DNA from: Brevinematales bacterium
GTDB lineage: Bacteria; Spirochaetota; Brevinematia; Brevinematales; GWF1-51-8
Length of the DNA stretch: 64,000 nt
Assembly (NCBI GenBank): GCA_013177895.1
Contig: JABLXV010000017.1
Span: forward strand, 1 to 64,000
Direction of reading: 5' to 3'
Each line of letters begins with the position of its first letter. Position 1 is the stretch's first letter. Both the position numbers and the translations under genes were made by a program. Under the pieces are notes generated by a model. That model made no database searches and had not been told where the DNA came from. It was given only the letters and a program-made list of their open reading frames with translations. Positions 1-64,000 of the stretch are shown piece by piece.

Positions 1-801
1 AGTCTCGCGCGCACCCTCGACCTGACGTTCAACCGTATCCAGTTCACCACCGACATGGTACCGTCGGATATAACCGGAACCGAGGTGCTGACGGCGGGTA
101 TCAAGGAAGGCAAGTCGTTCCGTTTCATCAAAGGCCCCGTGTTCTCGAATATCGTGCTCGCCGACGAGATTAACCGCACGCCGCCGAAAACCCAGTCCGC
201 ACTCCTTCAGGCGATGCAGGAACGGCAGGTGACCGTCCTCGGCGAGACCTACGAACTCCCCGACCCGTTCTTCGTGATGGCGACCCAGAACCCGATCGAA
301 TACGAGGGCACATACCCGTTACCGGAAGCCCAGCTCGACCGTTTTCTTTTATTTATTTATATCGGGTATCCGAAGCGGGATGAAGAAGTACAGATCATCG
401 GCGCGGATTCCGGGAAACTTTCGGAACTGCGGGCGGTGATAGACGCGAAGGAGCTCAGGAAGCTGACTGAGGAGACCCGTAATATCCCGGTATCGGATAA
501 GGTGAAGGATTATGTGGTGGAACTCGTGCGGGGTACGCGCCCGTCGGAGAGCAAGCTCGGATTCGTGAAGAATTATATCGAATGGGGCGCCGGGCCGCGC
601 GCTACCCAGATGCTCGTACGCGCCGCGCGGGCGCGCGCCGCTATGGATTCTAAAAAAATGGTCGATAAAGAAGATATAGACTCCGTGCTGATCCCGGTGC
701 TCAAGCACAGGATTATCCCGAATTATAACGCGGTATCCGAACGCATCGATGTTTCGGACCTCATCGGGGAAATACGGAAAAAAGTCGAGGCGGTATTATG
801 A
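1..801 (+). CDS. MoxR-family AAA+ ATPase (5' partial)
   Basis: The reading frame is open from base 1, so the true start lies upstream. The first visible residues (SLARTLDLTFNRIQFT) are already MoxR-like. The Walker B region is VLADEINRTPPKTQSAL, followed by the sensor segment VMATQNPIEYEG and a C-terminal lid domain with GPRATQ. The Walker A loop is off the window. MoxR ATPases are cytoplasmic chaperone-like proteins that mature or activate partner complexes, often with VWA-domain proteins. No VWA or DUF58 gene follows here. Instead the stop overlaps the next start (ATGA), which suggests translational coupling to the exported FlgH-like protein. The family call is sure; the substrate is unknown. 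Confidence 0.93.
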   Translation, partial: SLARTLDLTFNRIQFTTDMVPSDITGTEVLTAGIKEGKSFRFIKGPVFSNIVLADEINRTPPKTQSALLQAMQERQVTVLGETYELPDPFFVMATQNPIEYEGTYPLPEAQLDRFLLFIYIGYPKRDEEVQIIGADSGKLSELRAVIDAKELRKLTEETRNIPVSDKVKDYVVELVRGTRPSESKLGFVKNYIEWGAGPRATQMLVRAARARAAMDSKKMVDKEDIDSVLIPVLKHRIIPNYNAVSERIDVSDLIGEIRKKVEAVL

Positions 802-1592
802 ACCGTGTCTACCGTTACGTTATCTGTCTGATCGCGCTTTTCAGTGTCTACGGCTTCTCCAAATCCGTGTGGACGACCGTGCCGATCTACCATATCAATA
901 TCAAACCGGGCGATATCGTCCGCATCAAGTTCACGGAAAAAACCCTGCTGAAATATAAGATCGAGAAGATACAGAACAATAATGCCGCCCAGAAGGGACT
1001 GACCGGCAAGGGCGAGATGTTCTCGTTCTTCCCTGACGTCGAGCTCAAATCGGACGATACGGTCAAATCTAAGAACCAGCTGAATATCGATAACCAGAGT
1101 AAGTTCACGGTATCCGCGAAGGTGGAGAGCGTGAACGACGGGATTGTGACGCTATCGGCGTCGACGAAGAATGTAATCAACGGGCAGATATTCGGGGTCG
1201 AACTGAGCGGGGAATGCGCGGTCAAGTTCATCAACCCCGATTACTCGGTGTTCTCCTACGACGTGCACAACCTCGATTTCGCGGTGAAAAATTTCGCCGA
1301 GACGGAATCGGAGTATTTTTCCCCGTCGGACCTGCTGTTCACGACGAACTTCGCCGAGATTATGACGAACCGTACCTATACGACGAATATCGCGCCGGTA
1401 ATCGGCACGACCGTGCTGACGAACGGGACAGTACTGACGTTCACGAATATCCGAACCAACCTGATCACGAACTATACTTACGCGACTAATATGTCGTCGA
1501 TCCGGCTCAAGCTGGAAGGGTTCACCGACGCGAAACAGAAGGAAATTATCATCAAATATATAGGTTTTATTATGAATTCCTTATTCAAATAA
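798..1592 (+). CDS. Exported FlgH-like protein with a T/N-rich insertion
   Basis: 264 residues with an N-terminal hydrophobic signal segment (about 5-20). The middle part resembles flagellar L-ring protein FlgH: KPGDIVRIKF near the start, then SKFTVSAKVESVNDGIVTL, VELSGECAVKFINPDYSVFS and a C-terminal DAKQKEIIIKYIGF segment like the FlgH tail. Between the last two lies a stretch of about 55 residues (roughly 175-230) built of repeated TN pairs such as TNRTYTTN and TNLITNYTYATN. I see no lipobox, which is usual in FlgH. The gene starts inside the stop of the MoxR gene. The FlgH link is by eye and moderate; otherwise it is an unknown exported beta-rich protein. Confidence 0.45.
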   Translation: MNRVYRYVICLIALFSVYGFSKSVWTTVPIYHINIKPGDIVRIKFTEKTLLKYKIEKIQNNNAAQKGLTGKGEMFSFFPDVELKSDDTVKSKNQLNIDNQSKFTVSAKVESVNDGIVTLSASTKNVINGQIFGVELSGECAVKFINPDYSVFSYDVHNLDFAVKNFAETESEYFSPSDLLFTTNFAEIMTNRTYTTNIAPVIGTTVLTNGTVLTFTNIRTNLITNYTYATNMSSIRLKLEGFTDAKQKEIIIKYIGFIMNSLFK

Positions 1593-1650
1593 ATCTACCG
1601 GAATGATAAAAACCCGCTCAAATCATTTAATAAGATGGAGAGATTAGCGT

Positions 1651-3537
1651 ATGCTGATGGAGGAAGTTCAAAGTCCTCAGGATTTAAAAAAATTATCGCT
1701 CGAGCAGTTAACTACCCTTTGCGGGGAAATCCGCGCATTTTTAATCGACAGCGTCCAGCGTACCGGCGGGCATCTTTCCCCGAATCTCGGCGTGGTCGAG
1801 ATAACGGTCGCGCTCCATTACGTATTCGATACCCCCGGCGACGATATTATCTGGGACGTCGGCCACCAGTGCTATGTGCATAAGATTCTCACCGGCCGCG
1901 CCGGGAGTTTCGATAAACTGCGGAGCTACGGCGGGTTATCGGGATACCCCAACCCGAAGGAAAGCCCCTACGATACGGTGCACGCCGGGCATAGTTCGAC
2001 ATCCCTCTCGATAGCGTCGGGGATAGCCCGCGCGAAACAACTGAGCGGCGGGAAGTCGCATACCATCGCGGTAATCGGCGACGGTTCGTTCACCGGCGGC
2101 CTCGTATTCGAGGCGCTGAACACCATCTCGCACCAGAATCTCCCGGTAATCACGCTCCTCAACGATAACGGTATGACGATCTCGGAAAGCGTGGGAGGCA
2201 TCACCCGATACTTCAACAAGCTCCGCACATCGGAGAGCTATCTCCGCTTCAAGCGGAAGGTGGAGTTCGGTGTGGCGAAGATGCCGGGTATCGGCGGCGC
2301 GATCCGCCGTTTCCTGTTCAGGACTAAAGAATTTATCAAAAACATCTTCGTCCCCGAAAACCTTTTCCGCGATATGGGGATGCTCTATTACGGCCCGTTC
2401 GACGGCCACAACCTGAAAGAACTTATCGGGGTGTTCACCTCGATCAAACATACGGTCGACCGCCCGGTCATCCTGCATATCAAGACGCAGAAGGGGCGCG
2501 GCTTCGAGCCGTCGGAGAGCGACCCCGGTAAATTCCACGGGATTGCCGGGATATCGGTCAACGGCGACGGCAGTATCCCGTTACCGGAGAACGGCAAGAG
2601 CTTCTCGGCGGTATTCGGCGAGACGGCGCTCGAGCTAGCGGACAAGGATCCGTCGATACATGTCATTACCGCGGCGATGACCACCGGGACGGGGTTGTCC
2701 GAATTTGCGAAGAAGTACCCCGGACGGCATACCGACGTGGGTATCGCGGAACAGCACGCGGTGGATTACGCGATGGGGATGTCGATCAAGGGGCTGAAGC
2801 CCGTGGTCGCGATCTATTCGACGTTTCTCCAGCGCGCGTACGACCAACTGGTGCACGATATCGGCATCGGGCGGAGTAAGGTATTATTCTGTATCGACAG
2901 GGCGGGGCTGGTGCCGGGGGACGGCGAGACCCATCAGGGGATATTCGATATCGCGTACCTGCGGATGATACCGAATTTCCGGGTGATGCTTCCCGCGACC
3001 GGAAAGGAACTGCGGATGATGATGGAGTACGCGCTGGACAAATGGGACGGCCCGTTTTCGATCCGTTACCCCAAGGACGCGGCGAACGAAATCGCGGGAT
3101 ACCGCCCCGAGGATTTCCCTATTATCGAGGGTGAGCCGGTGACGGTGCATGCGGGAAAAGACGTTCTGGTAATTTCCACCGGGACGATGCTCCGGGATAC
3201 GCTGAAGGCGGCAAAAATATTGGAAAAGGATGATAATATATCGGCGGAAATTGTTAATTTACGCTTTGCAAAGCCGATAAATAAAAATAAGGTGCGAGAT
3301 TTCGCGGCCGGGAAACGGCCTATACTCATTATCGAGGAAGGGGTCGCAAACGGCGGGGTATCCGAACATCTCGCATACGAGATACGGGAACAGAACCCGA
3401 AGAAGGAAGTCGGCATTTTGGCTATCCCCGACGAGTTTCCCGCGATTGGAACCAGAGAGAAATTATTACAGCATTATGGATTGACATACGGAAAAATTGC
3501 TGATACAATTAGAAGTTTACTAAAGAAAGTTTTTTGA
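1651..3537 (+). CDS. dxs: 1-deoxy-D-xylulose-5-phosphate synthase
   Basis: 628 residues, normal length for Dxs. It makes DXP from pyruvate and glyceraldehyde 3-phosphate, the first step of the MEP isoprenoid pathway, with thiamine diphosphate. Seen: SPNLGVVEITVALHYVFD near the N-terminus, the ThDP motif GDGSFTGG (from about residue 142) ending in NDNGMTIS, HIKTQKGRG, the transketolase core DVGIAEQHAV, the DRAG motif (about 416) and a C-terminal transketolase domain. Start: GGAGAG about 10 bases upstream of ATG 1651; a second ATG two codons on is possible. The last 60 bases carry a promoter for the next gene. Confidence 0.97.
   Translation: MLMEEVQSPQDLKKLSLEQLTTLCGEIRAFLIDSVQRTGGHLSPNLGVVEITVALHYVFDTPGDDIIWDVGHQCYVHKILTGRAGSFDKLRSYGGLSGYPNPKESPYDTVHAGHSSTSLSIASGIARAKQLSGGKSHTIAVIGDGSFTGGLVFEALNTISHQNLPVITLLNDNGMTISESVGGITRYFNKLRTSESYLRFKRKVEFGVAKMPGIGGAIRRFLFRTKEFIKNIFVPENLFRDMGMLYYGPFDGHNLKELIGVFTSIKHTVDRPVILHIKTQKGRGFEPSESDPGKFHGIAGISVNGDGSIPLPENGKSFSAVFGETALELADKDPSIHVITAAMTTGTGLSEFAKKYPGRHTDVGIAEQHAVDYAMGMSIKGLKPVVAIYSTFLQRAYDQLVHDIGIGRSKVLFCIDRAGLVPGDGETHQGIFDIAYLRMIPNFRVMLPATGKELRMMMEYALDKWDGPFSIRYPKDAANEIAGYRPEDFPIIEGEPVTVHAGKDVLVISTGTMLRDTLKAAKILEKDDNISAEIVNLRFAKPINKNKVRDFAAGKRPILIIEEGVANGGVSEHLAYEIREQNPKKEVGILAIPDEFPAIGTREKLLQHYGLTYGKIADTIRSLLKKVF
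3481..3509 (+). promoter_or_regulatory. Sigma-70-type promoter inside the 3' end of dxs
   Basis: TTGACA at 3481-3486, a 17-base spacer, and TACAAT at 3504-3509. It lies within the dxs coding region and points at the diguanylate cyclase gene starting at 3556, so that gene probably has its own transcript besides read-through from dxs. Confidence 0.7.
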
Positions 3538-3555
3538 GGTCCGAGGGAGAGGTGT

Positions 3556-4710
3556 GTGAGACAACCAAACACCGGTAAAGACAGCAAGCGCCTGAACTAC
3601 AAGCGACAATTCGTGAAACGCGACCGCGCGGTAAAAATCCTCAAGGAATTGAGCGAATTCCTGAAGATTTTAGACATGCGCGAGAGCAATATTCTGCACA
3701 CGATGATCGTCCGTTTCGCGATCGAATCGGTCGAAGCCTCGCTCGGCTCGCTGCTGGTCTACGATAATGAGCGCAACGTCCTGCGCTACCAGGACACCTA
3801 CCGTTATGAAAACAACAAAATTATCCTCGAGAACTACGGCGAGCTCCTCCATGATATATTTATCCGTCCGGGCGAAGGCATAGTCGGGGAGTCCTATATC
3901 AAGGCGATTTCTATTCTGGTGGACGATATGTCCCAGAAGGATTATGAGAAGCCCCTCATCAGCGACATTGTCAAGGTGGAAATCAAGTCGGTGATCGCGA
4001 TGCCGCTTCAGGTGGACAACGAGGTCGTGTCGGTGCTTGAAATCGCGAATACGTCCGATAAGGAAGCGTTCACGATGGACGATGTGGAAATCATCACGAT
4101 TATCGCGAACTTCGCGTCAACCATCCTCGACAACGCCCGCTTATTCAGTTGGGCTATCCATGACAGCCTCACGAACCTGTATAACAACCATTATTTCTAT
4201 AAGGAACTGTCCGATGAAGTCGAACGCAGCAGGCGTTACGGGCGGGTGTTCTCGCTGGTCTTTTTCGATGTGGACGACTTCAAGCATATCAACGACGGAT
4301 ACGGGCATAGCGCGGGCGACAAGGCGCTCCAGCTCCTCGCGGAGTGCATCAATAAGACCATCCGCAAAGAAGTGGATATCGCGGCTCGTTACGGCGGCGA
4401 CGAATTTGTGATCGTGCTCCCGAACACCGCCGCGCCCGAGGCGTTCAAGGTATCCGCGCGCTTGGCGACGCTGGTGAAGAACAGTTCGGTGGTGTCCTCG
4501 GACGGACGCGAGTTGAAGATTTCCCTGTCGATGGGTATCGCCGAATTCCCGAAGGACGGCGAGGAAGTATATATCCTGTTCAACAACGCGGACGAGTCTT
4601 TATATTCGTCGAAAGGCGCCGGTAAGGACGCGATCTGTATCTACGGCGAGAAGCCGAGGAAGCCCGACGGTACCCGCGCGGTGCCGAAAACCCCCGCCAA
4701 GACAAGATAA
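3556..4710 (+). CDS. GAF-GGDEF diguanylate cyclase
   Basis: 384 residues. A GAF sensor domain (about 35-195, SVEASLGSLLVYD through FASTILDNARLF) is followed by a GGDEF domain (about 205-360) with HDSLTNLYNNHYF, FDVDDFKHIND and RYGGDEF (GGDEF at 280-284), so it should make cyclic di-GMP from GTP. No membrane segment: a cytosolic sensor. The inhibitory I-site position, usually RxxD, reads KEVD, so product inhibition may be weak or absent. The start is GTG 3556 after GGGAGAGG; the promoter is within dxs. A Pro/Lys-rich tail of about 20 residues ends the protein. Confidence 0.93.
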   Translation: MRQPNTGKDSKRLNYKRQFVKRDRAVKILKELSEFLKILDMRESNILHTMIVRFAIESVEASLGSLLVYDNERNVLRYQDTYRYENNKIILENYGELLHDIFIRPGEGIVGESYIKAISILVDDMSQKDYEKPLISDIVKVEIKSVIAMPLQVDNEVVSVLEIANTSDKEAFTMDDVEIITIIANFASTILDNARLFSWAIHDSLTNLYNNHYFYKELSDEVERSRRYGRVFSLVFFDVDDFKHINDGYGHSAGDKALQLLAECINKTIRKEVDIAARYGGDEFVIVLPNTAAPEAFKVSARLATLVKNSSVVSSDGRELKISLSMGIAEFPKDGEEVYILFNNADESLYSSKGAGKDAICIYGEKPRKPDGTRAVPKTPAKTR

Positions 4711-4721
4711 TTATCATCTGA

Positions 4722-4851
4722 AAACCTCGATACTGCGGCTCGATACACCCCGCGAGAACGCGGGGCACTCGCCGTCCGAAATAATACGGGCATCGAGTAG
4801 CTCCGAACGAAGTGAGGAGCTTATCGAGATGGCGAACAGCGTATTGAGGCG
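4722..4851 (+). repeat. Hairpin-rich repeat, copy 1 (downstream of the GIY-YIG gene)
   Basis: Direct, imperfect copy of the sequence at 5169-5308. Shared 24-base core at 4760-4783 equals 5194-5217. It contains a perfect hairpin CCCCGCG-AGAA-CGCGGGG (4748-4765) and a second one, GCTCC...GGAGC, around 4799-4820. The copies differ mainly in hairpin arms and by an inserted short hairpin in copy 2. Together they bracket the small nuclease gene. Confidence 0.8.
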
Positions 4852-4869
4852 ATGTACATCGAGATAAAG

Positions 4870-5154
4870 TTATTTCTTAAAATCCTTTTTAGCTTTAGGT
4901 ATTAGCTTTTCCAAATCTCCATCAATCATCGCTTCTTTTTTCGTATGACTCCAATTCTGGACTTGCTTCTCACGATGAAACGCATCCTCAATTCGGGTGT
5001 AATCCTCGAAGTATACTAATTTTACGGGCAACCGTTTCAAGGTGTAATTTGCACCCTCGCCTGCGTTATGTTCGGATAGACGTTTCTCCAAGTTCCACGT
5101 GCTTCCGGTATAGAAGGCGCCGTCGTTACATTGAAGGATATACATGTATGGCAT
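4870..5154 (-). CDS. Small GIY-YIG domain endonuclease
   Basis: 94 residues starting MPYMYILQCNDGAFYTGST: a single-domain GIY-YIG nuclease of the YhbQ/UPF0213 type. Motif Y-I-L then Y-T-G, a conserved arginine in LEKRLSEHN, and FHREKQVQNWSHTKKEAMI as in this family. Start at 5154 is set by GGAG five bases upstream; a longer frame runs on into the repeat but has no ribosome-binding site. The gene lies exactly between two direct copies of a hairpin-rich repeat (4722-4851, 5169-5308), which suggests a repeat-nuclease cassette. Its biological role is unknown. Confidence 0.9.
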   Translation of the reverse strand: MPYMYILQCNDGAFYTGSTWNLEKRLSEHNAGEGANYTLKRLPVKLVYFEDYTRIEDAFHREKQVQNWSHTKKEAMIDGDLEKLIPKAKKDFKK

Positions 5155-5168
5155 GGCTTCTCCGATGG

Positions 5169-5308
5169 AAACCTCGGTACATCCCGCGCAGGCGCGGGGC
5201 ACTCGCCGTCCGAAATAGTTCGGGCATCGAGCCTGCCTGACGCGTAGCGGGAGGTAGCTCCGAGCATTGCGAGGGGCATACCGAGATGTCGAACAACGTA
5301 TCGAGGCG
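5169..5308 (+). repeat. Hairpin-rich repeat, copy 2 (upstream of the GIY-YIG gene)
   Basis: Second copy of the repeat at 4722-4851, same orientation. Hairpin CCCGCGC/GCGCGGG at about 5183-5198, then the identical 24-base core, an extra inserted stem around 5232-5254, and GCTCC...GGGGC where copy 1 has GCTCC...GGAGC, so the fold is kept while bases change. The rest of 5155-5473 holds only the galT promoter region. Confidence 0.8.
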
Positions 5309-5419
5309 CTTATCGGGATGCCCCGGTATTATATTTTTGCCTATTGTCTATTCTTCACCCGGGCAATATACTTATTTATTCAAATTATCAGGAAATCGGG
5401 ATGAGACTATGCACCAGAC

Positions 5420-5448
5420 TTGCGCTCTTTTACTTTACATACTACAAT
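5420..5448 (+). promoter_or_regulatory. Promoter of galT
   Basis: TTGCGC at 5420-5425, a 17-base spacer, TACAAT at 5443-5448. It sits about 25 bases before the ATG at 5474, which argues against using any upstream in-frame ATG as the start of galT. Confidence 0.6.
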
Positions 5449-5473
5449 ATTTCAAACGACAGGAGAAGGGGAA

Positions 5474-6529
5474 ATGCCTGTAATCAGAAAAAATCTTATC
5501 ACCAACGACTGGGTGATCTTTTCGCCCGGGCGTTCCAAACGTCCCACGGATTTCCACAAGACGGAGAAGGACAATCTCGACGCGCTCCGGGAACGTCCCG
5601 CGTACCGCGATAATTGCCCGTTCTGCCGGGGTAACGAGAAACCCGAGGACAGCGAGATATTCCGTATGCCGAACAGGAAGATGTGGCAGATACGGGTGCT
5701 CGAGAACAAGTTCGCGAGCCTCGACCGGAATGTCCGCCCGGAGAAGCGCCATATCCACCTTCGGAAGGAGATGGACGGCTTCGGTATCCATGACGTGATT
5801 ATCGACAACCCGCGTCACAACACCAACCATGCGCTGATGGGGCGGGACGAGATGGAAGCCCTGATGCGCGCGTATCTTCGCCGGTACGGGGAAATCCAGG
5901 CCAACGACGACGTCAAGCATATCGTTATCTTCAAGAACCAGGGCATCGCGGCGGGCGGGTCGCTCGAGCATCCCCATTCGCAGATATACGGACTCCCGGT
6001 GATGCCGTTCGAGACCCAGACCCGTGTCAACGAGGTCAAGAAGTACCACGAATTCAACGATTCCTGCCTGATGTGCGACCTGCTGAACGAGGAGATGAAC
6101 GACCGGATACGGATTGTCGCCGAGAACGAGCATTTTGTCGCGCTTTCCCCGTATGCCGCGTTATCGCCCTATCATATCTGGATCGTCCCGAAGGACCATA
6201 ACCCGTCGTTCTCGCTGATCGAGGAAAAAAATATCCCGTGGCTCGCGGATATGATGAAGACGGTGTTCTATAAGTTCTTCTACGGCCTGCGGAACCCCGA
6301 TTATAACTATGTTATCCAGAGCCTGGCGCGTTCGAAACGCGAGGCCGAGTACTTCCATTGGTATGTCAGTATTATCCCGCAGGTGAAGCGCAAGGGCGGT
6401 ATCGAGTACGCGGGCGGGCTGTTCGTTAACCCCAAGATGCCGGAGGACGCCGCCGAGGAGCTGCGGAATATCCCCGACGGGCAGCAGTTCGATTTTACGA
6501 CCCTGGAGGAAGACCTGACTGGGGGATAG
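5474..6529 (+). CDS. galT: Galactose-1-phosphate uridylyltransferase
   Basis: 351 residues. GalT swaps the nucleotide between UDP-glucose and galactose 1-phosphate (Leloir pathway); it belongs to the HIT superfamily. Seen: Zn-type cysteine pairs C48-PF-C51 and C198-LM-C201, and the active-site triad HPHSQ (166-170) in GSLEHPHSQIYGLP. This version resembles the archaeal/Thermotoga-like branch, which also includes ADP-glucose phosphorylases, so the natural sugar nucleotide is not certain. Start at 5474 has GGAGAAGGGG directly upstream and a promoter just before it; a longer in-frame ATG at 5420 lies inside the promoter. It may be co-transcribed with the membrane array that starts 32 bases downstream. 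Confidence 0.9.
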   Translation: MPVIRKNLITNDWVIFSPGRSKRPTDFHKTEKDNLDALRERPAYRDNCPFCRGNEKPEDSEIFRMPNRKMWQIRVLENKFASLDRNVRPEKRHIHLRKEMDGFGIHDVIIDNPRHNTNHALMGRDEMEALMRAYLRRYGEIQANDDVKHIVIFKNQGIAAGGSLEHPHSQIYGLPVMPFETQTRVNEVKKYHEFNDSCLMCDLLNEEMNDRIRIVAENEHFVALSPYAALSPYHIWIVPKDHNPSFSLIEEKNIPWLADMMKTVFYKFFYGLRNPDYNYVIQSLARSKREAEYFHWYVSIIPQVKRKGGIEYAGGLFVNPKMPEDAAEELRNIPDGQQFDFTTLEEDLTGG

Positions 6530-6561
6530 AGCGCACGATGGAATTTTTATCGAGAGTATAA

Positions 6562-7491
6562 ATGACCTTGAAAACGTTCACCACCGCTTTCTCGAAGTAT
6601 GTGAACCTCGACGAACTGGTCTACGACATCACACTTCTCTTACTGGTCTTGTTCCTGCGCGGGATGATCGTCCCGCCGGGGAAGACCTTGATCGACGTGC
6701 TGAACCCTTATACCGGCACCGCGCTTCTGTTGGGCATCTTTTTCTCCGTCGCGTATTATGTCGGGTTTCTTCAATCGCGGTACACCGAGGCGTTGGAAGC
6801 ACACCCCGTGGCGCTTGACCGGGTAATCAGGGTGTCGATGATTACTCTGTTCGTGATGATTATCACGGTTACGATTATTTTCTTCAGGATGTTTCCCGGC
6901 GCGGATAACGCGTTATCGATGGCGTGCGTGTTCGGGGGATTCTGCATGGTTGCCAGCGGAATCATATGGAGCTCCGCGAAAAAGGAAAAAGACGGGTGTA
7001 TGATGTCCATCAGCGTATTCATCGTATCATTGATTATCATACATTTTTTCATCAGCTTTATAAATTGCGAGGATAATCCCCCCAGTATCCTGAGGGCGCT
7101 GGGGATATTCGCGGCGGGCGCGGTCGTGCTCAGCCTCCTGTTTGTGCTGAATGTGCATATTTCGGACAAACTCTTCGGCGGAAAGAATAAGACCGGGAAT
7201 GTCGTCATCGCGGTGTTATTTAATGTGATTATCCCGTTAATGACGGCGATAATGGTCGGGTTCTGGCAGGAGATCGCCGCGGCCGGGGTAATCGGGGTTC
7301 TCCATAACGGGGAGCTGATTAACTATATTATGGCGGGGGTTCTGCTATTGACGGTCGTTATCGTCAGGGTACTCATGGCGCTCGCGCCGCCGTACCGGAT
7401 CATCAATACCGGGATCGGGATTGCGTCGTTCACGGTATATATTGTTATGCTGATTATAAATATCAGTTCTTCGATCGGGGCGGCGCAATGA
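6562..7491 (+). CDS. Array membrane protein 1 of 5, unknown function
   Basis: 309 residues, multi-pass membrane protein with about eight hydrophobic segments. First of five tandem paralogs. Shared marks: N-terminal KYVNLDELVYDI, a following PPGKTLIDVLNP loop, GFWQEIAA around 230, and the C-terminal block ALAPPYRIINTGIGIAS before the last helix. I do not recognise the family and see no catalytic or transporter signature. The ribosome-binding site is poor (GAGAG), so it may depend on read-through from galT. Its stop overlaps the next start (ATGA). Confidence 0.85.
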   Translation: MTLKTFTTAFSKYVNLDELVYDITLLLLVLFLRGMIVPPGKTLIDVLNPYTGTALLLGIFFSVAYYVGFLQSRYTEALEAHPVALDRVIRVSMITLFVMIITVTIIFFRMFPGADNALSMACVFGGFCMVASGIIWSSAKKEKDGCMMSISVFIVSLIIIHFFISFINCEDNPPSILRALGIFAAGAVVLSLLFVLNVHISDKLFGGKNKTGNVVIAVLFNVIIPLMTAIMVGFWQEIAAAGVIGVLHNGELINYIMAGVLLLTVVIVRVLMALAPPYRIINTGIGIASFTVYIVMLIINISSSIGAAQ

Positions 7492-8432
7492 CATGGAAAA
7501 CGTTTACGGCGGCCTTCGCGAAATATGTGAATCTCGACGAACTGGTCTACGATATCTCCCTTCTCGTACTGGCGCTTTTCCTGCGCGGGATGTTCGTGCC
7601 TCCGGGCAAAACGGTGGTGGACGTCCTGACCCCGTTAACCGCCGCCCTGCTTCTGATAGTCATCTTTTTTTCCGTCGCGTATCTGGTGGGTTTCCTCCAA
7701 TTAAAGTACGCCGAGTCATTGAAAGACCGCCCGGAAAGGCTGGAGACCGTGAAGGGGATTTCGGTGGTCACCCTGATCGGGATGATTATCACGCTGACGA
7801 TAGTTTTCGTCAGGAGTTTTCCCGGCGCGGATCCGGTTCTATGGATGGCGTGCATTTTCGGCGGGATTGGAATGGCGATTAGCGGATTGTCGATCAGCAT
7901 CCAATGGCGTGAAAAAGAGGGGTGCTCCGTATCGATATTCATTTTTTTACTATCGTCGCTGATCTTGTACCTATTCCTCACGTTTTTAGGGGCCGAGATG
8001 AGCGGGAACGAGGTGGTCGCATCGAGCGCGGAACCCGCGCTTGCGAGATTCGGGATAGCGGTCGTCATATTCTTCGTGTTGTTTATAGTGGAAGATATTA
8101 TTTCGGCGAAGCTGTTCGACGGGAAGAACCGGGCGGGGATTGTTATAAAGGCGATTATTTTTAACGCCGTCATTCCGCTCTTGGCGGCGCTGATGATGGG
8201 GTTCTGGCAGGAGATCGCCGCCGTGGGAATGGCGGGAGTATTTCAGAAGGGCGACGCGCTCGGCTTTATTCTGGCGGGTGTGTTGTTTTTAACCATACTC
8301 GGTGTACGGGTGCTGATGGCGCTTGCGCCGCCGTACCGGATCATCAATACCGGGATCGGGATTGCGTCGTTCATAGTGTATATAGTGATGCTGGTAATAA
8401 ATATCGGTTCGACGGCGGGGGTGGGGCAATGA
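7488..8432 (+). CDS. Array membrane protein 2 of 5, unknown function
   Basis: 314 residues, closest to protein 1: the C-terminal block is nearly the same at base level (a stretch of about 47 identical bases in the APPYRIINTG region). Its first 67 or so bases match protein 3 with one difference. KYVNLDELVYDI, PPGKTVVDVLTP, GFWQEIAAVGM and ALAPPYRIINTG are all present. It starts in the stop of gene 1 (ATGA) and ends in the start of gene 3 the same way, so translation is likely coupled. About eight transmembrane segments; no enzyme motif seen. Confidence 0.85.
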   Translation: MTWKTFTAAFAKYVNLDELVYDISLLVLALFLRGMFVPPGKTVVDVLTPLTAALLLIVIFFSVAYLVGFLQLKYAESLKDRPERLETVKGISVVTLIGMIITLTIVFVRSFPGADPVLWMACIFGGIGMAISGLSISIQWREKEGCSVSIFIFLLSSLILYLFLTFLGAEMSGNEVVASSAEPALARFGIAVVIFFVLFIVEDIISAKLFDGKNRAGIVIKAIIFNAVIPLLAALMMGFWQEIAAVGMAGVFQKGDALGFILAGVLFLTILGVRVLMALAPPYRIINTGIGIASFIVYIVMLVINIGSTAGVGQ

Positions 8433-9349
8433 CATGGAAAACGTTTACGGCGGCTTTCGCGAAATATGTGAATCTCGACGAACTGGTCTACGATATGACG
8501 CTCGTGCTTCTGGCGGTATTTTTCAGGGGGCTAATTATCCCGCAGGGGAAAACCGTGCTCGAAATCCTGAACCCGGTGTCGGCGATTGTTATCACAGGAC
8601 TGATCTACCTGTTTGTATCCGTTCTCCTCGGTTCCCTCTACCGGCGTTTCAACCCGTACAAGGATAAACATCCGGTTTTGATAAATATCGTAACATTTAT
8701 CCTGTTCGCGACAGCGGGCGTACTGTATATCGCGATTAACGAAAACCTGCGCGGTTTAGGGTTACTCGCGCCGGGGAATATGTATATCCCTTATATGGCG
8801 GGGATTTTCGTGATGCCGGCGGGCTTCCTGTTCGGGAACTCCGATTTATCGAAGGAAGGATGCGTGACTGCGGCGGTCATGCTGTCTATCGGGGCGGGCA
8901 TCGCGGTATTCATCCTTTTTTTCTATTTTGTCGGGGAGTTCGGGTGGCTCGCCGGGACTGGAATAACCCTGGGCGGCGCGGGGGTTTACACGCTTCTCCT
9001 GATCGGCGCGCTGCGCCTGTCGAATAAACTATTCAATGAAGAGTCGAAAGCCGCGGGAGTTTTACGTACCGTCCTGTTCGGGATACTGCTCCCCGTCATC
9101 ATCGCGTTAATCCTCGGCTTCTGGCAGGAGATTTCGATTATCGGTCAGGCCGCGGTGATGAATGCCGGGGATGTCGTGCCGCGTGTCCTGCTCAGTCTGG
9201 CGCTCTACGGGATTATCCCGTTACGGATACTGATAGCCGCCGCGCCGCCCTACCGGGTCGCGAATACCGGGGTGGGGATTGCGTCGCTCACGGTATACTT
9301 CGTCACCCTGCTGCCGTATATCGAATCGCTGATAGGAAGGGGTAAATGA
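8429..9349 (+). CDS. Array membrane protein 3 of 5, unknown function
   Basis: 306 residues, multi-pass. The N-terminus (MTWKTFTAAFAKYVNLDELV) is that of protein 2, but the middle and C-terminus (GFWQEISIIGQ, AAAPPYRVANTGVGIAS, YIESLIG) go with protein 4. The gene thus looks like a mosaic between the two subtypes of the array. It overlaps the end of gene 2 by ATGA and is separated from gene 4 by one base. Confidence 0.85.
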   Translation: MTWKTFTAAFAKYVNLDELVYDMTLVLLAVFFRGLIIPQGKTVLEILNPVSAIVITGLIYLFVSVLLGSLYRRFNPYKDKHPVLINIVTFILFATAGVLYIAINENLRGLGLLAPGNMYIPYMAGIFVMPAGFLFGNSDLSKEGCVTAAVMLSIGAGIAVFILFFYFVGEFGWLAGTGITLGGAGVYTLLLIGALRLSNKLFNEESKAAGVLRTVLFGILLPVIIALILGFWQEISIIGQAAVMNAGDVVPRVLLSLALYGIIPLRILIAAAPPYRVANTGVGIASLTVYFVTLLPYIESLIGRGK

Positions 9350-9350
9350 A

Positions 9351-10268
9351 ATGAATTGGAAAACCATATCCGGAACTCTGGCAAAATATGTGAATTTGGA
9401 CGAATTAGTGTTCGATATCACGCTGGCGTTGTTTGCGATATTTTTCCGCGCGCTGATCATCCCCGCCGGAAAGACGGTCGTCGATATTCTGAACCCGACA
9501 ACCGCGGTCATGCTCACCCTGCTGATCGATTTCTTCGTGACGTTCTTTTTAGGGAATCTTTTCCTGAGGTACGAACCTTTATTCGAAAAGCATCCGGGGG
9601 TAAAAAATCTCCTGTATGTGGTAATCTCGCTGACCATACTTTTCCTTTATATAGGTATTCCGGCGAATATGTACAATTTCGGGCTGATCAAGCCGGATAA
9701 TATGATGATACCGTTCCTCGCGGGATTATTCCTGATCATAGGCGCCGCGTTTATGGGGTTTGATAAGGATAGGGGCACCGGGTGCGGCGTCACTTTGGCG
9801 ATACTCTCGATACCCGTCCTGTTCGGATTAATATATGTGATGCTTTATATCGGCGAGGAGATGAAAAACTGGTTCCTCGGCTCCGTCGTGCTCATCGTGG
9901 GGTTGATTGCCTATGGCGTAGGTATCTGGCTCGTAGGGCGGCTGAAAAAAACGTTGCTCGAAGAGGGGTCGAAGGTGATGGGCATCGTCAGGATTGTTGT
10001 ATTCGGGGTAATGTTTCCCCTGACAGTCGCGCTGATGCTCGGGTTCTGGCAGGAAATCAGCATCATAGCGATGGTAAAAAACGGTGGGACATTCGGGTTT
10101 AACATGATCTTTAACCTCGTACTGTACGGTATCATTCCCGTGCGGATACTGATGGCCGCCGCGCCGCCGTACCGGATTATCAATACCGGGGTGGGGATTG
10201 CGTCGCTCACGGTATATTTCTTCACCCTTCAGGCATATATCGAATCTTTGATAGGAGCGGTTAAATAA
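9351..10268 (+). CDS. Array membrane protein 4 of 5, unknown function
   Basis: 305 residues, same fold and motif order as its neighbours: KYVNLDELVFDI, PAGKTVVDILNP, GFWQEISIIAM, AAAPPYRIINTGVGIAS. The start ATG at 9351 follows GGAAGGGGTAA. It begins one base after the stop of gene 3, and gene 5 begins one base after its own stop, so all five form one operon. Function unknown. Confidence 0.85.
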   Translation: MNWKTISGTLAKYVNLDELVFDITLALFAIFFRALIIPAGKTVVDILNPTTAVMLTLLIDFFVTFFLGNLFLRYEPLFEKHPGVKNLLYVVISLTILFLYIGIPANMYNFGLIKPDNMMIPFLAGLFLIIGAAFMGFDKDRGTGCGVTLAILSIPVLFGLIYVMLYIGEEMKNWFLGSVVLIVGLIAYGVGIWLVGRLKKTLLEEGSKVMGIVRIVVFGVMFPLTVALMLGFWQEISIIAMVKNGGTFGFNMIFNLVLYGIIPVRILMAAAPPYRIINTGVGIASLTVYFFTLQAYIESLIGAVK

Positions 10269-10269
10269 T

Positions 10270-11271
10270 ATGGAAATTACCAGCGTGCCTTTGGCCGAAG
10301 CGCCCGTAGAAGAGAAAAAGCCCCGGGGCATTATCAACCCCGACGAACTGGTGTTCGATATCCTGCTGATCGCCAGCGCGCTGTTCTTTCGCGGCGCGAT
10401 CATCCCTGCGGGTAAAAGCGTACTCGATCTGATGACGCCCTGGGTGCTGATTCCCGTGTTATTTATCGGGGCGTTCGTTCTGACGATGTCCTACGGGCAG
10501 TTGAACCGCCGTTACCGGACGCTTACCGCTGAAAAATCGGCGCCCCGGAAGCTCGCGGCGGTGTTCTTTATCATCCTGACTGTTTTTTCTATCGGGAGCC
10601 TGATCGCGTTTTTCAGTAAGATCGCGTTCCTCTATGTCGGGGAGGGCGTCTTCATCCTATGCGGCTTATTCCTGCTCCCGATGACGGGGGTGATCGGGGC
10701 GGTATACGGCAATATGGAGGATGCCGGCTCGAAAAAGATATTTACCGGGATCATCCTCCTGACACTTACGGCGGTAATCGGCCTTTATGCCGTATTTCGG
10801 CTTCACCCCGTGCTGCACGGGTTCGTTAACGGATTTGTGGCGGAGCAGTTCCAAGGTTCCGCAGGTTATATTGTCCTGATCGTCCTGCTCGCGGTTCTGG
10901 TCACGTTTTATATCCTGATGTGGCCGGTATTCCAGAAAGTATTCGATTATTTTTACAGCGACGGAGACACGTTATGGAGTAAGGTACGGGAAATTATAAA
11001 ACACGTGCTGATATCGGCTCTGCTGATCGGGAGTATCTTTATCATTCAGGAGCTTATGGTGACATGGGGAGTGCGCGCAGCGGAGATGAAGACCGGCCCG
11101 GCCTTTTCGATAGCGCCGCTGTTTTTCTTCGGGCTAATCCCGGTGCGGGTACTGACCATGTTCGCGCCGCCGATTAGGGTTATTAGCCTGATAACGGGCG
11201 CGGCCGCAGTCGGGATATATCTTTATATGCTGATCGCCTATCTGCCTCAGCTTCGCGCGATTTTCGGGTAG
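10270..11271 (+). CDS. Array membrane protein 5 of 5, divergent paralog
   Basis: 333 residues, the most diverged member. It replaces KYVNLDELV by an N-terminal extension (about 25 residues, EAPVEEKKPRG) leading into NPDELVFDI; PAGKSVLDLMTP is kept. GFWQEI becomes FIIQELMV, and the C-terminal block reads FAPPIRVISLITGAAAV. The pattern fits a specialised subunit beside four closer copies, as in a hetero-oligomeric membrane complex, but that is inference. It ends two bases from the convergent arsC-like gene; no terminator was seen between them. Confidence 0.8.
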   Translation: MEITSVPLAEAPVEEKKPRGIINPDELVFDILLIASALFFRGAIIPAGKSVLDLMTPWVLIPVLFIGAFVLTMSYGQLNRRYRTLTAEKSAPRKLAAVFFIILTVFSIGSLIAFFSKIAFLYVGEGVFILCGLFLLPMTGVIGAVYGNMEDAGSKKIFTGIILLTLTAVIGLYAVFRLHPVLHGFVNGFVAEQFQGSAGYIVLIVLLAVLVTFYILMWPVFQKVFDYFYSDGDTLWSKVREIIKHVLISALLIGSIFIIQELMVTWGVRAAEMKTGPAFSIAPLFFFGLIPVRVLTMFAPPIRVISLITGAAAVGIYLYMLIAYLPQLRAIFG

Positions 11272-11273
11272 GT

Positions 11274-11726
11274 TCAGAACTTCACTTCGCCCTTGAAGTC
11301 GGGGTGTTCCAGGAACGATTGCACCTTCGCTTTGATCTGGTCACGCACCTTCCGCGTCAGTTCCATGATCACATCGTCCGTGCCGGTGAATTTCGACGGG
11401 TCGGGGAATCCCCAATGCATCCGCATCAGCGTCCCGGGGAATACCGGGCACTGTTCCTGCTGGGATTCGTCGCAAACAGTCACCACGTAATGATACCTGC
11501 GTCCCTCGCGGAAGAAGTCGAACGCCTTATCGACGCTGTTATGCGATATATCTATACCTTCCTCGGCCATCACACGTACCACATACGGGTTCAGCCCCGA
11601 TCCGGGTTCGATCCCCGCGCTCTCTGCGAAATATTTATCCCCGCCGAGACTGTTGACATACGCCTCAGCCATCTGGCTTCGGGCGGCATTATGCGTGCAT
11701 ACGAAAAGTATCCTTATTTTTTCCAT
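11274..11726 (-). CDS. arsC: ArsC-type arsenate reductase / LMW phosphatase-fold protein
   Basis: 150 residues. The P-loop CTHNAAR (C10 to R16) is the thioredoxin-coupled arsenate reductase version of the low-molecular-weight tyrosine phosphatase CX5R motif. Two more cysteines, C85 and C93 (VCDESQQEQCPVFPG), match the redox pair used to relay the disulfide, though the spacing is one longer than in the S. aureus enzyme. Catalytic Asp is D109 in GFPDPSKF. It reduces arsenate to arsenite. No arsenite pump or ArsR regulator lies nearby, so a wider phosphatase role is possible. RBS GAGAGGATAAT precedes the ATG. Confidence 0.88.
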   Translation of the reverse strand: MEKIRILFVCTHNAARSQMAEAYVNSLGGDKYFAESAGIEPGSGLNPYVVRVMAEEGIDISHNSVDKAFDFFREGRRYHYVVTVCDESQQEQCPVFPGTLMRMHWGFPDPSKFTGTDDVIMELTRKVRDQIKAKVQSFLEHPDFKGEVKF

Positions 11727-11811
11727 ATTATCCTCTCGGAGTATAATAAGCCATATTCGTTAATTTCGGAAGAAAACTTTGTTAATATTCGGTGAATTTT
11801 TACGGGCGAGG

Positions 11812-13896
11812 TTACCCGACGTCCACGCAGATCATACAGACGTCGTCGTCGAACTCCTCCGTGCCCCGGAAGTCGCGCAGACGCTCGGACATCCGTTCCA
11901 CGAACGCGCCGCATTCCAGCCCGCGCAGGTCGTCGATCGCGTCGCGGATAATCTCCGTCTCGAAGTCGGGGGTGAACGGGTTGATTCCTTTATCCGTCTC
12001 GTTGACCGTCTCGACCAGCCCGTCGGTATATAAGAGGAGTTTGCTTCCCGCGGCCAGTTCGACCTTCTGGTTGGTATAGCTCTTCCCGATTATTTTCAGC
12101 CGGTCGTTATCCAGCACCGCGAGCGGGATGCCGCTTTTTTCCATCTTGAGGAGCTCGGTCTTTTTCCCGCTGATGAGGTACGGGGGATTATGCCCGGCGT
12201 TCGCGTAGATAAATATCCGCGTGCGGCGGTTAAAGATACCGTAGAACGCGGTGATAAAATTACCGTCGGTGCGTTCCAGCAGCGAGGAGTTGAGGTATTG
12301 AAGGAACTCCGCGGGGTTGTCGATCTCGGGGGCGATCTGGAGGACGAGGCTCTTCATCATAGACGTGATGAACGCCGCGGGGACTCCGTGCCCGGACACG
12401 TCGCTGATGAATATTCCCACCATGTCGTTGTCGGGGAAGTTGACGAAATCGTAGAAATCTCCCCCGACTTTTTCCATCGGCTTATAGTAGCACGCGATAT
12501 CCGGCCCGGGGGATTGCAGCGGTATCAGCGCGAGCTGGATTTTTCTCGCGAGCTCGAGCTCGTTCTCCATCCGTTCGTTGCGAATCTGGAGTTGGTTGCG
12601 CTCGTCCGCGAGCTCGCTGGTACGTTCGAGCACCCGCTGTTCCAGTACGATATTGGAACGCTCGAGTTCTTTCGCGAGCAGTTCCTCCTTATGGAACGCG
12701 CGGGAAAACCGCATCGACAGGATAAACGACTGCGAGAAGATAAAAATAAATACGCCGTATGACAGCAGGAACCCGGTGGTGATCATCTGGTTGACATACA
12801 TCATATCGTTGACGGTCGCGACCAATAGGACAAGGAATCCCAGTAAAATCAGGAGCGCCCCTTCCCGTTTACGCATCAGCGCGAGTATCAGGATTACAAG
12901 ATCATACACTCCGCTTACCAGAAGAATCAGGTGATAGGTGGTCAGCCACGCGCTGAAAAATTTCTCCGTGGCGACCAGTACGATCAGGCTATAGATTATC
13001 CCCGGGACTATAAAAGTAATATTCAGCGCTTTCACGGTTTCTTTCCGGTAGAGCGCGGAGATGAACAATAGGAAAAGTATCGCCGCGAGCGGCATGGTCA
13101 GGTACTCGATTCGCACATTCCATATCCATTCTATCGAGGGGAACGTCGTATAAATAATTTTTTCGTTGGTCAGCAGGGTGCGTACTGCGACTACAAGGCA
13201 GAATAGCCCGAAATAGAGCGGGGATTTATCCGCCCGCCTGAGGGAAAATAGCCCGATATGGTAAAGCCCCATGATCAGCAGGATGCCGAACAGGAACATA
13301 TCCGACGCGACTCCGTTCTCACGTTCCGCCGCGATCTGGGAGGCGGTGCCGATCAGCGCGCTGTACTCCATCCCGCTCCTATTATGCTCGAAGTTCGCGA
13401 TCTGGAGTATCAGGCGGATATTCGTGCTCTTCGCGGTAAAGTATGCGGACATCGGCTTCCAGTACGGGATCGCCGTTTCCTGGTTTGTGGAGACCTTACC
13501 GACAGACAGTAATAGTTCGTCCCCGGCCCATAATTGATATGCGGTGGGGATTGCCTGCATTTCGATGCCGAGCATCCGGTTGGTGTCGCGGATGGCGATA
13601 TCCAGTATGAAGGTCGCGTACCCGTAATCGGGTATTTCGGTCTCCCCGGCGGTCCGGCCGTTCCACGCCCCCGGCATGATGAAATAAAACGGTACGGAGG
13701 ATTTGTTCGAGTAGGATTGCGGCGTCAGAAGTTTGAACAGGCGGATTTCCCATTCCCCGTCGAGCTTCACCGGGCCGGATAGTCCGAGGTCAGTACCGGA
13801 AAGGTCGAGTTTGCCTTTCACGGCCTTGGGCGGGAGGTTTTGCGCATAGGAGGAACATGTTATCGCGAGAAGCAGTAACAGATAAATAATCCGCAT
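11812..13896 (-). CDS. 7TM-DISM receptor with SpoIIE/RsbU-type PP2C phosphatase
   Basis: 694 residues: signal peptide (1-19), an extracytoplasmic jelly-roll 7TMR-DISMED2-like domain (about 30-190, with DGEWEIRLFK), seven hydrophobic segments (about 200-395), a coiled coil rich in Glu/Arg (about 400-460) and a C-terminal PP2C domain with KVGGDFYDFV, ISDVSGHGVPAAF and LLYTDGLVE. Such proteins sense a periplasmic ligand and dephosphorylate an anti-sigma antagonist or similar partner; no partner gene is adjacent. ATG 13896 is chosen because AGGGG lies six bases upstream; an ATG two codons earlier abuts that site. Confidence 0.9.
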   Translation of the reverse strand: MRIIYLLLLLAITCSSYAQNLPPKAVKGKLDLSGTDLGLSGPVKLDGEWEIRLFKLLTPQSYSNKSSVPFYFIMPGAWNGRTAGETEIPDYGYATFILDIAIRDTNRMLGIEMQAIPTAYQLWAGDELLLSVGKVSTNQETAIPYWKPMSAYFTAKSTNIRLILQIANFEHNRSGMEYSALIGTASQIAAERENGVASDMFLFGILLIMGLYHIGLFSLRRADKSPLYFGLFCLVVAVRTLLTNEKIIYTTFPSIEWIWNVRIEYLTMPLAAILFLLFISALYRKETVKALNITFIVPGIIYSLIVLVATEKFFSAWLTTYHLILLVSGVYDLVILILALMRKREGALLILLGFLVLLVATVNDMMYVNQMITTGFLLSYGVFIFIFSQSFILSMRFSRAFHKEELLAKELERSNIVLEQRVLERTSELADERNQLQIRNERMENELELARKIQLALIPLQSPGPDIACYYKPMEKVGGDFYDFVNFPDNDMVGIFISDVSGHGVPAAFITSMMKSLVLQIAPEIDNPAEFLQYLNSSLLERTDGNFITAFYGIFNRRTRIFIYANAGHNPPYLISGKKTELLKMEKSGIPLAVLDNDRLKIIGKSYTNQKVELAAGSKLLLYTDGLVETVNETDKGINPFTPDFETEIIRDAIDDLRGLECGAFVERMSERLRDFRGTEEFDDDVCMICVDVG

Positions 13897-13922
13897 GATC
13901 ATCCCCTGATATAGCAGATATT

Positions 13923-13950
13923 ATTATAATGCATACGGGAAATATGTAAA
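13923..13950 (-). promoter_or_regulatory. Promoter of the SpoIIE-phosphatase gene
   Basis: On the minus strand: TTTACA (13945-13950), 16-base spacer, TATAAT (13923-13928), about 25 bases before the ATG at 13896. The plus-strand promoter at 14011-14038 faces away, so the two genes are divergently transcribed. Confidence 0.6.
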
Positions 13951-14010
13951 CAAAAGGAATCAATTCATAAGGCTATCAAATGGATTATCATGCATTTAAC
14001 ATACCGTAAA

Positions 14011-14038
14011 TTGACATCCTGGGAATAACTATTACAAT
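14011..14038 (+). promoter_or_regulatory. Promoter of the 157-residue exported protein
   Basis: TTGACA at 14011-14016, 16-base spacer, TACAAT at 14033-14038, about 30 bases before the ATG at 14071. Confidence 0.65.
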
Positions 14039-14070
14039 ATAATCGGTGACTAACTCTCCGGGAGGTAAAA

Positions 14071-14544
14071 ATGCGTGGAGCAGTATTGGCGGGTGTTTTC
14101 CTTTTTATTATGACTGTTTCGGGAATGGGCAAGTCCGTAAAAATCCTATCTATGGGTCTGATGCTCGATATCACGAATCATGTAAGTGTGATGAGCGGGG
14201 ATACCGAACCCGTGAACGGGTTCCTGCTTGCCGAGAAGCCGGGATTCGAGGTCTATATCGATTCCTACGATCCGTTATTTTTCGGGTCTATCGAGGGAAT
14301 AGACATGTGGGATACATGGGAAAAAGCTATTTCTTCCCTGCCGAACAAGCTGATGATAGAAAACGGGAGTATTAAGATCGCCTATCAGATTGACCGCGAT
14401 AACGATAAAACTTTTCTGACGGGATTTATTCAATCCGCAAAGGGACACTACTTTTTTAACACCTATGCGCTGGAGAATAATATCGCGGAAGCCTTTCTGG
14501 AGAAAGCAATCCGTTTCCTGAAGAATATCAAGGAATTGAAATAA
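14071..14544 (+). CDS. Small exported protein, unknown function
   Basis: 157 residues with a signal peptide (about 1-19, LAGVFLFIMTVSGMG). The mature part contains GFEVYIDSYDPLFF and a C-terminal amphipathic helix ending in KNIKELK. No known family recognised. RBS GGGAGG six bases before the ATG, and its own promoter upstream. It is a single-gene unit between a divergent phosphatase gene and a convergent aldolase gene whose stop is two bases away. Confidence 0.8.
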   Translation: MRGAVLAGVFLFIMTVSGMGKSVKILSMGLMLDITNHVSVMSGDTEPVNGFLLAEKPGFEVYIDSYDPLFFGSIEGIDMWDTWEKAISSLPNKLMIENGSIKIAYQIDRDNDKTFLTGFIQSAKGHYFFNTYALENNIAEAFLEKAIRFLKNIKELK

Positions 14545-14545
14545 A

Positions 14546-15181
14546 TTAATACTTCACGTCTCTCAGGCGGCGCAGGGTGTCCTCGTCGAACGGCGCGGGC
14601 GTTCTGCCGGAAACCGCCGCGAGATAGCAGAGCTTCGCGTGCTTCTCCAGTATCTCCGTGAGGGAGAACGCCTTCACGAGCGTCTCCCCGTAGGTGAGAG
14701 TCCCGTGACGATCGAGTAGGATGATATTCGTTTCCCCCGCGATAGGGCGTACCGCCTCCGCGCCTTCGGAGGTGGACGGCAGCGCGAACGGGGCGACACG
14801 GATATCCCGCAGGAACATCGCCGATTCCGCGGTGAAAGGCGCGGCGGTCAGCTCGATTCCCAGCGAATTGCACAGGAGGACATACGGCGGGTGCGCGTGG
14901 ACTATCGCCCGCGCGGACGGGTTCTGCTTATAGATTTCGAGATGGGTGAAACGCTCGGTGGACGGTTTCCCCGCGCCGGGGACCGGTTCGCCCGACGGGC
15001 CGATTTCGGTCACTCCCTCGGGGGTAATCAGACCCTTGACTATTCCCGACGCGGTGATCAGGGTGGCGCCGTTATCGAGCCGGACGCTGATATTTCCCTC
15101 GGTCGCCGTGACATACCCGCGTTCGTACAGGAGCCGCGCGTATTCCGCGATCTCCCGCTTGGTATTCTCTAATTCGTTCAT
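14546..15181 (-). CDS. Class II aldolase/adducin family protein (fuculose-phosphate aldolase-like)
   Basis: 211 residues. Zn ligands HAHPPY (H95, H97) and H159 in DRHGTL, with E76 in STERFTHLEIY as the likely catalytic acid: the set seen in L-fuculose-1-phosphate aldolase and relatives that split or epimerise sugar phosphates to DHAP plus an aldehyde. TEGNISVRL and TASGIVKG form the phosphate loop. Family members also include methylthioribulose-phosphate dehydratase and ribulose-phosphate epimerase, so the substrate is open. It lies 21 bases downstream of the metal-importer permease and may be on the same transcript; RBS GGGGAG. Confidence 0.88.
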   Translation of the reverse strand: MNELENTKREIAEYARLLYERGYVTATEGNISVRLDNGATLITASGIVKGLITPEGVTEIGPSGEPVPGAGKPSTERFTHLEIYKQNPSARAIVHAHPPYVLLCNSLGIELTAAPFTAESAMFLRDIRVAPFALPSTSEGAEAVRPIAGETNIILLDRHGTLTYGETLVKAFSLTEILEKHAKLCYLAAVSGRTPAPFDEDTLRRLRDVKY

Positions 15182-15202
15182 AGACTCCCCGTAAATTTAC
15201 AA

Positions 15203-16066
15203 TTAGTCAGCGGCGGGTTTTTTGCCCGGCGCAATCCCGCTCTTCCTGCGGGTATATATCCGGCGCCCCACGAGCGCGAGGATATAGATCACCGCCGCGA
15301 CCAGTATGGTTACCGGCCCGGTCGGGAGATTCTGTATCGAGAACGACGACCAGTACCCGAAAAAGAGCACGACCAGACAAATAATGGTCGAGAGTATGAT
15401 CATCCTGCCGGTCGATTTCGAGAACAGCCCGGCGGTCGCGGACGGGAGTGTCAGGAGCGCGATCACGAGGATGATCCCCACAGTCTGGATGAGGATCACC
15501 ACGCTGACCGAAACCATCGTCAGGAGAAGCAGGGTCATCCGCGTGACCGGGATACCCCGCACCTTCGCGTACTCCTCGTCGAACGAGAGATACAGGAACT
15601 GGCGGTAAAAGATCAGCACGAGAAGCAGGAGGATGAAGTCCAGTACCGCGAGGATAATCAGGCTCTCGGTGTTGACGAGCAGGATATTCCCGAAGAGGTA
15701 GGACGAAAGGTCTTTTTTAATGCCCGGGGTGAGCGCGATAAAGATCACCCCGATCGCCATACCGATCGCCCAGAGCGCGCCGACCAGTGTATCGAGGTTC
15801 TGGCTGAAACGGAATTTGAATAAGGTGATGAGCGCGGCGGATAGTACGGCGAAAACCAGCGCGCCGATCAGGGGGTTCCACCCGAGGAATAACGCGATGC
15901 CCAGCCCGCCCATCACCGCGTGCGCGATGCCCCCGCTGATGAACGCGATGCGTTTGATGACCACGAACGTCCCCGTTACGCCGCAGGCTATGCTCGATAA
16001 TATTCCCGCGAGGACGGTTTTCTGCACATAGGGTTTCGAGACCAGCGCGGTAAAGAATTCCATCAT
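15203..16066 (-). CDS. znuB: Zn/Mn ABC transporter permease (ABC-3 family)
   Basis: 287 residues, about eight transmembrane segments, typical of the ZnuB/MntB family: GILSSIACGVTGTFVVIKR, SGGIAHAVMGGLGIALFLG and the C-terminal TLPSATAGLFSKS. It forms the inner-membrane channel for the binding lipoprotein and ATPase encoded just upstream. Start overlaps the stop of the ATPase gene (ATGA). A His/Lys-type cytoplasmic tail follows the last helix. Whether zinc or manganese is carried cannot be told from this sequence. Confidence 0.92.
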   Translation of the reverse strand: MMEFFTALVSKPYVQKTVLAGILSSIACGVTGTFVVIKRIAFISGGIAHAVMGGLGIALFLGWNPLIGALVFAVLSAALITLFKFRFSQNLDTLVGALWAIGMAIGVIFIALTPGIKKDLSSYLFGNILLVNTESLIILAVLDFILLLLVLIFYRQFLYLSFDEEYAKVRGIPVTRMTLLLLTMVSVSVVILIQTVGIILVIALLTLPSATAGLFSKSTGRMIILSTIICLVVLFFGYWSSFSIQNLPTGPVTILVAAVIYILALVGRRIYTRRKSGIAPGKKPAAD

Positions 16067-16800
16067 ATTTCGCCTCCGTGGGAATGATGCCCGATGGGCG
16101 CGGTGTGGGAGTTGTAGAGCTCGTGCGCGACATCCTCCGGCAGAATTTCACTGCACAGGTGCTGGTGGACTTCGCGGTTGACGCAGATGACGCGGGTCAC
16201 GAAGGTGGTGATAAAGCCGACGTCATGGGAGACCAGCGCGATAGTGATGCCGTTGCGGTTGAGCTCGGCGAGAAGCTCCATGATGGATTTTTCGGCTGAC
16301 GTATCCACCTGCGCGGTCGGCTCGTCCATCAGGATGAGTTTCGGCTGGGAGACCATCGCGCGCGCGATCAGTACCCGTTGACGCTGACCGCCGGAGAGCT
16401 CGCCGTAGCCTCTGTCCGCGAGAGCGGCGATACCGGTCATCTCGAGGGCGCGGTTGACCTGCTCCCATTCGGCGCGGGTGAAACGCGGGAAGAACGCGCG
16501 CGAAGTCATCAGCCCCATCGCGGTCGCCTCGCGGACGCGCATCGGGAATCCCGCCTCGATATGCGGAGTCTGCGGCACATAGCCGATCAGTCCGCGCGCC
16601 CTGCGTGGAGTCATTCCCCCGATTCGTACCGTGCCGCCGTCGGGGTCGATCAGCCCGAGCATCAGCCGGAGAAGGGTAGTCTTCCCTCCGCCGTTGGGGC
16701 CGATAATCCCCACGAAGTCCCCCGCGTCGATAGTCAGGTTGACGCCGCGCAGGGCGGGAATATTCCCGTAGGAAAAGTCCAGGTCTTTTATTTCTACCAT
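16063..16800 (-). CDS. znuC: Zn/Mn ABC transporter ATP-binding protein
   Basis: 245 residues. Walker A GPNGGGKTT (34-42), Q-loop YVPQ, signature LSGGQRQR (135-142), Walker B LILMDEPTAQVD, and the H-loop VSHD. It powers the ABC-3 family importer formed with the neighbouring permease. The C-terminal tail is His-rich (HTAPIGHHSHGGE), a common metal-binding feature of ZnuC-type ATPases. Ten bases separate it from the binding-protein gene upstream, and it overlaps the permease gene by four. Confidence 0.94.
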   Translation of the reverse strand: MVEIKDLDFSYGNIPALRGVNLTIDAGDFVGIIGPNGGGKTTLLRLMLGLIDPDGGTVRIGGMTPRRARGLIGYVPQTPHIEAGFPMRVREATAMGLMTSRAFFPRFTRAEWEQVNRALEMTGIAALADRGYGELSGGQRQRVLIARAMVSQPKLILMDEPTAQVDTSAEKSIMELLAELNRNGITIALVSHDVGFITTFVTRVICVNREVHQHLCSEILPEDVAHELYNSHTAPIGHHSHGGEI

Positions 16801-16810
16801 ATTTATCCTT

Positions 16811-17689
16811 TTACGGCTGCGCCAATGCGGCGGCGAGCGATTTCAGGTTTTCGATATAATTCTCCGCGAGCGGGTCGGCGGTGACGATTTTGCATCCCAC
16901 TTCCCCGGCGATCATTCTCGCCGACGCCTCGTTGAACTGGGGCTGGACGAACAGGGTGTCGATTTTATGCGCCTTAGCGTAATCGATGATCAGCCCGACC
17001 TGCTTGGGGGACGGTTCCTTGCCCTCGTACTCGATCGCGATCTGGGTCAGCCCGTACGCCTTCGCGAAATACCCCCACGACGGGTGGAAGACCAGCATAT
17101 TCGTTACAGCGGTATCTTTTAATAATTTCAGGATGTAAATATCCAGCCCAACTAGGTCTTTGATCAATTTTTGGTAATTTTCCTTGTAATACCCAAAATT
17201 CGTTACATCATAACGAATAAGCGCGTTGAAAATATTTAAAGACATAGTAACCGCATTATCCGGGTCGAGCCATACGTGCGGGTCGAGCGCGCCGTGGTCA
17301 TGCTCCTCCTCATGGTGGCCGAATATTTCATCTTCGGGGGCGAACGGTATCAGCGTGATATTCGAGATGGAATCGACGACCGTCATCGAGGGATTTGCCT
17401 CGGCGATCCTGCTCATCCATATCTTCTCGAATTCGATGCCCGCGGTGAAGTAAAGTACGGCGTCGGAAAGGGCGAACATCTGGCCGGGAGACGGTTCGAA
17501 CGTGTGGGGGTCCTGCCCGGGCAGCGTCATCGACTGGACTTCGGCTTTATCGCCCGCGATCCGTTCGACCAGGTACTTCTGGGGGAGGATGCTGACGAAA
17601 ATGACGGGTTTCCCGCTTTTCTGCCGTCCCGCGCATCCCGCGAGGATAGAGGTAAGGATAATGAAAGGAATGATGCTTTTTTTAATCAT
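16811..17689 (-). CDS. znuA: Zn/Mn ABC transporter substrate-binding lipoprotein
   Basis: 292 residues. A lipoprotein signal with lipobox LAGC gives membrane anchoring. Cluster 9 binding-protein marks: SILPQKYLVERIAGDKAEV, LPGQDPHTFEPSPGQM with the first metal His, a His-rich loop HHEEEHDHG, DPHVWLDP with the second, VFHPSWGYFAKAYGL with the third and a late Asp. It hands metal to the ZnuB/ZnuC pair encoded downstream. ATG 17689 is supported by GGAG about seven bases upstream; the longer frame has none. The promoter is at 17727-17754. Confidence 0.93.
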   Translation of the reverse strand: MIKKSIIPFIILTSILAGCAGRQKSGKPVIFVSILPQKYLVERIAGDKAEVQSMTLPGQDPHTFEPSPGQMFALSDAVLYFTAGIEFEKIWMSRIAEANPSMTVVDSISNITLIPFAPEDEIFGHHEEEHDHGALDPHVWLDPDNAVTMSLNIFNALIRYDVTNFGYYKENYQKLIKDLVGLDIYILKLLKDTAVTNMLVFHPSWGYFAKAYGLTQIAIEYEGKEPSPKQVGLIIDYAKAHKIDTLFVQPQFNEASARMIAGEVGCKIVTADPLAENYIENLKSLAAALAQP

Positions 17690-17726
17690 TTTCTTCTCCG
17701 AACTTGGGGAACGATATCCGGGCAAT

Positions 17727-17754
17727 ATTGTATTGAATGAAATGAAAAAGTCAA
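17727..17754 (-). promoter_or_regulatory. Promoter of the metal-importer operon
   Basis: Minus strand: TTGACT (17749-17754), 16-base spacer, TACAAT (17727-17732). A small palindrome CAATATTG (17723-17730) overlaps the -10 and could be part of an operator, but no clear Zur or Fur box is visible. Confidence 0.65.
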
Positions 17755-17767
17755 GGCGGGGGGTGGG

Positions 17768-17801
17768 AAAAAAATAAGCGCGGTTCTTTGAAGAACCGCG
17801 C
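17768..17801 (-). terminator. Rho-independent terminator of the RRM gene
   Basis: Near-perfect hairpin GCGCGGTTC..GAACCGCGC at 17778-17801, followed on the minus strand by TTATTTTTTT. It ends the RRM gene just before the promoter of the metal-importer operon. Confidence 0.85.
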
Positions 17802-17820
17802 CGGTTGTCAGTTAATTTCC

Positions 17821-18081
17821 TTAGAAACGGGGCTTTCTAGGCTTAGCAAGATTAACCTTAATGTTTCTGCCCGCCATTTCGGACTGGTCAAGACTCGCGA
17901 TGGCGTTCTGAGCCTGGTCCTGCGAACCCATTTCGACAAAACCGAAGCCTTTGCTGCGTCCGGTCTCTCTGTCTTGGATGATCTTCGCGGAAACTACTTC
18001 GCCGTAAGGCGAGAACAAGGATGCGAGATCCTGTTCGGTTGTTGAAAAGGGCAGATTGCCCACGTAGATGGATGTTGGCAT
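17821..18081 (-). CDS. RRM-type RNA-binding protein
   Basis: 86 residues, one RNA recognition motif: RNP2 IYVGNL (5-10) and RNP1 KGFGFVEM (44-51), with a short basic tail KPRKPRF. These small proteins of cyanobacteria, spirochaetes and others bind single-stranded RNA and often respond to cold. Start 18081 is fixed by the strong site TAAGGAGGTTTTT; the frame continues far upstream but without a start signal. It has a likely leader of about 240 bases and its own terminator, so it is monocistronic. Confidence 0.93.
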   Translation of the reverse strand: MPTSIYVGNLPFSTTEQDLASLFSPYGEVVSAKIIQDRETGRSKGFGFVEMGSQDQAQNAIASLDQSEMAGRNIKVNLAKPRKPRF

Positions 18082-18355
18082 AAAAACCTCCTTAAAGCTT
18101 GCCAACGGTCGGATCGGTACCATATCAAGTGCAGCAAGATGGTAGATGGTAACTCTTGCTTTGAGAAAGGAATGAAAACGGAGGTGAAACAAGTGAACTG
18201 AATAAATAGCTAGCAAAAACCGCACTTTGTTGAACTTCTCCGGGAAACAAGATCCAAAATCCGCTTCTCAAAAACTAAACCAAATACCGAAATCTAATCT
18301 GGTTACTCAAACCTAATCGTTGTATTATTATGCATTATTATTACAAATAGTGCAA
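18082..18355 (-). promoter_or_regulatory. Long leader and promoter of the RRM gene
   Basis: Minus strand promoter TTGCAC (18350-18355), 17-base spacer, CATAAT (18327-18332). Transcription from it would give a leader of about 240 bases before the ATG. The leader RNA holds ACCUCC (complement of 18180-18185) that can pair with GGAGGU of the ribosome-binding site (complement of 18086-18091). This could be a fold that hides the site, as in cold-shock mRNAs. No protein-coding signal is seen in 18082-18464. Confidence 0.45.
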
Positions 18356-18411
18356 GTATTTTCTGAAATATCTTTATTTTATTATTATAATCGGAAGAAA
18401 TCCGCTTTTTT

Positions 18412-18439
18412 TTGACTTCCTGCCGATTTATGATAAAAT
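18412..18439 (+). promoter_or_regulatory. Promoter of the 234-residue barrel-like protein
   Basis: TTGACT (18412-18417), 16-base spacer, TAAAAT (18434-18439), 25 bases before the GTG start at 18465. Confidence 0.65.
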
Positions 18440-18464
18440 ATTTCATACTTTTCTGGAGCGGAAT

Positions 18465-19169
18465 GTGACAATTTTACGCGGGATACTCCTTCTTTTTATT
18501 ATCGTTAACTGTGCTTTCGCTGAAATCGGCACGAGTTTTACCCTGCTTTTTCCCAATAAAGCGGCGGTCTCCGCCGAAATCAGCGGAGACCTGATCTCGG
18601 ACTTTTTCCTGATTAACCTGCTCGACGACGTCCTGTTCTTCAAACCCCTCGCTATCCGTTATAACCGTATCTACGGGATGGAGGTGGGGAACGAGAGTAT
18701 GGCAACGAGCGGGTGGTTTTTCGCGGATTCGTTCATGTTCCAGACCCAGTTCGAGGGAAGGATACCGCTCGGCAACCTTTTCATCCGCTATTATGTCGGC
18801 GGCATCGTCAACTGGAATATTAATCTCGAGCCCCTCAAGGGCAATATCGATAAAGACCTCGCCTCGGCCAGCGGGTACGATTCCGCTTATTCGCAGATGA
18901 CTTTTGAAAATAACCTCGGATTGGGATATACGTTCGGCGGGGGCATCGGCTACCGTTGGAGTATCATCTCGGTCGACCTGTCGGTCTCGTATCTTTATGT
19001 CAGCGCGCCGCTCAATCTAAGCGGCCCGGTGTACTACGGCGATAACGGCGGGACTGTTACGAAGGTAAACTATTCGAACCCTAAAAGTACGCTCGTGCTG
19101 AACGGGTTCGCGGTCTCGCTCGGGGTGCATGTTATCCTCGATTTCGCCAAGGCTAAAGAGTACGAATAA
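18465..19169 (+). CDS. Outer-membrane beta-barrel-like protein, unknown function
   Basis: 234 residues with a signal peptide (about 1-20, ILLLFIIVNCAFA). The rest alternates hydrophobic and polar residues in strands such as NLGLGYTFGGGIGYRWSI, VDLSVSYLYV and GFAVSLGVHVIL, as in small outer-membrane barrels. Start is GTG 18465, with GGAG six bases upstream. No specific family recognised. It ends six bases from a convergent ABC ATPase gene. Confidence 0.75.
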   Translation: MTILRGILLLFIIVNCAFAEIGTSFTLLFPNKAAVSAEISGDLISDFFLINLLDDVLFFKPLAIRYNRIYGMEVGNESMATSGWFFADSFMFQTQFEGRIPLGNLFIRYYVGGIVNWNINLEPLKGNIDKDLASASGYDSAYSQMTFENNLGLGYTFGGGIGYRWSIISVDLSVSYLYVSAPLNLSGPVYYGDNGGTVTKVNYSNPKSTLVLNGFAVSLGVHVILDFAKAKEYE

Positions 19170-19174
19170 TCCCG

Positions 19175-19795
19175 TCAATCATACATTTCCAGCAGTGTTT
19201 CGAACCCGCCCGGCGCGTCCGACGGCGAATGGGTTACCAGTATGACCGCCCGTCCGGCGGAAATTTTCCCGATATATTCGTAGAACCGCGCGCGGTTTTT
19301 TCGGCTCAGGAACGCGTCCGCCTCGTCGAGGAACGAGTACGATACCGGGGCGATCAATGCGCGCGCGATCCGGCATAACTGCTTCTCCCCGCCGGACAAT
19401 TCGGCGAAATTCCGTTCCGATAGCCCGGTGATGCCCAGCCCTTCCGAAATGTCCCGGTAACGGGCTTCCGTGTCCGGGGCGGAGCCGAGCGCGTACAATC
19501 CCTGTAGTATAAAATCGCGCGCCGGCAGCTCTATCTGAACGCCGCCGGTCTGCGGCAGGTACGAGACCTTCCGCGCGATATCGAGCCGTTTCATAGAACG
19601 GTTATCCGCGCCGTCGATACCGACCGTCCCGTCGAACCTCCTGTGGAGGAAGATGACCGCGCGGACGAGCGAGCTTTTCCCGCACCCGTTATCGCCGGAT
19701 ATCAGGAAATTCCCGCGGGGGGGGATGTCGATTACCGCGGGAAACGTTATGGAACGGTTGGGATAGAGCACGGTCAGGCCGCGGATTTCGATCAC
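19175..19795 (-). CDS. Orphan ABC-type ATP-binding protein
   Basis: 206 residues, short for an ABC ATPase. Walker A SGDNGCGKSS (33-42), Q-loop YLPQTGG, signature LSGGEKQ (133-139), Walker B SFLDEADAF and H-loop VTHSPSD are all there, so it should bind and hydrolyse ATP. No permease or binding protein is next to it. The nearest upstream gene is the histidine kinase 51 bases away, possibly on the same transcript. The partner membrane protein, if any, must lie elsewhere. Confidence 0.88.
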   Translation of the reverse strand: MIEIRGLTVLYPNRSITFPAVIDIPPRGNFLISGDNGCGKSSLVRAVIFLHRRFDGTVGIDGADNRSMKRLDIARKVSYLPQTGGVQIELPARDFILQGLYALGSAPDTEARYRDISEGLGITGLSERNFAELSGGEKQLCRIARALIAPVSYSFLDEADAFLSRKNRARFYEYIGKISAGRAVILVTHSPSDAPGGFETLLEMYD

Positions 19796-19846
19796 GTTAT
19801 TCCTCTCCGCTAAAAATTATCGGCGGGATATTTTTACATATCCGGG

Positions 19847-22091
19847 TTATAATGGCAAGGAAATATAGAATGTAGTTCCGACTCCCGGGTTGGACTTGAA
19901 GGTGATATTGCCGCCGTGCGCCTCGATGATCTTCTTTACGATGGAAAGCCCGAGCCCGGTACCCTCTTTCTTACCGTGAGTCACAAACGCCTCGAAAATA
20001 CGGCTCTTGATATCTTCGGGGATACCGGGGCCGCTGTCCTCGATTTTTATCAGCAGGTCGAATATTTTTTTTCTGGGTGGATACGACTATCCTACCGCCG
20101 TCGCCCACCGCCTCCATCGCGTTGGTGATAATATTACTGAGCGAACGGATGAGACGGTTCTTGTCCGCCTTGAGGGATACCCCGGAGTTACAGTCGATAA
20201 TCAGTTTGATATCATGCTTCTCGGCCTTCTGTACGAACATGCGCGAGAGGTTCTCGATCAGCGGATCGATCTCGACCTGCTCGTAATGCAGGATGATGTT
20301 CCCCTTCGCGAAATCGAGGATATCGTTCAGCATATTGGTCAGCCTGTCGATCTCCTGCGCAATCATCAGGAGATAATCGTCCTTCTCCTTCGCGGTGAAG
20401 TCCTCGTCGCCGAGCACCTCGATACCGCTGCGGATGATGGTCAGAGGGTTTTTAATATCGTGGATAATCGTGCTCGCGAACTGGCCGAGCGAGGCGAGTT
20501 TTTCCGAATGTATCTTTTCAGAATTAATGCGGATCGAGTAAATCTTCATCGCGATCAGGTTGAGGATCGTGCTCATCGTATCGAGTATAAAACTCCCCTT
20601 CTTCGATTCGCACATGATGACTATCCCGTACTCGAGCTGGTCGACGAAGTAGACCGGGAACGACATCAGGCAGAAATCCCCGCTGCACCGGGAGTAGGTT
20701 TCCGCCGACGAGAATACACGTTTAGCGGCATTCTCCTCGATACGGAATATCCGTTTATCCGGTTCGGGAAACTTGGGGTGCGAGTAGATAAAATGCATCT
20801 TCTCGATTTCACGCCGTTTCTGGTGGAATACCGAGATGTAGTTCAGCCGGAACAAGTTACGCAATTCGAGTATCACCCGTTCGATATAACGGGTCTCGTC
20901 CACAATTTCCGTTTTCATGGTGAATGAGGAGAAATCGTTAATGAGGGTCAGGACGCGGACTTTATTCAGCAGGTCCTGGGTCTTGGTCTCCACTTCCTTG
21001 GTGAGCGCCGAGTTATAAGAATTGAGCTTGTCCTTATTGGAAAGGATATCAGTCGCCATTTCGCTGAAACTCTGCTGGAGCAGGGAGATTTCGTCGGAAA
21101 CCATATCCGGCGAGGGTATCGCATGGACGCCGCTCTGGAAATCCTTCACCATCGACTTCAGCACTAAAAGCGGGATGGTGATCTTCCGCGCGAAAAGGAT
21201 AGCGATCACCGACGCGAGAAGGACGACGATGAAGAATATGACGAAGCTGACCTGCTGGAAAAGATTCAGCACCGCGTTGACCGACTCGAAGCCGTAGAGT
21301 ATCCCTAAGTGGATCGTCCCCTTCGACGGGAGGTTATAGAGGGCGATCTTGAACACGTAATACTTGCCCTCGGACTTCAGGTCAATCAGCTGAGGGACGC
21401 CCGGTTTGACGGTTTCCGCGTCTTTTATAATCGCGGCGGTCTCGGACATATTCTTCGTGACGGGGCGGCTGAACAGGACTCCCTGCGAGGTCTCGATAAA
21501 CACTACCAGGTCGGGGTTTCCCTGGTCGAGCGACTTGAGGTAATGCTCGTCCAGAACCGCGCTGACAATGGACAGGCCGATCTTCTTCTTTTGTGCGTTG
21601 TCGTAGATGGTGGAGCAGTTCCGCATCACGACCATATTCGACACGATGTCGGGGAAGGTCAGCGAATGCTCGGGGGTATAGTACGGGTTCGCGAGGAATT
21701 CCCACATATATTGACGCATCGGGTCGGATGAAAAATAGGGCGCGTTTTCAGGATGGATATTATATCGGAGGACATTATTCGTAAAATAGGTAAATTCGAC
21801 CATATCGATGGAAAACGAGTTCAGGCTGAATCCCTTGGGCATAATATTTGTTTTTCCCAGCTTGAGGGGCGCGAGCAGGATGTTTTTACTGAAGACGGAG
21901 GAGATTACCCGGTATTTCTCCATATCCGAATCGATGAGAAACCGGATTCGCGTGAGGGTGGCGTCGAGACGCCCGACGACTCCCTGACGGGAGCTGTTAA
22001 TGATCGCCAGCGACAGTATCACGAAGGCCAGCATGACAGGAATAACGCCCACGATTAAGTGAGAAACAATCATCTTCTGCTGTATCTTCAA
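19847..22091 (-). CDS. Membrane sensor histidine kinase, frameshifted at an A8 run
   Basis: About 747 residues if the frame is restored. N-terminal transmembrane helix, periplasmic sensor region (about 40-280), second helix (FVIFFIVVLLASVIAILF), HAMP, a GAF-like region, HisKA with HDIKNPLTI (H544) and HATPase with NIITNAMEAVGDGG. At 20065-20072 (eight T on plus, A8 in the gene) the frame breaks: the given frame ends in an unrelated tail, while one base off gives DSGPGIPEDIKS, GTGLGLSIVKKI and GVGTTFYISLPL, ending with TAA at 19847. Seven A instead of eight restores it. Start TTG 22091 with AGGAG eight bases upstream. Confidence 0.85.
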
Positions 22092-22102
22092 CTATACGGC
22101 TC

Positions 22103-22927
22103 CTAACGGTACAACGGAAATTCGATAGTGATAGTCGTCCCTTTCCCGTAGTCGCTTTTTATTTCTATTGAACTGTTATAAAAATTCAGTATTTTTTTTA
22201 CCAGCGTCAGTCCCATCCCTAATCCCGAAGTCTGCGCGGTATCGGCCTCCTCCGCGCGGAAGAACTTCTCGAATACCCTGCTGAGGTTCGATTGCCGGAT
22301 GCCAATCCCGTTATCGGCGATAACGCACTCGCAAAGCTCGATTGTTTTATCCTTCTCCTTCCTTAACACCGTTTTCGCCGATAGGTTGATTTCAACCGGC
22401 TTCTTATCCTTCCGGTAGAGGTACGCGTTGCTCAGGAGCTCGAAGAACACGGTCTGAAAAAAACGGTCGTTGCCGAACACGTTCAAATCGGGTTCGATAT
22501 TCGTGGAGATCGAAACGCCGCGCCCGATTTCATAGAACGTCCTGAACCGGTTGATGGCTTCGATTATGATATTGGATAGATTGATCTTGGTGGAGAACAG
22601 CACCTGCGGATTGATTTCGAGGATTGAGATATTGATGATATTATCGATAAAACGGATCAACTCCTGGCTCTTCCGGTAGATGAGCTTGATGGATTCTTTA
22701 TCCTCTTTGGTGCCGTATTTCTCAAGGCTCTCGATCAGGAGCTCGGAGTACGCGAAAATGCTGGTTAAAGGGGTTTTCAGCTCGTGGCTGAGGCTGATTT
22801 CCAGCTCCCGGCGAATCTTTTTTTCCAGCACCGTATCGTGCCTGTCCATTAATTTATGAAAGACCCATCTGAACGGCGCGGAAAGGATTCTACCGATTGC
22901 TCTGAAGAAACGGGATACTTTAGTCAT
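22103..22927 (-). CDS. Histidine kinase without a sensor domain
   Basis: 274 residues. A short basic, partly hydrophobic N-terminus (SAPFRWVFHKLMDRH) may attach it to the membrane or to a partner; no periplasmic or PAS domain. HisKA motif SHELKTPLTS with H48, then HATPase: ELLSNAYLYR (N-box), DNGIGI, FEKFFR, GLGMGLTLVKK. It overlaps the response-regulator gene upstream by eight bases and lies 11 bases before the large kinase gene, so the three form an operon. It may pair with the single-domain regulator. Confidence 0.92.
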   Translation of the reverse strand: MTKVSRFFRAIGRILSAPFRWVFHKLMDRHDTVLEKKIRRELEISLSHELKTPLTSIFAYSELLIESLEKYGTKEDKESIKLIYRKSQELIRFIDNIINISILEINPQVLFSTKINLSNIIIEAINRFRTFYEIGRGVSISTNIEPDLNVFGNDRFFQTVFFELLSNAYLYRKDKKPVEINLSAKTVLRKEKDKTIELCECVIADNGIGIRQSNLSRVFEKFFRAEEADTAQTSGLGMGLTLVKKILNFYNSSIEIKSDYGKGTTITIEFPLYR

Positions 22928-23294
22928 CGTTCTTTCCGAGCAGGTCTTCGATAAAAGTGACGATGTCTTTCGGAGAGAAGGGTTTTGCGATAAATCCGTC
23001 CGCGTGAAGCTCCTGCGCCTTTTTCCGCGCGAAATCCATATCCTTCGCGGTCAGGAATACGACCTTGATATCCTTAAATTCGGCGTTGGCCTTGAGTTCT
23101 TCGCAAATCTCGAAACCGGTGATTTTCGGCATCATAATATCCAGCAGGATAAGGTCCGGCCTGAACCGCCGTACGGTTTCTATCGCCAGCATCGAATCGG
23201 AAACAGTTTCCACGTCGTATCCGCTGCGCGACAGCTTGGTTTTAATAATGCTCAGGATTTCCTCGTGGTCGTCTATGGCTAATATTTTTTTCAT
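22920..23294 (-). CDS. Single-domain response regulator
   Basis: 124 residues, a receiver domain only, no DNA-binding or enzyme output. Acid pocket D8/D9, phospho-acceptor D52 in LLDIMMPKITG, T82 and K104 in AKPFSP. First gene of a two-kinase operon. The ATG at 23294 follows GGAGG by four bases; an ATG one codon earlier is too close. Stand-alone receivers act in phosphorelays or by protein contact, as CheY and DivK do. Confidence 0.94.
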   Translation of the reverse strand: MKKILAIDDHEEILSIIKTKLSRSGYDVETVSDSMLAIETVRRFRPDLILLDIMMPKITGFEICEELKANAEFKDIKVVFLTAKDMDFARKKAQELHADGFIAKPFSPKDIVTFIEDLLGKNDD

Positions 23295-23314
23295 CATGCC
23301 TCCAGTATCTCCAT

Positions 23315-23401
23315 ATTTTAAATAAAAATCAGGAAAATACAATATAATTTTCGGAATATATTCCTCCATTACTTGATTTTAACGGGTGATAAAGTTATAT
23401 T
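23315..23401. promoter_or_regulatory. Divergent promoters with a central palindrome
   Basis: Minus-strand promoter TTGTAT/16/TAAAAT (23315-23342) points at the response-regulator operon. Plus-strand promoter TTGATT/17/TATATT (23373-23401) points at the LVIVD-like lipoprotein gene. Between their -35 boxes lies a perfect 12-base palindrome GGAATATATTCC (23353-23364), well placed as an operator that could act on both. Confidence 0.5.
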
Positions 23402-23544
23402 ATTATGGTTGTTTCTAATACTTTGCTATAGAAGCATCTGTCGGGCGGTTTTTAGTGAGAATCTCTTAATATATTTGGGTAACCGGGAGCTTCAGAATCG
23501 CCCCGATTTTGCAGATAATATATAAAAGTAATGGGGAGCATTTC

Positions 23545-24585
23545 ATGGAAGGCAGAAAGTTTACAATAATCGCGTCAATATCGATTCTTTTATCAGGAGT
23601 GAGCGCGTGTACGTTACCCGAGGATTCATCGGCCGGGAACGCAAATATAACTCTTTTAGCTACCGTCACGACGACTGAGGTAATCAAGTCGGTGTATGTC
23701 AGCGGGGATTACCTGTACGCCGCGGCCGGATACGGCGGATTGCTGGTTTATCATATGGTTACTCCCAGCAATCTGGTTAAAGTCGATACCTATACCGGAT
23801 TTATCCCTGTAAACGATGTGATAGTTAAAACCTTTACCGACGGGTCAAATTATGCGTTTATCCCGCTGGGTATGGTGAACGACCTCGGCGGTATGATGAT
23901 ACTCAACGTCACCTCGCCGTCGAACGTCTATCTTCCCGCCGGGCATGAGACCAACGATTTTGTCGGATATAACAGTGAAGCGATCACTGTTAACGACGAC
24001 CTATCCAAGGCATATGCCGCCGATGTCGCCAAAGGGCTGGTAACCTACGCTTTGGCTCCGGGAACGACGGGATACACTGTGGCGGCTCCGGTCGTGAAGG
24101 CTCTGAACGGCAAGCCTGAAAATCTCTGTATTGCCAACGGGTATGCTTATGTCGCCGCTAAAGAGGGAGGCGTGTTTATCGTCAATCTGACCACAGGCGT
24201 GATATCCGCGAATATTTTTTCATCCCTGAGTTATGCCAACGCCGTATCGGTTTCCGGGAATACCCTGGTAATCGCCGACCAATTTTACGGCGCGGTGATT
24301 TATGATGTGAGTGATCCGACTAAACCGAAGTTAAAGACCTCATACGATACGTCCGGCGAAGCGCGCGATATTATCGTCAACGGAACCGATATATTTATGG
24401 CTGACGGTTCGGTCGGTATGCTCTGGCTGAATATCGCATCGGCAAGTTCCGTCGTACTGAAGGGCCGGTATATCGAATCCACCGGGATAGCGTCTAAACT
24501 TTATTATTCTACCGACACTAAGCCCTATATCTATGCGGCATATGGGCCGGCCGGAATCAAGATATTTAAAATTTCGGGGAATTAA
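23545..24585 (+). CDS. Beta-propeller (LVIVD-repeat) lipoprotein
   Basis: 346 residues. The signal segment ends in a likely lipobox (GVSAC), so it should be lipid-anchored. The mature part is made of repeats of the type SVYVSGDYLYAAAGYGGLLV, NAVSVSGNTLVIADQFYGAV and DIIVNGTDIFMADGSVGML, each followed by IYDVSDPTKP-like linkers. These are LVIVD repeats that build a beta-propeller at the cell surface or in the periplasm. Start 23545 is chosen for the GGGGAG nine bases upstream; the longer frame has none. Ligand unknown. Confidence 0.82.
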   Translation: MEGRKFTIIASISILLSGVSACTLPEDSSAGNANITLLATVTTTEVIKSVYVSGDYLYAAAGYGGLLVYHMVTPSNLVKVDTYTGFIPVNDVIVKTFTDGSNYAFIPLGMVNDLGGMMILNVTSPSNVYLPAGHETNDFVGYNSEAITVNDDLSKAYAADVAKGLVTYALAPGTTGYTVAAPVVKALNGKPENLCIANGYAYVAAKEGGVFIVNLTTGVISANIFSSLSYANAVSVSGNTLVIADQFYGAVIYDVSDPTKPKLKTSYDTSGEARDIIVNGTDIFMADGSVGMLWLNIASASSVVLKGRYIESTGIASKLYYSTDTKPYIYAAYGPAGIKIFKISGN

Positions 24586-24693
24586 ACCATAACCTTTTTA
24601 TTCGAAAAACCGGCTGAATTGCATTAAACTTCGATCTTCAGGAATGGCATACTCTCCTTGTTTTTATCGGGCTTTTTACGCCCCTAAAACGCA

Positions 24694-24722
24694 TTGAAAA
24701 AAGGCTGATTTTATGTTACAAT
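24694..24722 (+). promoter_or_regulatory. Promoter of the LolA-like gene
   Basis: TTGAAA (24694-24699), 17-base spacer, TACAAT (24717-24722), 32 bases before the ATG at 24755. Confidence 0.65.
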
Positions 24723-24754
24723 AATAGTGAGTGATTTTGTAAAAGGAGAGAAAA

Positions 24755-25417
24755 ATGCCTCGAAAAATATTGTTATTATTAGCGGCCCTGATCGGGCTGA
24801 CCGTGTTCGCATATGCCCAATCCGCGCCCGCGAAGTACTTTTTCGATGTCCGAAAAGCGATTTACGATAAATTACCCGCATCGTTCACGGCGAAGCTGAC
24901 CGGCAAGCCGATCGATAAGGAGCTGGATAAGATACCCGCGAACGCGCTCTTGGACGCAAAGAAGAAGCCGTGGGTGGAACTCGTATTTAAACGCGACGCC
25001 GGGGTCAGCGTCAAGGTGAAAAATGTCGACGAATTCTACGAAGACCTTTTCGGCGACTATGTCAGTTTTTTTACGCTGGGCAATATCCTCTCGAATCAGA
25101 GCGAACAGAGCCTGATGAATAAATACGATTTTTCATTTTTCCTGGATTCTCCCGGGACAAAAGTCCTGACGTTAAAACTCAAGCCCGCGAATGCCGAAAA
25201 TAAACTGAATCTCTATGTGGATAACTCGCAGAAGAAGATTATCCGCGTGGACTACCTCCTCGGAAACGACCTGATTACCACCACCAGTATCATCTATGTC
25301 GAGAAGAAGGGCAAAAAGACGTATCTTGTCCCGCAGAAATTCCTCGTAAAGGTATTCGAAGGCGCGCAGGAAAAGGTATTGATATTTGATTTGGCTGATA
25401 TTACTATACAGGAATGA
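24755..25417 (+). CDS. Periplasmic LolA-like protein
   Basis: 220 residues with a clean signal peptide (LLLLAALIGLTVFAYAQ). The mature chain has the run of long strands seen in LolA/outer-membrane lipoprotein-sorting proteins: SFTAKLTGK, KPWVELVFKRD, KLNLYVDNSQKKIIRVDYLL, KTYLVPQKFLVKV, ending with LADITIQE. A LolA/LolB fold is likely but not proven; it could bind lipoproteins or another lipid-like cargo. RBS AAAGGAGAG. It ends just before the rpsA promoter. Confidence 0.6.
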   Translation: MPRKILLLLAALIGLTVFAYAQSAPAKYFFDVRKAIYDKLPASFTAKLTGKPIDKELDKIPANALLDAKKKPWVELVFKRDAGVSVKVKNVDEFYEDLFGDYVSFFTLGNILSNQSEQSLMNKYDFSFFLDSPGTKVLTLKLKPANAENKLNLYVDNSQKKIIRVDYLLGNDLITTTSIIYVEKKGKKTYLVPQKFLVKVFEGAQEKVLIFDLADITIQE

Positions 25418-25432
25418 TTAACCTCGTGAAAA

Positions 25433-25461
25433 TTGACAAAAAGACGAGGGTTATCTAAAAT
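25433..25461 (+). promoter_or_regulatory. Probable original rpsA promoter, now cut off by an IS
   Basis: TTGACA (25433-25438), 17-base spacer, TAAAAT (25456-25461): a near-consensus site. The expected start of transcription is around 25468, immediately before the IS target duplication (25470-25477). If the IS and one target copy are removed, this promoter sits about 30 bases before the rpsA ribosome-binding site. Confidence 0.7.
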
Positions 25462-25477
25462 ATTAGACATTATTTTT

Positions 25478-26790
25478 GGTTCTTTCTAAAAACGAGTGGG
25501 TAAAGATGAGAAATATGAATGGATAAAATATAATAATCCATGCAAAATAAACTATTCGAGATGGCTCTGGGGATAACCGAGCCGTACTTTGTGAAGGATA
25601 TCGATTCGACGCGGACAAGAAGAAGCTCGACATCCACATCGATTTCAGGAAAGGCGCTATGTTCACTATCACCGGAAAGAACGGCGAGGCGGTTCAGGCG
25701 AAAGCCTACGACACCGTGGATAAGACGTGGCGGCACCTGAACTTCTTCGAGCACGAATGCTATCTGCACGCGCGGGTGCCGAGGATCAAGTATGACGACG
25801 GGATCAAGCAGGTGAAGATGCCGTGGGAGGGCATGTCGAACGGCTTCACGCTACTGTTCGAGGCGCTGCTCTTGCAGTTGTGCATGGGGATGCCGGTGTA
25901 CAAGGCCTCGAAAATCACAGGCGCGTCGGACGATAAAATCTGGAAAATGCTGGAACGGTATGTTTTGGCATATCTCAAACAGAGCGATTACAGCGATGTC
26001 ACGGCGGTAGGGATCGACGAAACCTCGCAGAAGAAACATCACGATTACATCACGCTGTTCGTGGATTTGATTCGCCGGAGGACATTGTTTATCGCCGACG
26101 GCAAGGGAAGCGGGACGGTCGAGGAGTTTATCTCCATGCTGGAACAGCAGAACGGTAAGGCTGAAAATATCAGTCAGGTGAGCTGCGACATGTCGCCGGC
26201 GTTTATCAAGGGTGTGAGGGAGAATTTGCCCGAAGCCGAGGTGACATTTGACAGGTTCCATGTGATGAAGATTATCAACGATGCGGTGGATAGAGTCAGA
26301 AGGCTGGAGGTCAGGACCGATCCGAATCTGAAGGGAATGAAATATGTGTTTTTGAAAAACAATGAAAACCTGACGCCGGGCGATTTGGATAAACTCGATA
26401 AGATACGTTTTGCCGAATGCGGGAAAAAGACGTTGAAAGCGTTTCAGCTTAAAGAACTGTTCCGCGAACTTTATACGGCTGGAACCGACGAAGTGTTCGA
26501 GCGCGGATTGAAGAAATGGTATTATCTTGCGACTCACAGCAGGATCGGGGCGATTGTAGAGGCGGCTAAAACGATCAGAAGACATTGGGACGGCGTGATG
26601 AATTGGATCAAAAGTAGAATTAATAATGGGATATTGGAAGGAATTGCGTCGTTGATACAGGCGGGAAAGCGCGTGCAAGGGGTTATTCGTCACAGAAGAA
26701 CTTTAAAATTATCGCGTATTTGCTGACGGGTAAAATGGACTTTTCAAGAATCAATTCAGCTTACTTACCCACTTAATTTGCGAAAGAACC
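25478..26790 (+). mobile_element. ISL3-family insertion sequence, complete ends
   Basis: 1313 bp. Terminal inverted repeats of 26 bases: the left one at 25478-25503 and the right one at 26765-26790 agree at 21 of 26 positions (outer GGTTCTTTC and inner AGTGGGTAA identical). An 8-base direct repeat TTATTTTT flanks it exactly (25470-25477 and 26791-26798), the duplication length known for ISL3 elements. The transposase gene is in the same direction as rpsA and fills most of the element but carries two frame breaks. Confidence 0.93.
25540..26776 (+). pseudogene. ISL3-type transposase with two frameshifts
   Basis: Joined frames give an ISL3 transposase of about 410 residues. Frame 1 (from ATG 25540) reads MQNKLFEMALGITEPYFVKD. 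Near 25605 one base is missing, after which the main frame runs to about 26665, with DDE residues in VGIDETSQKKHH, SCDMSPAF and NNGILEG. Near 26665 another base is missing; the third frame adds RGYSSQKNFKIIAYLLTG and SRINSAYLPT before TAA 26774-26776. Either the copy is dead or both breaks are sequence errors. The intact ends and target duplication suggest a fairly young insertion. Confidence 0.88.
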
Positions 26791-26815
26791 TTATTTTTAA
26801 TATGAAGAGGCATAT

Positions 26816-28618
26816 ATGGAAGCGAACACGCATGACGAGATCTTTTTGCAGGCTATGGAGAAAGAACTCGTAAACGACACCGAATCCGAGGGTCCTGTTA
26901 GGAGCGGGACGGTTATATCGGTGGACAGCAATCTCGTCTTTTTAGAGATGGGGGGGAAATCCGAGGTAGTAGTACCGATGGATGAGTTCGAAACCCCGCC
27001 CGTTATCGGTTCGAAGGTCGATGTGATGATGACCGGAGACCGCCGGGAAGGAGTTCCTATCGCCTCGAAAACACGCGCGGAGAGAATGGGCGTTCTCGAC
27101 AATATTCGTGACGCTATCCGCGACGAACTGCCCGTAAAAGGTACCATTAAGGAAGTTGTTGTCCGCGACAATATCCCCAAAGGATTCACCGTCGATCTGG
27201 GCGGAGATTTAAAAGCGTTCCTTCCATTTTCCCATATAGATACCCGCAGGTATGAAAAACCCGAAAATATCATCGGGCAGAAGTTCGATTTTGTCGTGCT
27301 CGAGAAGCGCGGCAGCAGTATTATTATATCCCGCAGGGTTTATCTGCAAAAAACAGTCAAGAAGCTCTATACGAAATTTTTCGAGACCCATCAGGTCGGG
27401 GATGTTGTTAACGGGTCTGTCGAGGAAATCGACCAGAACTATATCATCCTTTCGGTAGAAGGCATTAAAGCGTTCCTGCATATATCCGATTTTTCATGGA
27501 AGTACCTCAGCGATTTTCACGGCGTGGTCAAGTTCGGCGACGAGTTCGAGGTGCAGATTATTTCGCTCGATAAGACAAAGGATTCGGTCAAGGTCGGTAA
27601 GAAGCAGCTTCTGCCGAACCCGTGGGAAAATATCGAGAACCGTTTCGCCGTCGGCGACGTGATACAGGGTAAGGTCGTGCATTTCCGTAAGGAAGGCGCG
27701 GTAGTGGAAATCGAAGAAGGTATCGAAGCGTTCCTCCATGTCTCGGAGATTTCGTGGACGCAGCGTATCCGCGACCCGAAAAAGTTCCTGAAGAAGGGCG
27801 CGATTGTCGAAGTAAAGGTAAAAAATATCGAAATAGAACGGCATAGAATGGATGTTTCCCTGCGGGAACTCCAGGCGAACCCGTGGGACGACGCCGAGGC
27901 GAACTATACCCGTGGCAAGAAACTGTCCGGGGCTGTTTCCTCAGTGCTCGATTTCGGCGTGTTCATCAAGTTTGACGACGGTATCGAGGGCATTCTCCGC
28001 AAGGAAGACGTGGATTGGATGGAGAACGAGATCGACCTCAAGGAAAGATTCAAGAAGGGCGATAAGCTCGATGTGATCGTGCTGTCGATCGAGCCCGGGA
28101 AGGAAAGGCTCCGCCTCGGTATCAAACAGCTCTCCGATAATCCGTTACAGGCCTTCTCGATGAACTATCCCAAGAACTCGGTGGTCGAAGGCACGGTGAA
28201 GGAGATACAGGAGCACGGCGTCATTGTCGCGCTGGAAAACAATCTCGAGGGCTTCATTCATATTTCCAATATAGACAAGGCCGGTGTGGATAAGATCGAG
28301 GATGCGGTGAAGGTCGGCGAACCGATTCGCGCCGCGGTTCGTTATGTCGATGTCGCGAAGGGTAAAATTGAGCTGAGCCGCAAGGACCTGATGCAGGCCG
28401 AGGAACAGCATGAGTTCCAGAAGTACATTGTCAACGAGAATCGCGGTTCGGATACCTATTCGACCTCGATGGGGTCGCTTCTTGCCGACCAGTTCAAGGG
28501 TCTGAAGATCGAACCTGAAAAGAAATCCGAGAAAGCCGAGAAATCCGAGAAAGCCGCGCCCAAGAAAACTGTCAAGAAGAAATCTAAAGATACGGAGAAT
28601 ACCGATGGCGAAGAGTAG
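26816..28618 (+). CDS. rpsA: 30S ribosomal protein S1
   Basis: 600 residues with six S1 (OB-fold) domains at roughly 28-95, 112-178, 195-262, 280-350, 367-437 and 454-524; typical cores are GSVEEIDQNYIILSVEG, FLHISDFSW and FLHVSEISW. It brings mRNA to the 30S subunit and is usually essential. A Lys/Glu/Ala-rich tail (about 555-600) is unlike E. coli S1. RBS GAGG before ATG 26816. An ISL3 element ends only 25 bases upstream and separates the gene from its likely promoter, so expression must now come through or from the IS. The end overlaps the next gene by 14 bases. Confidence 0.96.
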   Translation: MEANTHDEIFLQAMEKELVNDTESEGPVRSGTVISVDSNLVFLEMGGKSEVVVPMDEFETPPVIGSKVDVMMTGDRREGVPIASKTRAERMGVLDNIRDAIRDELPVKGTIKEVVVRDNIPKGFTVDLGGDLKAFLPFSHIDTRRYEKPENIIGQKFDFVVLEKRGSSIIISRRVYLQKTVKKLYTKFFETHQVGDVVNGSVEEIDQNYIILSVEGIKAFLHISDFSWKYLSDFHGVVKFGDEFEVQIISLDKTKDSVKVGKKQLLPNPWENIENRFAVGDVIQGKVVHFRKEGAVVEIEEGIEAFLHVSEISWTQRIRDPKKFLKKGAIVEVKVKNIEIERHRMDVSLRELQANPWDDAEANYTRGKKLSGAVSSVLDFGVFIKFDDGIEGILRKEDVDWMENEIDLKERFKKGDKLDVIVLSIEPGKERLRLGIKQLSDNPLQAFSMNYPKNSVVEGTVKEIQEHGVIVALENNLEGFIHISNIDKAGVDKIEDAVKVGEPIRAAVRYVDVAKGKIELSRKDLMQAEEQHEFQKYIVNENRGSDTYSTSMGSLLADQFKGLKIEPEKKSEKAEKSEKAAPKKTVKKKSKDTENTDGEE

Positions 28619-29405
28619 ACCTGTAGCCGGAACGAACATCCAAACGAAGACGCCATTTGAAAATATGGTCGAATTTCTCAATAAAAACAGCCGCGTTCTT
28701 TTAGTGGTTGCGGTCGGGATTATTCTGGGAAGCATCGTGCTTTTCCTCAACTATCAGAATAAGAACAACGAAGAAGGCGAAGCGACCCGCATCTACGATA
28801 TCGCGCTGAGTTCTATAGAGAACCTGAACTATGTGACAAACCAGCAGGAGCAGAACCGGATTTTCTGGACGCAGATTTCCAACATGTTTGTTATCATCCA
28901 GACCTATCCCGATACGGTCAGCGCTCTCCGCGCGAGGCTGTTTTTAGCGAATAATTATCTCGAACGGACGGTCGGCGCATCGTTGAGCGAGGCTGACCTG
29001 AATCAGGTACTGTCCGCGGCGTATACGTTATACACCGACGTGGTCGCGAAAGCGAGAACTGATTTTTACCGTGCGGCGGGGACTCTCGGTATCGCCTATT
29101 GCCACGAGATTCGTAACGATTACCGTTCCGCGATCGAGCAGTACAATCTGATCATCGAAAAATACTCGAAGGAAGGTTTTACCCCTTACGCGATGATCGC
29201 GAAGGCGCAGAACCTCGAGGCATTGAAGGATATCAACGGCGCATTGGGCGTCTACCGTGATGTGGCGGATAATTTCACCAATTCGGAGTGGCATAAATTC
29301 GCTAAGGCGAAGCTCTATTTCTATTCCAATCCCGGAACGGCGGCTCCTATACAGAATCTCCCGATGCCACAGAATTCGGGGATACAGCTTCTCCCTCCCC
29401 AGTAA
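28605..29405 (+). CDS. Membrane-anchored TPR protein (YfgM-like)
   Basis: 266 residues: a short cytosolic N-terminus, one transmembrane helix (about 32-50, LLVVAVGIILGSIVLFL) and a periplasmic-type helical domain with TPR-like repeats (ALRARLFLANNYL, RAAGTLGIAYCHEI, AIEQYNLIIEKYS, AMIAKAQNLEALKD). The layout matches YfgM/TPR-21 proteins, which work with the Sec translocon and periplasmic chaperones. Its start lies within the last codons of rpsA, so the two are coupled. The Pro/Gln-rich end (NLPMPQNSGIQLLPPQ) is odd and may be disordered. Confidence 0.8.
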   Translation: MAKSRPVAGTNIQTKTPFENMVEFLNKNSRVLLVVAVGIILGSIVLFLNYQNKNNEEGEATRIYDIALSSIENLNYVTNQQEQNRIFWTQISNMFVIIQTYPDTVSALRARLFLANNYLERTVGASLSEADLNQVLSAAYTLYTDVVAKARTDFYRAAGTLGIAYCHEIRNDYRSAIEQYNLIIEKYSKEGFTPYAMIAKAQNLEALKDINGALGVYRDVADNFTNSEWHKFAKAKLYFYSNPGTAAPIQNLPMPQNSGIQLLPPQ

Positions 29406-29442
29406 GGGTTTGTTGATAAAGGTAGAATTTGAACTGATTTCC

Positions 29443-29543
29443 GTCTCTGCGATGAGCAAGGCGAAGAAGCAGTCTTTTTAATTTATAATCTGATATTGAA
29501 ATAGATTGTTTCGCAAATCTTTGCGGATTTGCTCGCAATGACA
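29443..29543. repeat. Dispersed inverted-repeat element, copy 1
   Basis: A region with imperfect inverted ends: GAAGCAGTCT near the left is answered by AGATTGTTTCG near the middle, and GTCTCTGCGA by CTCGCAATGAC at the right. It is related to 52725-52845. Elements with a GTCATTGCGAG...GAAGCAATCT pattern are common in intergenic DNA of many bacteria. No ORF. Confidence 0.6.
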
Positions 29544-29615
29544 TTATAAGTTCGTCAGCAAGCCGGTAAGGGTAGGCCGGGAGAACCGGAAAATGAAACT
29601 TTAGATAAATAAAAT

Positions 29616-29645
29616 AAGCGGGCATCGTCCCGCTTGATTTTTTTT
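29616..29645 (+). terminator. Rho-independent terminator after the rpsA operon
   Basis: Hairpin AAGCGGG-CATCGT-CCCGCTT (29616-29635), then GATTTTTTTT. It ends transcription from rpsA and the TPR gene. The T-tract is also part of the promoter for the next gene. Confidence 0.85.
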
Positions 29646-29662
29646 AACTGCGTGCTTAATAT
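29634..29662 (+). promoter_or_regulatory. Promoter of the DUF3467-smpB pair
   Basis: TTGATT (29634-29639), 17-base spacer, TAATAT (29657-29662), 30 bases before the ATG at 29692. It overlaps the terminator at 29616-29645. Confidence 0.5.
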
Positions 29663-29691
29663 TATCGGTAACAATAAAGAGGGAGTATCAA

Positions 29692-30000
29692 ATGAATGAG
29701 AAAAACCAACCCCAGCCGCAGAATTTAAAGGTGGAAGTCCCTAACGAAGAGGGTTTTATCAAATACTCGAATTTCGTTATCGTGTCCCATTCTCCCGAAG
29801 AATTGGTCATCGATTTCGCGCGGATAATGCCCGGGCAGGAAGGGGCGAAGGTGGTCTCCCGTATCGTCATGACTCCGAAGAACGCGAAAATGTTTATGAA
29901 GGCGCTCGAGAACAATATCGAGAACTTCGAGAAGAAGTTCGGAGATATCGCGCTTCCCGATAACGTCGGGTTTAATACTCCCGGCGGCGTAATCCAGTAA
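29692..30000 (+). CDS. DUF3467 family protein
   Basis: 102 residues: KYSNFVIVSHSPEELVIDF, then MPGQEGAKVVSRIVMTP, then FMKALENNIENFEKKFG. This is the full DUF3467 pattern, a small cytosolic protein widespread in bacteria with no known role. RBS GAGGGAG. It sits 11 bases before smpB, and the pair has its own promoter. Confidence 0.85.
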   Translation: MNEKNQPQPQNLKVEVPNEEGFIKYSNFVIVSHSPEELVIDFARIMPGQEGAKVVSRIVMTPKNAKMFMKALENNIENFEKKFGDIALPDNVGFNTPGGVIQ

Positions 30001-30011
30001 CGGAAAGGAAA

Positions 30012-30479
30012 ATGGCGGAAAAAAGACCGATTACCGATCTTGCGCAGAATAAAAAGGCTTATCATGATTACGAGGTGATCGAATCGATGGAGGCCGGGAT
30101 AGAATTGCGCGGTACCGAGATCAAATCGGTGCGTTCGCGGAATGTCAACCTCAAGGACAGCTATGTGCTGATCCGCGACGGCGAGGCGCAGGCGATCAAT
30201 ATTCATATCAGCCCGTGGGGCTTCGGAAATATTTTCAATCACGACCCGACCCGCAGCCGCAGGCTTCTCCTGCATAAAAAGGAAATCCTCCGCCTCACGA
30301 ACCTCATCATGCAGCGGGGATACACACTTGTCCCGTTGAAGATATATATCAAGGGCAGGTTCGCCAAACTACAGGTGGGATTGGTTAAGGGTAAGCAGGT
30401 TCACGACAAGCGCGACGCGATCCGCGAGAAGGATATCAAGCGCGATATGGACCGGGAAATGAAAAATTACCGTGGATGA
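30012..30479 (+). CDS. smpB: tmRNA-binding protein SmpB
   Basis: 155 residues, normal length. SmpB brings tmRNA to stalled ribosomes. Seen: KKAYHDYEVIESMEAGIEL, GTEIKSVRSRNVNLKDSYV, HISPWGFGNIFNHDPTRSR, RLLLHKKEI and the basic C-terminal tail KGKQVHDKRDAIREKD that enters the ribosome. RBS GGAAAGG. No ssrA gene is visible in this window. Its stop touches the convergent gene at 30480. Confidence 0.96.
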   Translation: MAEKRPITDLAQNKKAYHDYEVIESMEAGIELRGTEIKSVRSRNVNLKDSYVLIRDGEAQAINIHISPWGFGNIFNHDPTRSRRLLLHKKEILRLTNLIMQRGYTLVPLKIYIKGRFAKLQVGLVKGKQVHDKRDAIREKDIKRDMDREMKNYRG

Positions 30480-31127
30480 TCAGTTAATTACTTTCAGATA
30501 CTCGCCCTTCATCGCGAGTATAAGAACATTCTTGTTCGATGCATAGTTGATTACCGAATCGTTATCACAGTATAAAGTACCGAACATAACCACTACATCG
30601 CGGTCGGGGAAAAATGCGTTTTTCAGGCGTTCGGCTTTTTCTATCGCGGAATCTATCGCGGAATTATTGGGCTTACTTTTCACCTCAACCGAATATACTT
30701 TATTATCACTGCCGATCAGGACCAGATCGAATTCTTCGAGATTCTTCGTACCCGGAATCCTGCGTTTCATACGCGGATAGCTTTCGTAAATTTCGACGCC
30801 GAATTTCTCCTTCAACGCATCCGGCGCGCCCGGGAGAATAATATCTTCGATAATCGTACCCAGACGATTGGCGAGTTCGCCCCATCTTTTATTGCTTTCG
30901 GTTTTAAAGTCCCGTATCTCGCCTTTAAACTCCAGCATCTCGTTCTTGAAATCGGACATCTCGTTCTTAAAGTCAGACATCTCGTTCTTAAAGTCAGACA
31001 TCTCTTCCTTAAAGTCGGACATCTCCTCTTTCAGATCGCGGATTGATTCTTCTGTCTTGATATGCTCTTCCGCGAGACGTTCCATAAGTTCCTCAAGACG
31101 GTCGATTCTCTGTTCTGCCGTTCGCAT
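30480..31127 (-). CDS. Coiled-coil protein with a PD-(D/E)XK-like domain (DUF3782-type)
   Basis: 215 residues. The N-terminal half is a long coiled coil of seven-residue units (EMSDFKN repeated), encoded by near-identical 21-base repeats. The C-terminal half has a nuclease-like core: EEFDLVLIG, then VYSVEVKSK, the D...E-x-K pattern of PD-(D/E)XK enzymes. Relatives (DUF3782 and similar) are common in cyanobacteria and spirochaetes and their role is unknown. ATG 31127 is chosen since GAGGG lies five bases upstream; the earlier ATG falls on that site. Confidence 0.8.
   Translation of the reverse strand: MRTAEQRIDRLEELMERLAEEHIKTEESIRDLKEEMSDFKEEMSDFKNEMSDFKNEMSDFKNEMLEFKGEIRDFKTESNKRWGELANRLGTIIEDIILPGAPDALKEKFGVEIYESYPRMKRRIPGTKNLEEFDLVLIGSDNKVYSVEVKSKPNNSAIDSAIEKAERLKNAFFPDRDVVVMFGTLYCDNDSVINYASNKNVLILAMKGEYLKVIN
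30920..31024 (-). repeat. Five 21-base tandem repeats within the coiled-coil gene
   Basis: Units at 30920, 30941, 30962, 30983 and 31004, each 21 bases. The third and fourth are identical and the others differ by a few bases. Each encodes one heptad (EMSDFKN type), so length changes by slippage would keep the reading frame. Confidence 0.9.
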
Positions 31128-31149
31128 ATTTACCCTCATTATAATGAAT

Positions 31150-31178
31150 AACTTAACACGCGGAATAAATTATGTCAA
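31150..31178 (-). promoter_or_regulatory. Promoter of the coiled-coil nuclease-like gene
   Basis: Minus strand: TTGACA (31173-31178), 17-base spacer, TAAGTT (31150-31155), about 20 bases before the ATG at 31127. Confidence 0.5.
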
Positions 31179-31187
31179 TAAAACAAT

Positions 31188-32906
31188 CTATACGTTCAGT
31201 TGTATCTTGTACAGTTTATCATAAATCCCCTTCTTTTCCAGCAATTCCTTATGCGTCCCGCGTTCGATAATCTTCCCGCCCTCGATTACGATAATCGTAT
31301 CGGCGTTAGCGACCGACGACAGCTTGTGCGTGATAATCAGTGTGGTCTGCTTGCCGAGGATACGTTTCATCGCCTCCGCGATCAGTTTCTCCGATTCGGC
31401 GTCGAGCGAACTGGTGGCCTCGTCGAGAATCAGTATCTTCGGCTTACGGATGATCGCGCGCGCGAGCACGATCCGCTGGCGCTGGCCGCCCGATAACGTC
31501 ATACCGCGTTCCCCGATAATCGTATCGTAGCCGGTGGGTATCTCCATAATAAAATCGTGAGCGTTCGCGATCTTCGCGGCCTCGATCACATCCTCATGGG
31601 TAGCGTCGGGGCGCGACAGCAGGATATTCTCGCTGATGGTGCCCGAGAACAGGATAGTCTCCTGAGTTACAATACTTAACTGCCGGCGGATAGTCAGGGG
31701 ATTCACCCCGGACGTGTCCTTCCCGTCGATGAGGATTTGCCCCGATGTGGGCGAGTTGAAGACCGGGATAAGCGAGATCAGGGTGGATTTTCCCGCGCCG
31801 CTCGACCCGACTACCGCGACTGTTTCGCCGGGCCTGATCTTGAGGTCGATATTATCGAGAATAATCCGTTCCGGGTCGTACCCGAACGAAAGGTTTTTCA
31901 ATTCGATAGCGCCCTCGATAATCCCCATATCCGGTTTGGCAAAATCCTCCTTCTCCTCGGAGTTGATAATCTCGAATATACGGTCGGAAGCGGGTTTCAG
32001 TTTACGCAGCACCATCGCGATATTTCCCACCTGCGAGAGCGGGAGCGAGAGTCCCAGCGCGAGCATGATAAATGTGATAATATCGCCCGATTTCGCCATA
32101 CCCGACTGGATGCCCATCGCGCCGAGTATCAGTATGATGAGGATACCGATCACCCCGAGGAATTCGAGGGTAGGGGTTCCCAACAGCCGGATACGCACTT
32201 CCTTTTTAAGGGAGTTCAGATGCGCGTCGTTGGTTTTCGCAAAACGGCGGCGTATCTCGCTCTCCACTCCGAAACCCTTGATGACCTCGATTCCGAAAAC
32301 AGTCTCCTGGATATGCGATGTGATATCGGAAATATTTTTCTGGACCTTCATACTGCGGTTTTGCACAAGCGCGCCCAGTCCCGCGATGGCGAGGCCAATC
32401 ACCGGGACAATGGAAAAGAAATAGAGCGAGATTTGCAGGTTGGTCGTCAGGAGAATGATCACTATCGCGACTACGGTGATGGGTTGGGCGATCATCTCGA
32501 CTACGATGTTCATCAGGAAGACCTCGATTACGCCGATATCGTTGAGAATACGCGAGAGTATCTCGCCGGAACGGTTCTTTTTATAGTAGGGGATAGGCAG
32601 GTCGATCAGGCGCTCGTAGATTTCCCCCCGAAGGTCATGGATGACCTTGATCGCGAGAGTGTTCGACGAAAGATACGCCAGATAGTGCGAAGCGGCCCAT
32701 AGAAACCCGAAACCGATTAAAAACGCTATTGTCGTGAAATTAATATACTCGAAATTATTTCCGATCAGGGTGTTCTGGAAGAATCCCCCCACACTGAGAA
32801 GCCCCCCGACCTGTCCGGCGGAATAGGTCATCGCGAACAGGATGGAAAAGATGAGCGAGGCCTTATAACGGAAAATATAGCTCGTGAATTTACGTTTCGG
32901 TTTCAT
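31188..32906 (-). CDS. MsbA-like ABC exporter (TMD-NBD fusion)
   Basis: 572 residues: six-helix transmembrane domain (about 1-310), with GEILSRILNDIGVIEVF and the coupling helix ETVFGIEVIKGFGVE, followed by an NBD with Walker A GSSGAGKST, LSGGQRQR, Walker B ILILDEATSSLD and H-loop IITHKLSS. It works as a homo- or heterodimer, likely flipping lipid or exporting a small molecule or peptide; MsbA-like lipid A transport is a guess from family. No partner half-transporter is adjacent. RBS GGGAGGAG nine bases before the ATG. Confidence 0.93.
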   Translation of the reverse strand: MKPKRKFTSYIFRYKASLIFSILFAMTYSAGQVGGLLSVGGFFQNTLIGNNFEYINFTTIAFLIGFGFLWAASHYLAYLSSNTLAIKVIHDLRGEIYERLIDLPIPYYKKNRSGEILSRILNDIGVIEVFLMNIVVEMIAQPITVVAIVIILLTTNLQISLYFFSIVPVIGLAIAGLGALVQNRSMKVQKNISDITSHIQETVFGIEVIKGFGVESEIRRRFAKTNDAHLNSLKKEVRIRLLGTPTLEFLGVIGILIILILGAMGIQSGMAKSGDIITFIMLALGLSLPLSQVGNIAMVLRKLKPASDRIFEIINSEEKEDFAKPDMGIIEGAIELKNLSFGYDPERIILDNIDLKIRPGETVAVVGSSGAGKSTLISLIPVFNSPTSGQILIDGKDTSGVNPLTIRRQLSIVTQETILFSGTISENILLSRPDATHEDVIEAAKIANAHDFIMEIPTGYDTIIGERGMTLSGGQRQRIVLARAIIRKPKILILDEATSSLDAESEKLIAEAMKRILGKQTTLIITHKLSSVANADTIIVIEGGKIIERGTHKELLEKKGIYDKLYKIQLNV

Positions 32907-33337
32907 GTTTATCTCCTCCCGATATTCTAAGGGCGAACGTCTAAAAAATCAACTGCTGCGCATCCTAATCCCGATATCGAGTATTTCCTAAGTAGGGGTA
33001 TATCACCCGTGATGAAGGGTAGAACCTGAATAGATGTAACACAATGACCTGCGCATCCTAATCCCTATTGCTGCGACCCCACGGAGGGGGAAGCCCCGCA
33101 GCGACATGGATGTCAAGATGCGGGGCGTGACGGCTAACCCCATTATCAGCATTGACACCTAATCAACCCTTTAGCCTGCGATGGAACACGTGCTATGTTT
33201 ATATGAAGCCGAATAGCTCGATATCGGGGCTAGTGTATTAAGTACCCGTGATGAGTGAAAGAATATCGGTCACCCCGAGCGTTTGTCCCGACTTCCCAGT
33301 CGGGATGTCGAGGGGCGAATCATAAACCATCGGTTAC
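32907..33337. other. Non-coding spacer with scattered short repeats
   Basis: No coding signal. CTGCGCATCCTAATCCC occurs twice (about 32955 and 33051), CCCGTGATGA twice (about 33007 and 33244), and there is a hairpin CCCGACT-TCCC-AGTCGGG around 33284-33301 inside a CACCCCGAG...TCGAGGGG frame. A further stem sits around 33077-33100 (CCCCACGGAGGGGG). It looks like a landing zone of degenerate intergenic repeats. Confidence 0.5.
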
Positions 33338-33690
33338 ATATCGGGGTTGATCCGCAAAATTTTACCGCTTACATCGCTCCGCAGGCTTGCGAAATATGCC
33401 GGCGGAAATACCGGTAATGGGGTTAGTGTACGCAGTACACGCAGTACACGCGGCACACGCGGCACATGCATGAGCACGGGCGATCTGCCGATAATAAGGC
33501 ATAGGTACAATATCGGGGTTGATCCGCAAAATTTTACCGCTTACATCGCTTCGCAGGCTTGCGAAATATGCCGGCGGAAATACCGGTAATGGGAATAGTG
33601 TGCGCAGCACACGCAGTACATGTATGAGCACGGGCGATCTGCCGATAATAAGGCATAGGTACAATATCGGGGTTAGTGTGCGCAGCACCA
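33338..33690. repeat. Tandem 154-172 base intergenic repeat, two and a fraction copies
   Basis: Unit A 33338-33509 (172 bases) and unit B 33510-33663 (154 bases) are nearly the same; a third start (33664-33690) lacks the middle. The 18-base length difference equals two 9-base micro-repeats: A has ACGCAGTAC twice and ACGCGGCAC twice (33430-33465), B has only two such units. Each unit begins ATATCGGGGTTGATCC, carries a TTCGCA-GGCT-TGCGAA-type hairpin and ends in GATAATAAGGCATAGG. Frames across it are not conserved. Confidence 0.85.
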
Positions 33691-33694
33691 GTAC

Positions 33695-33723
33695 TTGATT
33701 TTTATCGGATTCCATATTAAATT
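33695..33723 (+). promoter_or_regulatory. Possible promoter of the BFN-like gene
   Basis: TTGATT (33695-33700), 17-base spacer, TAAATT (33718-33723), directly after the tandem repeats and about 27 bases before the ATG at 33750. Confidence 0.45.
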
Positions 33724-33749
33724 ATTGTTGTGTATAAGGAGATTTTCGG

Positions 33750-34280
33750 ATGATGAAACTCTTAAAGCGGTTGTTCGGCGGGAAGTCCGGCCGGAAGAAC
33801 CTGACCCTGATGCGTGTCGAGAAAATGGCTTACGACGGGATATCGCTCCGGTTCCTCGTGTTTATGAAGTCCGAGGACGAATCGGTCAATAAGACCGGTT
33901 TACTGGTGCTCGAGGGGATGGAGGGCGAGGAAGCGATCATGCTGCCGCTGGTGTTCCAGAATAAGGTGTTTACAGGCTTCCTGAACGGCGCCGGGATACA
34001 GGTAAAGGAGATCATCCTTCTCAATAAGGACAATACCCCCGACGCGGCGGAGTGTGTGATCAGGAAGGGATTGTTTTATAAAACGATCAGGATATCGTTA
34101 CTGGAGGCGGTTATTATCGGCAACGAGTATGACCTGCCGTTTCTGGTGTCCAGGGAAATCCTTGAACCGATGATGATCGGCCTCAATCTCGAAGGCGAAC
34201 CGGTATCGTCGTTTATGAATACGGTGAATATGCAGAAAATACTGGATGACGAACGTTATGAGAACGAGGTGATCATGTGA
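33750..34280 (+). CDS. Bifunctional-nuclease-like (DUF151-type) protein
   Basis: 176 residues. After a basic N-terminus (LLKRLFGGKSGRKN) the order of strands is like the BFN/DUF151 domain: a first strand MRVEKMAYDGISLRFLV, GEEAIMLPLVFQNKVF (like the EAxAI stretch), then a repeat half with KTIRISLLEAVIIGNEYDL and PFLVSREILEP (like the DAIALA...IYVAEEVLE ending). The family was named for RNase/DNase activity; that is not evident here. It overlaps the next gene by four bases (ATGTGA). RBS AAGGAG. The match is by eye. Confidence 0.5.
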   Translation: MMKLLKRLFGGKSGRKNLTLMRVEKMAYDGISLRFLVFMKSEDESVNKTGLLVLEGMEGEEAIMLPLVFQNKVFTGFLNGAGIQVKEIILLNKDNTPDAAECVIRKGLFYKTIRISLLEAVIIGNEYDLPFLVSREILEPMMIGLNLEGEPVSSFMNTVNMQKILDDERYENEVIM

Positions 34281-35719
34281 AAAAGCTATTAATCGCGTTG
34301 TGCCTGCTGATTCCCGCCGCCGTTTTTCCGGCGGATGGGATGGAGAACCATATCGTCAAATCGGAACTCGTCATCTATTTCCCGACGTTCAAATCCCTGC
34401 ACGATACGGTCAAATCGCTGATGAAGCGATTCTACGGGAAGAATTATCCCCAGATGGAGAAACAATACAGCCTGAACTCGGAGTCGAGTCTGGGTGTGGA
34501 TATCCTCAGCGAAAAGAGTCTCGATAGCGTCGGGGTGGATATAAACGGGCCGATCGCTTATGTGCATATCGCGAGTAATGTAGGGTATATTCTGGTAACC
34601 CTCAAGTCGGAGGCGAAGTTCAAGGCGTATGTGAAAACCATCCTGAAGGACACAGTCCCCTACGCGATAGCGGGAAAGTACGCGATACTCTCCGAGACCC
34701 CGAAGGTGATGCCGGATATGAAAACCCCGCTGCTGATCGCTGACGAGGGATTCAAGCTGTCGGCGGAACGTTTGCAGTTCAAATGGGAAAAACCGTTCGT
34801 GTGGATCGACAGCAAGTACCTCAGCGCGATATCCGGGAGTTCGATGGTATCGTCGAAGGTACAGTTGCCTTACGGGTTCACCGCTGGAACCATCGATTTC
34901 GCCGCAGATAAAATTAAGCTCAACCTCTACTCCGCGCTCCTGACCGATAAGCAGACCGACTTTATTAAAAAGATCAGTGTCGCCGACGGAAAGGGGAAAT
35001 TCGACATACTCGACTACGGATGGGGCAATCCCGTATTGGTCGGAAACGTGTATATGAATTTCGCCGAGTTGTACCGTTATTACCTCGCGATCGATCAGTT
35101 GAATGTGCTCGGATTGAAGGGTGTCGCCGCGGAACTGATGAAGAAGTACTCCATCAGTATCGAGAAAGACCTGATAGCGAACTCCGACGGGCGTTTCAAG
35201 CTGGTCATCCTGAAGTACGACGATCTGAAGAAGCAATACCTGATCTACGGCTCGCTCGGGATAAAAGACCCCGCGCTGACTGCCGCGTTCATGCAGAACC
35301 TCAAGAGCGTTATCCTCAAGACGGGGCAGAAACTTTACAGTTTCGAGATTTTCACCCATCCGTTCTATCATTACCAGAGCGATAATTTTTCCATATTCTA
35401 CGGGCAGATCGAGAAGGATTTCTTCTTTTCCACCGATAAAGACCTGCTGGTCGCGCTGGTGAGGAACGTGTTCGATAATAAGAACGGGTATTACAAAAAC
35501 CTGCCTGATTTTTTCAGCAAAGCGTCCGTCCAGAATAAAATCGGATATTATTTTACCGTGGATGTGCAAAGCCTGTTCAGCAGCGTCAACTCCGGCGGCT
35601 TTACACTGACGAGCGATTTCCTGACAGGAATTAAAGATATCTATGTCTATGGGAATCCCGACATGGGCGAGAAGCCGTACGGATGGAACACCACTGTCGA
35701 AATAAATTTCTATAAATAA
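34277..35719 (+). CDS. Exported protein of unknown function (DUF3352-like)
   Basis: 480 residues with a signal peptide (LLIALCLLIPAAVFPA). The mature part begins VIYFPTFKSLHDTVKSL and has repeated helix-strand units such as YVHIASNVGYILVTLKSE and FFFSTDKDLLVALV, reminiscent of DUF3352-type periplasmic proteins. The start is GTG 34277, inside the end of the BFN-like gene, so the two are coupled. No catalytic motif seen. Confidence 0.7.
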   Translation: MKKLLIALCLLIPAAVFPADGMENHIVKSELVIYFPTFKSLHDTVKSLMKRFYGKNYPQMEKQYSLNSESSLGVDILSEKSLDSVGVDINGPIAYVHIASNVGYILVTLKSEAKFKAYVKTILKDTVPYAIAGKYAILSETPKVMPDMKTPLLIADEGFKLSAERLQFKWEKPFVWIDSKYLSAISGSSMVSSKVQLPYGFTAGTIDFAADKIKLNLYSALLTDKQTDFIKKISVADGKGKFDILDYGWGNPVLVGNVYMNFAELYRYYLAIDQLNVLGLKGVAAELMKKYSISIEKDLIANSDGRFKLVILKYDDLKKQYLIYGSLGIKDPALTAAFMQNLKSVILKTGQKLYSFEIFTHPFYHYQSDNFSIFYGQIEKDFFFSTDKDLLVALVRNVFDNKNGYYKNLPDFFSKASVQNKIGYYFTVDVQSLFSSVNSGGFTLTSDFLTGIKDIYVYGNPDMGEKPYGWNTTVEINFYK

Positions 35720-35730
35720 GCCCATTAAAA

Positions 35731-35759
35731 TTGACCGCCCGCTAAATTTCAATTATCAT
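35731..35759 (+). promoter_or_regulatory. Promoter of the cheW-like gene
   Basis: TTGACC (35731-35736), 17-base spacer, TATCAT (35754-35759), 35 bases before the ATG at 35795. Confidence 0.55.
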
Positions 35760-35794
35760 ATATAACAAAAACCTCAATACGGGAAGAAATACGT

Positions 35795-36367
35795 ATGGAA
35801 AGGCAATTTGTCAGTTTCTATATTACCGGGATCAAGTATTGCTTGGATATCATGGATGTGGAAGAAGTCGTCCGTGAATCGAAGTTTACCAAGATGCCGG
35901 ATATGCCGAATTTTATCGAAGGGATTATGAACCTTCGCGGTATAGTCGTGCCGGTGATGTCGGTCAAGAAAAAGCTCGGGCTCGATAAGGCAGACGAAAT
36001 TTTAGCTGAGCATACCCGTATAGAAACCCCCGCGCCCGCCCCGGAAGAGGGGAAACCCGAAGAAAATACCGAAGGGAACGCTAAGGTAGAGGAGATCATG
36101 CGCGCGAAGAAGAAAAATGCCGCGAGAAAACTGATTATCGTCAGGATAGAAGGGGTGCTCGTCGGATTTTTGGTTGATAATCTCGACCGTGTGTTCGCGA
36201 TCGACGATAAGTCGATCCAGTCCGCGGAGGGAGTATCCACTAATGTCGACCGCGCGTTTATCGAGGGTGTCGCGAAGATCGGCGAGGAAGTTTTTATCAT
36301 ACTTAACGTGAAAAAGATGATCGGCTTCGACGAGAAAACATTTATCAAAGAAGAAATATTGGATTAG
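35795..36367 (+). CDS. cheW: CheW-like protein with a charged insertion
   Basis: 190 residues; CheW is normally about 150. Standard parts: FVSFYITGIKYCLDIMDVEE, FIEGIMNLRGIVVPVMSVKK with the receptor/kinase contact surface NLRG, then VGFLVDNLDRVFAID, IEGVAKIGEEVFIILNV. Between them, at about 72-108, sits an insertion rich in Pro, Glu and then Lys (PAPAPEEGKPEENTEG, MRAKKKNAARK). CheW links chemoreceptors to CheA. No cheA, cheY or receptor gene is nearby. RBS GGGAAGAAA, own promoter upstream. Confidence 0.9.
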   Translation: MERQFVSFYITGIKYCLDIMDVEEVVRESKFTKMPDMPNFIEGIMNLRGIVVPVMSVKKKLGLDKADEILAEHTRIETPAPAPEEGKPEENTEGNAKVEEIMRAKKKNAARKLIIVRIEGVLVGFLVDNLDRVFAIDDKSIQSAEGVSTNVDRAFIEGVAKIGEEVFIILNVKKMIGFDEKTFIKEEILD

Positions 36368-36393
36368 CAAATAAGTCAGGAGGCATATAAGAA

Positions 36394-37404
36394 ATGAAAA
36401 GAATATCTATTCTTTTATCCGTGTTGTTATTGGGGATTTGCCCCGTTTTGATGACCGCCCAGCAGACAGACGCACCCGATCAGGAAGACAGCGGTGTCGC
36501 ACCCAATTCCGGTACGAATGTGGCGGCTGATTCTACAGTCAAGCCTGTAGGCGAAGAGAAAGAAGTGATCGCGACCGGCGGAGCGTTGTATAACGACGGT
36601 TCTATCGACTACGCTCCCGCGGGCGTACAGTTCGCGGTGCAGAGCCAGGATACCGGCGCCGGCGTGAAAAGTATTTACGTCTGGGTCGATAATTCCGCGA
36701 TGCAGACCTATGCGGCTCCCATCGGTTTCGACGCCGAAGGCCGCCACTCGATCGCGTTCCAGGTCGAGGATAATGTCGGTAACCTTTCCGCGATGAAAAC
36801 CTACTCGTTTATTCTGGATACCACCGCGCCTGAAACAAAAATAATCAGCGCGTTCAAGGGAATCCAGATGACCAACGGGGTTTATGTTCCCGCGGATAAT
36901 AAGTTTATGATTATCGCGCAGGATAAGCTCTCCGGCGTAAAATCCATCGAGTACGCTATAGACGGCGGCGCGATGCAGGCTTACAACGAGAATATCCTTC
37001 TCGCCGAAAAAAGCGGCATGCATACGATTGTCTACCGCGCTACCGATAACGTCGGTAATATCGGCGCGACGATGACGAACGTGTTCTATATCGACGGTAC
37101 CGCCCCTGAAGTGGCGATTGCCGGCGATCCCGCCGCGTTCATAAAGGACGGGGTGAACTACATCTCCGGGAAATCGAGCATAGTGATCACCGCGAAGGAT
37201 GCGGATACGGATGTCGTCTCGATCATGTACTATATCGATAACGGCGAAGCGACTCAATACAGCTACCCGATCAAATTGGGCGGCGGCGAGCATACGGTTA
37301 AGGCGATGGCGGTCGATGCTGTCGGTAACGAAAGCGCGCTTGCTGAGTACAAGGTTTCCGTCGACGCGTCCGATCCGTCGGCGTATGTCGAAGCCGGTAA
37401 GTAA
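36394..37404 (+). CDS. OmpL47-like Ig-repeat surface protein
   Basis: 336 residues. Signal peptide, an acidic/Thr-rich spacer (about 25-60), then three Ig-like repeats of about 90 residues with the marks GVKSIYVWVDNSAMQTY, HSIAFQVEDNVGN, YSFILDTTAPET and again GVKSIEYAIDGGAMQAY, HTIVYRATDNVGN, FYIDGTAPEV. This is the OmpL47/beta-repeat type found in Leptospira surface proteins that bind host or matrix proteins. It follows cheW by 26 bases with RBS AGGAGG and ends at a terminator. Confidence 0.85.
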   Translation: MKRISILLSVLLLGICPVLMTAQQTDAPDQEDSGVAPNSGTNVAADSTVKPVGEEKEVIATGGALYNDGSIDYAPAGVQFAVQSQDTGAGVKSIYVWVDNSAMQTYAAPIGFDAEGRHSIAFQVEDNVGNLSAMKTYSFILDTTAPETKIISAFKGIQMTNGVYVPADNKFMIIAQDKLSGVKSIEYAIDGGAMQAYNENILLAEKSGMHTIVYRATDNVGNIGATMTNVFYIDGTAPEVAIAGDPAAFIKDGVNYISGKSSIVITAKDADTDVVSIMYYIDNGEATQYSYPIKLGGGEHTVKAMAVDAVGNESALAEYKVSVDASDPSAYVEAGK

Positions 37405-37423
37405 TTCAACTTTCTGATAAAAT

Positions 37424-37453
37424 GGCCGTCCGTTAGGGCGGCCGTTATTTTTT
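37424..37453 (+). terminator. Terminator after the OmpL47-like gene
   Basis: Stem GGCCGTCC / GGGCGGCC (one G-T pair) around the loop GTTA, then TTATTTTTT. Confidence 0.8.
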
Positions 37454-37470
37454 ACCCACCCCCGATTTTC

Positions 37471-37499
37471 TTGTGAAAATTCATCGAATAATATATAAT
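37471..37499 (+). promoter_or_regulatory. Promoter of yebC
   Basis: TTGTGA (37471-37476), 17-base spacer, TATAAT (37494-37499), 32 bases before the ATG at 37531. Confidence 0.65.
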
Positions 37500-37530
37500 A
37501 AACGCGAATAAAACCGGAGACGGAGGAATT

Positions 37531-38283
37531 ATGTCAGGTCATAATAAATGGGCCAATATTAAACAGAGAAAGGGCGCTCAGGATGCAAAGCGGAGTAACG
37601 TATTCTCTAAATTCGTGAAAGAAATCATTGTCGCGGCGAAAGAAAAGGGCGGCAATCCTGATACCAATAACCGTTTGAAGGTCGCCATCGATAAGGCCAA
37701 AAGCGTGAACATGCCCAAAGACACTATCGAAAAAGCGATCAAACGCGGTACGGGCGAACTCGAGGGGATTTCCTACGAGGAGATTTCCTACGAGGGTTAC
37801 GGGCCCGGCGGAGTCGCCGTGATAGTCGATACGATGACCGATAATAAGAACCGCACCGCCGCTGAAATCAGAAAAATATTCTCCAAACATAACGGAAGCC
37901 TCGGCGAGGCCGGGTGTGTCGCGTGGATGTTCGATAGAAAAGGCTACATCGGCATAGACGGGACGAAGCATACCGAGGACGCCGTGATGGAAATCGCGCT
38001 GGAAATCGGGGCGGACGATGTGGTGAAAGAGGGCGATACGATCGAGGTATATACCTCCATGGACTCTTTCCACACGGTGCTGGAAGATCTGAAGGCTAAG
38101 GGGCTTACCGTGACGGAATCCGAAATTTCACGCATCCCCCAGAATACAATCAAGCTCGAGAAGGATAAAGCCTTTACACTCCTGAAGCTGATGGACGAGC
38201 TCGAGAACCATGACGACGTGCAGGATTTCGCGCAGAACGCGGACATCGACGATTCGATCATGGAAGAGTTTATGAATTCATAA
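37531..38283 (+). CDS. yebC: YebC/PmpR family regulator or translation factor
   Basis: 250 residues, full length. N-terminus MSGHNKWANIKQRKGAQDAK is the family hallmark; GGNPDTNNRLKVAIDKAK, YEGYGPGGVAVIVD, NRTAAEIRKIFSKHNGSLG and CVAWMFDRKG follow. Members act as DNA-binding regulators or help ribosomes pass proline stretches (the TACO1 side). RBS GGAGGAATT. Own promoter and a strong terminator, so monocistronic. Confidence 0.96.
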   Translation: MSGHNKWANIKQRKGAQDAKRSNVFSKFVKEIIVAAKEKGGNPDTNNRLKVAIDKAKSVNMPKDTIEKAIKRGTGELEGISYEEISYEGYGPGGVAVIVDTMTDNKNRTAAEIRKIFSKHNGSLGEAGCVAWMFDRKGYIGIDGTKHTEDAVMEIALEIGADDVVKEGDTIEVYTSMDSFHTVLEDLKAKGLTVTESEISRIPQNTIKLEKDKAFTLLKLMDELENHDDVQDFAQNADIDDSIMEEFMNS

Positions 38284-38303
38284 TTGAAATTACCTAAAAA
38301 ATA

Positions 38304-38334
38304 AAGGGGCTGACATTGTGTCAGCCCCTTTTTA
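38304..38334. terminator. Bidirectional terminator between yebC and the barrel gene
   Basis: Perfect 12-base stem AAGGGGCTGACA / TGTCAGCCCCTT with loop TTG. It is followed by TTT on plus and by TATTTTTTA on minus, serving both convergent genes. Confidence 0.9.
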
Positions 38335-38348
38335 TTTATCCTATCGGA

Positions 38349-39392
38349 CTAGAAAGTCAATGTCAGCGGGTGCAGAACGACTGAAATAGCCCCGGTATTG
38401 ATACTGTATTCCACGGCGGCATTGATAATCAGTAACTGGAATCCCGCGATAGCGCGGATTTCAGTGAAGTAGTACGGAATAGTGGAAACACCCTCCACGC
38501 GGAAAAACTCCGAATCGGTTACAACGACCATCTCACCCTTCGTGTACATGGTGGTGGTTACGGAGCCGATATTGAAGTTTATTCCCACGCCCGCGTAAAG
38601 CGAGAATACAGGAATATTCAGCGCGGCGATCAGTTTACCTCCGATAGAGGTTCCCATCCACCCGAAGTTAATCCCGGTCGTGTATTTACTGGTGATAGTC
38701 TGGTTAAATCCGGAACCGCCCGGGATAGGTACGTCAAGCTGCTCCGTAAAATATTGCGAAAACTCGAACCCGCCGTTATCGAAATCGACCGAAACGTTCA
38801 GGCCGATCTGAAATATACCGGCGTCTACCAGCTTCGCGCGCGCTTCCGCCCCGAAATGGAAACCGCCGGTTTTCGCTATGATATTATTGGTATTATTCGG
38901 ATTGTCCGCCGTGTAACCCAGCAACGGTCCGACATCCGGGAGAAAGCCGAGACGGATACCCACGTCGAACTGGGGTAGAATGGGGAGTTTGATCATCCCT
39001 AATTTTAAGTAAATCATATCGTAGGGCATCGGGATAAGCGAAAATACCGAAACCAAGCCCGAATAAATGTTTGCATTCGAGTTCTGGCTGGCGGAACTGG
39101 GCAGATAATCGGATTGTAAGCCGCTCAGGAGATAACCTGATAATGCGGGGGATGCGACAACCCCGATTCCCACGCCGATCTTCATGCCAAGAAAGTCGCG
39201 CGTATCGGCGGTATAATCCCCGCCTGCCGAGTTATAGATCGTCATGGTCGGCGCCATCGGAATAGAGATCGCTTTTGCAATATCCACATAAGTACCTTGC
39301 ATATAATCCACCAAACTATCCGCGTTGGTATCCGCGAAAACGGAAGCCCCGATTGCAAAAATTATTCCCAATACAACCGCAAACCTCTTCAT
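38349..39392 (-). CDS. Outer-membrane beta-barrel protein, unknown function
   Basis: 347 residues with a signal peptide (FAVVLGIIFAIGASVFA). Long alternating strands (FLGMKIGVGIGVVASPA, MIKLPILPQFDVGIRLGF, GIFQIGLNVSVDFD, LYAGVGINFNIGSV) and a final aromatic residue (HPLTLTF) are typical of outer-membrane barrels. Start 39392 is set by AGGAGGG four bases upstream; a longer frame has no site. Similar proteins are seen in spirochaetes and related phyla; no function recognised. Confidence 0.8.
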   Translation of the reverse strand: MKRFAVVLGIIFAIGASVFADTNADSLVDYMQGTYVDIAKAISIPMAPTMTIYNSAGGDYTADTRDFLGMKIGVGIGVVASPALSGYLLSGLQSDYLPSSASQNSNANIYSGLVSVFSLIPMPYDMIYLKLGMIKLPILPQFDVGIRLGFLPDVGPLLGYTADNPNNTNNIIAKTGGFHFGAEARAKLVDAGIFQIGLNVSVDFDNGGFEFSQYFTEQLDVPIPGGSGFNQTITSKYTTGINFGWMGTSIGGKLIAALNIPVFSLYAGVGINFNIGSVTTTMYTKGEMVVVTDSEFFRVEGVSTIPYYFTEIRAIAGFQLLIINAAVEYSINTGAISVVLHPLTLTF

Positions 39393-39496
39393 AAACCCTC
39401 CTCGAAATTTGGAAAACTTCTTACAAGAATGTAGCATTATTATACGGAAATATCAAATAATTCAGTATAAAAATCCTCAAACCGGTAAAAAAACGA

Positions 39497-40153
39497 CTAT
39501 ATTCGTAGGATATTCCGGGTCCGGTCGAATATATCCCGGAAAGACCTGTAGGATGTGAAAATTTTCCCGTTCGCCGCCAACTGTTCGGCGAGCTCGAAAT
39601 TCTCCCTCGCGAAAACCGCGTCGGCGAGCTCGGCGGCGGGATAATCGGGCGCGCTGTCCCCCGCGAAGAACGTGAAGTCCGCGCTTCTATTGATGATCTG
39701 CACCACCTTCCCTTTATCCAATCCGCTTACCGGCGAATAGTACTCGTCGTTGGCATTCGGAAGCATGTAGATATTCCCCTCGTAGTAATACCCCGGGTTC
39801 GCGATCAGGGTGACCAGATCCAAGAGGCCGTACCGTTCGAGGAGAATCTCGATATAATACGCGCATCCCGCGCTGACGATATAAAACGGCCCGACCTCGC
39901 GGGAGTACCAGCGGATAAAATCGGGGGCGTAGGGGTCGATCGGTATCGACAGGATATCCTCGAGGATGGAATAACGGTCGGCGTTGATATTGTTAAAAAT
40001 ATGCCCCAGGAAGTCGAGCACGCCGATCTCGCGGTTCTTGAAGCTGCGGTAATACTCCGCCCCTTCGACCGGAAGATATTTCTCGATCACGATGCCGTAG
40101 AAATCCTTGAGGGTGATCGTATTGTCGAAATCGGAAACGAACGCGTGAGTCAT
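39497..40153 (-). CDS. HAD-superfamily phosphatase (MtnX/SerB-like)
   Basis: 218 residues. Motif I SDFDNTIT (nucleophile D8, D10), motif II in FYIVSAGCAYYIEILL, motif III Lys in SGLDKGKVV, motif IV FAGDSAPDYPAAE. The cap is the small helical type of MtnX and phosphoserine phosphatases. MtnX acts in methionine salvage; no other salvage gene is next to it, so the substrate is open. RBS AAAGGAAAGG. Confidence 0.87.
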   Translation of the reverse strand: MTHAFVSDFDNTITLKDFYGIVIEKYLPVEGAEYYRSFKNREIGVLDFLGHIFNNINADRYSILEDILSIPIDPYAPDFIRWYSREVGPFYIVSAGCAYYIEILLERYGLLDLVTLIANPGYYYEGNIYMLPNANDEYYSPVSGLDKGKVVQIINRSADFTFFAGDSAPDYPAAELADAVFARENFELAEQLAANGKIFTSYRSFRDIFDRTRNILRI

Positions 40154-40226
40154 ACCCTTTCCTTTCTTTATAGGTATGATAATAACATGAAACGGTGAGA
40201 TTGTAAAAGATTGGAAAAAGTAAAGA

Positions 40227-40255
40227 TTGCGGAAAAGGCCGGATTAATATATAAT
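40227..40255 (+). promoter_or_regulatory. Promoter of the PH-like/HIT pair
   Basis: TTGCGG (40227-40232), 17-base spacer, TATAAT (40250-40255), about 55 bases before the TTG start at 40311. Confidence 0.5.
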
Positions 40256-40310
40256 AAGGTGGAAGGGCGGTAAAACAAGAAAATGATTCTATCATTGAAA
40301 GGAGCGCGGA

Positions 40311-40856
40311 TTGAGCGAGAGCTTTAAGGAAAAGGAGATCCATCTCTATCAGGCGAAGGGGCTTTGGGTGCTGAGTATGGTGATTGTATCCATACTGCTT
40401 CTCGGGTCGCTTTACGCGACGTGGTTCTTCTATGCCAACCTGCGGCCCATGCCCGTAGTGTTAGTGATATTCATGCTGTTGCTGGATTTGGGCTTTATCG
40501 CGTCGCTGCTCTACGGCGTAAAAAATATTCTCGATAAGTCCCCGCTGTTGATCATCAACAGCGAGGGTATTTCCGGGCGGTATCTCCTCCCGTCGTCCGA
40601 ACTCCTCCGTTGGGAAGAGATCGATAAGATATTTATCTACCCGTTCCGTTTCCAGCGGATCATCGGGATAGAGGTGAAAGACCCCGAATCGGTGCTGATG
40701 CGGCTGCCGGAGGGCAAGCGGCGGATGGCGAAATGGTCGAGAAATATGGGGTATCCGACATTCAATATATCCACTGGGCTTTTCAACTTTAAGCCCGACG
40801 AGTTTATCGAGATACTGGAAAAATTCCGAACCGAAAAGCTGGGACAGAATAAATGA
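40311..40856 (+). CDS. STM3941-like membrane protein with a PH-like domain
   Basis: 181 residues. Two transmembrane helices near the N-terminus (about 18-40 and 46-66), followed by a PH-like soluble part: LLIINSEGISGRYLLPSS, LLRWEEIDKIFIYPF and PDEFIEILEKFRTEK. This matches the STM3941 family, whose role is unknown. Start is TTG 40311 with GGAG six bases upstream. It overlaps the HIT gene by four bases (ATGA). Confidence 0.65.
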   Translation: MSESFKEKEIHLYQAKGLWVLSMVIVSILLLGSLYATWFFYANLRPMPVVLVIFMLLLDLGFIASLLYGVKNILDKSPLLIINSEGISGRYLLPSSELLRWEEIDKIFIYPFRFQRIIGIEVKDPESVLMRLPEGKRRMAKWSRNMGYPTFNISTGLFNFKPDEFIEILEKFRTEKLGQNK

Positions 40857-41293
40857 GCTCCGAATGTATATTCTGTAAAATCGCCGCCGGAGAGGAGCAT
40901 GCCTGCCGGATTTTCGAGGACGATATTTCCATCGCGTTTCTCGATATGCGTCCCGTTTTCTACGGGCATACCCTGCTCATCCCAAAAAAACATTTTACGA
41001 CGATTATGGAATTTCCCGACGATATGATCTACGGCTTTTTCTGCAATCTCAAGCTCATTTCCCGCGCGGTCGAGGACGCGATGGGCTCACAGGGGATTTT
41101 CAACGCGATCAACAACAGGATCAGCCAGAGCGTACCGCACCTGCATATCCACATCCTCCCGCGGAGTAAGGGGGACGGGATGCGGCATTTCCTGTGGCCG
41201 AGGAAACAGTACGAAAATATGGACGAGGCGATGAAGACCGCCGATCATATCCGCCGGACGATCGGACGGCTGAAAAACGCGCCTACTGAGTAG
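40853..41293 (+). CDS. HIT-family nucleotide hydrolase
   Basis: 146 residues. Zn-type C5-IF-C8 near the start, FYGHTLLIPKKHF, and the histidine triad HLHIHILP (H96, H98, H100). Such enzymes cleave AMP from nucleotide conjugates (Ap4A, AMP-lysine, AMP-NH2). Translationally coupled to the membrane protein upstream. Its 3' end overlaps the convergent small exported gene by 11 bases. Confidence 0.93.
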   Translation: MSSECIFCKIAAGEEHACRIFEDDISIAFLDMRPVFYGHTLLIPKKHFTTIMEFPDDMIYGFFCNLKLISRAVEDAMGSQGIFNAINNRISQSVPHLHIHILPRSKGDGMRHFLWPRKQYENMDEAMKTADHIRRTIGRLKNAPTE

Positions 41294-41804
41294 GAACCGG
41301 CTGAAGCCCGCTTAACAGACGGGTGAGAAGCTGATGGAACTCGACGGGGCCGGCGAACGATCCCGTGAGCGTTATCGCAAGAATACCTTCTTTTATTCCT
41401 AAAATCCCGCAGTATCCCAAACTGTTTTTACCGGTTTTATCCTGATATGTCCCTGTCATCGCGAACCCGTACATCCCCCCTGTTTCCTCTTCGTAATAAT
41501 CGTCCGGCGCGAACTCGAACGAGAACGTCTGCCGGAAATACCATTCCAGCAGCTTATACGGCGCGGAATTATTCGTACCGAACCCGTTGGAAGAAAGGGT
41601 TTCGAGGGTCAGGAGCATGTTATTCTTCAGCGATTCGCAATACAGGACGCCCCCCTCCGGGTTGGCCTTCCAGCCCTGCGGCAGGTCGATAGAAACGCCC
41701 CCCGCCTCGTAGTAAACCGTCCTGAGATGGGCGATAGCGGGTAGAAAAAGCAGCAGGAGCGCGGCTGTGATAGAACGGGTCAGATAATATTTTTGCGCGG
41801 TCAT
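41283..41804 (-). CDS. Exported PsbP/DUF1795-like protein, single domain
   Basis: 173 residues. A signal-like N-terminus (LLLLFLPAIAHL) and one domain beginning GGVSIDLPQGWKANPEGG, with the same plan as the neighbours: a short strand then (I/V)P-x-x-W, a middle alpha/beta part, and a C-terminal helix EFHQLLTRLLSGLQ. Last gene of the minus-strand run 46667-41283 by position, though an intrinsic terminator (42405-42436) splits the run. The start overlaps the stop of the lipoprotein gene upstream (ATGA). Ligand unknown. Confidence 0.65.
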   Translation of the reverse strand: MTAQKYYLTRSITAALLLLFLPAIAHLRTVYYEAGGVSIDLPQGWKANPEGGVLYCESLKNNMLLTLETLSSNGFGTNNSAPYKLLEWYFRQTFSFEFAPDDYYEEETGGMYGFAMTGTYQDKTGKNSLGYCGILGIKEGILAITLTGSFAGPVEFHQLLTRLLSGLQPVPTQ

Positions 41805-42313
41805 TCGGTAAGTTTAATGGTATTGATGATCGACGGGAGTTGGCTCTCGAACTGCCGGTACTCCTCGACAGGGCCGATAAACATCAGCGAAAGATATCCC
41901 CGCGCCGTTCGGAGCACCATCGCGCGCCCGGCGAGATACACGGTCGGGGTTCCCTTGGTCTGCCCGGTAAACTCGATCTGGTAGAAGTCGATACCGTTGA
42001 CGGTTAACGGCTCTTTCGCGGCGATGGTCGCGGACATCAGGGAATTCGTGACGGAGTATACCGTCTGTTTGATCGCGAGATCGCGGTTGATCATCTCGAG
42101 CGAGGTTTCGGCGATAGGGGAGATGTACAACGTAATCTCCGTACCGGAAAGCGTGGCCACGATGTCGCGGGAGCCCTGCTTTTCGATCTTCCAGTCGTCC
42201 GACGGGAATGTGATACTGATCCCGGCGTCCTTCAGGTTGACCGCCTGAGGAGCGGCGCAGCGGGTGAGCAATAAAAGTCCGGTAATCGATAGAACGATTG
42301 TCAGAAAACGCAT
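41801..42313 (-). CDS. PsbP/DUF1795-like lipoprotein
   Basis: 170 residues. Lipobox LTRC after a hydrophobic segment, then one domain: AGISITFPSDDWKIEKQG, TEITLYISPIAETSLEMI, NGIDFYQIEFTG, YLSLMFIGPVEEYRQFES, and a last helix QLPSIINTIKL. The Trp after P-S-D is shared with the other proteins of the cluster. Start 42313 is chosen because GGGGGT lies a few bases upstream; the ATG four codons earlier has no site. Confidence 0.7.
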   Translation of the reverse strand: MRFLTIVLSITGLLLLTRCAAPQAVNLKDAGISITFPSDDWKIEKQGSRDIVATLSGTEITLYISPIAETSLEMINRDLAIKQTVYSVTNSLMSATIAAKEPLTVNGIDFYQIEFTGQTKGTPTVYLAGRAMVLRTARGYLSLMFIGPVEEYRQFESQLPSIINTIKLTE

Positions 42314-42404
42314 GGTAACCCCCATAATATTAGGATGCCCCCATTAAAGTTCGGTAGCTTATTTTATTTCCTTTAGATTTTTATTATAGCACCAGTATGG
42401 GGCA

Positions 42405-42436
42405 TAAAAATAGGGAACGGCATAACCGTTCCCTAT
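42405..42436 (-). terminator. Terminator of the single-domain exported gene at 42459
   Basis: Perfect stem ATAGGGAACGG / CCGTTCCCTAT with loop CATAA (42410-42436), followed on the minus strand by TTTTTATG. Confidence 0.85.
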
Positions 42437-42458
42437 AAAATGTGCTCGTAAAAGCGAA

Positions 42459-42956
42459 TTATTTAATCTTTTTCAGGCTATCGACGATATCGGCCATAAT
42501 GGTTTCATATTCGTCATAACCGTCTTCCAGAACGTCGATGGTCACGATGGAGTACTTGTCGCCGGCCATAATGACGAATGTGGTGCATATCGCCGTGCCG
42601 TAGCTCTCGTCATCATAGGAATAATCGACATAGTAAATATCCATTCCGCCGACTGTATCGAACCCGGCTTCGCCGGCTTCATAGTCGTCGCCGATATCAT
42701 CGGTGATGTAGTCGAGTATCAGCTGCTTTCCGGCATCCTCATCCTCGGCATCGGCTGCATCGGGGAACTCTTCGATGAAGAACAGCGCCACATCGCCGGG
42801 GGAATAAGCGGAGAGCTTAGCGGTAGTATTTTCGACTTCCCAATCGGACGGAATATCAACCTGTAAATTACCCGATTTGAACTTATACGACTTCGCGAAC
42901 GCGCCGACTGCCGTGAAAACCAGCAAAGCCATCACACCCAAAAGAACTCTTTTCAT
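42459..42956 (-). CDS. Exported PsbP/DUF1795-like protein, single domain
   Basis: 165 residues, signal peptide (LLGVMALLVFTAVGAFA). One domain that could have been cut from the 1009-residue neighbour: LQVDIPSDWEVENTTAKLSA, YSPGDVALFFIEEF, DDIGDDYEAGEAGFDTVGGM, IYYVDYSYDDESYGTAICTT, TIDVLEDGYDEYETI, IVDSLKKIK. Very acidic. It has its own promoter (42989-43017) and terminator (42405-42436), RBS AAGGAG. Family by eye only. Confidence 0.75.
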   Translation of the reverse strand: MKRVLLGVMALLVFTAVGAFAKSYKFKSGNLQVDIPSDWEVENTTAKLSAYSPGDVALFFIEEFPDAADAEDEDAGKQLILDYITDDIGDDYEAGEAGFDTVGGMDIYYVDYSYDDESYGTAICTTFVIMAGDKYSIVTIDVLEDGYDEYETIMADIVDSLKKIK

Positions 42957-42988
42957 ATAGGTCTCCTTAAGTTAAATTACCTAACAAT

Positions 42989-43017
42989 AATCTATCACTC
43001 ATCCGCAAATACTTCAA
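42989..43017 (-). promoter_or_regulatory. Promoter of the single-domain exported gene
   Basis: Minus strand: TTGAAG (43012-43017), 17-base spacer, TAGATT (42989-42994), 33 bases before the ATG at 42956. Confidence 0.5.
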
Positions 43018-43032
43018 CTTTTTTGAAAATAT

Positions 43033-46000
43033 TTATTGAGCCCACGGATGCAGAATTCCATCGTACGGGACACGGATGACTTCGATCGATTCGTTGACCT
43101 TGTCCATGATCTCCTTATACTTTTTCATATCAGGTTGAAGGATATCCTCGACATAGATACTGATCCCGTTATCGGTATCGATCGCTATCGCGCGGCAAAC
43201 TGCCGTCAGGGTAGTATCAACCTTGTAATCAAAGTTAATGATCATCGCGTCTTTCCCGTTGAATTTGACCGCTTTCGCATCCTTCACCGTGAAGGAATAG
43301 AACCCGGCTCCGGTCAGGAAATCGGATAATGCTTTTTTACTATCGAGCGATTTGATATTCAGGTAATCGTCCTGATAGGTATATATCTTCAGTATGACCG
43401 CGCCGTCGCCGGAAGCGGAATAGAACTGGTAATCGTTCTGCGTCGAACCGTATGGCTGGTTCTCGGTGGAGAAGTTATCGGGCACCCATATTTTGAGTCT
43501 CGAGGTATTGACCATATAGAACTTGCCCTTCACTTTGCTGACGTCGGTTCCGCCATCGGTAACAGGAGCTGACTTCTCGTCATAGTACTGTACGCTTGCG
43601 AGAATTCCCTCGATAGCGTCCTTGTACGGGTCGGCTTCTTTACGGATTCCGTCGAAAATGACCATACTGATACCCTTACCGGTGTCGATCGCATGCACTG
43701 TGACATCGATCTCGCCGAACGAGGCGTCGGAGTAGGTCATAAAGAACTTCATCGCGTCCATTCCGCCGATTTTTTCCTTACCTTTATCCTGAAGCTGATA
43801 ATCCATGCTGGCGTAATAATGGTCCTTCAGCGACTTATCCACTTCCTTGAGGAGATCCGCGCTTTTCTTATAGTCCTTGAGCGACTTATCGTTCAGGGGA
43901 AGTACGTATAAGATGATCGAGGAATTCGGGGAGAAGGACGACAGATCGGACTCATAGGAAGACGTAGCCCAATCGGACGGAATAGTCATCTTCAGGTGCG
44001 ACTTCGAATGCTGGTATTCGCCCGGAGTGGTGTTGACCGTAACGTCGCCGCCTTCGGTATATTCCGAGTCGTTGAATTTAACGCTCGCGAGAATATCGGC
44101 GTTGATCTGATCGTACTCGCTTCCGCCTTCATCGAGGACATCGAAGATGATGGTAGAAATACCTTTTCCGGTATCGATAGCGTAGTACTGGCAGTGGATA
44201 TCGCCGTAGGACTCGTCGGAGTAGCTGAACGGCAGCGATATCGCGTCCATTCCGCCGACCGACGTTAATTCCATATCGCCGAATGTCAGCTCATAGCTGT
44301 ATGCGTCTTTCGCGAAACTCTTGAATTCGTCGAGAAAATCCTCTTCGGACGCATAATCGTCGAACGACTTCTTATTCATCGGTTCGACATAAAGCAGTAC
44401 CGTATCGTTGGGAGAGTATCCCGAAAGTTTATTCGGGGGGTTGTCTACTTCCCAGCTTGCGGGAATCTGTAGTTCGATGCAGGAATTGCCCGCGATATAG
44501 GTCTTATTGCCCGTTTCATCGCCGGTAAGATTCTCGCCGCCGTCCAAGGGACCGGAGTCGTTGAATTTGACGCTTGCGAGAATAGCGGCGTTGATCTGTT
44601 CATAATCGCTGCCGCCCTCATCGAGCACATCGAAAATAACAGTCGATATGCCTTTCCCGGTATCGATACCGTAGTATTCGCAGGAAATATCGCCGTAGGA
44701 ATCGTCATGGTAGGTAAACGGCACCGACACGGCGGGCATTCCGCCGACAGTCGTTTCCTTGAGCTTACCGAATGTCAATTCATAGCTATACTCGCCCTTC
44801 GCGAACTTTTCCATATCCTTCTTCAGCTCATCCTTCGACTGATAATCGTTGAACGCTTTATCGTTCATTCTTTCGACATAAAGGAGTACCGTATCGTTGG
44901 GGGAATAACCGGAAAGTTTCCCGGAATAATTATCCACCGGCCAATCGGTAGGTATATTCAGTTCGAGGTAAGTACCCTTCACGATATGATTCTGGGTGTC
45001 CGTCAGGGCGACAGTTTGACCGCCGTCGCCTGCATTGGCGAGACTGGCGAGCATCTTTTCCGCGACCGGTAAGTACTCGTCGAGCCCTTCCTCGAGAATA
45101 TCGTAGGTAAATACGGCGATACCCTTACCGGTTTCCAGCGCGATAGTCATTGAAACCGCTTTCCCGTAACTACCGTCGATATAGTCATATTCGATCTTGT
45201 ACGCCTTCATCCCGTTAATTTCGGTCTCGCCCTTAGTTTTAACATCGAAATCGTCGCCGATATCGTCCGCGATATAGTCATGCACCGTATCGTAGGCTTT
45301 CTTGCTGAAATCGCTCCACGATTTATCGGAAAGTTTTTCGACTATAATCAGAGCCACATCGCCGTCGGAATAGGAATCGAGACGGTTGACGTCGTTCAGG
45401 GTATCCCATGCCGTGGGGATCCACACCTTCAGGCCCGATTTCTCATGGGTGACCATTTTCCCCTCGAGATCGGGGGTCACCGATTCCGCGGAATATTTAA
45501 CGCTTGCGAGAATTTTATCGATAAGCGCCTTGTAATCTTCCTTTCCGTCCGTAAGCATATCGACAGTCAGCATGGCCATGCCTTTCTCAGTCTCGACCAC
45601 GATCAGCATGACTTCGGCTTTCCCGTACTCGCCGTCCACATAGGAGAATGTCCAATAATTCGCCTTAAACTCTCCCACAGTAATCGCGCTGTAGTTCCCG
45701 AGTTCGAGATCGTCTCCGCCATATTCCGTATCGATATAATCTTTCAGCGAGGTTTTAAGGTCTTTCCCCTCGCTGAGTTCGAACGGATCGACATAAAACA
45801 GAACGATATCCCCGGGAGAGTAAGCGCTTAGGGTGTTTTTCTGCGCGGTCACCTGCCAGTCGCCGGGGAAAGAAATCTCGATATGCGCCCCGGAAACCGT
45901 ATATTTGGTCATCGATTCCGCGCTGTCTGTTTGTGCCATCGGGATACATGAAAATCCGCGCATATCGTATGCGAATTCTTTCGAGACCGTACGTACCCTT

Positions 46001-46062
46001 TCGGCAAAACCGCCGTTCAAAGCGCATAAGACTGTTACTAATGCTGTTAAAAATATCTTCAT
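43033..46062 (-). CDS. Exported protein of six tandem PsbP/DUF1795-like domains
   Basis: 1009 residues. Signal peptide, then six repeats of about 155 residues, each with (L/I)xxxIPxxW, YSPxDxxLxYV, a D/E-rich helix, GGM..., Y.D.SYG, DTGKGIS..IFDVLDEG and ILASVKF. Repeats 3 and 4 are the closest pair (both have SYELTFG and ILASVKFNDS); repeat 6 is the most changed. Strongly acidic. Single-domain relatives lie on both sides (41283-42956, 46107-46667). The ATG at 46062 follows GGGAGGT; a GTG one codon earlier is too close to it. Function unknown; a ligand- or cofactor-binding scaffold is only a guess. Confidence 0.8.
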   Translation of the reverse strand: MKIFLTALVTVLCALNGGFAERVRTVSKEFAYDMRGFSCIPMAQTDSAESMTKYTVSGAHIEISFPGDWQVTAQKNTLSAYSPGDIVLFYVDPFELSEGKDLKTSLKDYIDTEYGGDDLELGNYSAITVGEFKANYWTFSYVDGEYGKAEVMLIVVETEKGMAMLTVDMLTDGKEDYKALIDKILASVKYSAESVTPDLEGKMVTHEKSGLKVWIPTAWDTLNDVNRLDSYSDGDVALIIVEKLSDKSWSDFSKKAYDTVHDYIADDIGDDFDVKTKGETEINGMKAYKIEYDYIDGSYGKAVSMTIALETGKGIAVFTYDILEEGLDEYLPVAEKMLASLANAGDGGQTVALTDTQNHIVKGTYLELNIPTDWPVDNYSGKLSGYSPNDTVLLYVERMNDKAFNDYQSKDELKKDMEKFAKGEYSYELTFGKLKETTVGGMPAVSVPFTYHDDSYGDISCEYYGIDTGKGISTVIFDVLDEGGSDYEQINAAILASVKFNDSGPLDGGENLTGDETGNKTYIAGNSCIELQIPASWEVDNPPNKLSGYSPNDTVLLYVEPMNKKSFDDYASEEDFLDEFKSFAKDAYSYELTFGDMELTSVGGMDAISLPFSYSDESYGDIHCQYYAIDTGKGISTIIFDVLDEGGSEYDQINADILASVKFNDSEYTEGGDVTVNTTPGEYQHSKSHLKMTIPSDWATSSYESDLSSFSPNSSIILYVLPLNDKSLKDYKKSADLLKEVDKSLKDHYYASMDYQLQDKGKEKIGGMDAMKFFMTYSDASFGEIDVTVHAIDTGKGISMVIFDGIRKEADPYKDAIEGILASVQYYDEKSAPVTDGGTDVSKVKGKFYMVNTSRLKIWVPDNFSTENQPYGSTQNDYQFYSASGDGAVILKIYTYQDDYLNIKSLDSKKALSDFLTGAGFYSFTVKDAKAVKFNGKDAMIINFDYKVDTTLTAVCRAIAIDTDNGISIYVEDILQPDMKKYKEIMDKVNESIEVIRVPYDGILHPWAQ

Positions 46063-46106
46063 CACAACCTCCCGGGTTATGAAATAATATGCTTCAACTG
46101 AAAAAA

Positions 46107-46667
46107 TTACTTAACCGCTACGGTCGCCTTGATATCGCTGAGAGCTTTCTGATAATCTTTGAGCCCGTCTTCGAGTACGTCGAAGGTCAGCATGGTGATA
46201 CCCTTACCGGTTTCGACCGCGTAGGTATAACATACGGCCTTACCGTAGTCGGCGTCTTCATAGGAATAATTGAAATAATAGGCGTTGATACCGTTTATCT
46301 TCTCTTCGCCTTTTTTGCTTACCTTATAATCGGGACCCAAATCATTCTTCAGGTACTCATTCATCTTGCTCTCCGCTTTAGCCATAAAGTCTTTCCATGA
46401 TTCGGAGGAGAGTTCCTGTACCTGGAGAAGAACTATGTCGCCGGGGCTGTAAACACGAAGCATGTTCTCTTCTTCGCTGACTTCCCAATCGGAGGGAACG
46501 CTAAACAAGATACCCGCATAGGACAGATCTCCGCTTTTAACGGCGGCGGCATTCCCGGTCTTCCCGTCGACGGGAGCCGTGCCTTTACCGTCGGCCTTGT
46601 CCTTCCCGCCGCACCCCAAAGTAACCAACCCAACTAATACTAATGCCGCAATAACGTGTCTTTTCAT
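46107..46667 (-). CDS. PsbP/DUF1795-like lipoprotein, first gene of the cluster
   Basis: 186 residues. Lipobox VTLGC, a Lys/Asp/Gly-rich linker (KDKADGKGTAPVDGKTG), then one domain: GILFSVPSDWEVSEEENML, YSPGDIVLLQVQEL, YLKNDLGPDYKVSKKGEEKI, YYFNYSYEDADYGKAVCYTY, TGKGITMLTFDVLEDGLKDY. Domain sequence is near to repeats 1 and 2 of the large protein downstream (41 bases on). It has a strong promoter at 46696-46723 and RBS AAGGAG, and probably leads the transcript for the 1009-residue gene. Confidence 0.78.
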   Translation of the reverse strand: MKRHVIAALVLVGLVTLGCGGKDKADGKGTAPVDGKTGNAAAVKSGDLSYAGILFSVPSDWEVSEEENMLRVYSPGDIVLLQVQELSSESWKDFMAKAESKMNEYLKNDLGPDYKVSKKGEEKINGINAYYFNYSYEDADYGKAVCYTYAVETGKGITMLTFDVLEDGLKDYQKALSDIKATVAVK

Positions 46668-46695
46668 AAAAAACTCCTTAAAATATTCTTCGCAT

Positions 46696-46723
46696 ATTAT
46701 AGAGGAAATTTAAAAAATTTCAA
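46696..46723 (-). promoter_or_regulatory. Promoter of the PsbP-like cluster
   Basis: Minus strand: TTGAAA (46718-46723), 16-base spacer, TATAAT (46696-46701), about 28 bases before the ATG at 46667. Confidence 0.7.
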
Positions 46724-46767
46724 GATAATTCACAGAGATATTTACGGGGTTTTAGGAGGGAAGTAAC

Positions 46768-46998
46768 ATGGATATGCAGAAATTAACCGAATTATTGAAC
46801 GATTTGCCGGAATGGATCGACCTGCCGAAGACTGAAAAATACATCGACCTCTTCATCAAGGACACATCGCCTATGGATGTTTTTATATCGCGGGACGATA
46901 TGAAAAAAGTACTTCTAAAGGATAAAGTGCTGGCTACCCACTTTGTGACAAATTATGTGATGAAGGATAATGACCTCAGGGAGTTGGGACATTCGTGA
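46768..46998 (+). CDS. Small cytosolic protein, unknown function
   Basis: 76 residues, no signal or membrane segment: LTELLNDLPEWIDLPKTEKY, then DMKKVLLKDKVLATHF. RBS AGGAGGG about seven bases before the ATG supports it as a real gene. The last 23 bases overlap the end of the convergent 766-residue gene. No family recognised. Confidence 0.65.
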   Translation: MDMQKLTELLNDLPEWIDLPKTEKYIDLFIKDTSPMDVFISRDDMKKVLLKDKVLATHFVTNYVMKDNDLRELGHS

Positions 46999-49276
46999 TA
47001 GTAATCTGCACACCCTTGCCGGCCATAGCCCCCTTTATCATCGCGATATTGCTTCCGATAGACGGGAGCAGCTCCTTCTTGGGGGCGATATGCCACGCGA
47101 GTTCGTAGCACTCCTTCGCGGGGACGAGACGGTTGTCCAGATAGCAGGCATACCCCTCGGCGAGCAACCCGTTATACAGCAGGATTTGGTAGTTCAGGCG
47201 GAGGAAGCCGGCCGCGTCCTTTTTCAATTGGGTGAAAATCTCCATCGGGCCGAACATCGCCTCGTATTCGAACGCCTCCCGCAGGCAGAGGATATCCTTC
47301 TTAACAGCGGGGATTTCTGTGTCCGTCAGGGTTTTGTTGATTCTCGCGACAGCGGAAATATACTCGTACTGCGTGATTTTAGCCTTGTTCTTCGCGTATA
47401 AGTCGTTCAGTCGCTGGAATATTTCAGGCTGGATATTTGCCGATAACGACATATATCCGGTGATACGCACGATCGCGCCGAGGAATAACCCGTTCTTCTC
47501 GAACTCGACGCTTTTCTGGAGAATTTTATCCGCTATCGCTTCTGTCTTTCCCTTTTTCAGCTCCGCGACGGACTGCGAGAAGAAGGAATAATCCTTATCG
47601 ATATAATAAACCATGAAGCAGGTGAGGGCGTAGTTTTCATAGTCGAAGTTGCTGAAGTAGACCGAGGAGATATTCCGCAGGTATTTCGACGTATCCCTCA
47701 GGAATTCGAGGGTTTTCAGGTAATGCTGCGGGAGGTGGCTGCTTTTTTCAAAGGAATAGAATTTTAATATATCGCCGTAGTATGACTGCGGGAGATTGGT
47801 GATTCCGAGGTCGTCCGTATAATAACTCCATGTTACCGCGTCGAGCGAACTCTGCGCGTACTCCTTCCACCCCGGCGCGTCGGAAAATTCCTGCGCGGAT
47901 AACGCGATCATACCGCTAAGGAGGAGTACGATGATCGCGGGGAGTTTCTTTCCGCCGCCGCCCTTCGGCTTCTTCGCGCCTTTATCAGCGTTCGGCTTGA
48001 TCGGTGGATTTTTCACCGCCTTGGGCTTCGGCTGAGCCTTTTTTACCGGTTTCGGCGCCGGTTTTACGGGAATAGATGTCTTAGGGGCGTGCCTGACCGT
48101 CGACGGTTTCTTTTCCGCCTCGGCGGGTTTCCTCGGAGCCGGTTTCTTTTTCGCTGGCGCGGACTTTTTCGGCGCGGGTTTCGTCCCGGCGTCCGTTTCC
48201 ATAACATCGTAATCGTTCTCCAAATTCCACCGCGCCATCCTCCGCGCAAGCTCGCGGCGGCGTTTTTCACGGAGGTACAACCCTATCAGCACGACGAGTA
48301 TGATTAATAATAGAATAAGGAGCCACCACCACGGGAAACCCGTCCCGCCGTCTGCGCCCGTACCGGATGTGCCCGCCGTCTGCGCGTTCGTGTTCGTCCC
48401 GATACCCTGCATTATATTCGTGATCAGGTTGCTGTATTTCGACAGGATACTGACTGTGTTGGTGTTCGTCGGTTCGGGCTGGCCGGGTATGATGATATGG
48501 ATATTGGTATACAGCGGCAGGAGCGGTAGTTCGCCGATCGGCTCGAGCATGAGAAATTTATTCTGGATGGACGGTTCTTTGGTGACCACGAGGCGGATGA
48601 TGGGCTGGGAACGCACGTCCTCCGCCGTTCTGGGATAGACGATGACGAGGAACGAGTCGGCGGGCTGGTTTTTCGATACGGTCACGCTCGTGCCGCTCAC
48701 GGTGAACGATTTGAATATGTTTCCCTGCGTGAAGTATTTTTCCAGCCGCGCGATAGGTATTTTATTCTCGTTGAGGTAGTGGATCATATTGAGGAGCGGG
48801 AGGTTCTCGCTTTTTACGAGCACGACGAGCGCGTTGGTCAGGAGGCCGCTCTCCCATGAGACCGTCATACTCCCGGCGGTCTCGTTCACCGCGCTGGGTA
48901 CGAACCCGTTCTCCAGCTCGAATACGGTACGGATGCACTCGGTGAGGTAGAATTGCAGTTTATCGCTGAATCCCACCCTGAGCGCGTTGGAGAACGTCTC
49001 GATAGTTTTCAGGTAGAGCTTTTTATTATAGAGTTCCTTGCCCTGGAGGTAGACCATCTGGAACTCGGTGTACTTATCGTACATTTTTTCCAGGAGTTCG
49101 GGCGCGCGCAGGTCGAGAGGGTAGTTGTCCATATACTCTTTCAGTATCTCGACCGCTTTGACGTAATGTTTTTTATTATACCATTCGAGAGCCTGATCGT
49201 ATCCGGCGGGATCGGCTTGGCTGTAGGAGAGTCCCGCGATGAAGATCAGCAGGGGTAGTACGTAACGGATTTTCAT
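46976..49276 (-). CDS. Membrane-spanning TPR fusion protein with a Lys/Pro/Ala linker
   Basis: 766 residues: signal peptide (1-19); TPR-like repeats (about 25-120, ALEWYNKKHYVKAVEILKEY and LYNKKLYLKTIETFSNAL); a strand-rich part; a T/N-rich stretch (265-300); a transmembrane helix (316-335) with a basic border KRRRELARR; a linker of Lys, Pro and Ala (about 360-443); a second hydrophobic segment (446-461, PAIIVLLLSGMIALSAQ) that looks like a signal peptide; then a second helical-repeat domain (about 465-766). It looks like two exported proteins fused. Overlaps the PorV-like gene by four bases. It may tie the inner membrane to the surface system encoded upstream. Confidence 0.75.
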   Translation of the reverse strand: MKIRYVLPLLIFIAGLSYSQADPAGYDQALEWYNKKHYVKAVEILKEYMDNYPLDLRAPELLEKMYDKYTEFQMVYLQGKELYNKKLYLKTIETFSNALRVGFSDKLQFYLTECIRTVFELENGFVPSAVNETAGSMTVSWESGLLTNALVVLVKSENLPLLNMIHYLNENKIPIARLEKYFTQGNIFKSFTVSGTSVTVSKNQPADSFLVIVYPRTAEDVRSQPIIRLVVTKEPSIQNKFLMLEPIGELPLLPLYTNIHIIIPGQPEPTNTNTVSILSKYSNLITNIMQGIGTNTNAQTAGTSGTGADGGTGFPWWWLLILLLIILVVLIGLYLREKRRRELARRMARWNLENDYDVMETDAGTKPAPKKSAPAKKKPAPRKPAEAEKKPSTVRHAPKTSIPVKPAPKPVKKAQPKPKAVKNPPIKPNADKGAKKPKGGGGKKLPAIIVLLLSGMIALSAQEFSDAPGWKEYAQSSLDAVTWSYYTDDLGITNLPQSYYGDILKFYSFEKSSHLPQHYLKTLEFLRDTSKYLRNISSVYFSNFDYENYALTCFMVYYIDKDYSFFSQSVAELKKGKTEAIADKILQKSVEFEKNGLFLGAIVRITGYMSLSANIQPEIFQRLNDLYAKNKAKITQYEYISAVARINKTLTDTEIPAVKKDILCLREAFEYEAMFGPMEIFTQLKKDAAGFLRLNYQILLYNGLLAEGYACYLDNRLVPAKECYELAWHIAPKKELLPSIGSNIAMIKGAMAGKGVQITITNVPTP

Positions 49277-50424
49277 TGGGACGCCCCTTTATCGCTCTCG
49301 ACCATCTGGTTGAGTTTCATCAGTTTTTCCAGATCGTCGAGCTTTTTCTTTACCAGTTTATTTTCGGGATCAATGGCGAGCGCCTTGAGCCATTTCTCCT
49401 TCGCAAGCTCGTAGTCGCCGTGGAGATAATGATAAATGCCCTGCTGGTAATACTGCGATACCTGGTCGACGAATACGGGAAAATCGACGTACAGCGAGAA
49501 GTTATGATTATTCCCCAGCGCGCCGAGGTACGAGAATGCGTAATCCAGCCGGAGGTCGTTGAAGTACTCGGGATAGCGCAGGCCGAGGCCGAACGCGAGG
49601 TTGCCGGTATCCCGTCCGAGGTTGAACCCGGTACGCAGGATCAGGACATTGAACAGGGTATACTCGATACCCATTTTATACAGGAACGGCCGCCCGTATT
49701 CGAGCGCGACGTCGAGCGACAGGTATAAATCCTTAGCGAGCCCCGCCGAGATACCGAGCGTGCCCTTGAGGGGCGCGGTCGTATCGCCGGTGAACCCGAT
49801 ATTTTGGAGGGCGAACCCCGCGTTGATGGGCATCCTGAACAGGTCGCTGTCGTACTTGAAGCCCAGACGCTGGAGGGTGAACGTGTAATTGATGCCGAGG
49901 TCGAGGGTGAGTCCCCATGTCCCGAAGTCGGCAAGCCCTCTGCCGATCACTCCCGCGCCGATACCCACCGAGAACCCGGTCAGGAAGTCGAACAATAACC
50001 CGCCGTCCATCGAGACCGCGGCCTTCCAGCAGATGTCGTGGGGCTGGTACTCCGACAGCAGCATCCCGTAGGAGTCGTAATGGCTGAATCCGCCGTAGTC
50101 CACATAGTACAGGCTCGTACCGACCACGAAGTCGTATATTTTCAACGCGCCGGAGAGGTAGCACGCGTAGGCGTTATCGATCCATGACTGGTACATGAAC
50201 GACAGCGCGAAGTTTTCGATCGTGTTCATCGCGGCGGGATTGTACTCGATCGCGGTGCTGTCGCCGATGATCGACGTATAGCTGTCGCCGAGGCCGATCG
50301 CGCGGGCGCTCTTCGGAATCTTGAGGAAGTCCGATTCCGAGGTCAGCGGATATATTATGGAAATAAAGACAAACATCAGGCAGATGATCCATCCGGCAGC
50401 GCGCGAACCGATATTCCGGCTCAA
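49273..50424 (-). CDS. PorV/UPF0164-like outer-membrane protein with a TPR tail
   Basis: 383 residues. Signal segment, then the family opening FLKIPKSARAIGLGDSYTS and EYNPAAMNTIENFALSFMY, followed by a barrel of alternating strands (LSLDVALEYGRPFLYKMGIEY, NLAFGLGLRYPEYF), and a C-terminal TPR (QGIYHYLHGDYELAKEKWL). UPF0164 proteins are FadL-like barrels known in treponemes; PorV proteins of Bacteroidota belong to the same large group and serve type IX secretion. Start is TTG 50424 with AGGAG six bases before. Overlaps the TPR fusion gene downstream. Confidence 0.85.
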   Translation of the reverse strand: MSRNIGSRAAGWIICLMFVFISIIYPLTSESDFLKIPKSARAIGLGDSYTSIIGDSTAIEYNPAAMNTIENFALSFMYQSWIDNAYACYLSGALKIYDFVVGTSLYYVDYGGFSHYDSYGMLLSEYQPHDICWKAAVSMDGGLLFDFLTGFSVGIGAGVIGRGLADFGTWGLTLDLGINYTFTLQRLGFKYDSDLFRMPINAGFALQNIGFTGDTTAPLKGTLGISAGLAKDLYLSLDVALEYGRPFLYKMGIEYTLFNVLILRTGFNLGRDTGNLAFGLGLRYPEYFNDLRLDYAFSYLGALGNNHNFSLYVDFPVFVDQVSQYYQQGIYHYLHGDYELAKEKWLKALAIDPENKLVKKKLDDLEKLMKLNQMVESDKGASQ

Positions 50425-50433
50425 ACCGTTCTC

Positions 50434-51666
50434 CTATTTCACCATTATTTTCCGTACTTCTTTCAAATTCTCGACATCGACGACTATGAAGTAGATGCCG
50501 GTCTGCGCCGGTATCCCCTGATCGTCCGTGCCGTCCCACCCGTACACCGTATTACCGATCTCGCCCTCGTAGACGTGCCGGACGATATCGCCCGCTATCG
50601 AATACACGGTGATCTTGCCCGGTTTGCCGAGCGTCTTTTCGGGGAGCTTGATATATGCCGAACCCGGCGGGATAATATTATTCATCACAATCGTCTCGTA
50701 ACCCTGTCCGTAAATACCCTTGAGCAGGTAGGTATAATTTGTAATATAGTTCAGCCCGTCGATCTCGAGGAAGAACGCCGTATAGTTGCCGGACTTGACC
50801 GCGTCCTCGGGGATTTTCGCCTTATAGAGGTTGGGCGACACCTCGATCATCGGTACGCCCGCGTCGGCGGGATTCCCCCCCGCGCCGTCCGGCAGACTGT
50901 CGACCGCGTACCAGAGATTCACAGTGGCCGCGCGTACCGGCGTATTCCGCAGTACGGCGTAGATAAAGTTGTCTATCTTGCGGAGGTACTGCGTCGCGTT
51001 AAAAATATGGATCGTGTCGATCGCGTCGCTCGCGTAGAGGTCGACGATCTGATTCGGCGGGATAACCCGCACGGTGAACGACGTCCCTGCGTGGGTTTCG
51101 CCGCCGTAGGATACCCCGTTATATCCGGTGTATGTCCCCGCGATATGATTCGAATTGCTGAGAGTCGTCCCGCCGATAGTAAAGTACCCCATCGTGTTGG
51201 TCGGCGCGTCGGCGGGGATATCCACTACCAGCACCGCGTGGAATATCGCGCCCACCCCGAACAGCGCGAACGGGATGGCGTAATTCGTCCCGACGTCGGC
51301 GGATGCCACCTCGAAGTGGTAATTCCACGGCGAGCCGGTATACCCGGGGGAGTTCGAGAACGACGAGACGAACAAAGCCGCGTCGTTATCCGCGTCGTTG
51401 CCGAGGTTGGTCATATAGAGGTCGATACGCGCCGAGTAGTTCGGGTAGCCGTTATACGCGGCGAGCGAATAAATCCCGTCTATCCCGTAGATACTCCCCA
51501 TCGTCAGCGAGGTGTCCATGATATAATTCGTGAAGGACGTGCCCCAGTAAAAAAAGTGGAGCTGCGAGTAATTGGTGAGCACCGTACCGGAAAGGGTTCC
51601 GGCGGCTCCGAAGGACAGCGTGCAGGTGCAGAAAACAAGCAGAAAGGTTGCCGCGAGCCTATTCAT
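50434..51666 (-). CDS. Exported protein with a C-terminal FlgD-like Ig domain
   Basis: 410 residues. Signal peptide, beta-rich T/N-rich body (TNYIMDTSLT, PTNTMGYFTIGGTTLS), a central RVIPPNQIVDLYASD segment, and at the end a FlgD-Ig domain: ITVYSIAGDIVRHVYEGEIG, WDGTDDQGIPAQTGIYF, EVRKIMVK. Such endings are found on secreted proteins of type IX-like systems, where they act as sorting signals, and on FlgD. It precedes the PorV-like gene by nine bases and overlaps the F5/8C gene upstream by eight. Confidence 0.78.
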   Translation of the reverse strand: MNRLAATFLLVFCTCTLSFGAAGTLSGTVLTNYSQLHFFYWGTSFTNYIMDTSLTMGSIYGIDGIYSLAAYNGYPNYSARIDLYMTNLGNDADNDAALFVSSFSNSPGYTGSPWNYHFEVASADVGTNYAIPFALFGVGAIFHAVLVVDIPADAPTNTMGYFTIGGTTLSNSNHIAGTYTGYNGVSYGGETHAGTSFTVRVIPPNQIVDLYASDAIDTIHIFNATQYLRKIDNFIYAVLRNTPVRAATVNLWYAVDSLPDGAGGNPADAGVPMIEVSPNLYKAKIPEDAVKSGNYTAFFLEIDGLNYITNYTYLLKGIYGQGYETIVMNNIIPPGSAYIKLPEKTLGKPGKITVYSIAGDIVRHVYEGEIGNTVYGWDGTDDQGIPAQTGIYFIVVDVENLKEVRKIMVK

Positions 51667-52666
51667 AAGCCTCCATCTCCATTAATTCCACATAGTTCTT
51701 ATAATCCTGCAGGGCGTGGATAGACGTATTCTTATCGATCCATACCCCGATAAATACCGCGTCGAACGATACCGGGAACTCGTCCGTCATAATCGGGGAG
51801 TTATCCGGCGCGGCGGAACTCTTATAGCCCGTATCCTTCCGCTCGAAATATTCCCACTTCACCCCGTCCATGCTGTACATGATATAGTAGGACAGCGGAT
51901 AGTAATTCGCGTTCCATATCACTTTTATGCTCTTGAGGCGGTGTGTCCCGAGGAGATTGATGATGACGTACTGGTTCTCCATCCCCACCTCGGTGCTGAC
52001 CGCCATCCCCTTGTACCATTCCACCAAGCCGTCGTTGACCCTCGTGATAGCCGGAGTAACATCATAGACGAATTTGCTTTCGGGGAGACGGTTGAATGTG
52101 CCGGAGACCGGTTTATTGAGCGCGGCGTTAAAAAGCGGGGTAGTGAACGATTTCGAGAACGCCGTGTCCTTGACCTTGAACTCCGCGGTAAATTCCGTCC
52201 CGGAGGGCAGCCCTGAGAACACGGCCTCGCCCTGCTTCTTCAGCTCGATCCGCTGGTAGAACGCGATGACATGATTGGTCGTCAGACAGCATTCGACAAA
52301 CACGTCCTGCGCGGACGCGAGGCTGAATGTGACCTTTTTCGGCTCGACCGATATAATTTTCACATCGACCGGGAGCTTCAGGGTCAGCTTACCCTGCTCG
52401 ATTATTTTCTTATTCCCGTCTTTGACGATATAGCCGCACTCGCCTTCGGGGAGCGACAGCGGGACGGTATGCTCCTGCATATCGTCTATCAGCAGGGCGG
52501 AATTGGTCGCAGACTTATTATAAATAATAAAGACGACGGGTTTAGGCAGAGTCTTCATATTCTCAAGCCGCAGTACCGCGGACCACCCGTCCTGGTATTT
52601 TAATAGGACATCGCTCCAGCAAAACACCGGAAGAAATAAAAAAACCATTCCGAATATTTTCATCAT
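51659..52666 (-). CDS. Exported discoidin (F5/8 type C)-like protein
   Basis: 335 residues. Signal peptide (IFGMVFLFLPVFCWS), an N-terminal beta domain (about 20-185) and a C-terminal F5/8C-like galactose-binding fold (about 190-335): LNKPVSGTFNRLPES, ITRVNDGLVEWYKGMAVS, YVIINLLGTHRLKSIKVIW, YYIMYSMDGVKWEYFERKD. These domains bind carbohydrate or other ligands at the surface. Overlaps the FlgD-Ig gene downstream. RBS GAGGT. Confidence 0.8.
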   Translation of the reverse strand: MMKIFGMVFLFLPVFCWSDVLLKYQDGWSAVLRLENMKTLPKPVVFIIYNKSATNSALLIDDMQEHTVPLSLPEGECGYIVKDGNKKIIEQGKLTLKLPVDVKIISVEPKKVTFSLASAQDVFVECCLTTNHVIAFYQRIELKKQGEAVFSGLPSGTEFTAEFKVKDTAFSKSFTTPLFNAALNKPVSGTFNRLPESKFVYDVTPAITRVNDGLVEWYKGMAVSTEVGMENQYVIINLLGTHRLKSIKVIWNANYYPLSYYIMYSMDGVKWEYFERKDTGYKSSAAPDNSPIMTDEFPVSFDAVFIGVWIDKNTSIHALQDYKNYVELMEMEAYE

Positions 52667-52693
52667 ACAACCTCATTTAATAGTCTGGAACCG

Positions 52694-52705
52694 CCCGCCG
52701 GCGGG
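52694..52705. repeat. GC-rich palindrome
   Basis: CCCGCCGGCGGG, a perfect 12-base palindrome just upstream of the F5/8C gene and beside the dispersed inverted-repeat element. Confidence 0.5.
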
Positions 52706-52724
52706 ATTGATTACGAACAATGAA

Positions 52725-52845
52725 TGTCGCTGCGAGGACGCGCTTCAATGTTTTATTGAAGCGTGCCGGAAGCAGTCTATCTAATTCATTAGCAATATCA
52801 GAATAGATTGCTTCGGTAATCCTGACGGATTAACTCGCAATGACA
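52725..52845. repeat. Dispersed inverted-repeat element, copy 2
   Basis: Related to 29443-29543. It runs from TGTCGCTGCGAGGACG to CTCGCAATGACA, with inner arms GGAAGCAGTCT and AGATTGCTTCGG, and carries an extra perfect stem CGCTTCAAT-GTTTT-ATTGAAGCG (52741-52763) absent from copy 1. The rest of 52667-52923 shows no coding signal. Confidence 0.65.
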
Positions 52846-52923
52846 AAAACAGTTCTACATCTTACCCTCAGGGGCGGCTCCATCTATTGTTTCAAGCCTT
52901 AATACCGTAATCCGTCAAATCCG

Positions 52924-53979
52924 CTACTTCACGTAGTTCACGTAGTAGAACGCGCCCTTCCCGGCCGCGACAACCGTACTGCCGTTGAGCGGTGTCGTTG
53001 TGAACGGCGCGAAGATGACGCTTGCTCCGTTAGTGGACGCACCCGGGTCTCCCGCAGCGTTAGTGGCAAACGCGGCCGCCGCCCATGGATATACTCCGCC
53101 CCATGCGTTGGACTTCAGACTGTCGGTCTTCAGGGTCACGAAGTTCGTGTTGAATACGTCGACAATCTTGACGCTTGTCGCGGGAACCGTTCCGCCGTTG
53201 GAATAGTTCAGGCGCCAAATCAGTATACCGCCGGGGAACGGACGGGTGACATCCCCGCTGAACGGGCCCGCGTTGGAGATGATCAGGTATTTTGACATCA
53301 CCATGAGCGCGGCCTGTACGGTGACTCTCCAGTTCGTGTTGCCCGCGCCGGTGGTGTTCGTCAGGATAACTTTACCGTATCCCGCCGCCCACTTAGCCAT
53401 ATTCCCGCCGTAGACAGTGGTGTTATAGCCGGTATAATTGGTGGCTATCGAGGTGACATTCGGCCCGGTCGCCACGCATTTGAACTGCGCGTAGGACGAG
53501 TCGACTTCGTTACCGGGGACATAGACATGGAACCAGATGGTCGTGACCGCCGCTCCGGGCGAGATGGAAACGGTGAGAGGCAAACCGTGAGCGCCGCCCG
53601 AGGTGTTGGTGAAATCATACACCCATGTGCCCCATTGCGCGGCGGAATGGAATTCCGTAGCGTTAAACTGGTAGTTCACCGCGAGGTTTCCGACGTTTTC
53701 AAACGAGGTATGATTGTACGCGTGGGTTCCCGGAGCGATGTTGGTGCTGTTGTTACCCGACCAAACGCCTCCGTAGTTCGTACCGACAAACGCCATGCCC
53801 GTCGCGACATTTGTCGACATTCCTCCGCCCCAAGTCATAGTGGCGGTGTTGGTGATAGGCGTGCCGGCGGGAGTGGGCGCGGCCTCAGCCGTGCGTCCGC
53901 CGAACGGGGAAACCACCATCACTGCCGCGATCGCCGCCGTAAACAGGAACAGCGATACCAGGCTTTTTCTGATCTTCAT
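52924..53979 (-). CDS. T/N/G-rich exported surface protein with a DUF11-like end
   Basis: 351 residues. Signal peptide (about 1-33, ending TAEAAP). The mature protein is very rich in Thr, Asn, Gly and Ala (GTPITNTATMTWGGGMSTN, SIATNYTGYNTTVYGGN). Toward the end, LIWRLNYSNGGTVPATSVKI and VDVFNTNFVTLKTD look like the DUF11 type of repeat found in cell-surface proteins. Third gene of the operon that starts with the 1792-residue protein, 20 bases after the gene upstream. RBS AGGAGG. Confidence 0.75.
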   Translation of the reverse strand: MKIRKSLVSLFLFTAAIAAVMVVSPFGGRTAEAAPTPAGTPITNTATMTWGGGMSTNVATGMAFVGTNYGGVWSGNNSTNIAPGTHAYNHTSFENVGNLAVNYQFNATEFHSAAQWGTWVYDFTNTSGGAHGLPLTVSISPGAAVTTIWFHVYVPGNEVDSSYAQFKCVATGPNVTSIATNYTGYNTTVYGGNMAKWAAGYGKVILTNTTGAGNTNWRVTVQAALMVMSKYLIISNAGPFSGDVTRPFPGGILIWRLNYSNGGTVPATSVKIVDVFNTNFVTLKTDSLKSNAWGGVYPWAAAAFATNAAGDPGASTNGASVIFAPFTTTPLNGSTVVAAGKGAFYYVNYVK

Positions 53980-53999
53980 ACTATCCTCCTAAAAACAGT

Positions 54000-55475
54000 T
54001 TATTTTGCTATTACCGCAATTTCACATAGAAACAGGTTCTTCCACGGCTGCCATTTTTTCTCACGGGTTCCCCTCGGCGCCTTCACCGCGATATATATCC
54101 TGATGAACCGCGCGGACGTGTTCAGCGGGACGGAGTGCAGGACGACATAGTCCCCCATCGGGGAACGCATATCCGTGCCCTGAGACGCGTCGAGATGCTC
54201 CTTGAGCGTCGTCCACGATTTCCCGTCGATACTCACGTCGATACGGTAGTCCTTGCTGAACGACAGCGCCCACCAGTAAATATCCAGCCGCTTGACCGCG
54301 GATACGCTCCCGAGGTCGACGACCGCGTACTGGTCGGAATTGTCCGCGTTGAACGAGATCGCCATACCGCCGAAGTAGTTCAGACTCCCGTCGGTGAGCT
54401 TGTCGATCGATGTTTCCCCGTAGCCGAGCTCCTTGATAGTCGGGTCGACATGGTTGAACGTGCCCCATACCTTTTTACCGAACGCGATATTGTTCGGCGG
54501 GGTGGAGAATGTCAACTGCGGCGTCTGGATAACATTACCCTGCGCGTCCTTCAGGGTGAGCCGGTAAAAATACCCCGTCTCCTGCTGTAATCCGCTGATA
54601 TCGATATCCCGCGATAAGGCGAGACCTTTATCTTCCTTGATCTTTTTCATCGCGGCGGGGGACTGCCCCATGAAGAGTTCGTATGAAGTGGGGATATTCG
54701 ACTCGTAGAACAGTTTCGCGCTGAACGGGGTAATATTTTTCGCGGCCAGCTGCCAGAACTCCGGCAGGGGGATACCCGTCGTCTTGAAGGCGAACTGTTT
54801 ACTTTCGAGACGGGTTCCGTCGGGGGATTCGCTCAGGATTACGAAGATGTAGTCCGAGCCCCTGAGGAGCCCGCTGAGGGTGACCGAGTGATTGGTGATA
54901 TAGTTCACCTCGATCAGGGTCTCCTTCGTCCCGTTATATTTTTTCTGGTAATGGAACTGGTCCTGCGACTTGATTTTCGTCTTCCATGTGACGACCGCCG
55001 AACTGTCCGAAATCCCGGAGATTTTCACATCGAATATTTCGTTCTTCCCCGACGCCTTCTCGAAGCACTCGATCTCCCCGATGGAGTATTCCGACGCGGA
55101 TTCGAGGATTATCCGCACAAATAGCGCGGAGATATTTTCGGCCTTGACGTCTATCATATCCGTCTTGATATTCTTATACTCCGCCGCGGTATTCCATGAG
55201 ATAAAATCGTCGGATATCTGGAGCTTAAAGCTCTTAAACTCCGTCACCTTCGAGAAATATATTTTTATCGACCCGATATCCTTCAACGCGCCCATCTGGA
55301 GCGAGAAAATATTCTCGCCGGGCTTGAATTTCGTGAAAGTTTTCTTATCGCCGTCGATCAGATTTTTCGCGTCCGGCTGGTTTAGCATCACCGACGGGAT
55401 TTTTATCGAGCCGTAAGCGTGTACGGCGATCAGCGCGGAAAGTGTCAGCAGTATTCCTGTCATGGGCAGTTTCAT
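54000..55475 (-). CDS. Exported protein with two F5/8C-like domains and Fn3 repeats
   Basis: 491 residues. Signal peptide, an F5/8C-like domain (about 25-135, LIDGDKKTFTKFKPG, IKIYFSKVTEFKSFKLQIS), Fn3-like repeats (about 145-330, KISGISDSSAVVTWKTK, ITPFSAKLFYESNIPTSYEL) and a second F5/8C domain (about 335-485, KVWGTFNHVDPTIKELG, AVVDLGSVSAVKRLDIYWW, YRIDVSIDGKSWTTLKEHL). It shares the C-terminal domain type with 51659-52666. A carbohydrate- or matrix-binding surface protein is likely. It starts 11 bases after the giant surface protein. Confidence 0.82.
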   Translation of the reverse strand: MKLPMTGILLTLSALIAVHAYGSIKIPSVMLNQPDAKNLIDGDKKTFTKFKPGENIFSLQMGALKDIGSIKIYFSKVTEFKSFKLQISDDFISWNTAAEYKNIKTDMIDVKAENISALFVRIILESASEYSIGEIECFEKASGKNEIFDVKISGISDSSAVVTWKTKIKSQDQFHYQKKYNGTKETLIEVNYITNHSVTLSGLLRGSDYIFVILSESPDGTRLESKQFAFKTTGIPLPEFWQLAAKNITPFSAKLFYESNIPTSYELFMGQSPAAMKKIKEDKGLALSRDIDISGLQQETGYFYRLTLKDAQGNVIQTPQLTFSTPPNNIAFGKKVWGTFNHVDPTIKELGYGETSIDKLTDGSLNYFGGMAISFNADNSDQYAVVDLGSVSAVKRLDIYWWALSFSKDYRIDVSIDGKSWTTLKEHLDASQGTDMRSPMGDYVVLHSVPLNTSARFIRIYIAVKAPRGTREKKWQPWKNLFLCEIAVIAK

Positions 55476-55486
55476 TTATTCCATCC

Positions 55487-58400
55487 TTAGTTTATTGTTA
55501 CTCCGATATACAGCGTCCGGTTGTCTTCGTTCGGGTAAACCAAATCCTTCTTCCACCGCACCCAAACCGCGTTCGTGGGATTCGCGCTATAATTCGTGGA
55601 ATTGTAGCTCTGGTCGGGGTTTGTCAACTGCGAGAACTGAACCGTCCATCCCGCCGCGGTTCCGGCGTAATTGGTGTAGTACACGGTATTCGCGGGGATT
55701 TTATCGTAGAGCGTCACCCCATACGCCCGCCCGTTCGATAAGCTGGAGTATTCGAGCTGGTAGAGGACCAGCGAACCGGGCAGGGCGAGATTGGTGCTCA
55801 TCACCTGCAAGCTATGCACCGTCTTCGAGAGCGTCAGATACGGCACGCCGCATATCTGGTACGACGTGTTCGATACCGCGCCGTCGACAGGCCCGTCGTT
55901 CCAGCTCGCGACCTTGATGCCCATCGTGAAGGCGCCGGAGTACGGCCCGGGCGCGGATGGGGAAAGCCCTTCCAGCGCGAGCTTGACCGTGTTCCCGTCC
56001 TTCATCGTCGCGGGCACGTCCGCCGTGATATAAAATTTCCACTTTTTGACCGCGCCCGTGTCAGGGATTTGGGCCGACCCGTTCCATTGCCAGCGGCTCG
56101 AACCGAGATAGGTCAGATTACCCACTAATGATTCGTCGCCGTCATATCCCGCGCTCGAACCGTCCGCCCAGAGCTTCAGGGTCACGTCCGTATTGATCGC
56201 GGTCGCGTTATTTTTAACCGTAATCATCTCGAGCGTGTCCGCCGCGCCGTTATTGTTCGGGATAGAGAACTCCAGCACGAGATTGTTCGTCGTGCTGATA
56301 TCGAGGCTGTAATTGGATACGTTCAGGAGGCTCATCTCGACCGCGCGGAACCCGTTGAGATAGCCGGGAGTCCCGTGGATAGCGGACGAGGCTTGGTAAT
56401 TCGCGGGGGACTGTCCTCCCCACGGGTTGATCATCTCGACCGTGTTGCTCGCGGAGGTGATATTGTTCGTATAGTCGATGATCGCGATAATCGTGGTGTT
56501 CTCGCGCAGGATGAACGGGGTATCCGCGGCGGCGAGGCCGTTCAGCGCGATCTTCGTCCCGGAAGCGGGTGCCATAATCGGCGCGGACGGGTTCTCGGCG
56601 TAGAAGTTCGTGAATGTCTGCGCGGTAGAGACTCCGCCCGATATCAGAAGCATATTCCCCGCCGCGAGGGACGAGCCCCGGAAGAACGACAGGTTGTCAT
56701 TCCCCTGCGCGGTCGATATGTTCCATCCCGACGGGGTGATACCGGCCGCGGAATTATTATAGATTTCGATAAATTCGTAGAGATAGCTGTTGACCCCCGC
56801 CCATTTCGCGTCGGTATACTCGTGCGCGATAAAGTACCCCTGTTTGACCGGCATCGACTGCGAATTGGTTATCCCCTTGTCTTTCGGCCCGATGGATTCG
56901 CCCGGGACGGACAGCATCCCGATACTGTCCGGCAGGATGTACGGCTTGACCGTCTGCCCGGCGGTAATATTGGTCGCGAGCATGAGCGAGAAGTAAACGG
57001 TCATTTTCCCGCCGGACGGGGAGTCGGCGATCAGATTATTCGCAAGATTTTTAAAGACGTACCCGTTGACCGCGTTGGAGTAAGTCCCCGCGCCCATCAG
57101 CAGGTTACCGGCCGCCGAATTATTGGGGTAGCCGTAATTGAGCTGCCCCGCGCCGTTGCCGTTCCATAGCTTCGCTTCCACAATACCGTTAGTCGTGATA
57201 TTCCCGCCGAGGCAGACGACGATATTGGAGAGACGGTCTCCCGACGCGGCGGCATCGTTCTCCGGGTCGGGGAGCAGGATTTCGAACGCGAGCATGATCG
57301 TCCCGGCGTATGCGCCGTTGGTCTGCGTGATATTCGATATATTCTGCGCGAGGATGAATTTATTGCCCCATTTCGGGGTGCAGGTATGGTCGATCGTCCA
57401 GTCGGATACGAGGTTGTTATCGTCGCCGTCGGGGAGAAGCACGAGGGACGACCCCTCGGTATAGTTCGTGATTGAGACGAATGCGCCCGACGGCCATATT
57501 GCGGCGGTAACCGCGCGGTCGTCGTCCGCGCCCGCGTCCGCGCCGTATGCGACAAAGTCCATCAGCGTGTACTGATTCTCCATCGTGGGGGAGCAGTACA
57601 GGCCGAGTTCGTCCTGCGCGGTCGAGAGCTGCGCCGCGCCCCATTGCCCGTATAAAAGGCCTCGCCCGTCGGAGAAGTCGAGGTCGTTCGCGCCCGCCCC
57701 GTCCCATAGCACGATAAAGTTCGACGACGGGAGGACGACCGTGTTGGTGATTTTGTACACCGGGTAGGCGGTGTCGTAATCGTGAATAGCCCATCCGGTG
57801 AGGTAGACGGACTGGCTCTCGCGGTTGAACAGTTCGACCCATTGCCCGTCGGTATCCGCGCCCGGCGGGTCGAACATCAATTCGTTGATAACGACGTCGG
57901 GACGGTAGATCACTATCCATCCGCTCGTCCCGCCGATATTCGTGAACTGCTGGTCGCGGACTGCGATTTTATTGGAACCGAGGTAATTGATGACGACGAA
58001 GTTGGTCGATACGCCCTGCACCCACGGGGTGTTCGACACGACATAGGCCGCGCCCCCGAATAGAACCTCCGAGATTATCGCGCGGTCGAAGTCGTACACC
58101 TTACCGCCGAGCGGCGCGAGGGCCTTGACCGTCACCGGGAACGGCATCCCCGCGAGGGCGTTAGTCGGGCATGTCACATGGAACGCGGTCTCGATAATAC
58201 GCCCGTTCGTATTGAAGCAGAGATTCATATAAACATTATTGACGCCGTCGGAAAACTCCCCCGACGCGGGGTCGTTGGTGGATACGCAGTCCACGAAATT
58301 GGGCGCGCCGGAAATCTGCTGGAGGTTATATATCCCGAGGCCGTCCACCACGCGCCCGGTATCCACGACTATATTCAGTTTCTGCGGTATCGATGTAAAT

Positions 58401-60865
58401 CCCATCTCGTCCCACGGGATAGCGATCTCGCCGAGGCCGGGATTCGCGGAATGGGTGATCCAGTTTTCGCCGCACTCGTGGAAGTTTGTCGTGCTCCCGG
58501 AAACGGTGTAGTAACCGGTTCCATCGACATTCGCGATAATCTCGATCTCCCATCGGGCGGCGGCGGGCGTGCCCACCTCGCTCTCGACCGTCTGGTTATT
58601 CCCGGAGCCGGAGATGAGGTTCGTATCGATCGCCACGCTGATATACGGGCGCGGGGAGTCGTTGGTACCGTCGTCCGAAAGGTCGGGGACGGTGAACATG
58701 AAGAAGATGCAATGCTGATCGGCGGTAACCCCGAATTTCAGGAGGTCGAGATGGTCGTAGGGCAGCGCGTCGCCGGATGCGACCGCGTCGTTCGTCTTAT
58801 CGTTCCACATCCATTGCCCGTTGGTGATAAAGTCGGTATTCACCCCGCCTACCGCGGTGTTCCATTCGGTCAGGCCGCCGTCGAGCGTGATATAAGTTGG
58901 GTTGACTTTAAACGAGTTGGTGGAAGACCACGCCCCCCAGACGATTCCGTCTGACGCGCGCACCGACCAGTAATAGGTGGTATTGTTTTGCAGGTAATTC
59001 GTGAATATCGTGATAAAGTTCGATGCGGTCGACACGAAAGTATGGTTGAAGTACTCCGGCGACAGCGAGGAATTAGCGGATACGATGATCTGGTAATTCG
59101 TCACCGCCTGCCCGTCGGGGTCGGCGCCCATATACCACTTGAAACGGGGCTTGAGGAGATAGAAGTTCTGGTCGCCGTTTACCGGGAATGTCAGCACCGG
59201 CTTGGGCGGCGGGGAGTTTACGGACACTATCACCGTATTGGTCGCGGAGTAGATTTTATTGCGGGTATCGTATGCGATAGTGTAAAAATGGTTCGTTCCG
59301 GGTTTCAGGACGCCAGCGGGAATAGTTTTCGTATAGTTACTGTTGTAGTTTGTAACATACACCGTGCCGTATAACCCGTTATAATTCGTGTAGAACTCGA
59401 CCTTATAGACACCGATCTTGTCCTGCGCGGTATTGGTCATAGTCAGGGCGTAGTTGGAATAGACCGTCTGGTTATTCGTGGGGTAACGCAGGATATTCCG
59501 GTACGGCAGAATGGGGTCGAAGGTCTTATAGGCGGACTGGAAGGGCTGTTTATTGACTTTCCATATATTCGTACCGAACGAGACATAATTCGACGGGTTG
59601 TTTTTATACCCGTCGGTCAGCGTATTATAGGGTATCGCGCCGTAGGTCCATTCGAAGCCCATCGTTTTTGTCACGAACTGGATATAGATATCGAGGAAAG
59701 CCGGGTTCTTCAGGTCGGTCTTGCTGATACGGAATTCCAGATAGGTCCCGATACGGCTCAGGTCGGTACCTGTGATGACGGTGAGCGGGGCGGTCCAGTT
59801 CCACGCCGAACCGTTCCACGCCGCGCTGTTCCATGTATAATCGTTGATGAAGTTAAAGACGTAATCCGCGCGGAACGGGAGAACGGGCTTCTGGGTATTG
59901 TACAGCACCCCGTAGGCGGAGCCGGTATTGGTGTTGGTGGACAGGTAGACAACCAGCGCGCAAGGCCCGGCCGCGTCATGCGCGATATTCGGTCCTTTAT
60001 ACCCGATATAGATATAACTGTTATCCCATGTAATCCAGTTGGTGTATCCCCCGGCGGCGGAAGTGGTGGGGAAGCATTCGTTAGTGTAGAAATCCTTTAT
60101 GCCGTCGATTTTTATCGTGTGGAATGTCGTCATCGGGACGGTATAGGAATAGTTCGCGCCGCTGTTATTATTGACGCCGATGGAGAGAAGGTCGGGGCTC
60201 GCCGCAAGGTTACCGGAGCTTGCCGATGTGGTCAGCGCGTAATAACGGACGGTAGTACCGCCGGGCATCGCGGGAATGACCGCCGAATAGGACGTACCGC
60301 TTCCTGTCGCCTGTACGAACGCCGAGGACGACCAGTTGTTCGTGCTGTACCGGACGTATACCGCTTCTTCGGCACATTTCGCGCCGGATAGGGTGAGGCT
60401 GACTGAGACGTTGGACTGCGGAAAGACTGTCCCCGCGGATACGGCGGAGATATTGATCGGGCTGGCGGAGAGCGTCATAATGCCGAAGAACCCGTTCGGC
60501 ATATCGGGAGATGTTTTCGATACGAATACGAGGTAAGTCTTAATCTGCGAGTAGTTCGCGCCGTTAAACTGGGCGTTCGCGCCGTTTGTAGGGATACTCC
60601 AAACCGTGTCCAGATTTCCCGTATCGCCGGGAATCCAATAACCGCCGCAATATTTGGGGGCATAGCTGGAATCGACCCCGATAAGGAATTGATTCCCTAT
60701 GGAGATTCCGCTGATTACATTACGGCAATACCCCGGCGCGGAGTAGGTGGCAATAAAATCCACGCTTGTCCATGAATTGTAATCCCCTTTCATACAGACC
60801 GCCGATGCTATAGACACGGTTCCAGCCGCAATAAAGAAAGTTAATAGGAACTTTCTTATCCCCAA
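55487..60865 (-). CDS. Giant multi-domain surface protein (lamin-tail, Fn3, DOMON-like)
   Basis: 1792 residues. Signal peptide (1-22), N-terminal beta domains, a DOMON/CBM9-like part (about 245-430), an Ig-like part (about 480-550), an Fn3 repeat (about 553-650), a second DOMON-like region (about 657-850), two lamin-tail domains (INELMFDPPGADTDGQWVEL near 990 and IAHEYTDAKWAGVNSYLYEF near 1345) and a DUF11-like end. Thr-Asn pairs are very frequent throughout. Start is TTG 60865 with GGGGGT five bases upstream; a promoter lies at 60986-61014. First of a surface operon (55487-52924). Probably an adhesin or enzyme scaffold. Confidence 0.82.
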   Translation of the reverse strand: MGIRKFLLTFFIAAGTVSIASAVCMKGDYNSWTSVDFIATYSAPGYCRNVISGISIGNQFLIGVDSSYAPKYCGGYWIPGDTGNLDTVWSIPTNGANAQFNGANYSQIKTYLVFVSKTSPDMPNGFFGIMTLSASPINISAVSAGTVFPQSNVSVSLTLSGAKCAEEAVYVRYSTNNWSSSAFVQATGSGTSYSAVIPAMPGGTTVRYYALTTSASSGNLAASPDLLSIGVNNNSGANYSYTVPMTTFHTIKIDGIKDFYTNECFPTTSAAGGYTNWITWDNSYIYIGYKGPNIAHDAAGPCALVVYLSTNTNTGSAYGVLYNTQKPVLPFRADYVFNFINDYTWNSAAWNGSAWNWTAPLTVITGTDLSRIGTYLEFRISKTDLKNPAFLDIYIQFVTKTMGFEWTYGAIPYNTLTDGYKNNPSNYVSFGTNIWKVNKQPFQSAYKTFDPILPYRNILRYPTNNQTVYSNYALTMTNTAQDKIGVYKVEFYTNYNGLYGTVYVTNYNSNYTKTIPAGVLKPGTNHFYTIAYDTRNKIYSATNTVIVSVNSPPPKPVLTFPVNGDQNFYLLKPRFKWYMGADPDGQAVTNYQIIVSANSSLSPEYFNHTFVSTASNFITIFTNYLQNNTTYYWSVRASDGIVWGAWSSTNSFKVNPTYITLDGGLTEWNTAVGGVNTDFITNGQWMWNDKTNDAVASGDALPYDHLDLLKFGVTADQHCIFFMFTVPDLSDDGTNDSPRPYISVAIDTNLISGSGNNQTVESEVGTPAAARWEIEIIANVDGTGYYTVSGSTTNFHECGENWITHSANPGLGEIAIPWDEMGFTSIPQKLNIVVDTGRVVDGLGIYNLQQISGAPNFVDCVSTNDPASGEFSDGVNNVYMNLCFNTNGRIIETAFHVTCPTNALAGMPFPVTVKALAPLGGKVYDFDRAIISEVLFGGAAYVVSNTPWVQGVSTNFVVINYLGSNKIAVRDQQFTNIGGTSGWIVIYRPDVVINELMFDPPGADTDGQWVELFNRESQSVYLTGWAIHDYDTAYPVYKITNTVVLPSSNFIVLWDGAGANDLDFSDGRGLLYGQWGAAQLSTAQDELGLYCSPTMENQYTLMDFVAYGADAGADDDRAVTAAIWPSGAFVSITNYTEGSSLVLLPDGDDNNLVSDWTIDHTCTPKWGNKFILAQNISNITQTNGAYAGTIMLAFEILLPDPENDAAASGDRLSNIVVCLGGNITTNGIVEAKLWNGNGAGQLNYGYPNNSAAGNLLMGAGTYSNAVNGYVFKNLANNLIADSPSGGKMTVYFSLMLATNITAGQTVKPYILPDSIGMLSVPGESIGPKDKGITNSQSMPVKQGYFIAHEYTDAKWAGVNSYLYEFIEIYNNSAAGITPSGWNISTAQGNDNLSFFRGSSLAAGNMLLISGGVSTAQTFTNFYAENPSAPIMAPASGTKIALNGLAAADTPFILRENTTIIAIIDYTNNITSASNTVEMINPWGGQSPANYQASSAIHGTPGYLNGFRAVEMSLLNVSNYSLDISTTNNLVLEFSIPNNNGAADTLEMITVKNNATAINTDVTLKLWADGSSAGYDGDESLVGNLTYLGSSRWQWNGSAQIPDTGAVKKWKFYITADVPATMKDGNTVKLALEGLSPSAPGPYSGAFTMGIKVASWNDGPVDGAVSNTSYQICGVPYLTLSKTVHSLQVMSTNLALPGSLVLYQLEYSSLSNGRAYGVTLYDKIPANTVYYTNYAGTAAGWTVQFSQLTNPDQSYNSTNYSANPTNAVWVRWKKDLVYPNEDNRTLYIGVTIN

Positions 60866-60985
60866 AAAACCCCCGCTTTCAATAGAAGTTCACATAAAAA
60901 AAACCATTTTTCATAGATAAGCAGCCCTTTGAAACCGGGCGCTTTGAGGTGTTGTTAAATGATATAAAATTACACAGCAAAAAGA

Positions 60986-61014
60986 ATTATACCCCCATTT
61001 CATAAAGAATTCAA
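60986..61014 (-). promoter_or_regulatory. Promoter of the surface-protein operon
   Basis: Minus strand: TTGAAT (61009-61014), 17-base spacer, TATAAT (60986-60991). Leader of about 115 bases before the TTG start at 60865. Confidence 0.7.
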
Positions 61015-61098
61015 GCGGTTTTCCATTTATTTTCGTCATTTGATTGCTATTCTCTTGAATCTCGAATAAAATATGTTTACTCTTAAATCAAGGAGTTC

Positions 61099-62361
61099 AT
61101 GGTGAGGGAAAACGCGTTAAAATATCATCAGAATAACGGGATCGGCAACGGAAAAATCGAGACGATCCCCAAGGTATCGGTCAAGACCCGCGAGGAACTT
61201 TCGCTCGCGTATACTCCCGGCGTCGCGGTTCCATGTCTGGAAATCGCCGAAATGGAAGAGAAAGTATTCGATTATACGATCAAGGGCAACACGGTACTGG
61301 TGGTCAGCGACGGGTCGGCGGTACTCGGCCTCGGGAATATCGGCTGTAAGGGGTCAATCCCCGTGATGGAGGGGAAAGCCCTGCTGTTCAAGATATTCGG
61401 CGGGGTGGACGCATACCCGATCGTGCTCGATTCGCAGGATACCGAGACGATTATCCGCACGGTGGAACTGATTTCGCCGATCGCGGGAGGAATCAACCTC
61501 GAGGATATTTCCGCGCCGCGTTGTTTCGAGATCGAGACCCGTTTGTCCAAAAATCTCAGTATCCCTATTTTCCACGACGACCAGCACGGGACGGCGGTGG
61601 TTTCGCTCGGCGGACTGATGAACGCGTTGAAAATAGTCGGGAAAAATATCGACGAAGTAAAGATAGTCGTTAACGGGAGCGGCGCGGCCGGTATCGCGGT
61701 CACCCGCCTGATGCTATTCGCGGGCGCGAAGAACGTTATCCTCTGCGACACGAAGGGCGCAATTTACGAGGGCAGAACGAATAATATGAATCCCATGAAG
61801 GATGAGATCGCGTTGGCGACCAATCCCGATAAGGAAAAGGGTCTCTTAGCCGACGTGGTCAGGGGCGCGGATGTATTTCTCGGGCTTTCCGCGAAAGGCG
61901 CGCTGACCTACGATATGGTAAAGACGATGGGGACGAAGCCCGTCATTTTCGCGATGGCCAACCCCGACCCGGAAATTTTGCCCGACGAGGCGAAAGCAGC
62001 CGGAGCGGTCGTGATCGCGACCGGGCGCAGCGATTTCCCCAATCAGGTGAATAACTGTCTCGGGTTCCCGGCGATATTCCGGGGGCTTCTGGATGTGCGC
62101 GCGATGTCGGTCACCCAGAATATGAAGAAAGCCGCCGCCGAGGCGATCGCCTCACGGATAACGCAGAACGACCTCGATAAGGGAAAGATCATCCCGTCGG
62201 TATACGATTTCGAGGTGTTCGCGTATGAGGCGGAGGCGGTGGGACAGCAGGCAATCGCGGACGGCGTCGCGAGACTGAAGCCCGAAAAGGACGCAATCTT
62301 TTATAATATGCTGAATATCCTCAAAGAGAATAGACGGAGGTTTTTCGGTGAAACAATTTAG
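61099..62361 (+). CDS. Malic enzyme (NAD(P)-dependent malate dehydrogenase, decarboxylating)
   Basis: 420 residues, the short bacterial form. It turns malate into pyruvate and CO2. Seen: AYTPGVAVPCLEI with the active tyrosine, SDGSAVLGLGNIG, IPVMEGKALLFK with the catalytic lysine, HDDQHGTAVV for metal, VNGSGAAGIAV for the nucleotide, and FAMANPDPEI. Which cofactor it prefers is not clear. RBS AAGGAG three bases before the ATG. The purine phosphorylase gene starts inside its last codons. Confidence 0.95.
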   Translation: MVRENALKYHQNNGIGNGKIETIPKVSVKTREELSLAYTPGVAVPCLEIAEMEEKVFDYTIKGNTVLVVSDGSAVLGLGNIGCKGSIPVMEGKALLFKIFGGVDAYPIVLDSQDTETIIRTVELISPIAGGINLEDISAPRCFEIETRLSKNLSIPIFHDDQHGTAVVSLGGLMNALKIVGKNIDEVKIVVNGSGAAGIAVTRLMLFAGAKNVILCDTKGAIYEGRTNNMNPMKDEIALATNPDKEKGLLADVVRGADVFLGLSAKGALTYDMVKTMGTKPVIFAMANPDPEILPDEAKAAGAVVIATGRSDFPNQVNNCLGFPAIFRGLLDVRAMSVTQNMKKAAAEAIASRITQNDLDKGKIIPSVYDFEVFAYEAEAVGQQAIADGVARLKPEKDAIFYNMLNILKENRRRFFGETI

Positions 62362-63154
62362 CAAAGAAAAACTTCTCGAAGCGAAGGAATCGTTTTTAAA
62401 GTCCGCCGCCGGATGGGATAAGCCCGTCGAATGGGCGGCGGTGATGGGGTCGGGGCTTTCCGACGTATTCGACGATTTTAAGGTCATCGGGAGCTTTCCC
62501 TTCTCGGATGTCGCGCGTATGCCGCATTCCGGGGTAGCGGGGCATCGCGGGGAATTTATGATCGCAGAGTATAACGGGAAACGTGTCCTCGCGCAGTTGG
62601 GGCGTTCGCATCTCTACGAGGGGTGGACGCCGTTCGAGGTTGCGTTCTCGGTGGGGTTGTTCGGCGAGCTCGGCATCAAGAACCTCCTGCTGACCAACGC
62701 GGCGGGCGGCGTACTCGACACTCTCGAAGTCGGGGACGTGATGGTTATATACGACCAGATCAACCTCCAGTCGGGGAGCCCGTTGAACGGCGCGCCCGGG
62801 TCGGAGAAGTTTCAGGATATGACGGAAACCTACGATAAAACGTTTGCCGGGAAGCTCTCTAAACATTTCGGGCTCACGCAGGGCGTGTACGCGGCGCTTC
62901 GCGGGCCGCATTACGAAACCCCCGCGGAAGTGCGGTATCTCAGGACGATCGGCGCGGACGCGGTGGGAATGTCCACTGTGATGGAAGCGATCATGGGGCG
63001 GTTCTACGGGATGCGTATCGCGGGAATGTCGCTGATAACCAATAAGGCGTCGGGGCTAGGCGGAAAGAAACTCGATCACTCCGAGGTCATCGAGGCGGGA
63101 AAGACCGGGCGGCGGAAAATCGCCGACGGGATAAAGTTCCTGATGGGGGAATAA
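62348..63154 (+). CDS. Purine nucleoside phosphorylase (trimeric class)
   Basis: 268 residues. It splits inosine or guanosine with phosphate into base and ribose 1-phosphate. Family blocks: VMGSGLSDV, HSGVAGHRGEF, GRSHLYEGW, LLTNAAGGV, GPHYETPAEVRYL, VGMSTVMEA and TNKASG. The start is GTG 62348 with GGAGGT seven bases upstream, and the gene overlaps malic enzyme by 14 bases. Usual symbols are punA or deoD-like; the exact base preference is not decided here. Confidence 0.95.
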   Translation: MKQFSKEKLLEAKESFLKSAAGWDKPVEWAAVMGSGLSDVFDDFKVIGSFPFSDVARMPHSGVAGHRGEFMIAEYNGKRVLAQLGRSHLYEGWTPFEVAFSVGLFGELGIKNLLLTNAAGGVLDTLEVGDVMVIYDQINLQSGSPLNGAPGSEKFQDMTETYDKTFAGKLSKHFGLTQGVYAALRGPHYETPAEVRYLRTIGADAVGMSTVMEAIMGRFYGMRIAGMSLITNKASGLGGKKLDHSEVIEAGKTGRRKIADGIKFLMGE

Positions 63155-63160
63155 AGACCT

Positions 63161-63454
63161 ATGATTATCGGGCTATTGACGATACAAATCGATATTCCGC
63201 ACTGGGAGACGGTGAAGGAACGGAGAAACCTGATCCGCAGTATCAAGGATAAAATCCGAAAGAAATTCAACGTCAGCGTATCGGAGATTGTCGAGGAAGA
63301 CCATTTCGGGCAGAAAACGATCATCGCGGTATCGGCGGTTTCCAACGAGACCGACCACCTCAATAGCGTCCTGTCGAATGTTTACAATCTGGTGGAGAGG
63401 TTCCACCCGGACATTATTCATTCCTATAGTACGAATTTTATCGTGCATGAATAA
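63161..63454 (+). CDS. DUF503 family protein
   Basis: 97 residues: IGLLTIQIDIPHWETVKERR, SIKDKIRKKFNVSVSEIVE, then TIIAVSAVSNETDHLNSVLS. Typical DUF503, a small ferredoxin-like-fold protein often near rbfA and translation genes, without known role. It starts six bases after the purine phosphorylase stop and ends at a strong terminator. Confidence 0.9.
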   Translation: MIIGLLTIQIDIPHWETVKERRNLIRSIKDKIRKKFNVSVSEIVEEDHFGQKTIIAVSAVSNETDHLNSVLSNVYNLVERFHPDIIHSYSTNFIVHE

Positions 63455-63488
63455 AACGAAAACCCCTCATAAGAGGGGTTTTCGTTTT
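63453..63488 (+). terminator. Terminator of the malic enzyme operon
   Basis: Perfect stem AAAACGAAAACCCCTC / GAGGGGTTTTCGTTTT with loop ATAA, ending in a T run. It starts in the last codon of DUF503. Confidence 0.92.
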
Positions 63489-63793
63489 TGGACATATATT
63501 TAAGGGGGCTTTTTTTAAACACCTCCTCTTACGAGGAGGTGAAATCCCGGCCTAGGCCGAGAGATATATTGGGGGGTGTAATATTAATATGCAAAAATTA
63601 TGCCAAAAAACAGGTAAAAATTAATTACATACACCGTAAACAAATAAAAACCCCACATAAAATGCTCTGCATAAAAATGCACACATACCCATGCATAACG
63701 CATTAATACGCACATGTGCAATTTCTAACTCACCCATATTATTTACTTTACTATTCGGGGTTTCTTCCGATATTGAATCGAGGAGGAATCCCT
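63489..63793. other. AT-rich spacer with hairpins
   Basis: No gene seen. It holds a second perfect hairpin CACCTCCTC-TTAC-GAGGAGGTG (63520-63541) without a T run on either side, a palindrome GGCCTAGGCC (63548-63557), and a Ca/Tg-rich stretch with GCACATGTGC (about 63712-63721). No clear promoter for the next gene. Confidence 0.5.
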
Positions 63794-64000
63794 ATGCGCG
63801 TGAGAGTATTTTTCATTTTGTTATTATTGATTGTATCCGCAGGGGCGGGGTTCCCGATCACGGTCTATCTGCCGAAAACAGTCTACACCTTTCATCCGGC
63901 GATGAGTCTCGCGTCGCTGTGCCATGCCCCGTTCGCAAGTAATTATATCATACCCACCGATAAGAGTAAAGTTTTTTCTAATAAAGAATTGGGTGTTTTG
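63794..64000 (+). CDS. Exported protein, 3' partial
   Basis: Open to the end of the window: 69 codons with no stop. Signal peptide (VRVFFILLLLIVSAGAGFP), then ITVYLPKTVYTFHPAMSLAS. RBS GAGGAGGAAT a few bases before the ATG. Too little is visible for a family. Confidence 0.7.
   Translation, partial: MRVRVFFILLLLIVSAGAGFPITVYLPKTVYTFHPAMSLASLCHAPFASNYIIPTDKSKVFSNKELGVL

Follow-up and report, generated by a model that had tools for sequence, protein, structure and literature searches.

Introduction

What would domains of the PsbP type be doing in the envelope of a presumably non-photosynthetic spirochaete, and what would be served by stringing six of them together in one chain? To our knowledge, PsbP-fold domains are known almost exclusively in single copy, docked onto larger assemblies, and PsbP itself serves photosystem II as a scaffold or assembly factor. 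The question is raised by a cluster at 41283-46667 of the window (the whole stretch of 64,000 nucleotides analysed here), whose host genus comprises little-known subsurface spirochaetes. The cluster consists of five consecutive minus-strand ORFs, g5 to g1, all for predicted exported proteins (Table 1). A sequence-only reading had described such a run with one domain type throughout and six domains in a 1009-residue protein; the ORF listing places the genes exactly at these coordinates, and alignments and profile agree on a single domain type with ten copies in total, six of which are held by g4 alone.

Layout, signals and export

Table 1. Features of the cluster, listed in the direction of the minus strand; positions refer to the window.
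Feature	Position	Strand	Description	Basis or detail
Promoter-like TTGAAA-16-TATAAT	46696..46723	-	5' of g5	11/12 consensus positions
g5	46107..46667	-	Single-domain PsbP-like protein, predicted lipoprotein, 186 aa	ORF; lipobox LGC
g4	43033..46065	-	Six-domain PsbP-like protein, predicted exported	1010 aa (GTG) or 1009 (adjacent ATG)
g4 d1	45487..45915	-	Residues 51-193	Profile match
g4 d2	45031..45465	-	Residues 201-345	Profile match
g4 d3	44557..45000	-	Residues 356-503	Profile match
g4 d4	44068..44511	-	Residues 519-666	Domain modelled alone
g4 d5	43579..44025	-	Residues 681-829	Profile match
g4 d6	43078..43527	-	Residues 847-996; most divergent	Profile i-E 7e-17
g3	42459..42956	-	Single-domain protein, predicted exported, 165 aa	
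Terminator-like hairpin (intrinsic)	42410..42436	-	3' of g3	12-bp stem, T-rich tail
g2	41801..42325	-	Divergent single-domain protein, predicted lipoprotein, 174 aa	Core profile E 1e-7
g1	41283..41804	-	Divergent single-domain protein, predicted exported, 173 aa	Core profile E 1e-9

Three promoter or terminator signals had been read along the run. The promoter-like site of g5, which is kept in 4/4 species, and the terminator-like hairpin of g3 stand, while a promoter at g3 was not listed by the promoter scan and is suggested by conserved TTGAA and TGATA blocks upstream of that gene. The start of g1 overlaps the end of g2. The likely transcription units are g5-g4, g3, and g2-g1. An Rfam scan and a tRNA scan gave no match.

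The N-termini were read by eye, and export and location of all five products are predictions from these signal sequences. Two lipoboxes had been proposed. That of g5 (LGC) is clear; that of g2 (LLTRC) has an unusual residue, Arg, at position -1, and nevertheless its Cys is conserved in 4/4 species. Both proteins are probably lipid-held at a membrane. Three cleavable-type signals had been proposed as well; the N-termini of g4, g3, and g1 are signal-peptide-like by inspection, and a free periplasmic location is probable for g3 and g1.

Several features lie around the cluster. A 76-codon ORF at 46768-46998 on the plus strand, divergent from g5 and preceded by a ribosome-binding-like GGAGGG, is kept in 3/3 sister genomes with 58-81% identity and is probably a real small gene. 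The minus-strand neighbours at 49273-55475 are exported genes; their products show a UPF0164-like protein with TPR, a C-terminus that is FlgD_ig-like, and discoidin domains in two proteins, one of which also has fibronectin III. Further on, at 55487-60865 of the same strand, a protein of 1792 residues carries lamin-tail, Ig-like, and possible carbohydrate-binding domains.

Fold and family placement

The AlphaFold2 model of d4, built with 19 aligned relatives, has a mean pLDDT of 95.9 and a pTM of 0.90. When this model was compared with the PDB by Foldseek, PsbP took ranks 1-5 with E about 1e-6 (plant PsbP 1v2b, E 8e-7) and CyanoP 2xb3 matched with a TM of 0.72. Further matches were DcrB (6e8a, E 2.9e-4), Tsi3 (3wa5, E 5.9e-4), mycobacterial Apa (5zxa), Mog1 (1jhs), EagT6 (6xrf), and SciW. 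A profile search against PDB sequences put DcrB on top with a weak, full-length match (E 0.05) and PsbP at E 0.26; g4 alone had no match under E 0.09 among these sequences.

All five window proteins are under every Pfam cut-off, PF01789 included. For example, g5 matched PsbP_2 with an E of 1.8e-4, under the cut-off, and the matches to LpqN (PF10738) were likewise weak and under the cut-off. PHROGs, NCBIfam, and PADLOC gave no meaningful match. Two single-domain paralogues of the same genome, on contigs C36 and C26, do exceed the PF01789 cut-off (24.0 and 26.6 vs 23.5 bits), and the C36 paralogue is linked to the window domains by profile (E 2e-11); hence, we place the set within the Mog1p/PsbP-like fold, in its bacterial PsbP branch, with the fold itself well supported by the model. 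The PsbP/DUF1795-like fold first proposed is thereby borne out by Foldseek, by the two paralogues, and by the weak DcrB profile match, with PsbP as the closer name: PsbP and CyanoP lead the structural comparison, and DcrB and Mog1 come after. Membership of the DUF1795 family was rejected, as the Pfam model of DcrB/DUF1795 (PF08786) found no match in the window proteins or their own genome with a positive E. coli control; the kinship with DUF1795 is by fold only.

Relations among the domains and the architecture of g4

The domains of g4 are about 145-155 residues long and were recovered as six profile matches with i-E from 7e-17 to 5e-62. When local alignments were scored against shuffled controls, the core group (g3, g5, and d1-d5) proved related pairwise at Z of about 15-85, and d6 is related to the core domains at Z 8-15. 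The closest pair is d3 and d4, which are 65% identical. The proteins of g1 and g2 are marginal in pairwise alignment and are both found by a core-domain profile, with E values that refer to the search of a small local set. The motifs IPxxW, YSPxD, GGM, Y.D..YG, and DTGKG are marks of the main group, in agreement with the sequence-only reading; d6, g1, and g2 are without most of them.

Across the diverse alignment, the sole invariant residue is one Pro and invariant polar residues are absent, which disfavours an active site. Three residues are invariant within the core group, namely S36, Y100, and D127 in d4 numbering, and this subgroup could therefore have a ligand or catalytic site.

The model of full-length g4, for which the alignment held only four sequences, shows six folded domains joined by linkers of pLDDT <50 (residues 194-200, 346-355, 504-518, 667-682, and 831-843) and has a pTM of 0.30; the model therefore holds no fixed domain arrangement. 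As far as a four-sequence alignment can carry it, g4 is likely to resemble beads on a string with flexible linkers, with which the earlier description as a 'multivalent periplasmic or surface binder' is consistent.

Distribution and history

The five-gene cluster is present in the same order in 4/4 sampled species of one Brevinematales genus, with g5 and g1 orthologs in all four; the sister records are Brevinematales bacterium DeMMO6_14 and Spirochaetes bacteria GWF1_49_6 and GWF1_51_8. A search for relatives with an alignment narrower than the diverse one (A2) found only the three sister genomes. The family profile (A3) had matches in 24 of 393 Spirochaetota genomes, with single-domain frames only outside the genus, and the PF01789 model had matches in 18 of the 393, with every frame at most 240 aa. 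No tandem copies in one chain were seen outside the genus among the 393 genomes. The spread across Spirochaetota, which had been named as a check on the sequence-only reading, is, within this sample, that of a cluster seen in one genus with single-domain relatives beyond, and PsbP-family members do occur outside photosynthetic organisms in this phylum.

The genome of the window itself holds 14 strong domains across nine genes, together with five weaker loci. At least four further clear single-domain genes of the family lie elsewhere in this genome, so that the family extends past the window. No recurrent partner gene was found beside the scattered paralogues examined. The sister genomes, GWF1_51_8 among them, have an extra two-domain protein of 315 aa, for which the genome of the window yielded no ortholog. 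A truncated g3-like copy of 119 aa, with the N-terminal half of the domain gone, follows g3 in genome G001 (L027:13981-14340, plus strand). In genome G003 (L030:305-1489, plus strand), a tandem pair of single-domain copies is identical in protein and matches at 669/680 bases, upstream sequence included; it is either a recent duplication or an assembly effect.

A domain phylogeny had likewise been named as a means of ordering the duplications. In the tree, the domains of the different species fall into one clade per position, and the duplications therefore predate the species split; d3 and d4 are again the closest pair. The g4 of GWF1_51_8 has five domains, with a single domain in place of d3 and d4, which groups with d3 at a support of just 82/54, so that a gain of d4 elsewhere and a loss in GWF1_51_8 are both possible.

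All five genes of the cluster are under purifying selection, with Nei-Gojobori dN/dS values of 0.07-0.35; those at larger distances are rough, as dS is near saturation there. The most conserved and constrained gene is g3 (dN/dS about 0.1), whose identity with the furthest species is 76%. The order of the neighbours at 49273-55475 is kept in the sister genomes, and the region is therefore taken as vertically inherited. A search for plasmid relatives gave no match.

Proposed role and its alternatives

Several proteins of this fold act through protein contacts. A T6SS adaptor role was reported for a protein of Mog1p/PsbP-like fold (PMC3482391), EagR1 has the same fold and has been discussed alongside PsbP and Mog1 (PMC4524185), and Tsi3 in complex with Tse3 blocks the latter (PMC3792639). 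As protein-protein contacts, these reported roles favour docking here. The chances are about even that the cluster is a lineage-specific expansion of non-catalytic docking modules that act as an envelope scaffold or assembly factor. Each domain would be a small, probably non-catalytic module exported from the cytoplasm, and we infer both the lack of catalysis and the binding. The lipid-anchored single domains of g5 and g2 and the free periplasmic ones of g3 and g1 would stand beside g4, whose six modules on flexible linkers might let one molecule bind multiple copies of one partner, or more than one partner, simultaneously. Together, the set could serve an envelope complex in scaffolding or assembly, much as PsbP serves photosystem II; for the scaffold role taken by itself, the case is roughly balanced. 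The narrower proposal, a genus-specific scaffold in which the six-domain string and its lipid-anchored and free single-domain partners organise an envelope complex, is tentative and more doubtful.

Some features of the locus would also suit a protein of the cell surface. The acidic g4 (pI 4.4) might be an extracellular or outer-surface adhesin making many weak contacts to minerals, polysaccharide, or other cells; the fold matches include Apa, a fibronectin-binding protein of mycobacteria, and nearby genes encode discoidin, fibronectin-III, lamin-tail, and Ig-like domains. This is unlikely, as g4 has no recognised outer-surface anchor or secretion signal beyond its N-terminal leader and the low dN/dS gives no sign of the diversification frequent in surface adhesins. 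If the conserved YSPxD, Y.D..YG, and DTGKG turns, which the model places at the ends of strands and which are rich in acidic and polar residues, were binding sites, the domains could instead be envelope binders of small ligands or metals, with tandem copies raising capacity or avidity. However, these motifs are absent from d6, g1, and g2 and do not define the whole set, and such a function appears quite unlikely.

Copy number varies, with five vs six domains in g4, the truncated g3-like copy, and the identical tandem pair, as might be expected if the expansion were a near-neutral gene amplification whose tandem copies have no special role. That is very unlikely, given dN/dS far under 1 in all five genes and the separate cross-species clade of every domain position. 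The fold is also common to Tsi3 and to the Eag chaperones EagT6 and SciW, and a match to a known chaperone family had been set down beforehand as counting against a novel system. The shared fold holds, but the T6SS sheath gene VipB is absent from the four genomes (E. coli control positive), PADLOC found no defence system, inheritance is vertical with fixed gene order, and Eag proteins belong to the T6SS whereas the cluster proteins bear export signals. Hence, it is extremely improbable that the cluster supplies a set of immunity proteins for the periplasm or of T6SS effector chaperones.

Comparison with known systems

The docking modules proposed here resemble PsbP, CyanoP, and PsbP-like proteins (PF01789) in fold and, by prediction, in the exported single-domain form, and two paralogues pass the cut-off of that family. 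The window proteins themselves are under it, and the PsbP members compared are single-domain and mostly photosynthetic, whereas here six domains share one chain in a presumably non-photosynthetic lineage. DcrB/DUF1795 proteins (PF08786), Eag included, share the fold and a weak full-length profile match, and DcrB is an exported lipoprotein, as predicted for g5 and g2; they differ in that the cluster has no Pfam match to them and no T6SS sheath gene. Tsi3, a T6SS immunity protein, is of common fold and is periplasmic, as predicted for members of the cluster, but the cluster is without a T6SS or toxin partner and includes a multi-domain form. The mycobacterial fibronectin-binding Apa has the fold in common, and LpqN (PF10738) matches weakly, under the Pfam cut-off; they are single-domain proteins of another phylum. 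The periplasmic PA1624 of Pseudomonas aeruginosa begins with a Mog1p/PsbP-like domain whose function is unknown (PMC7716261); it has this domain in one copy, joined to an OmpA-like one, in contrast to the tandem array of g4.

A literature search, with most subscription papers outside its reach, returned no other six-copy string of PsbP domains. The domain itself is not new, but a six-fold string accompanied by conserved single-domain proteins is unseen elsewhere in the sample of 393 Spirochaetota genomes. Set beside the single-domain systems above, it would offer a direct route to the binding partners of non-photosynthetic PsbP domains and a way to ask how tandem copies alter their binding.
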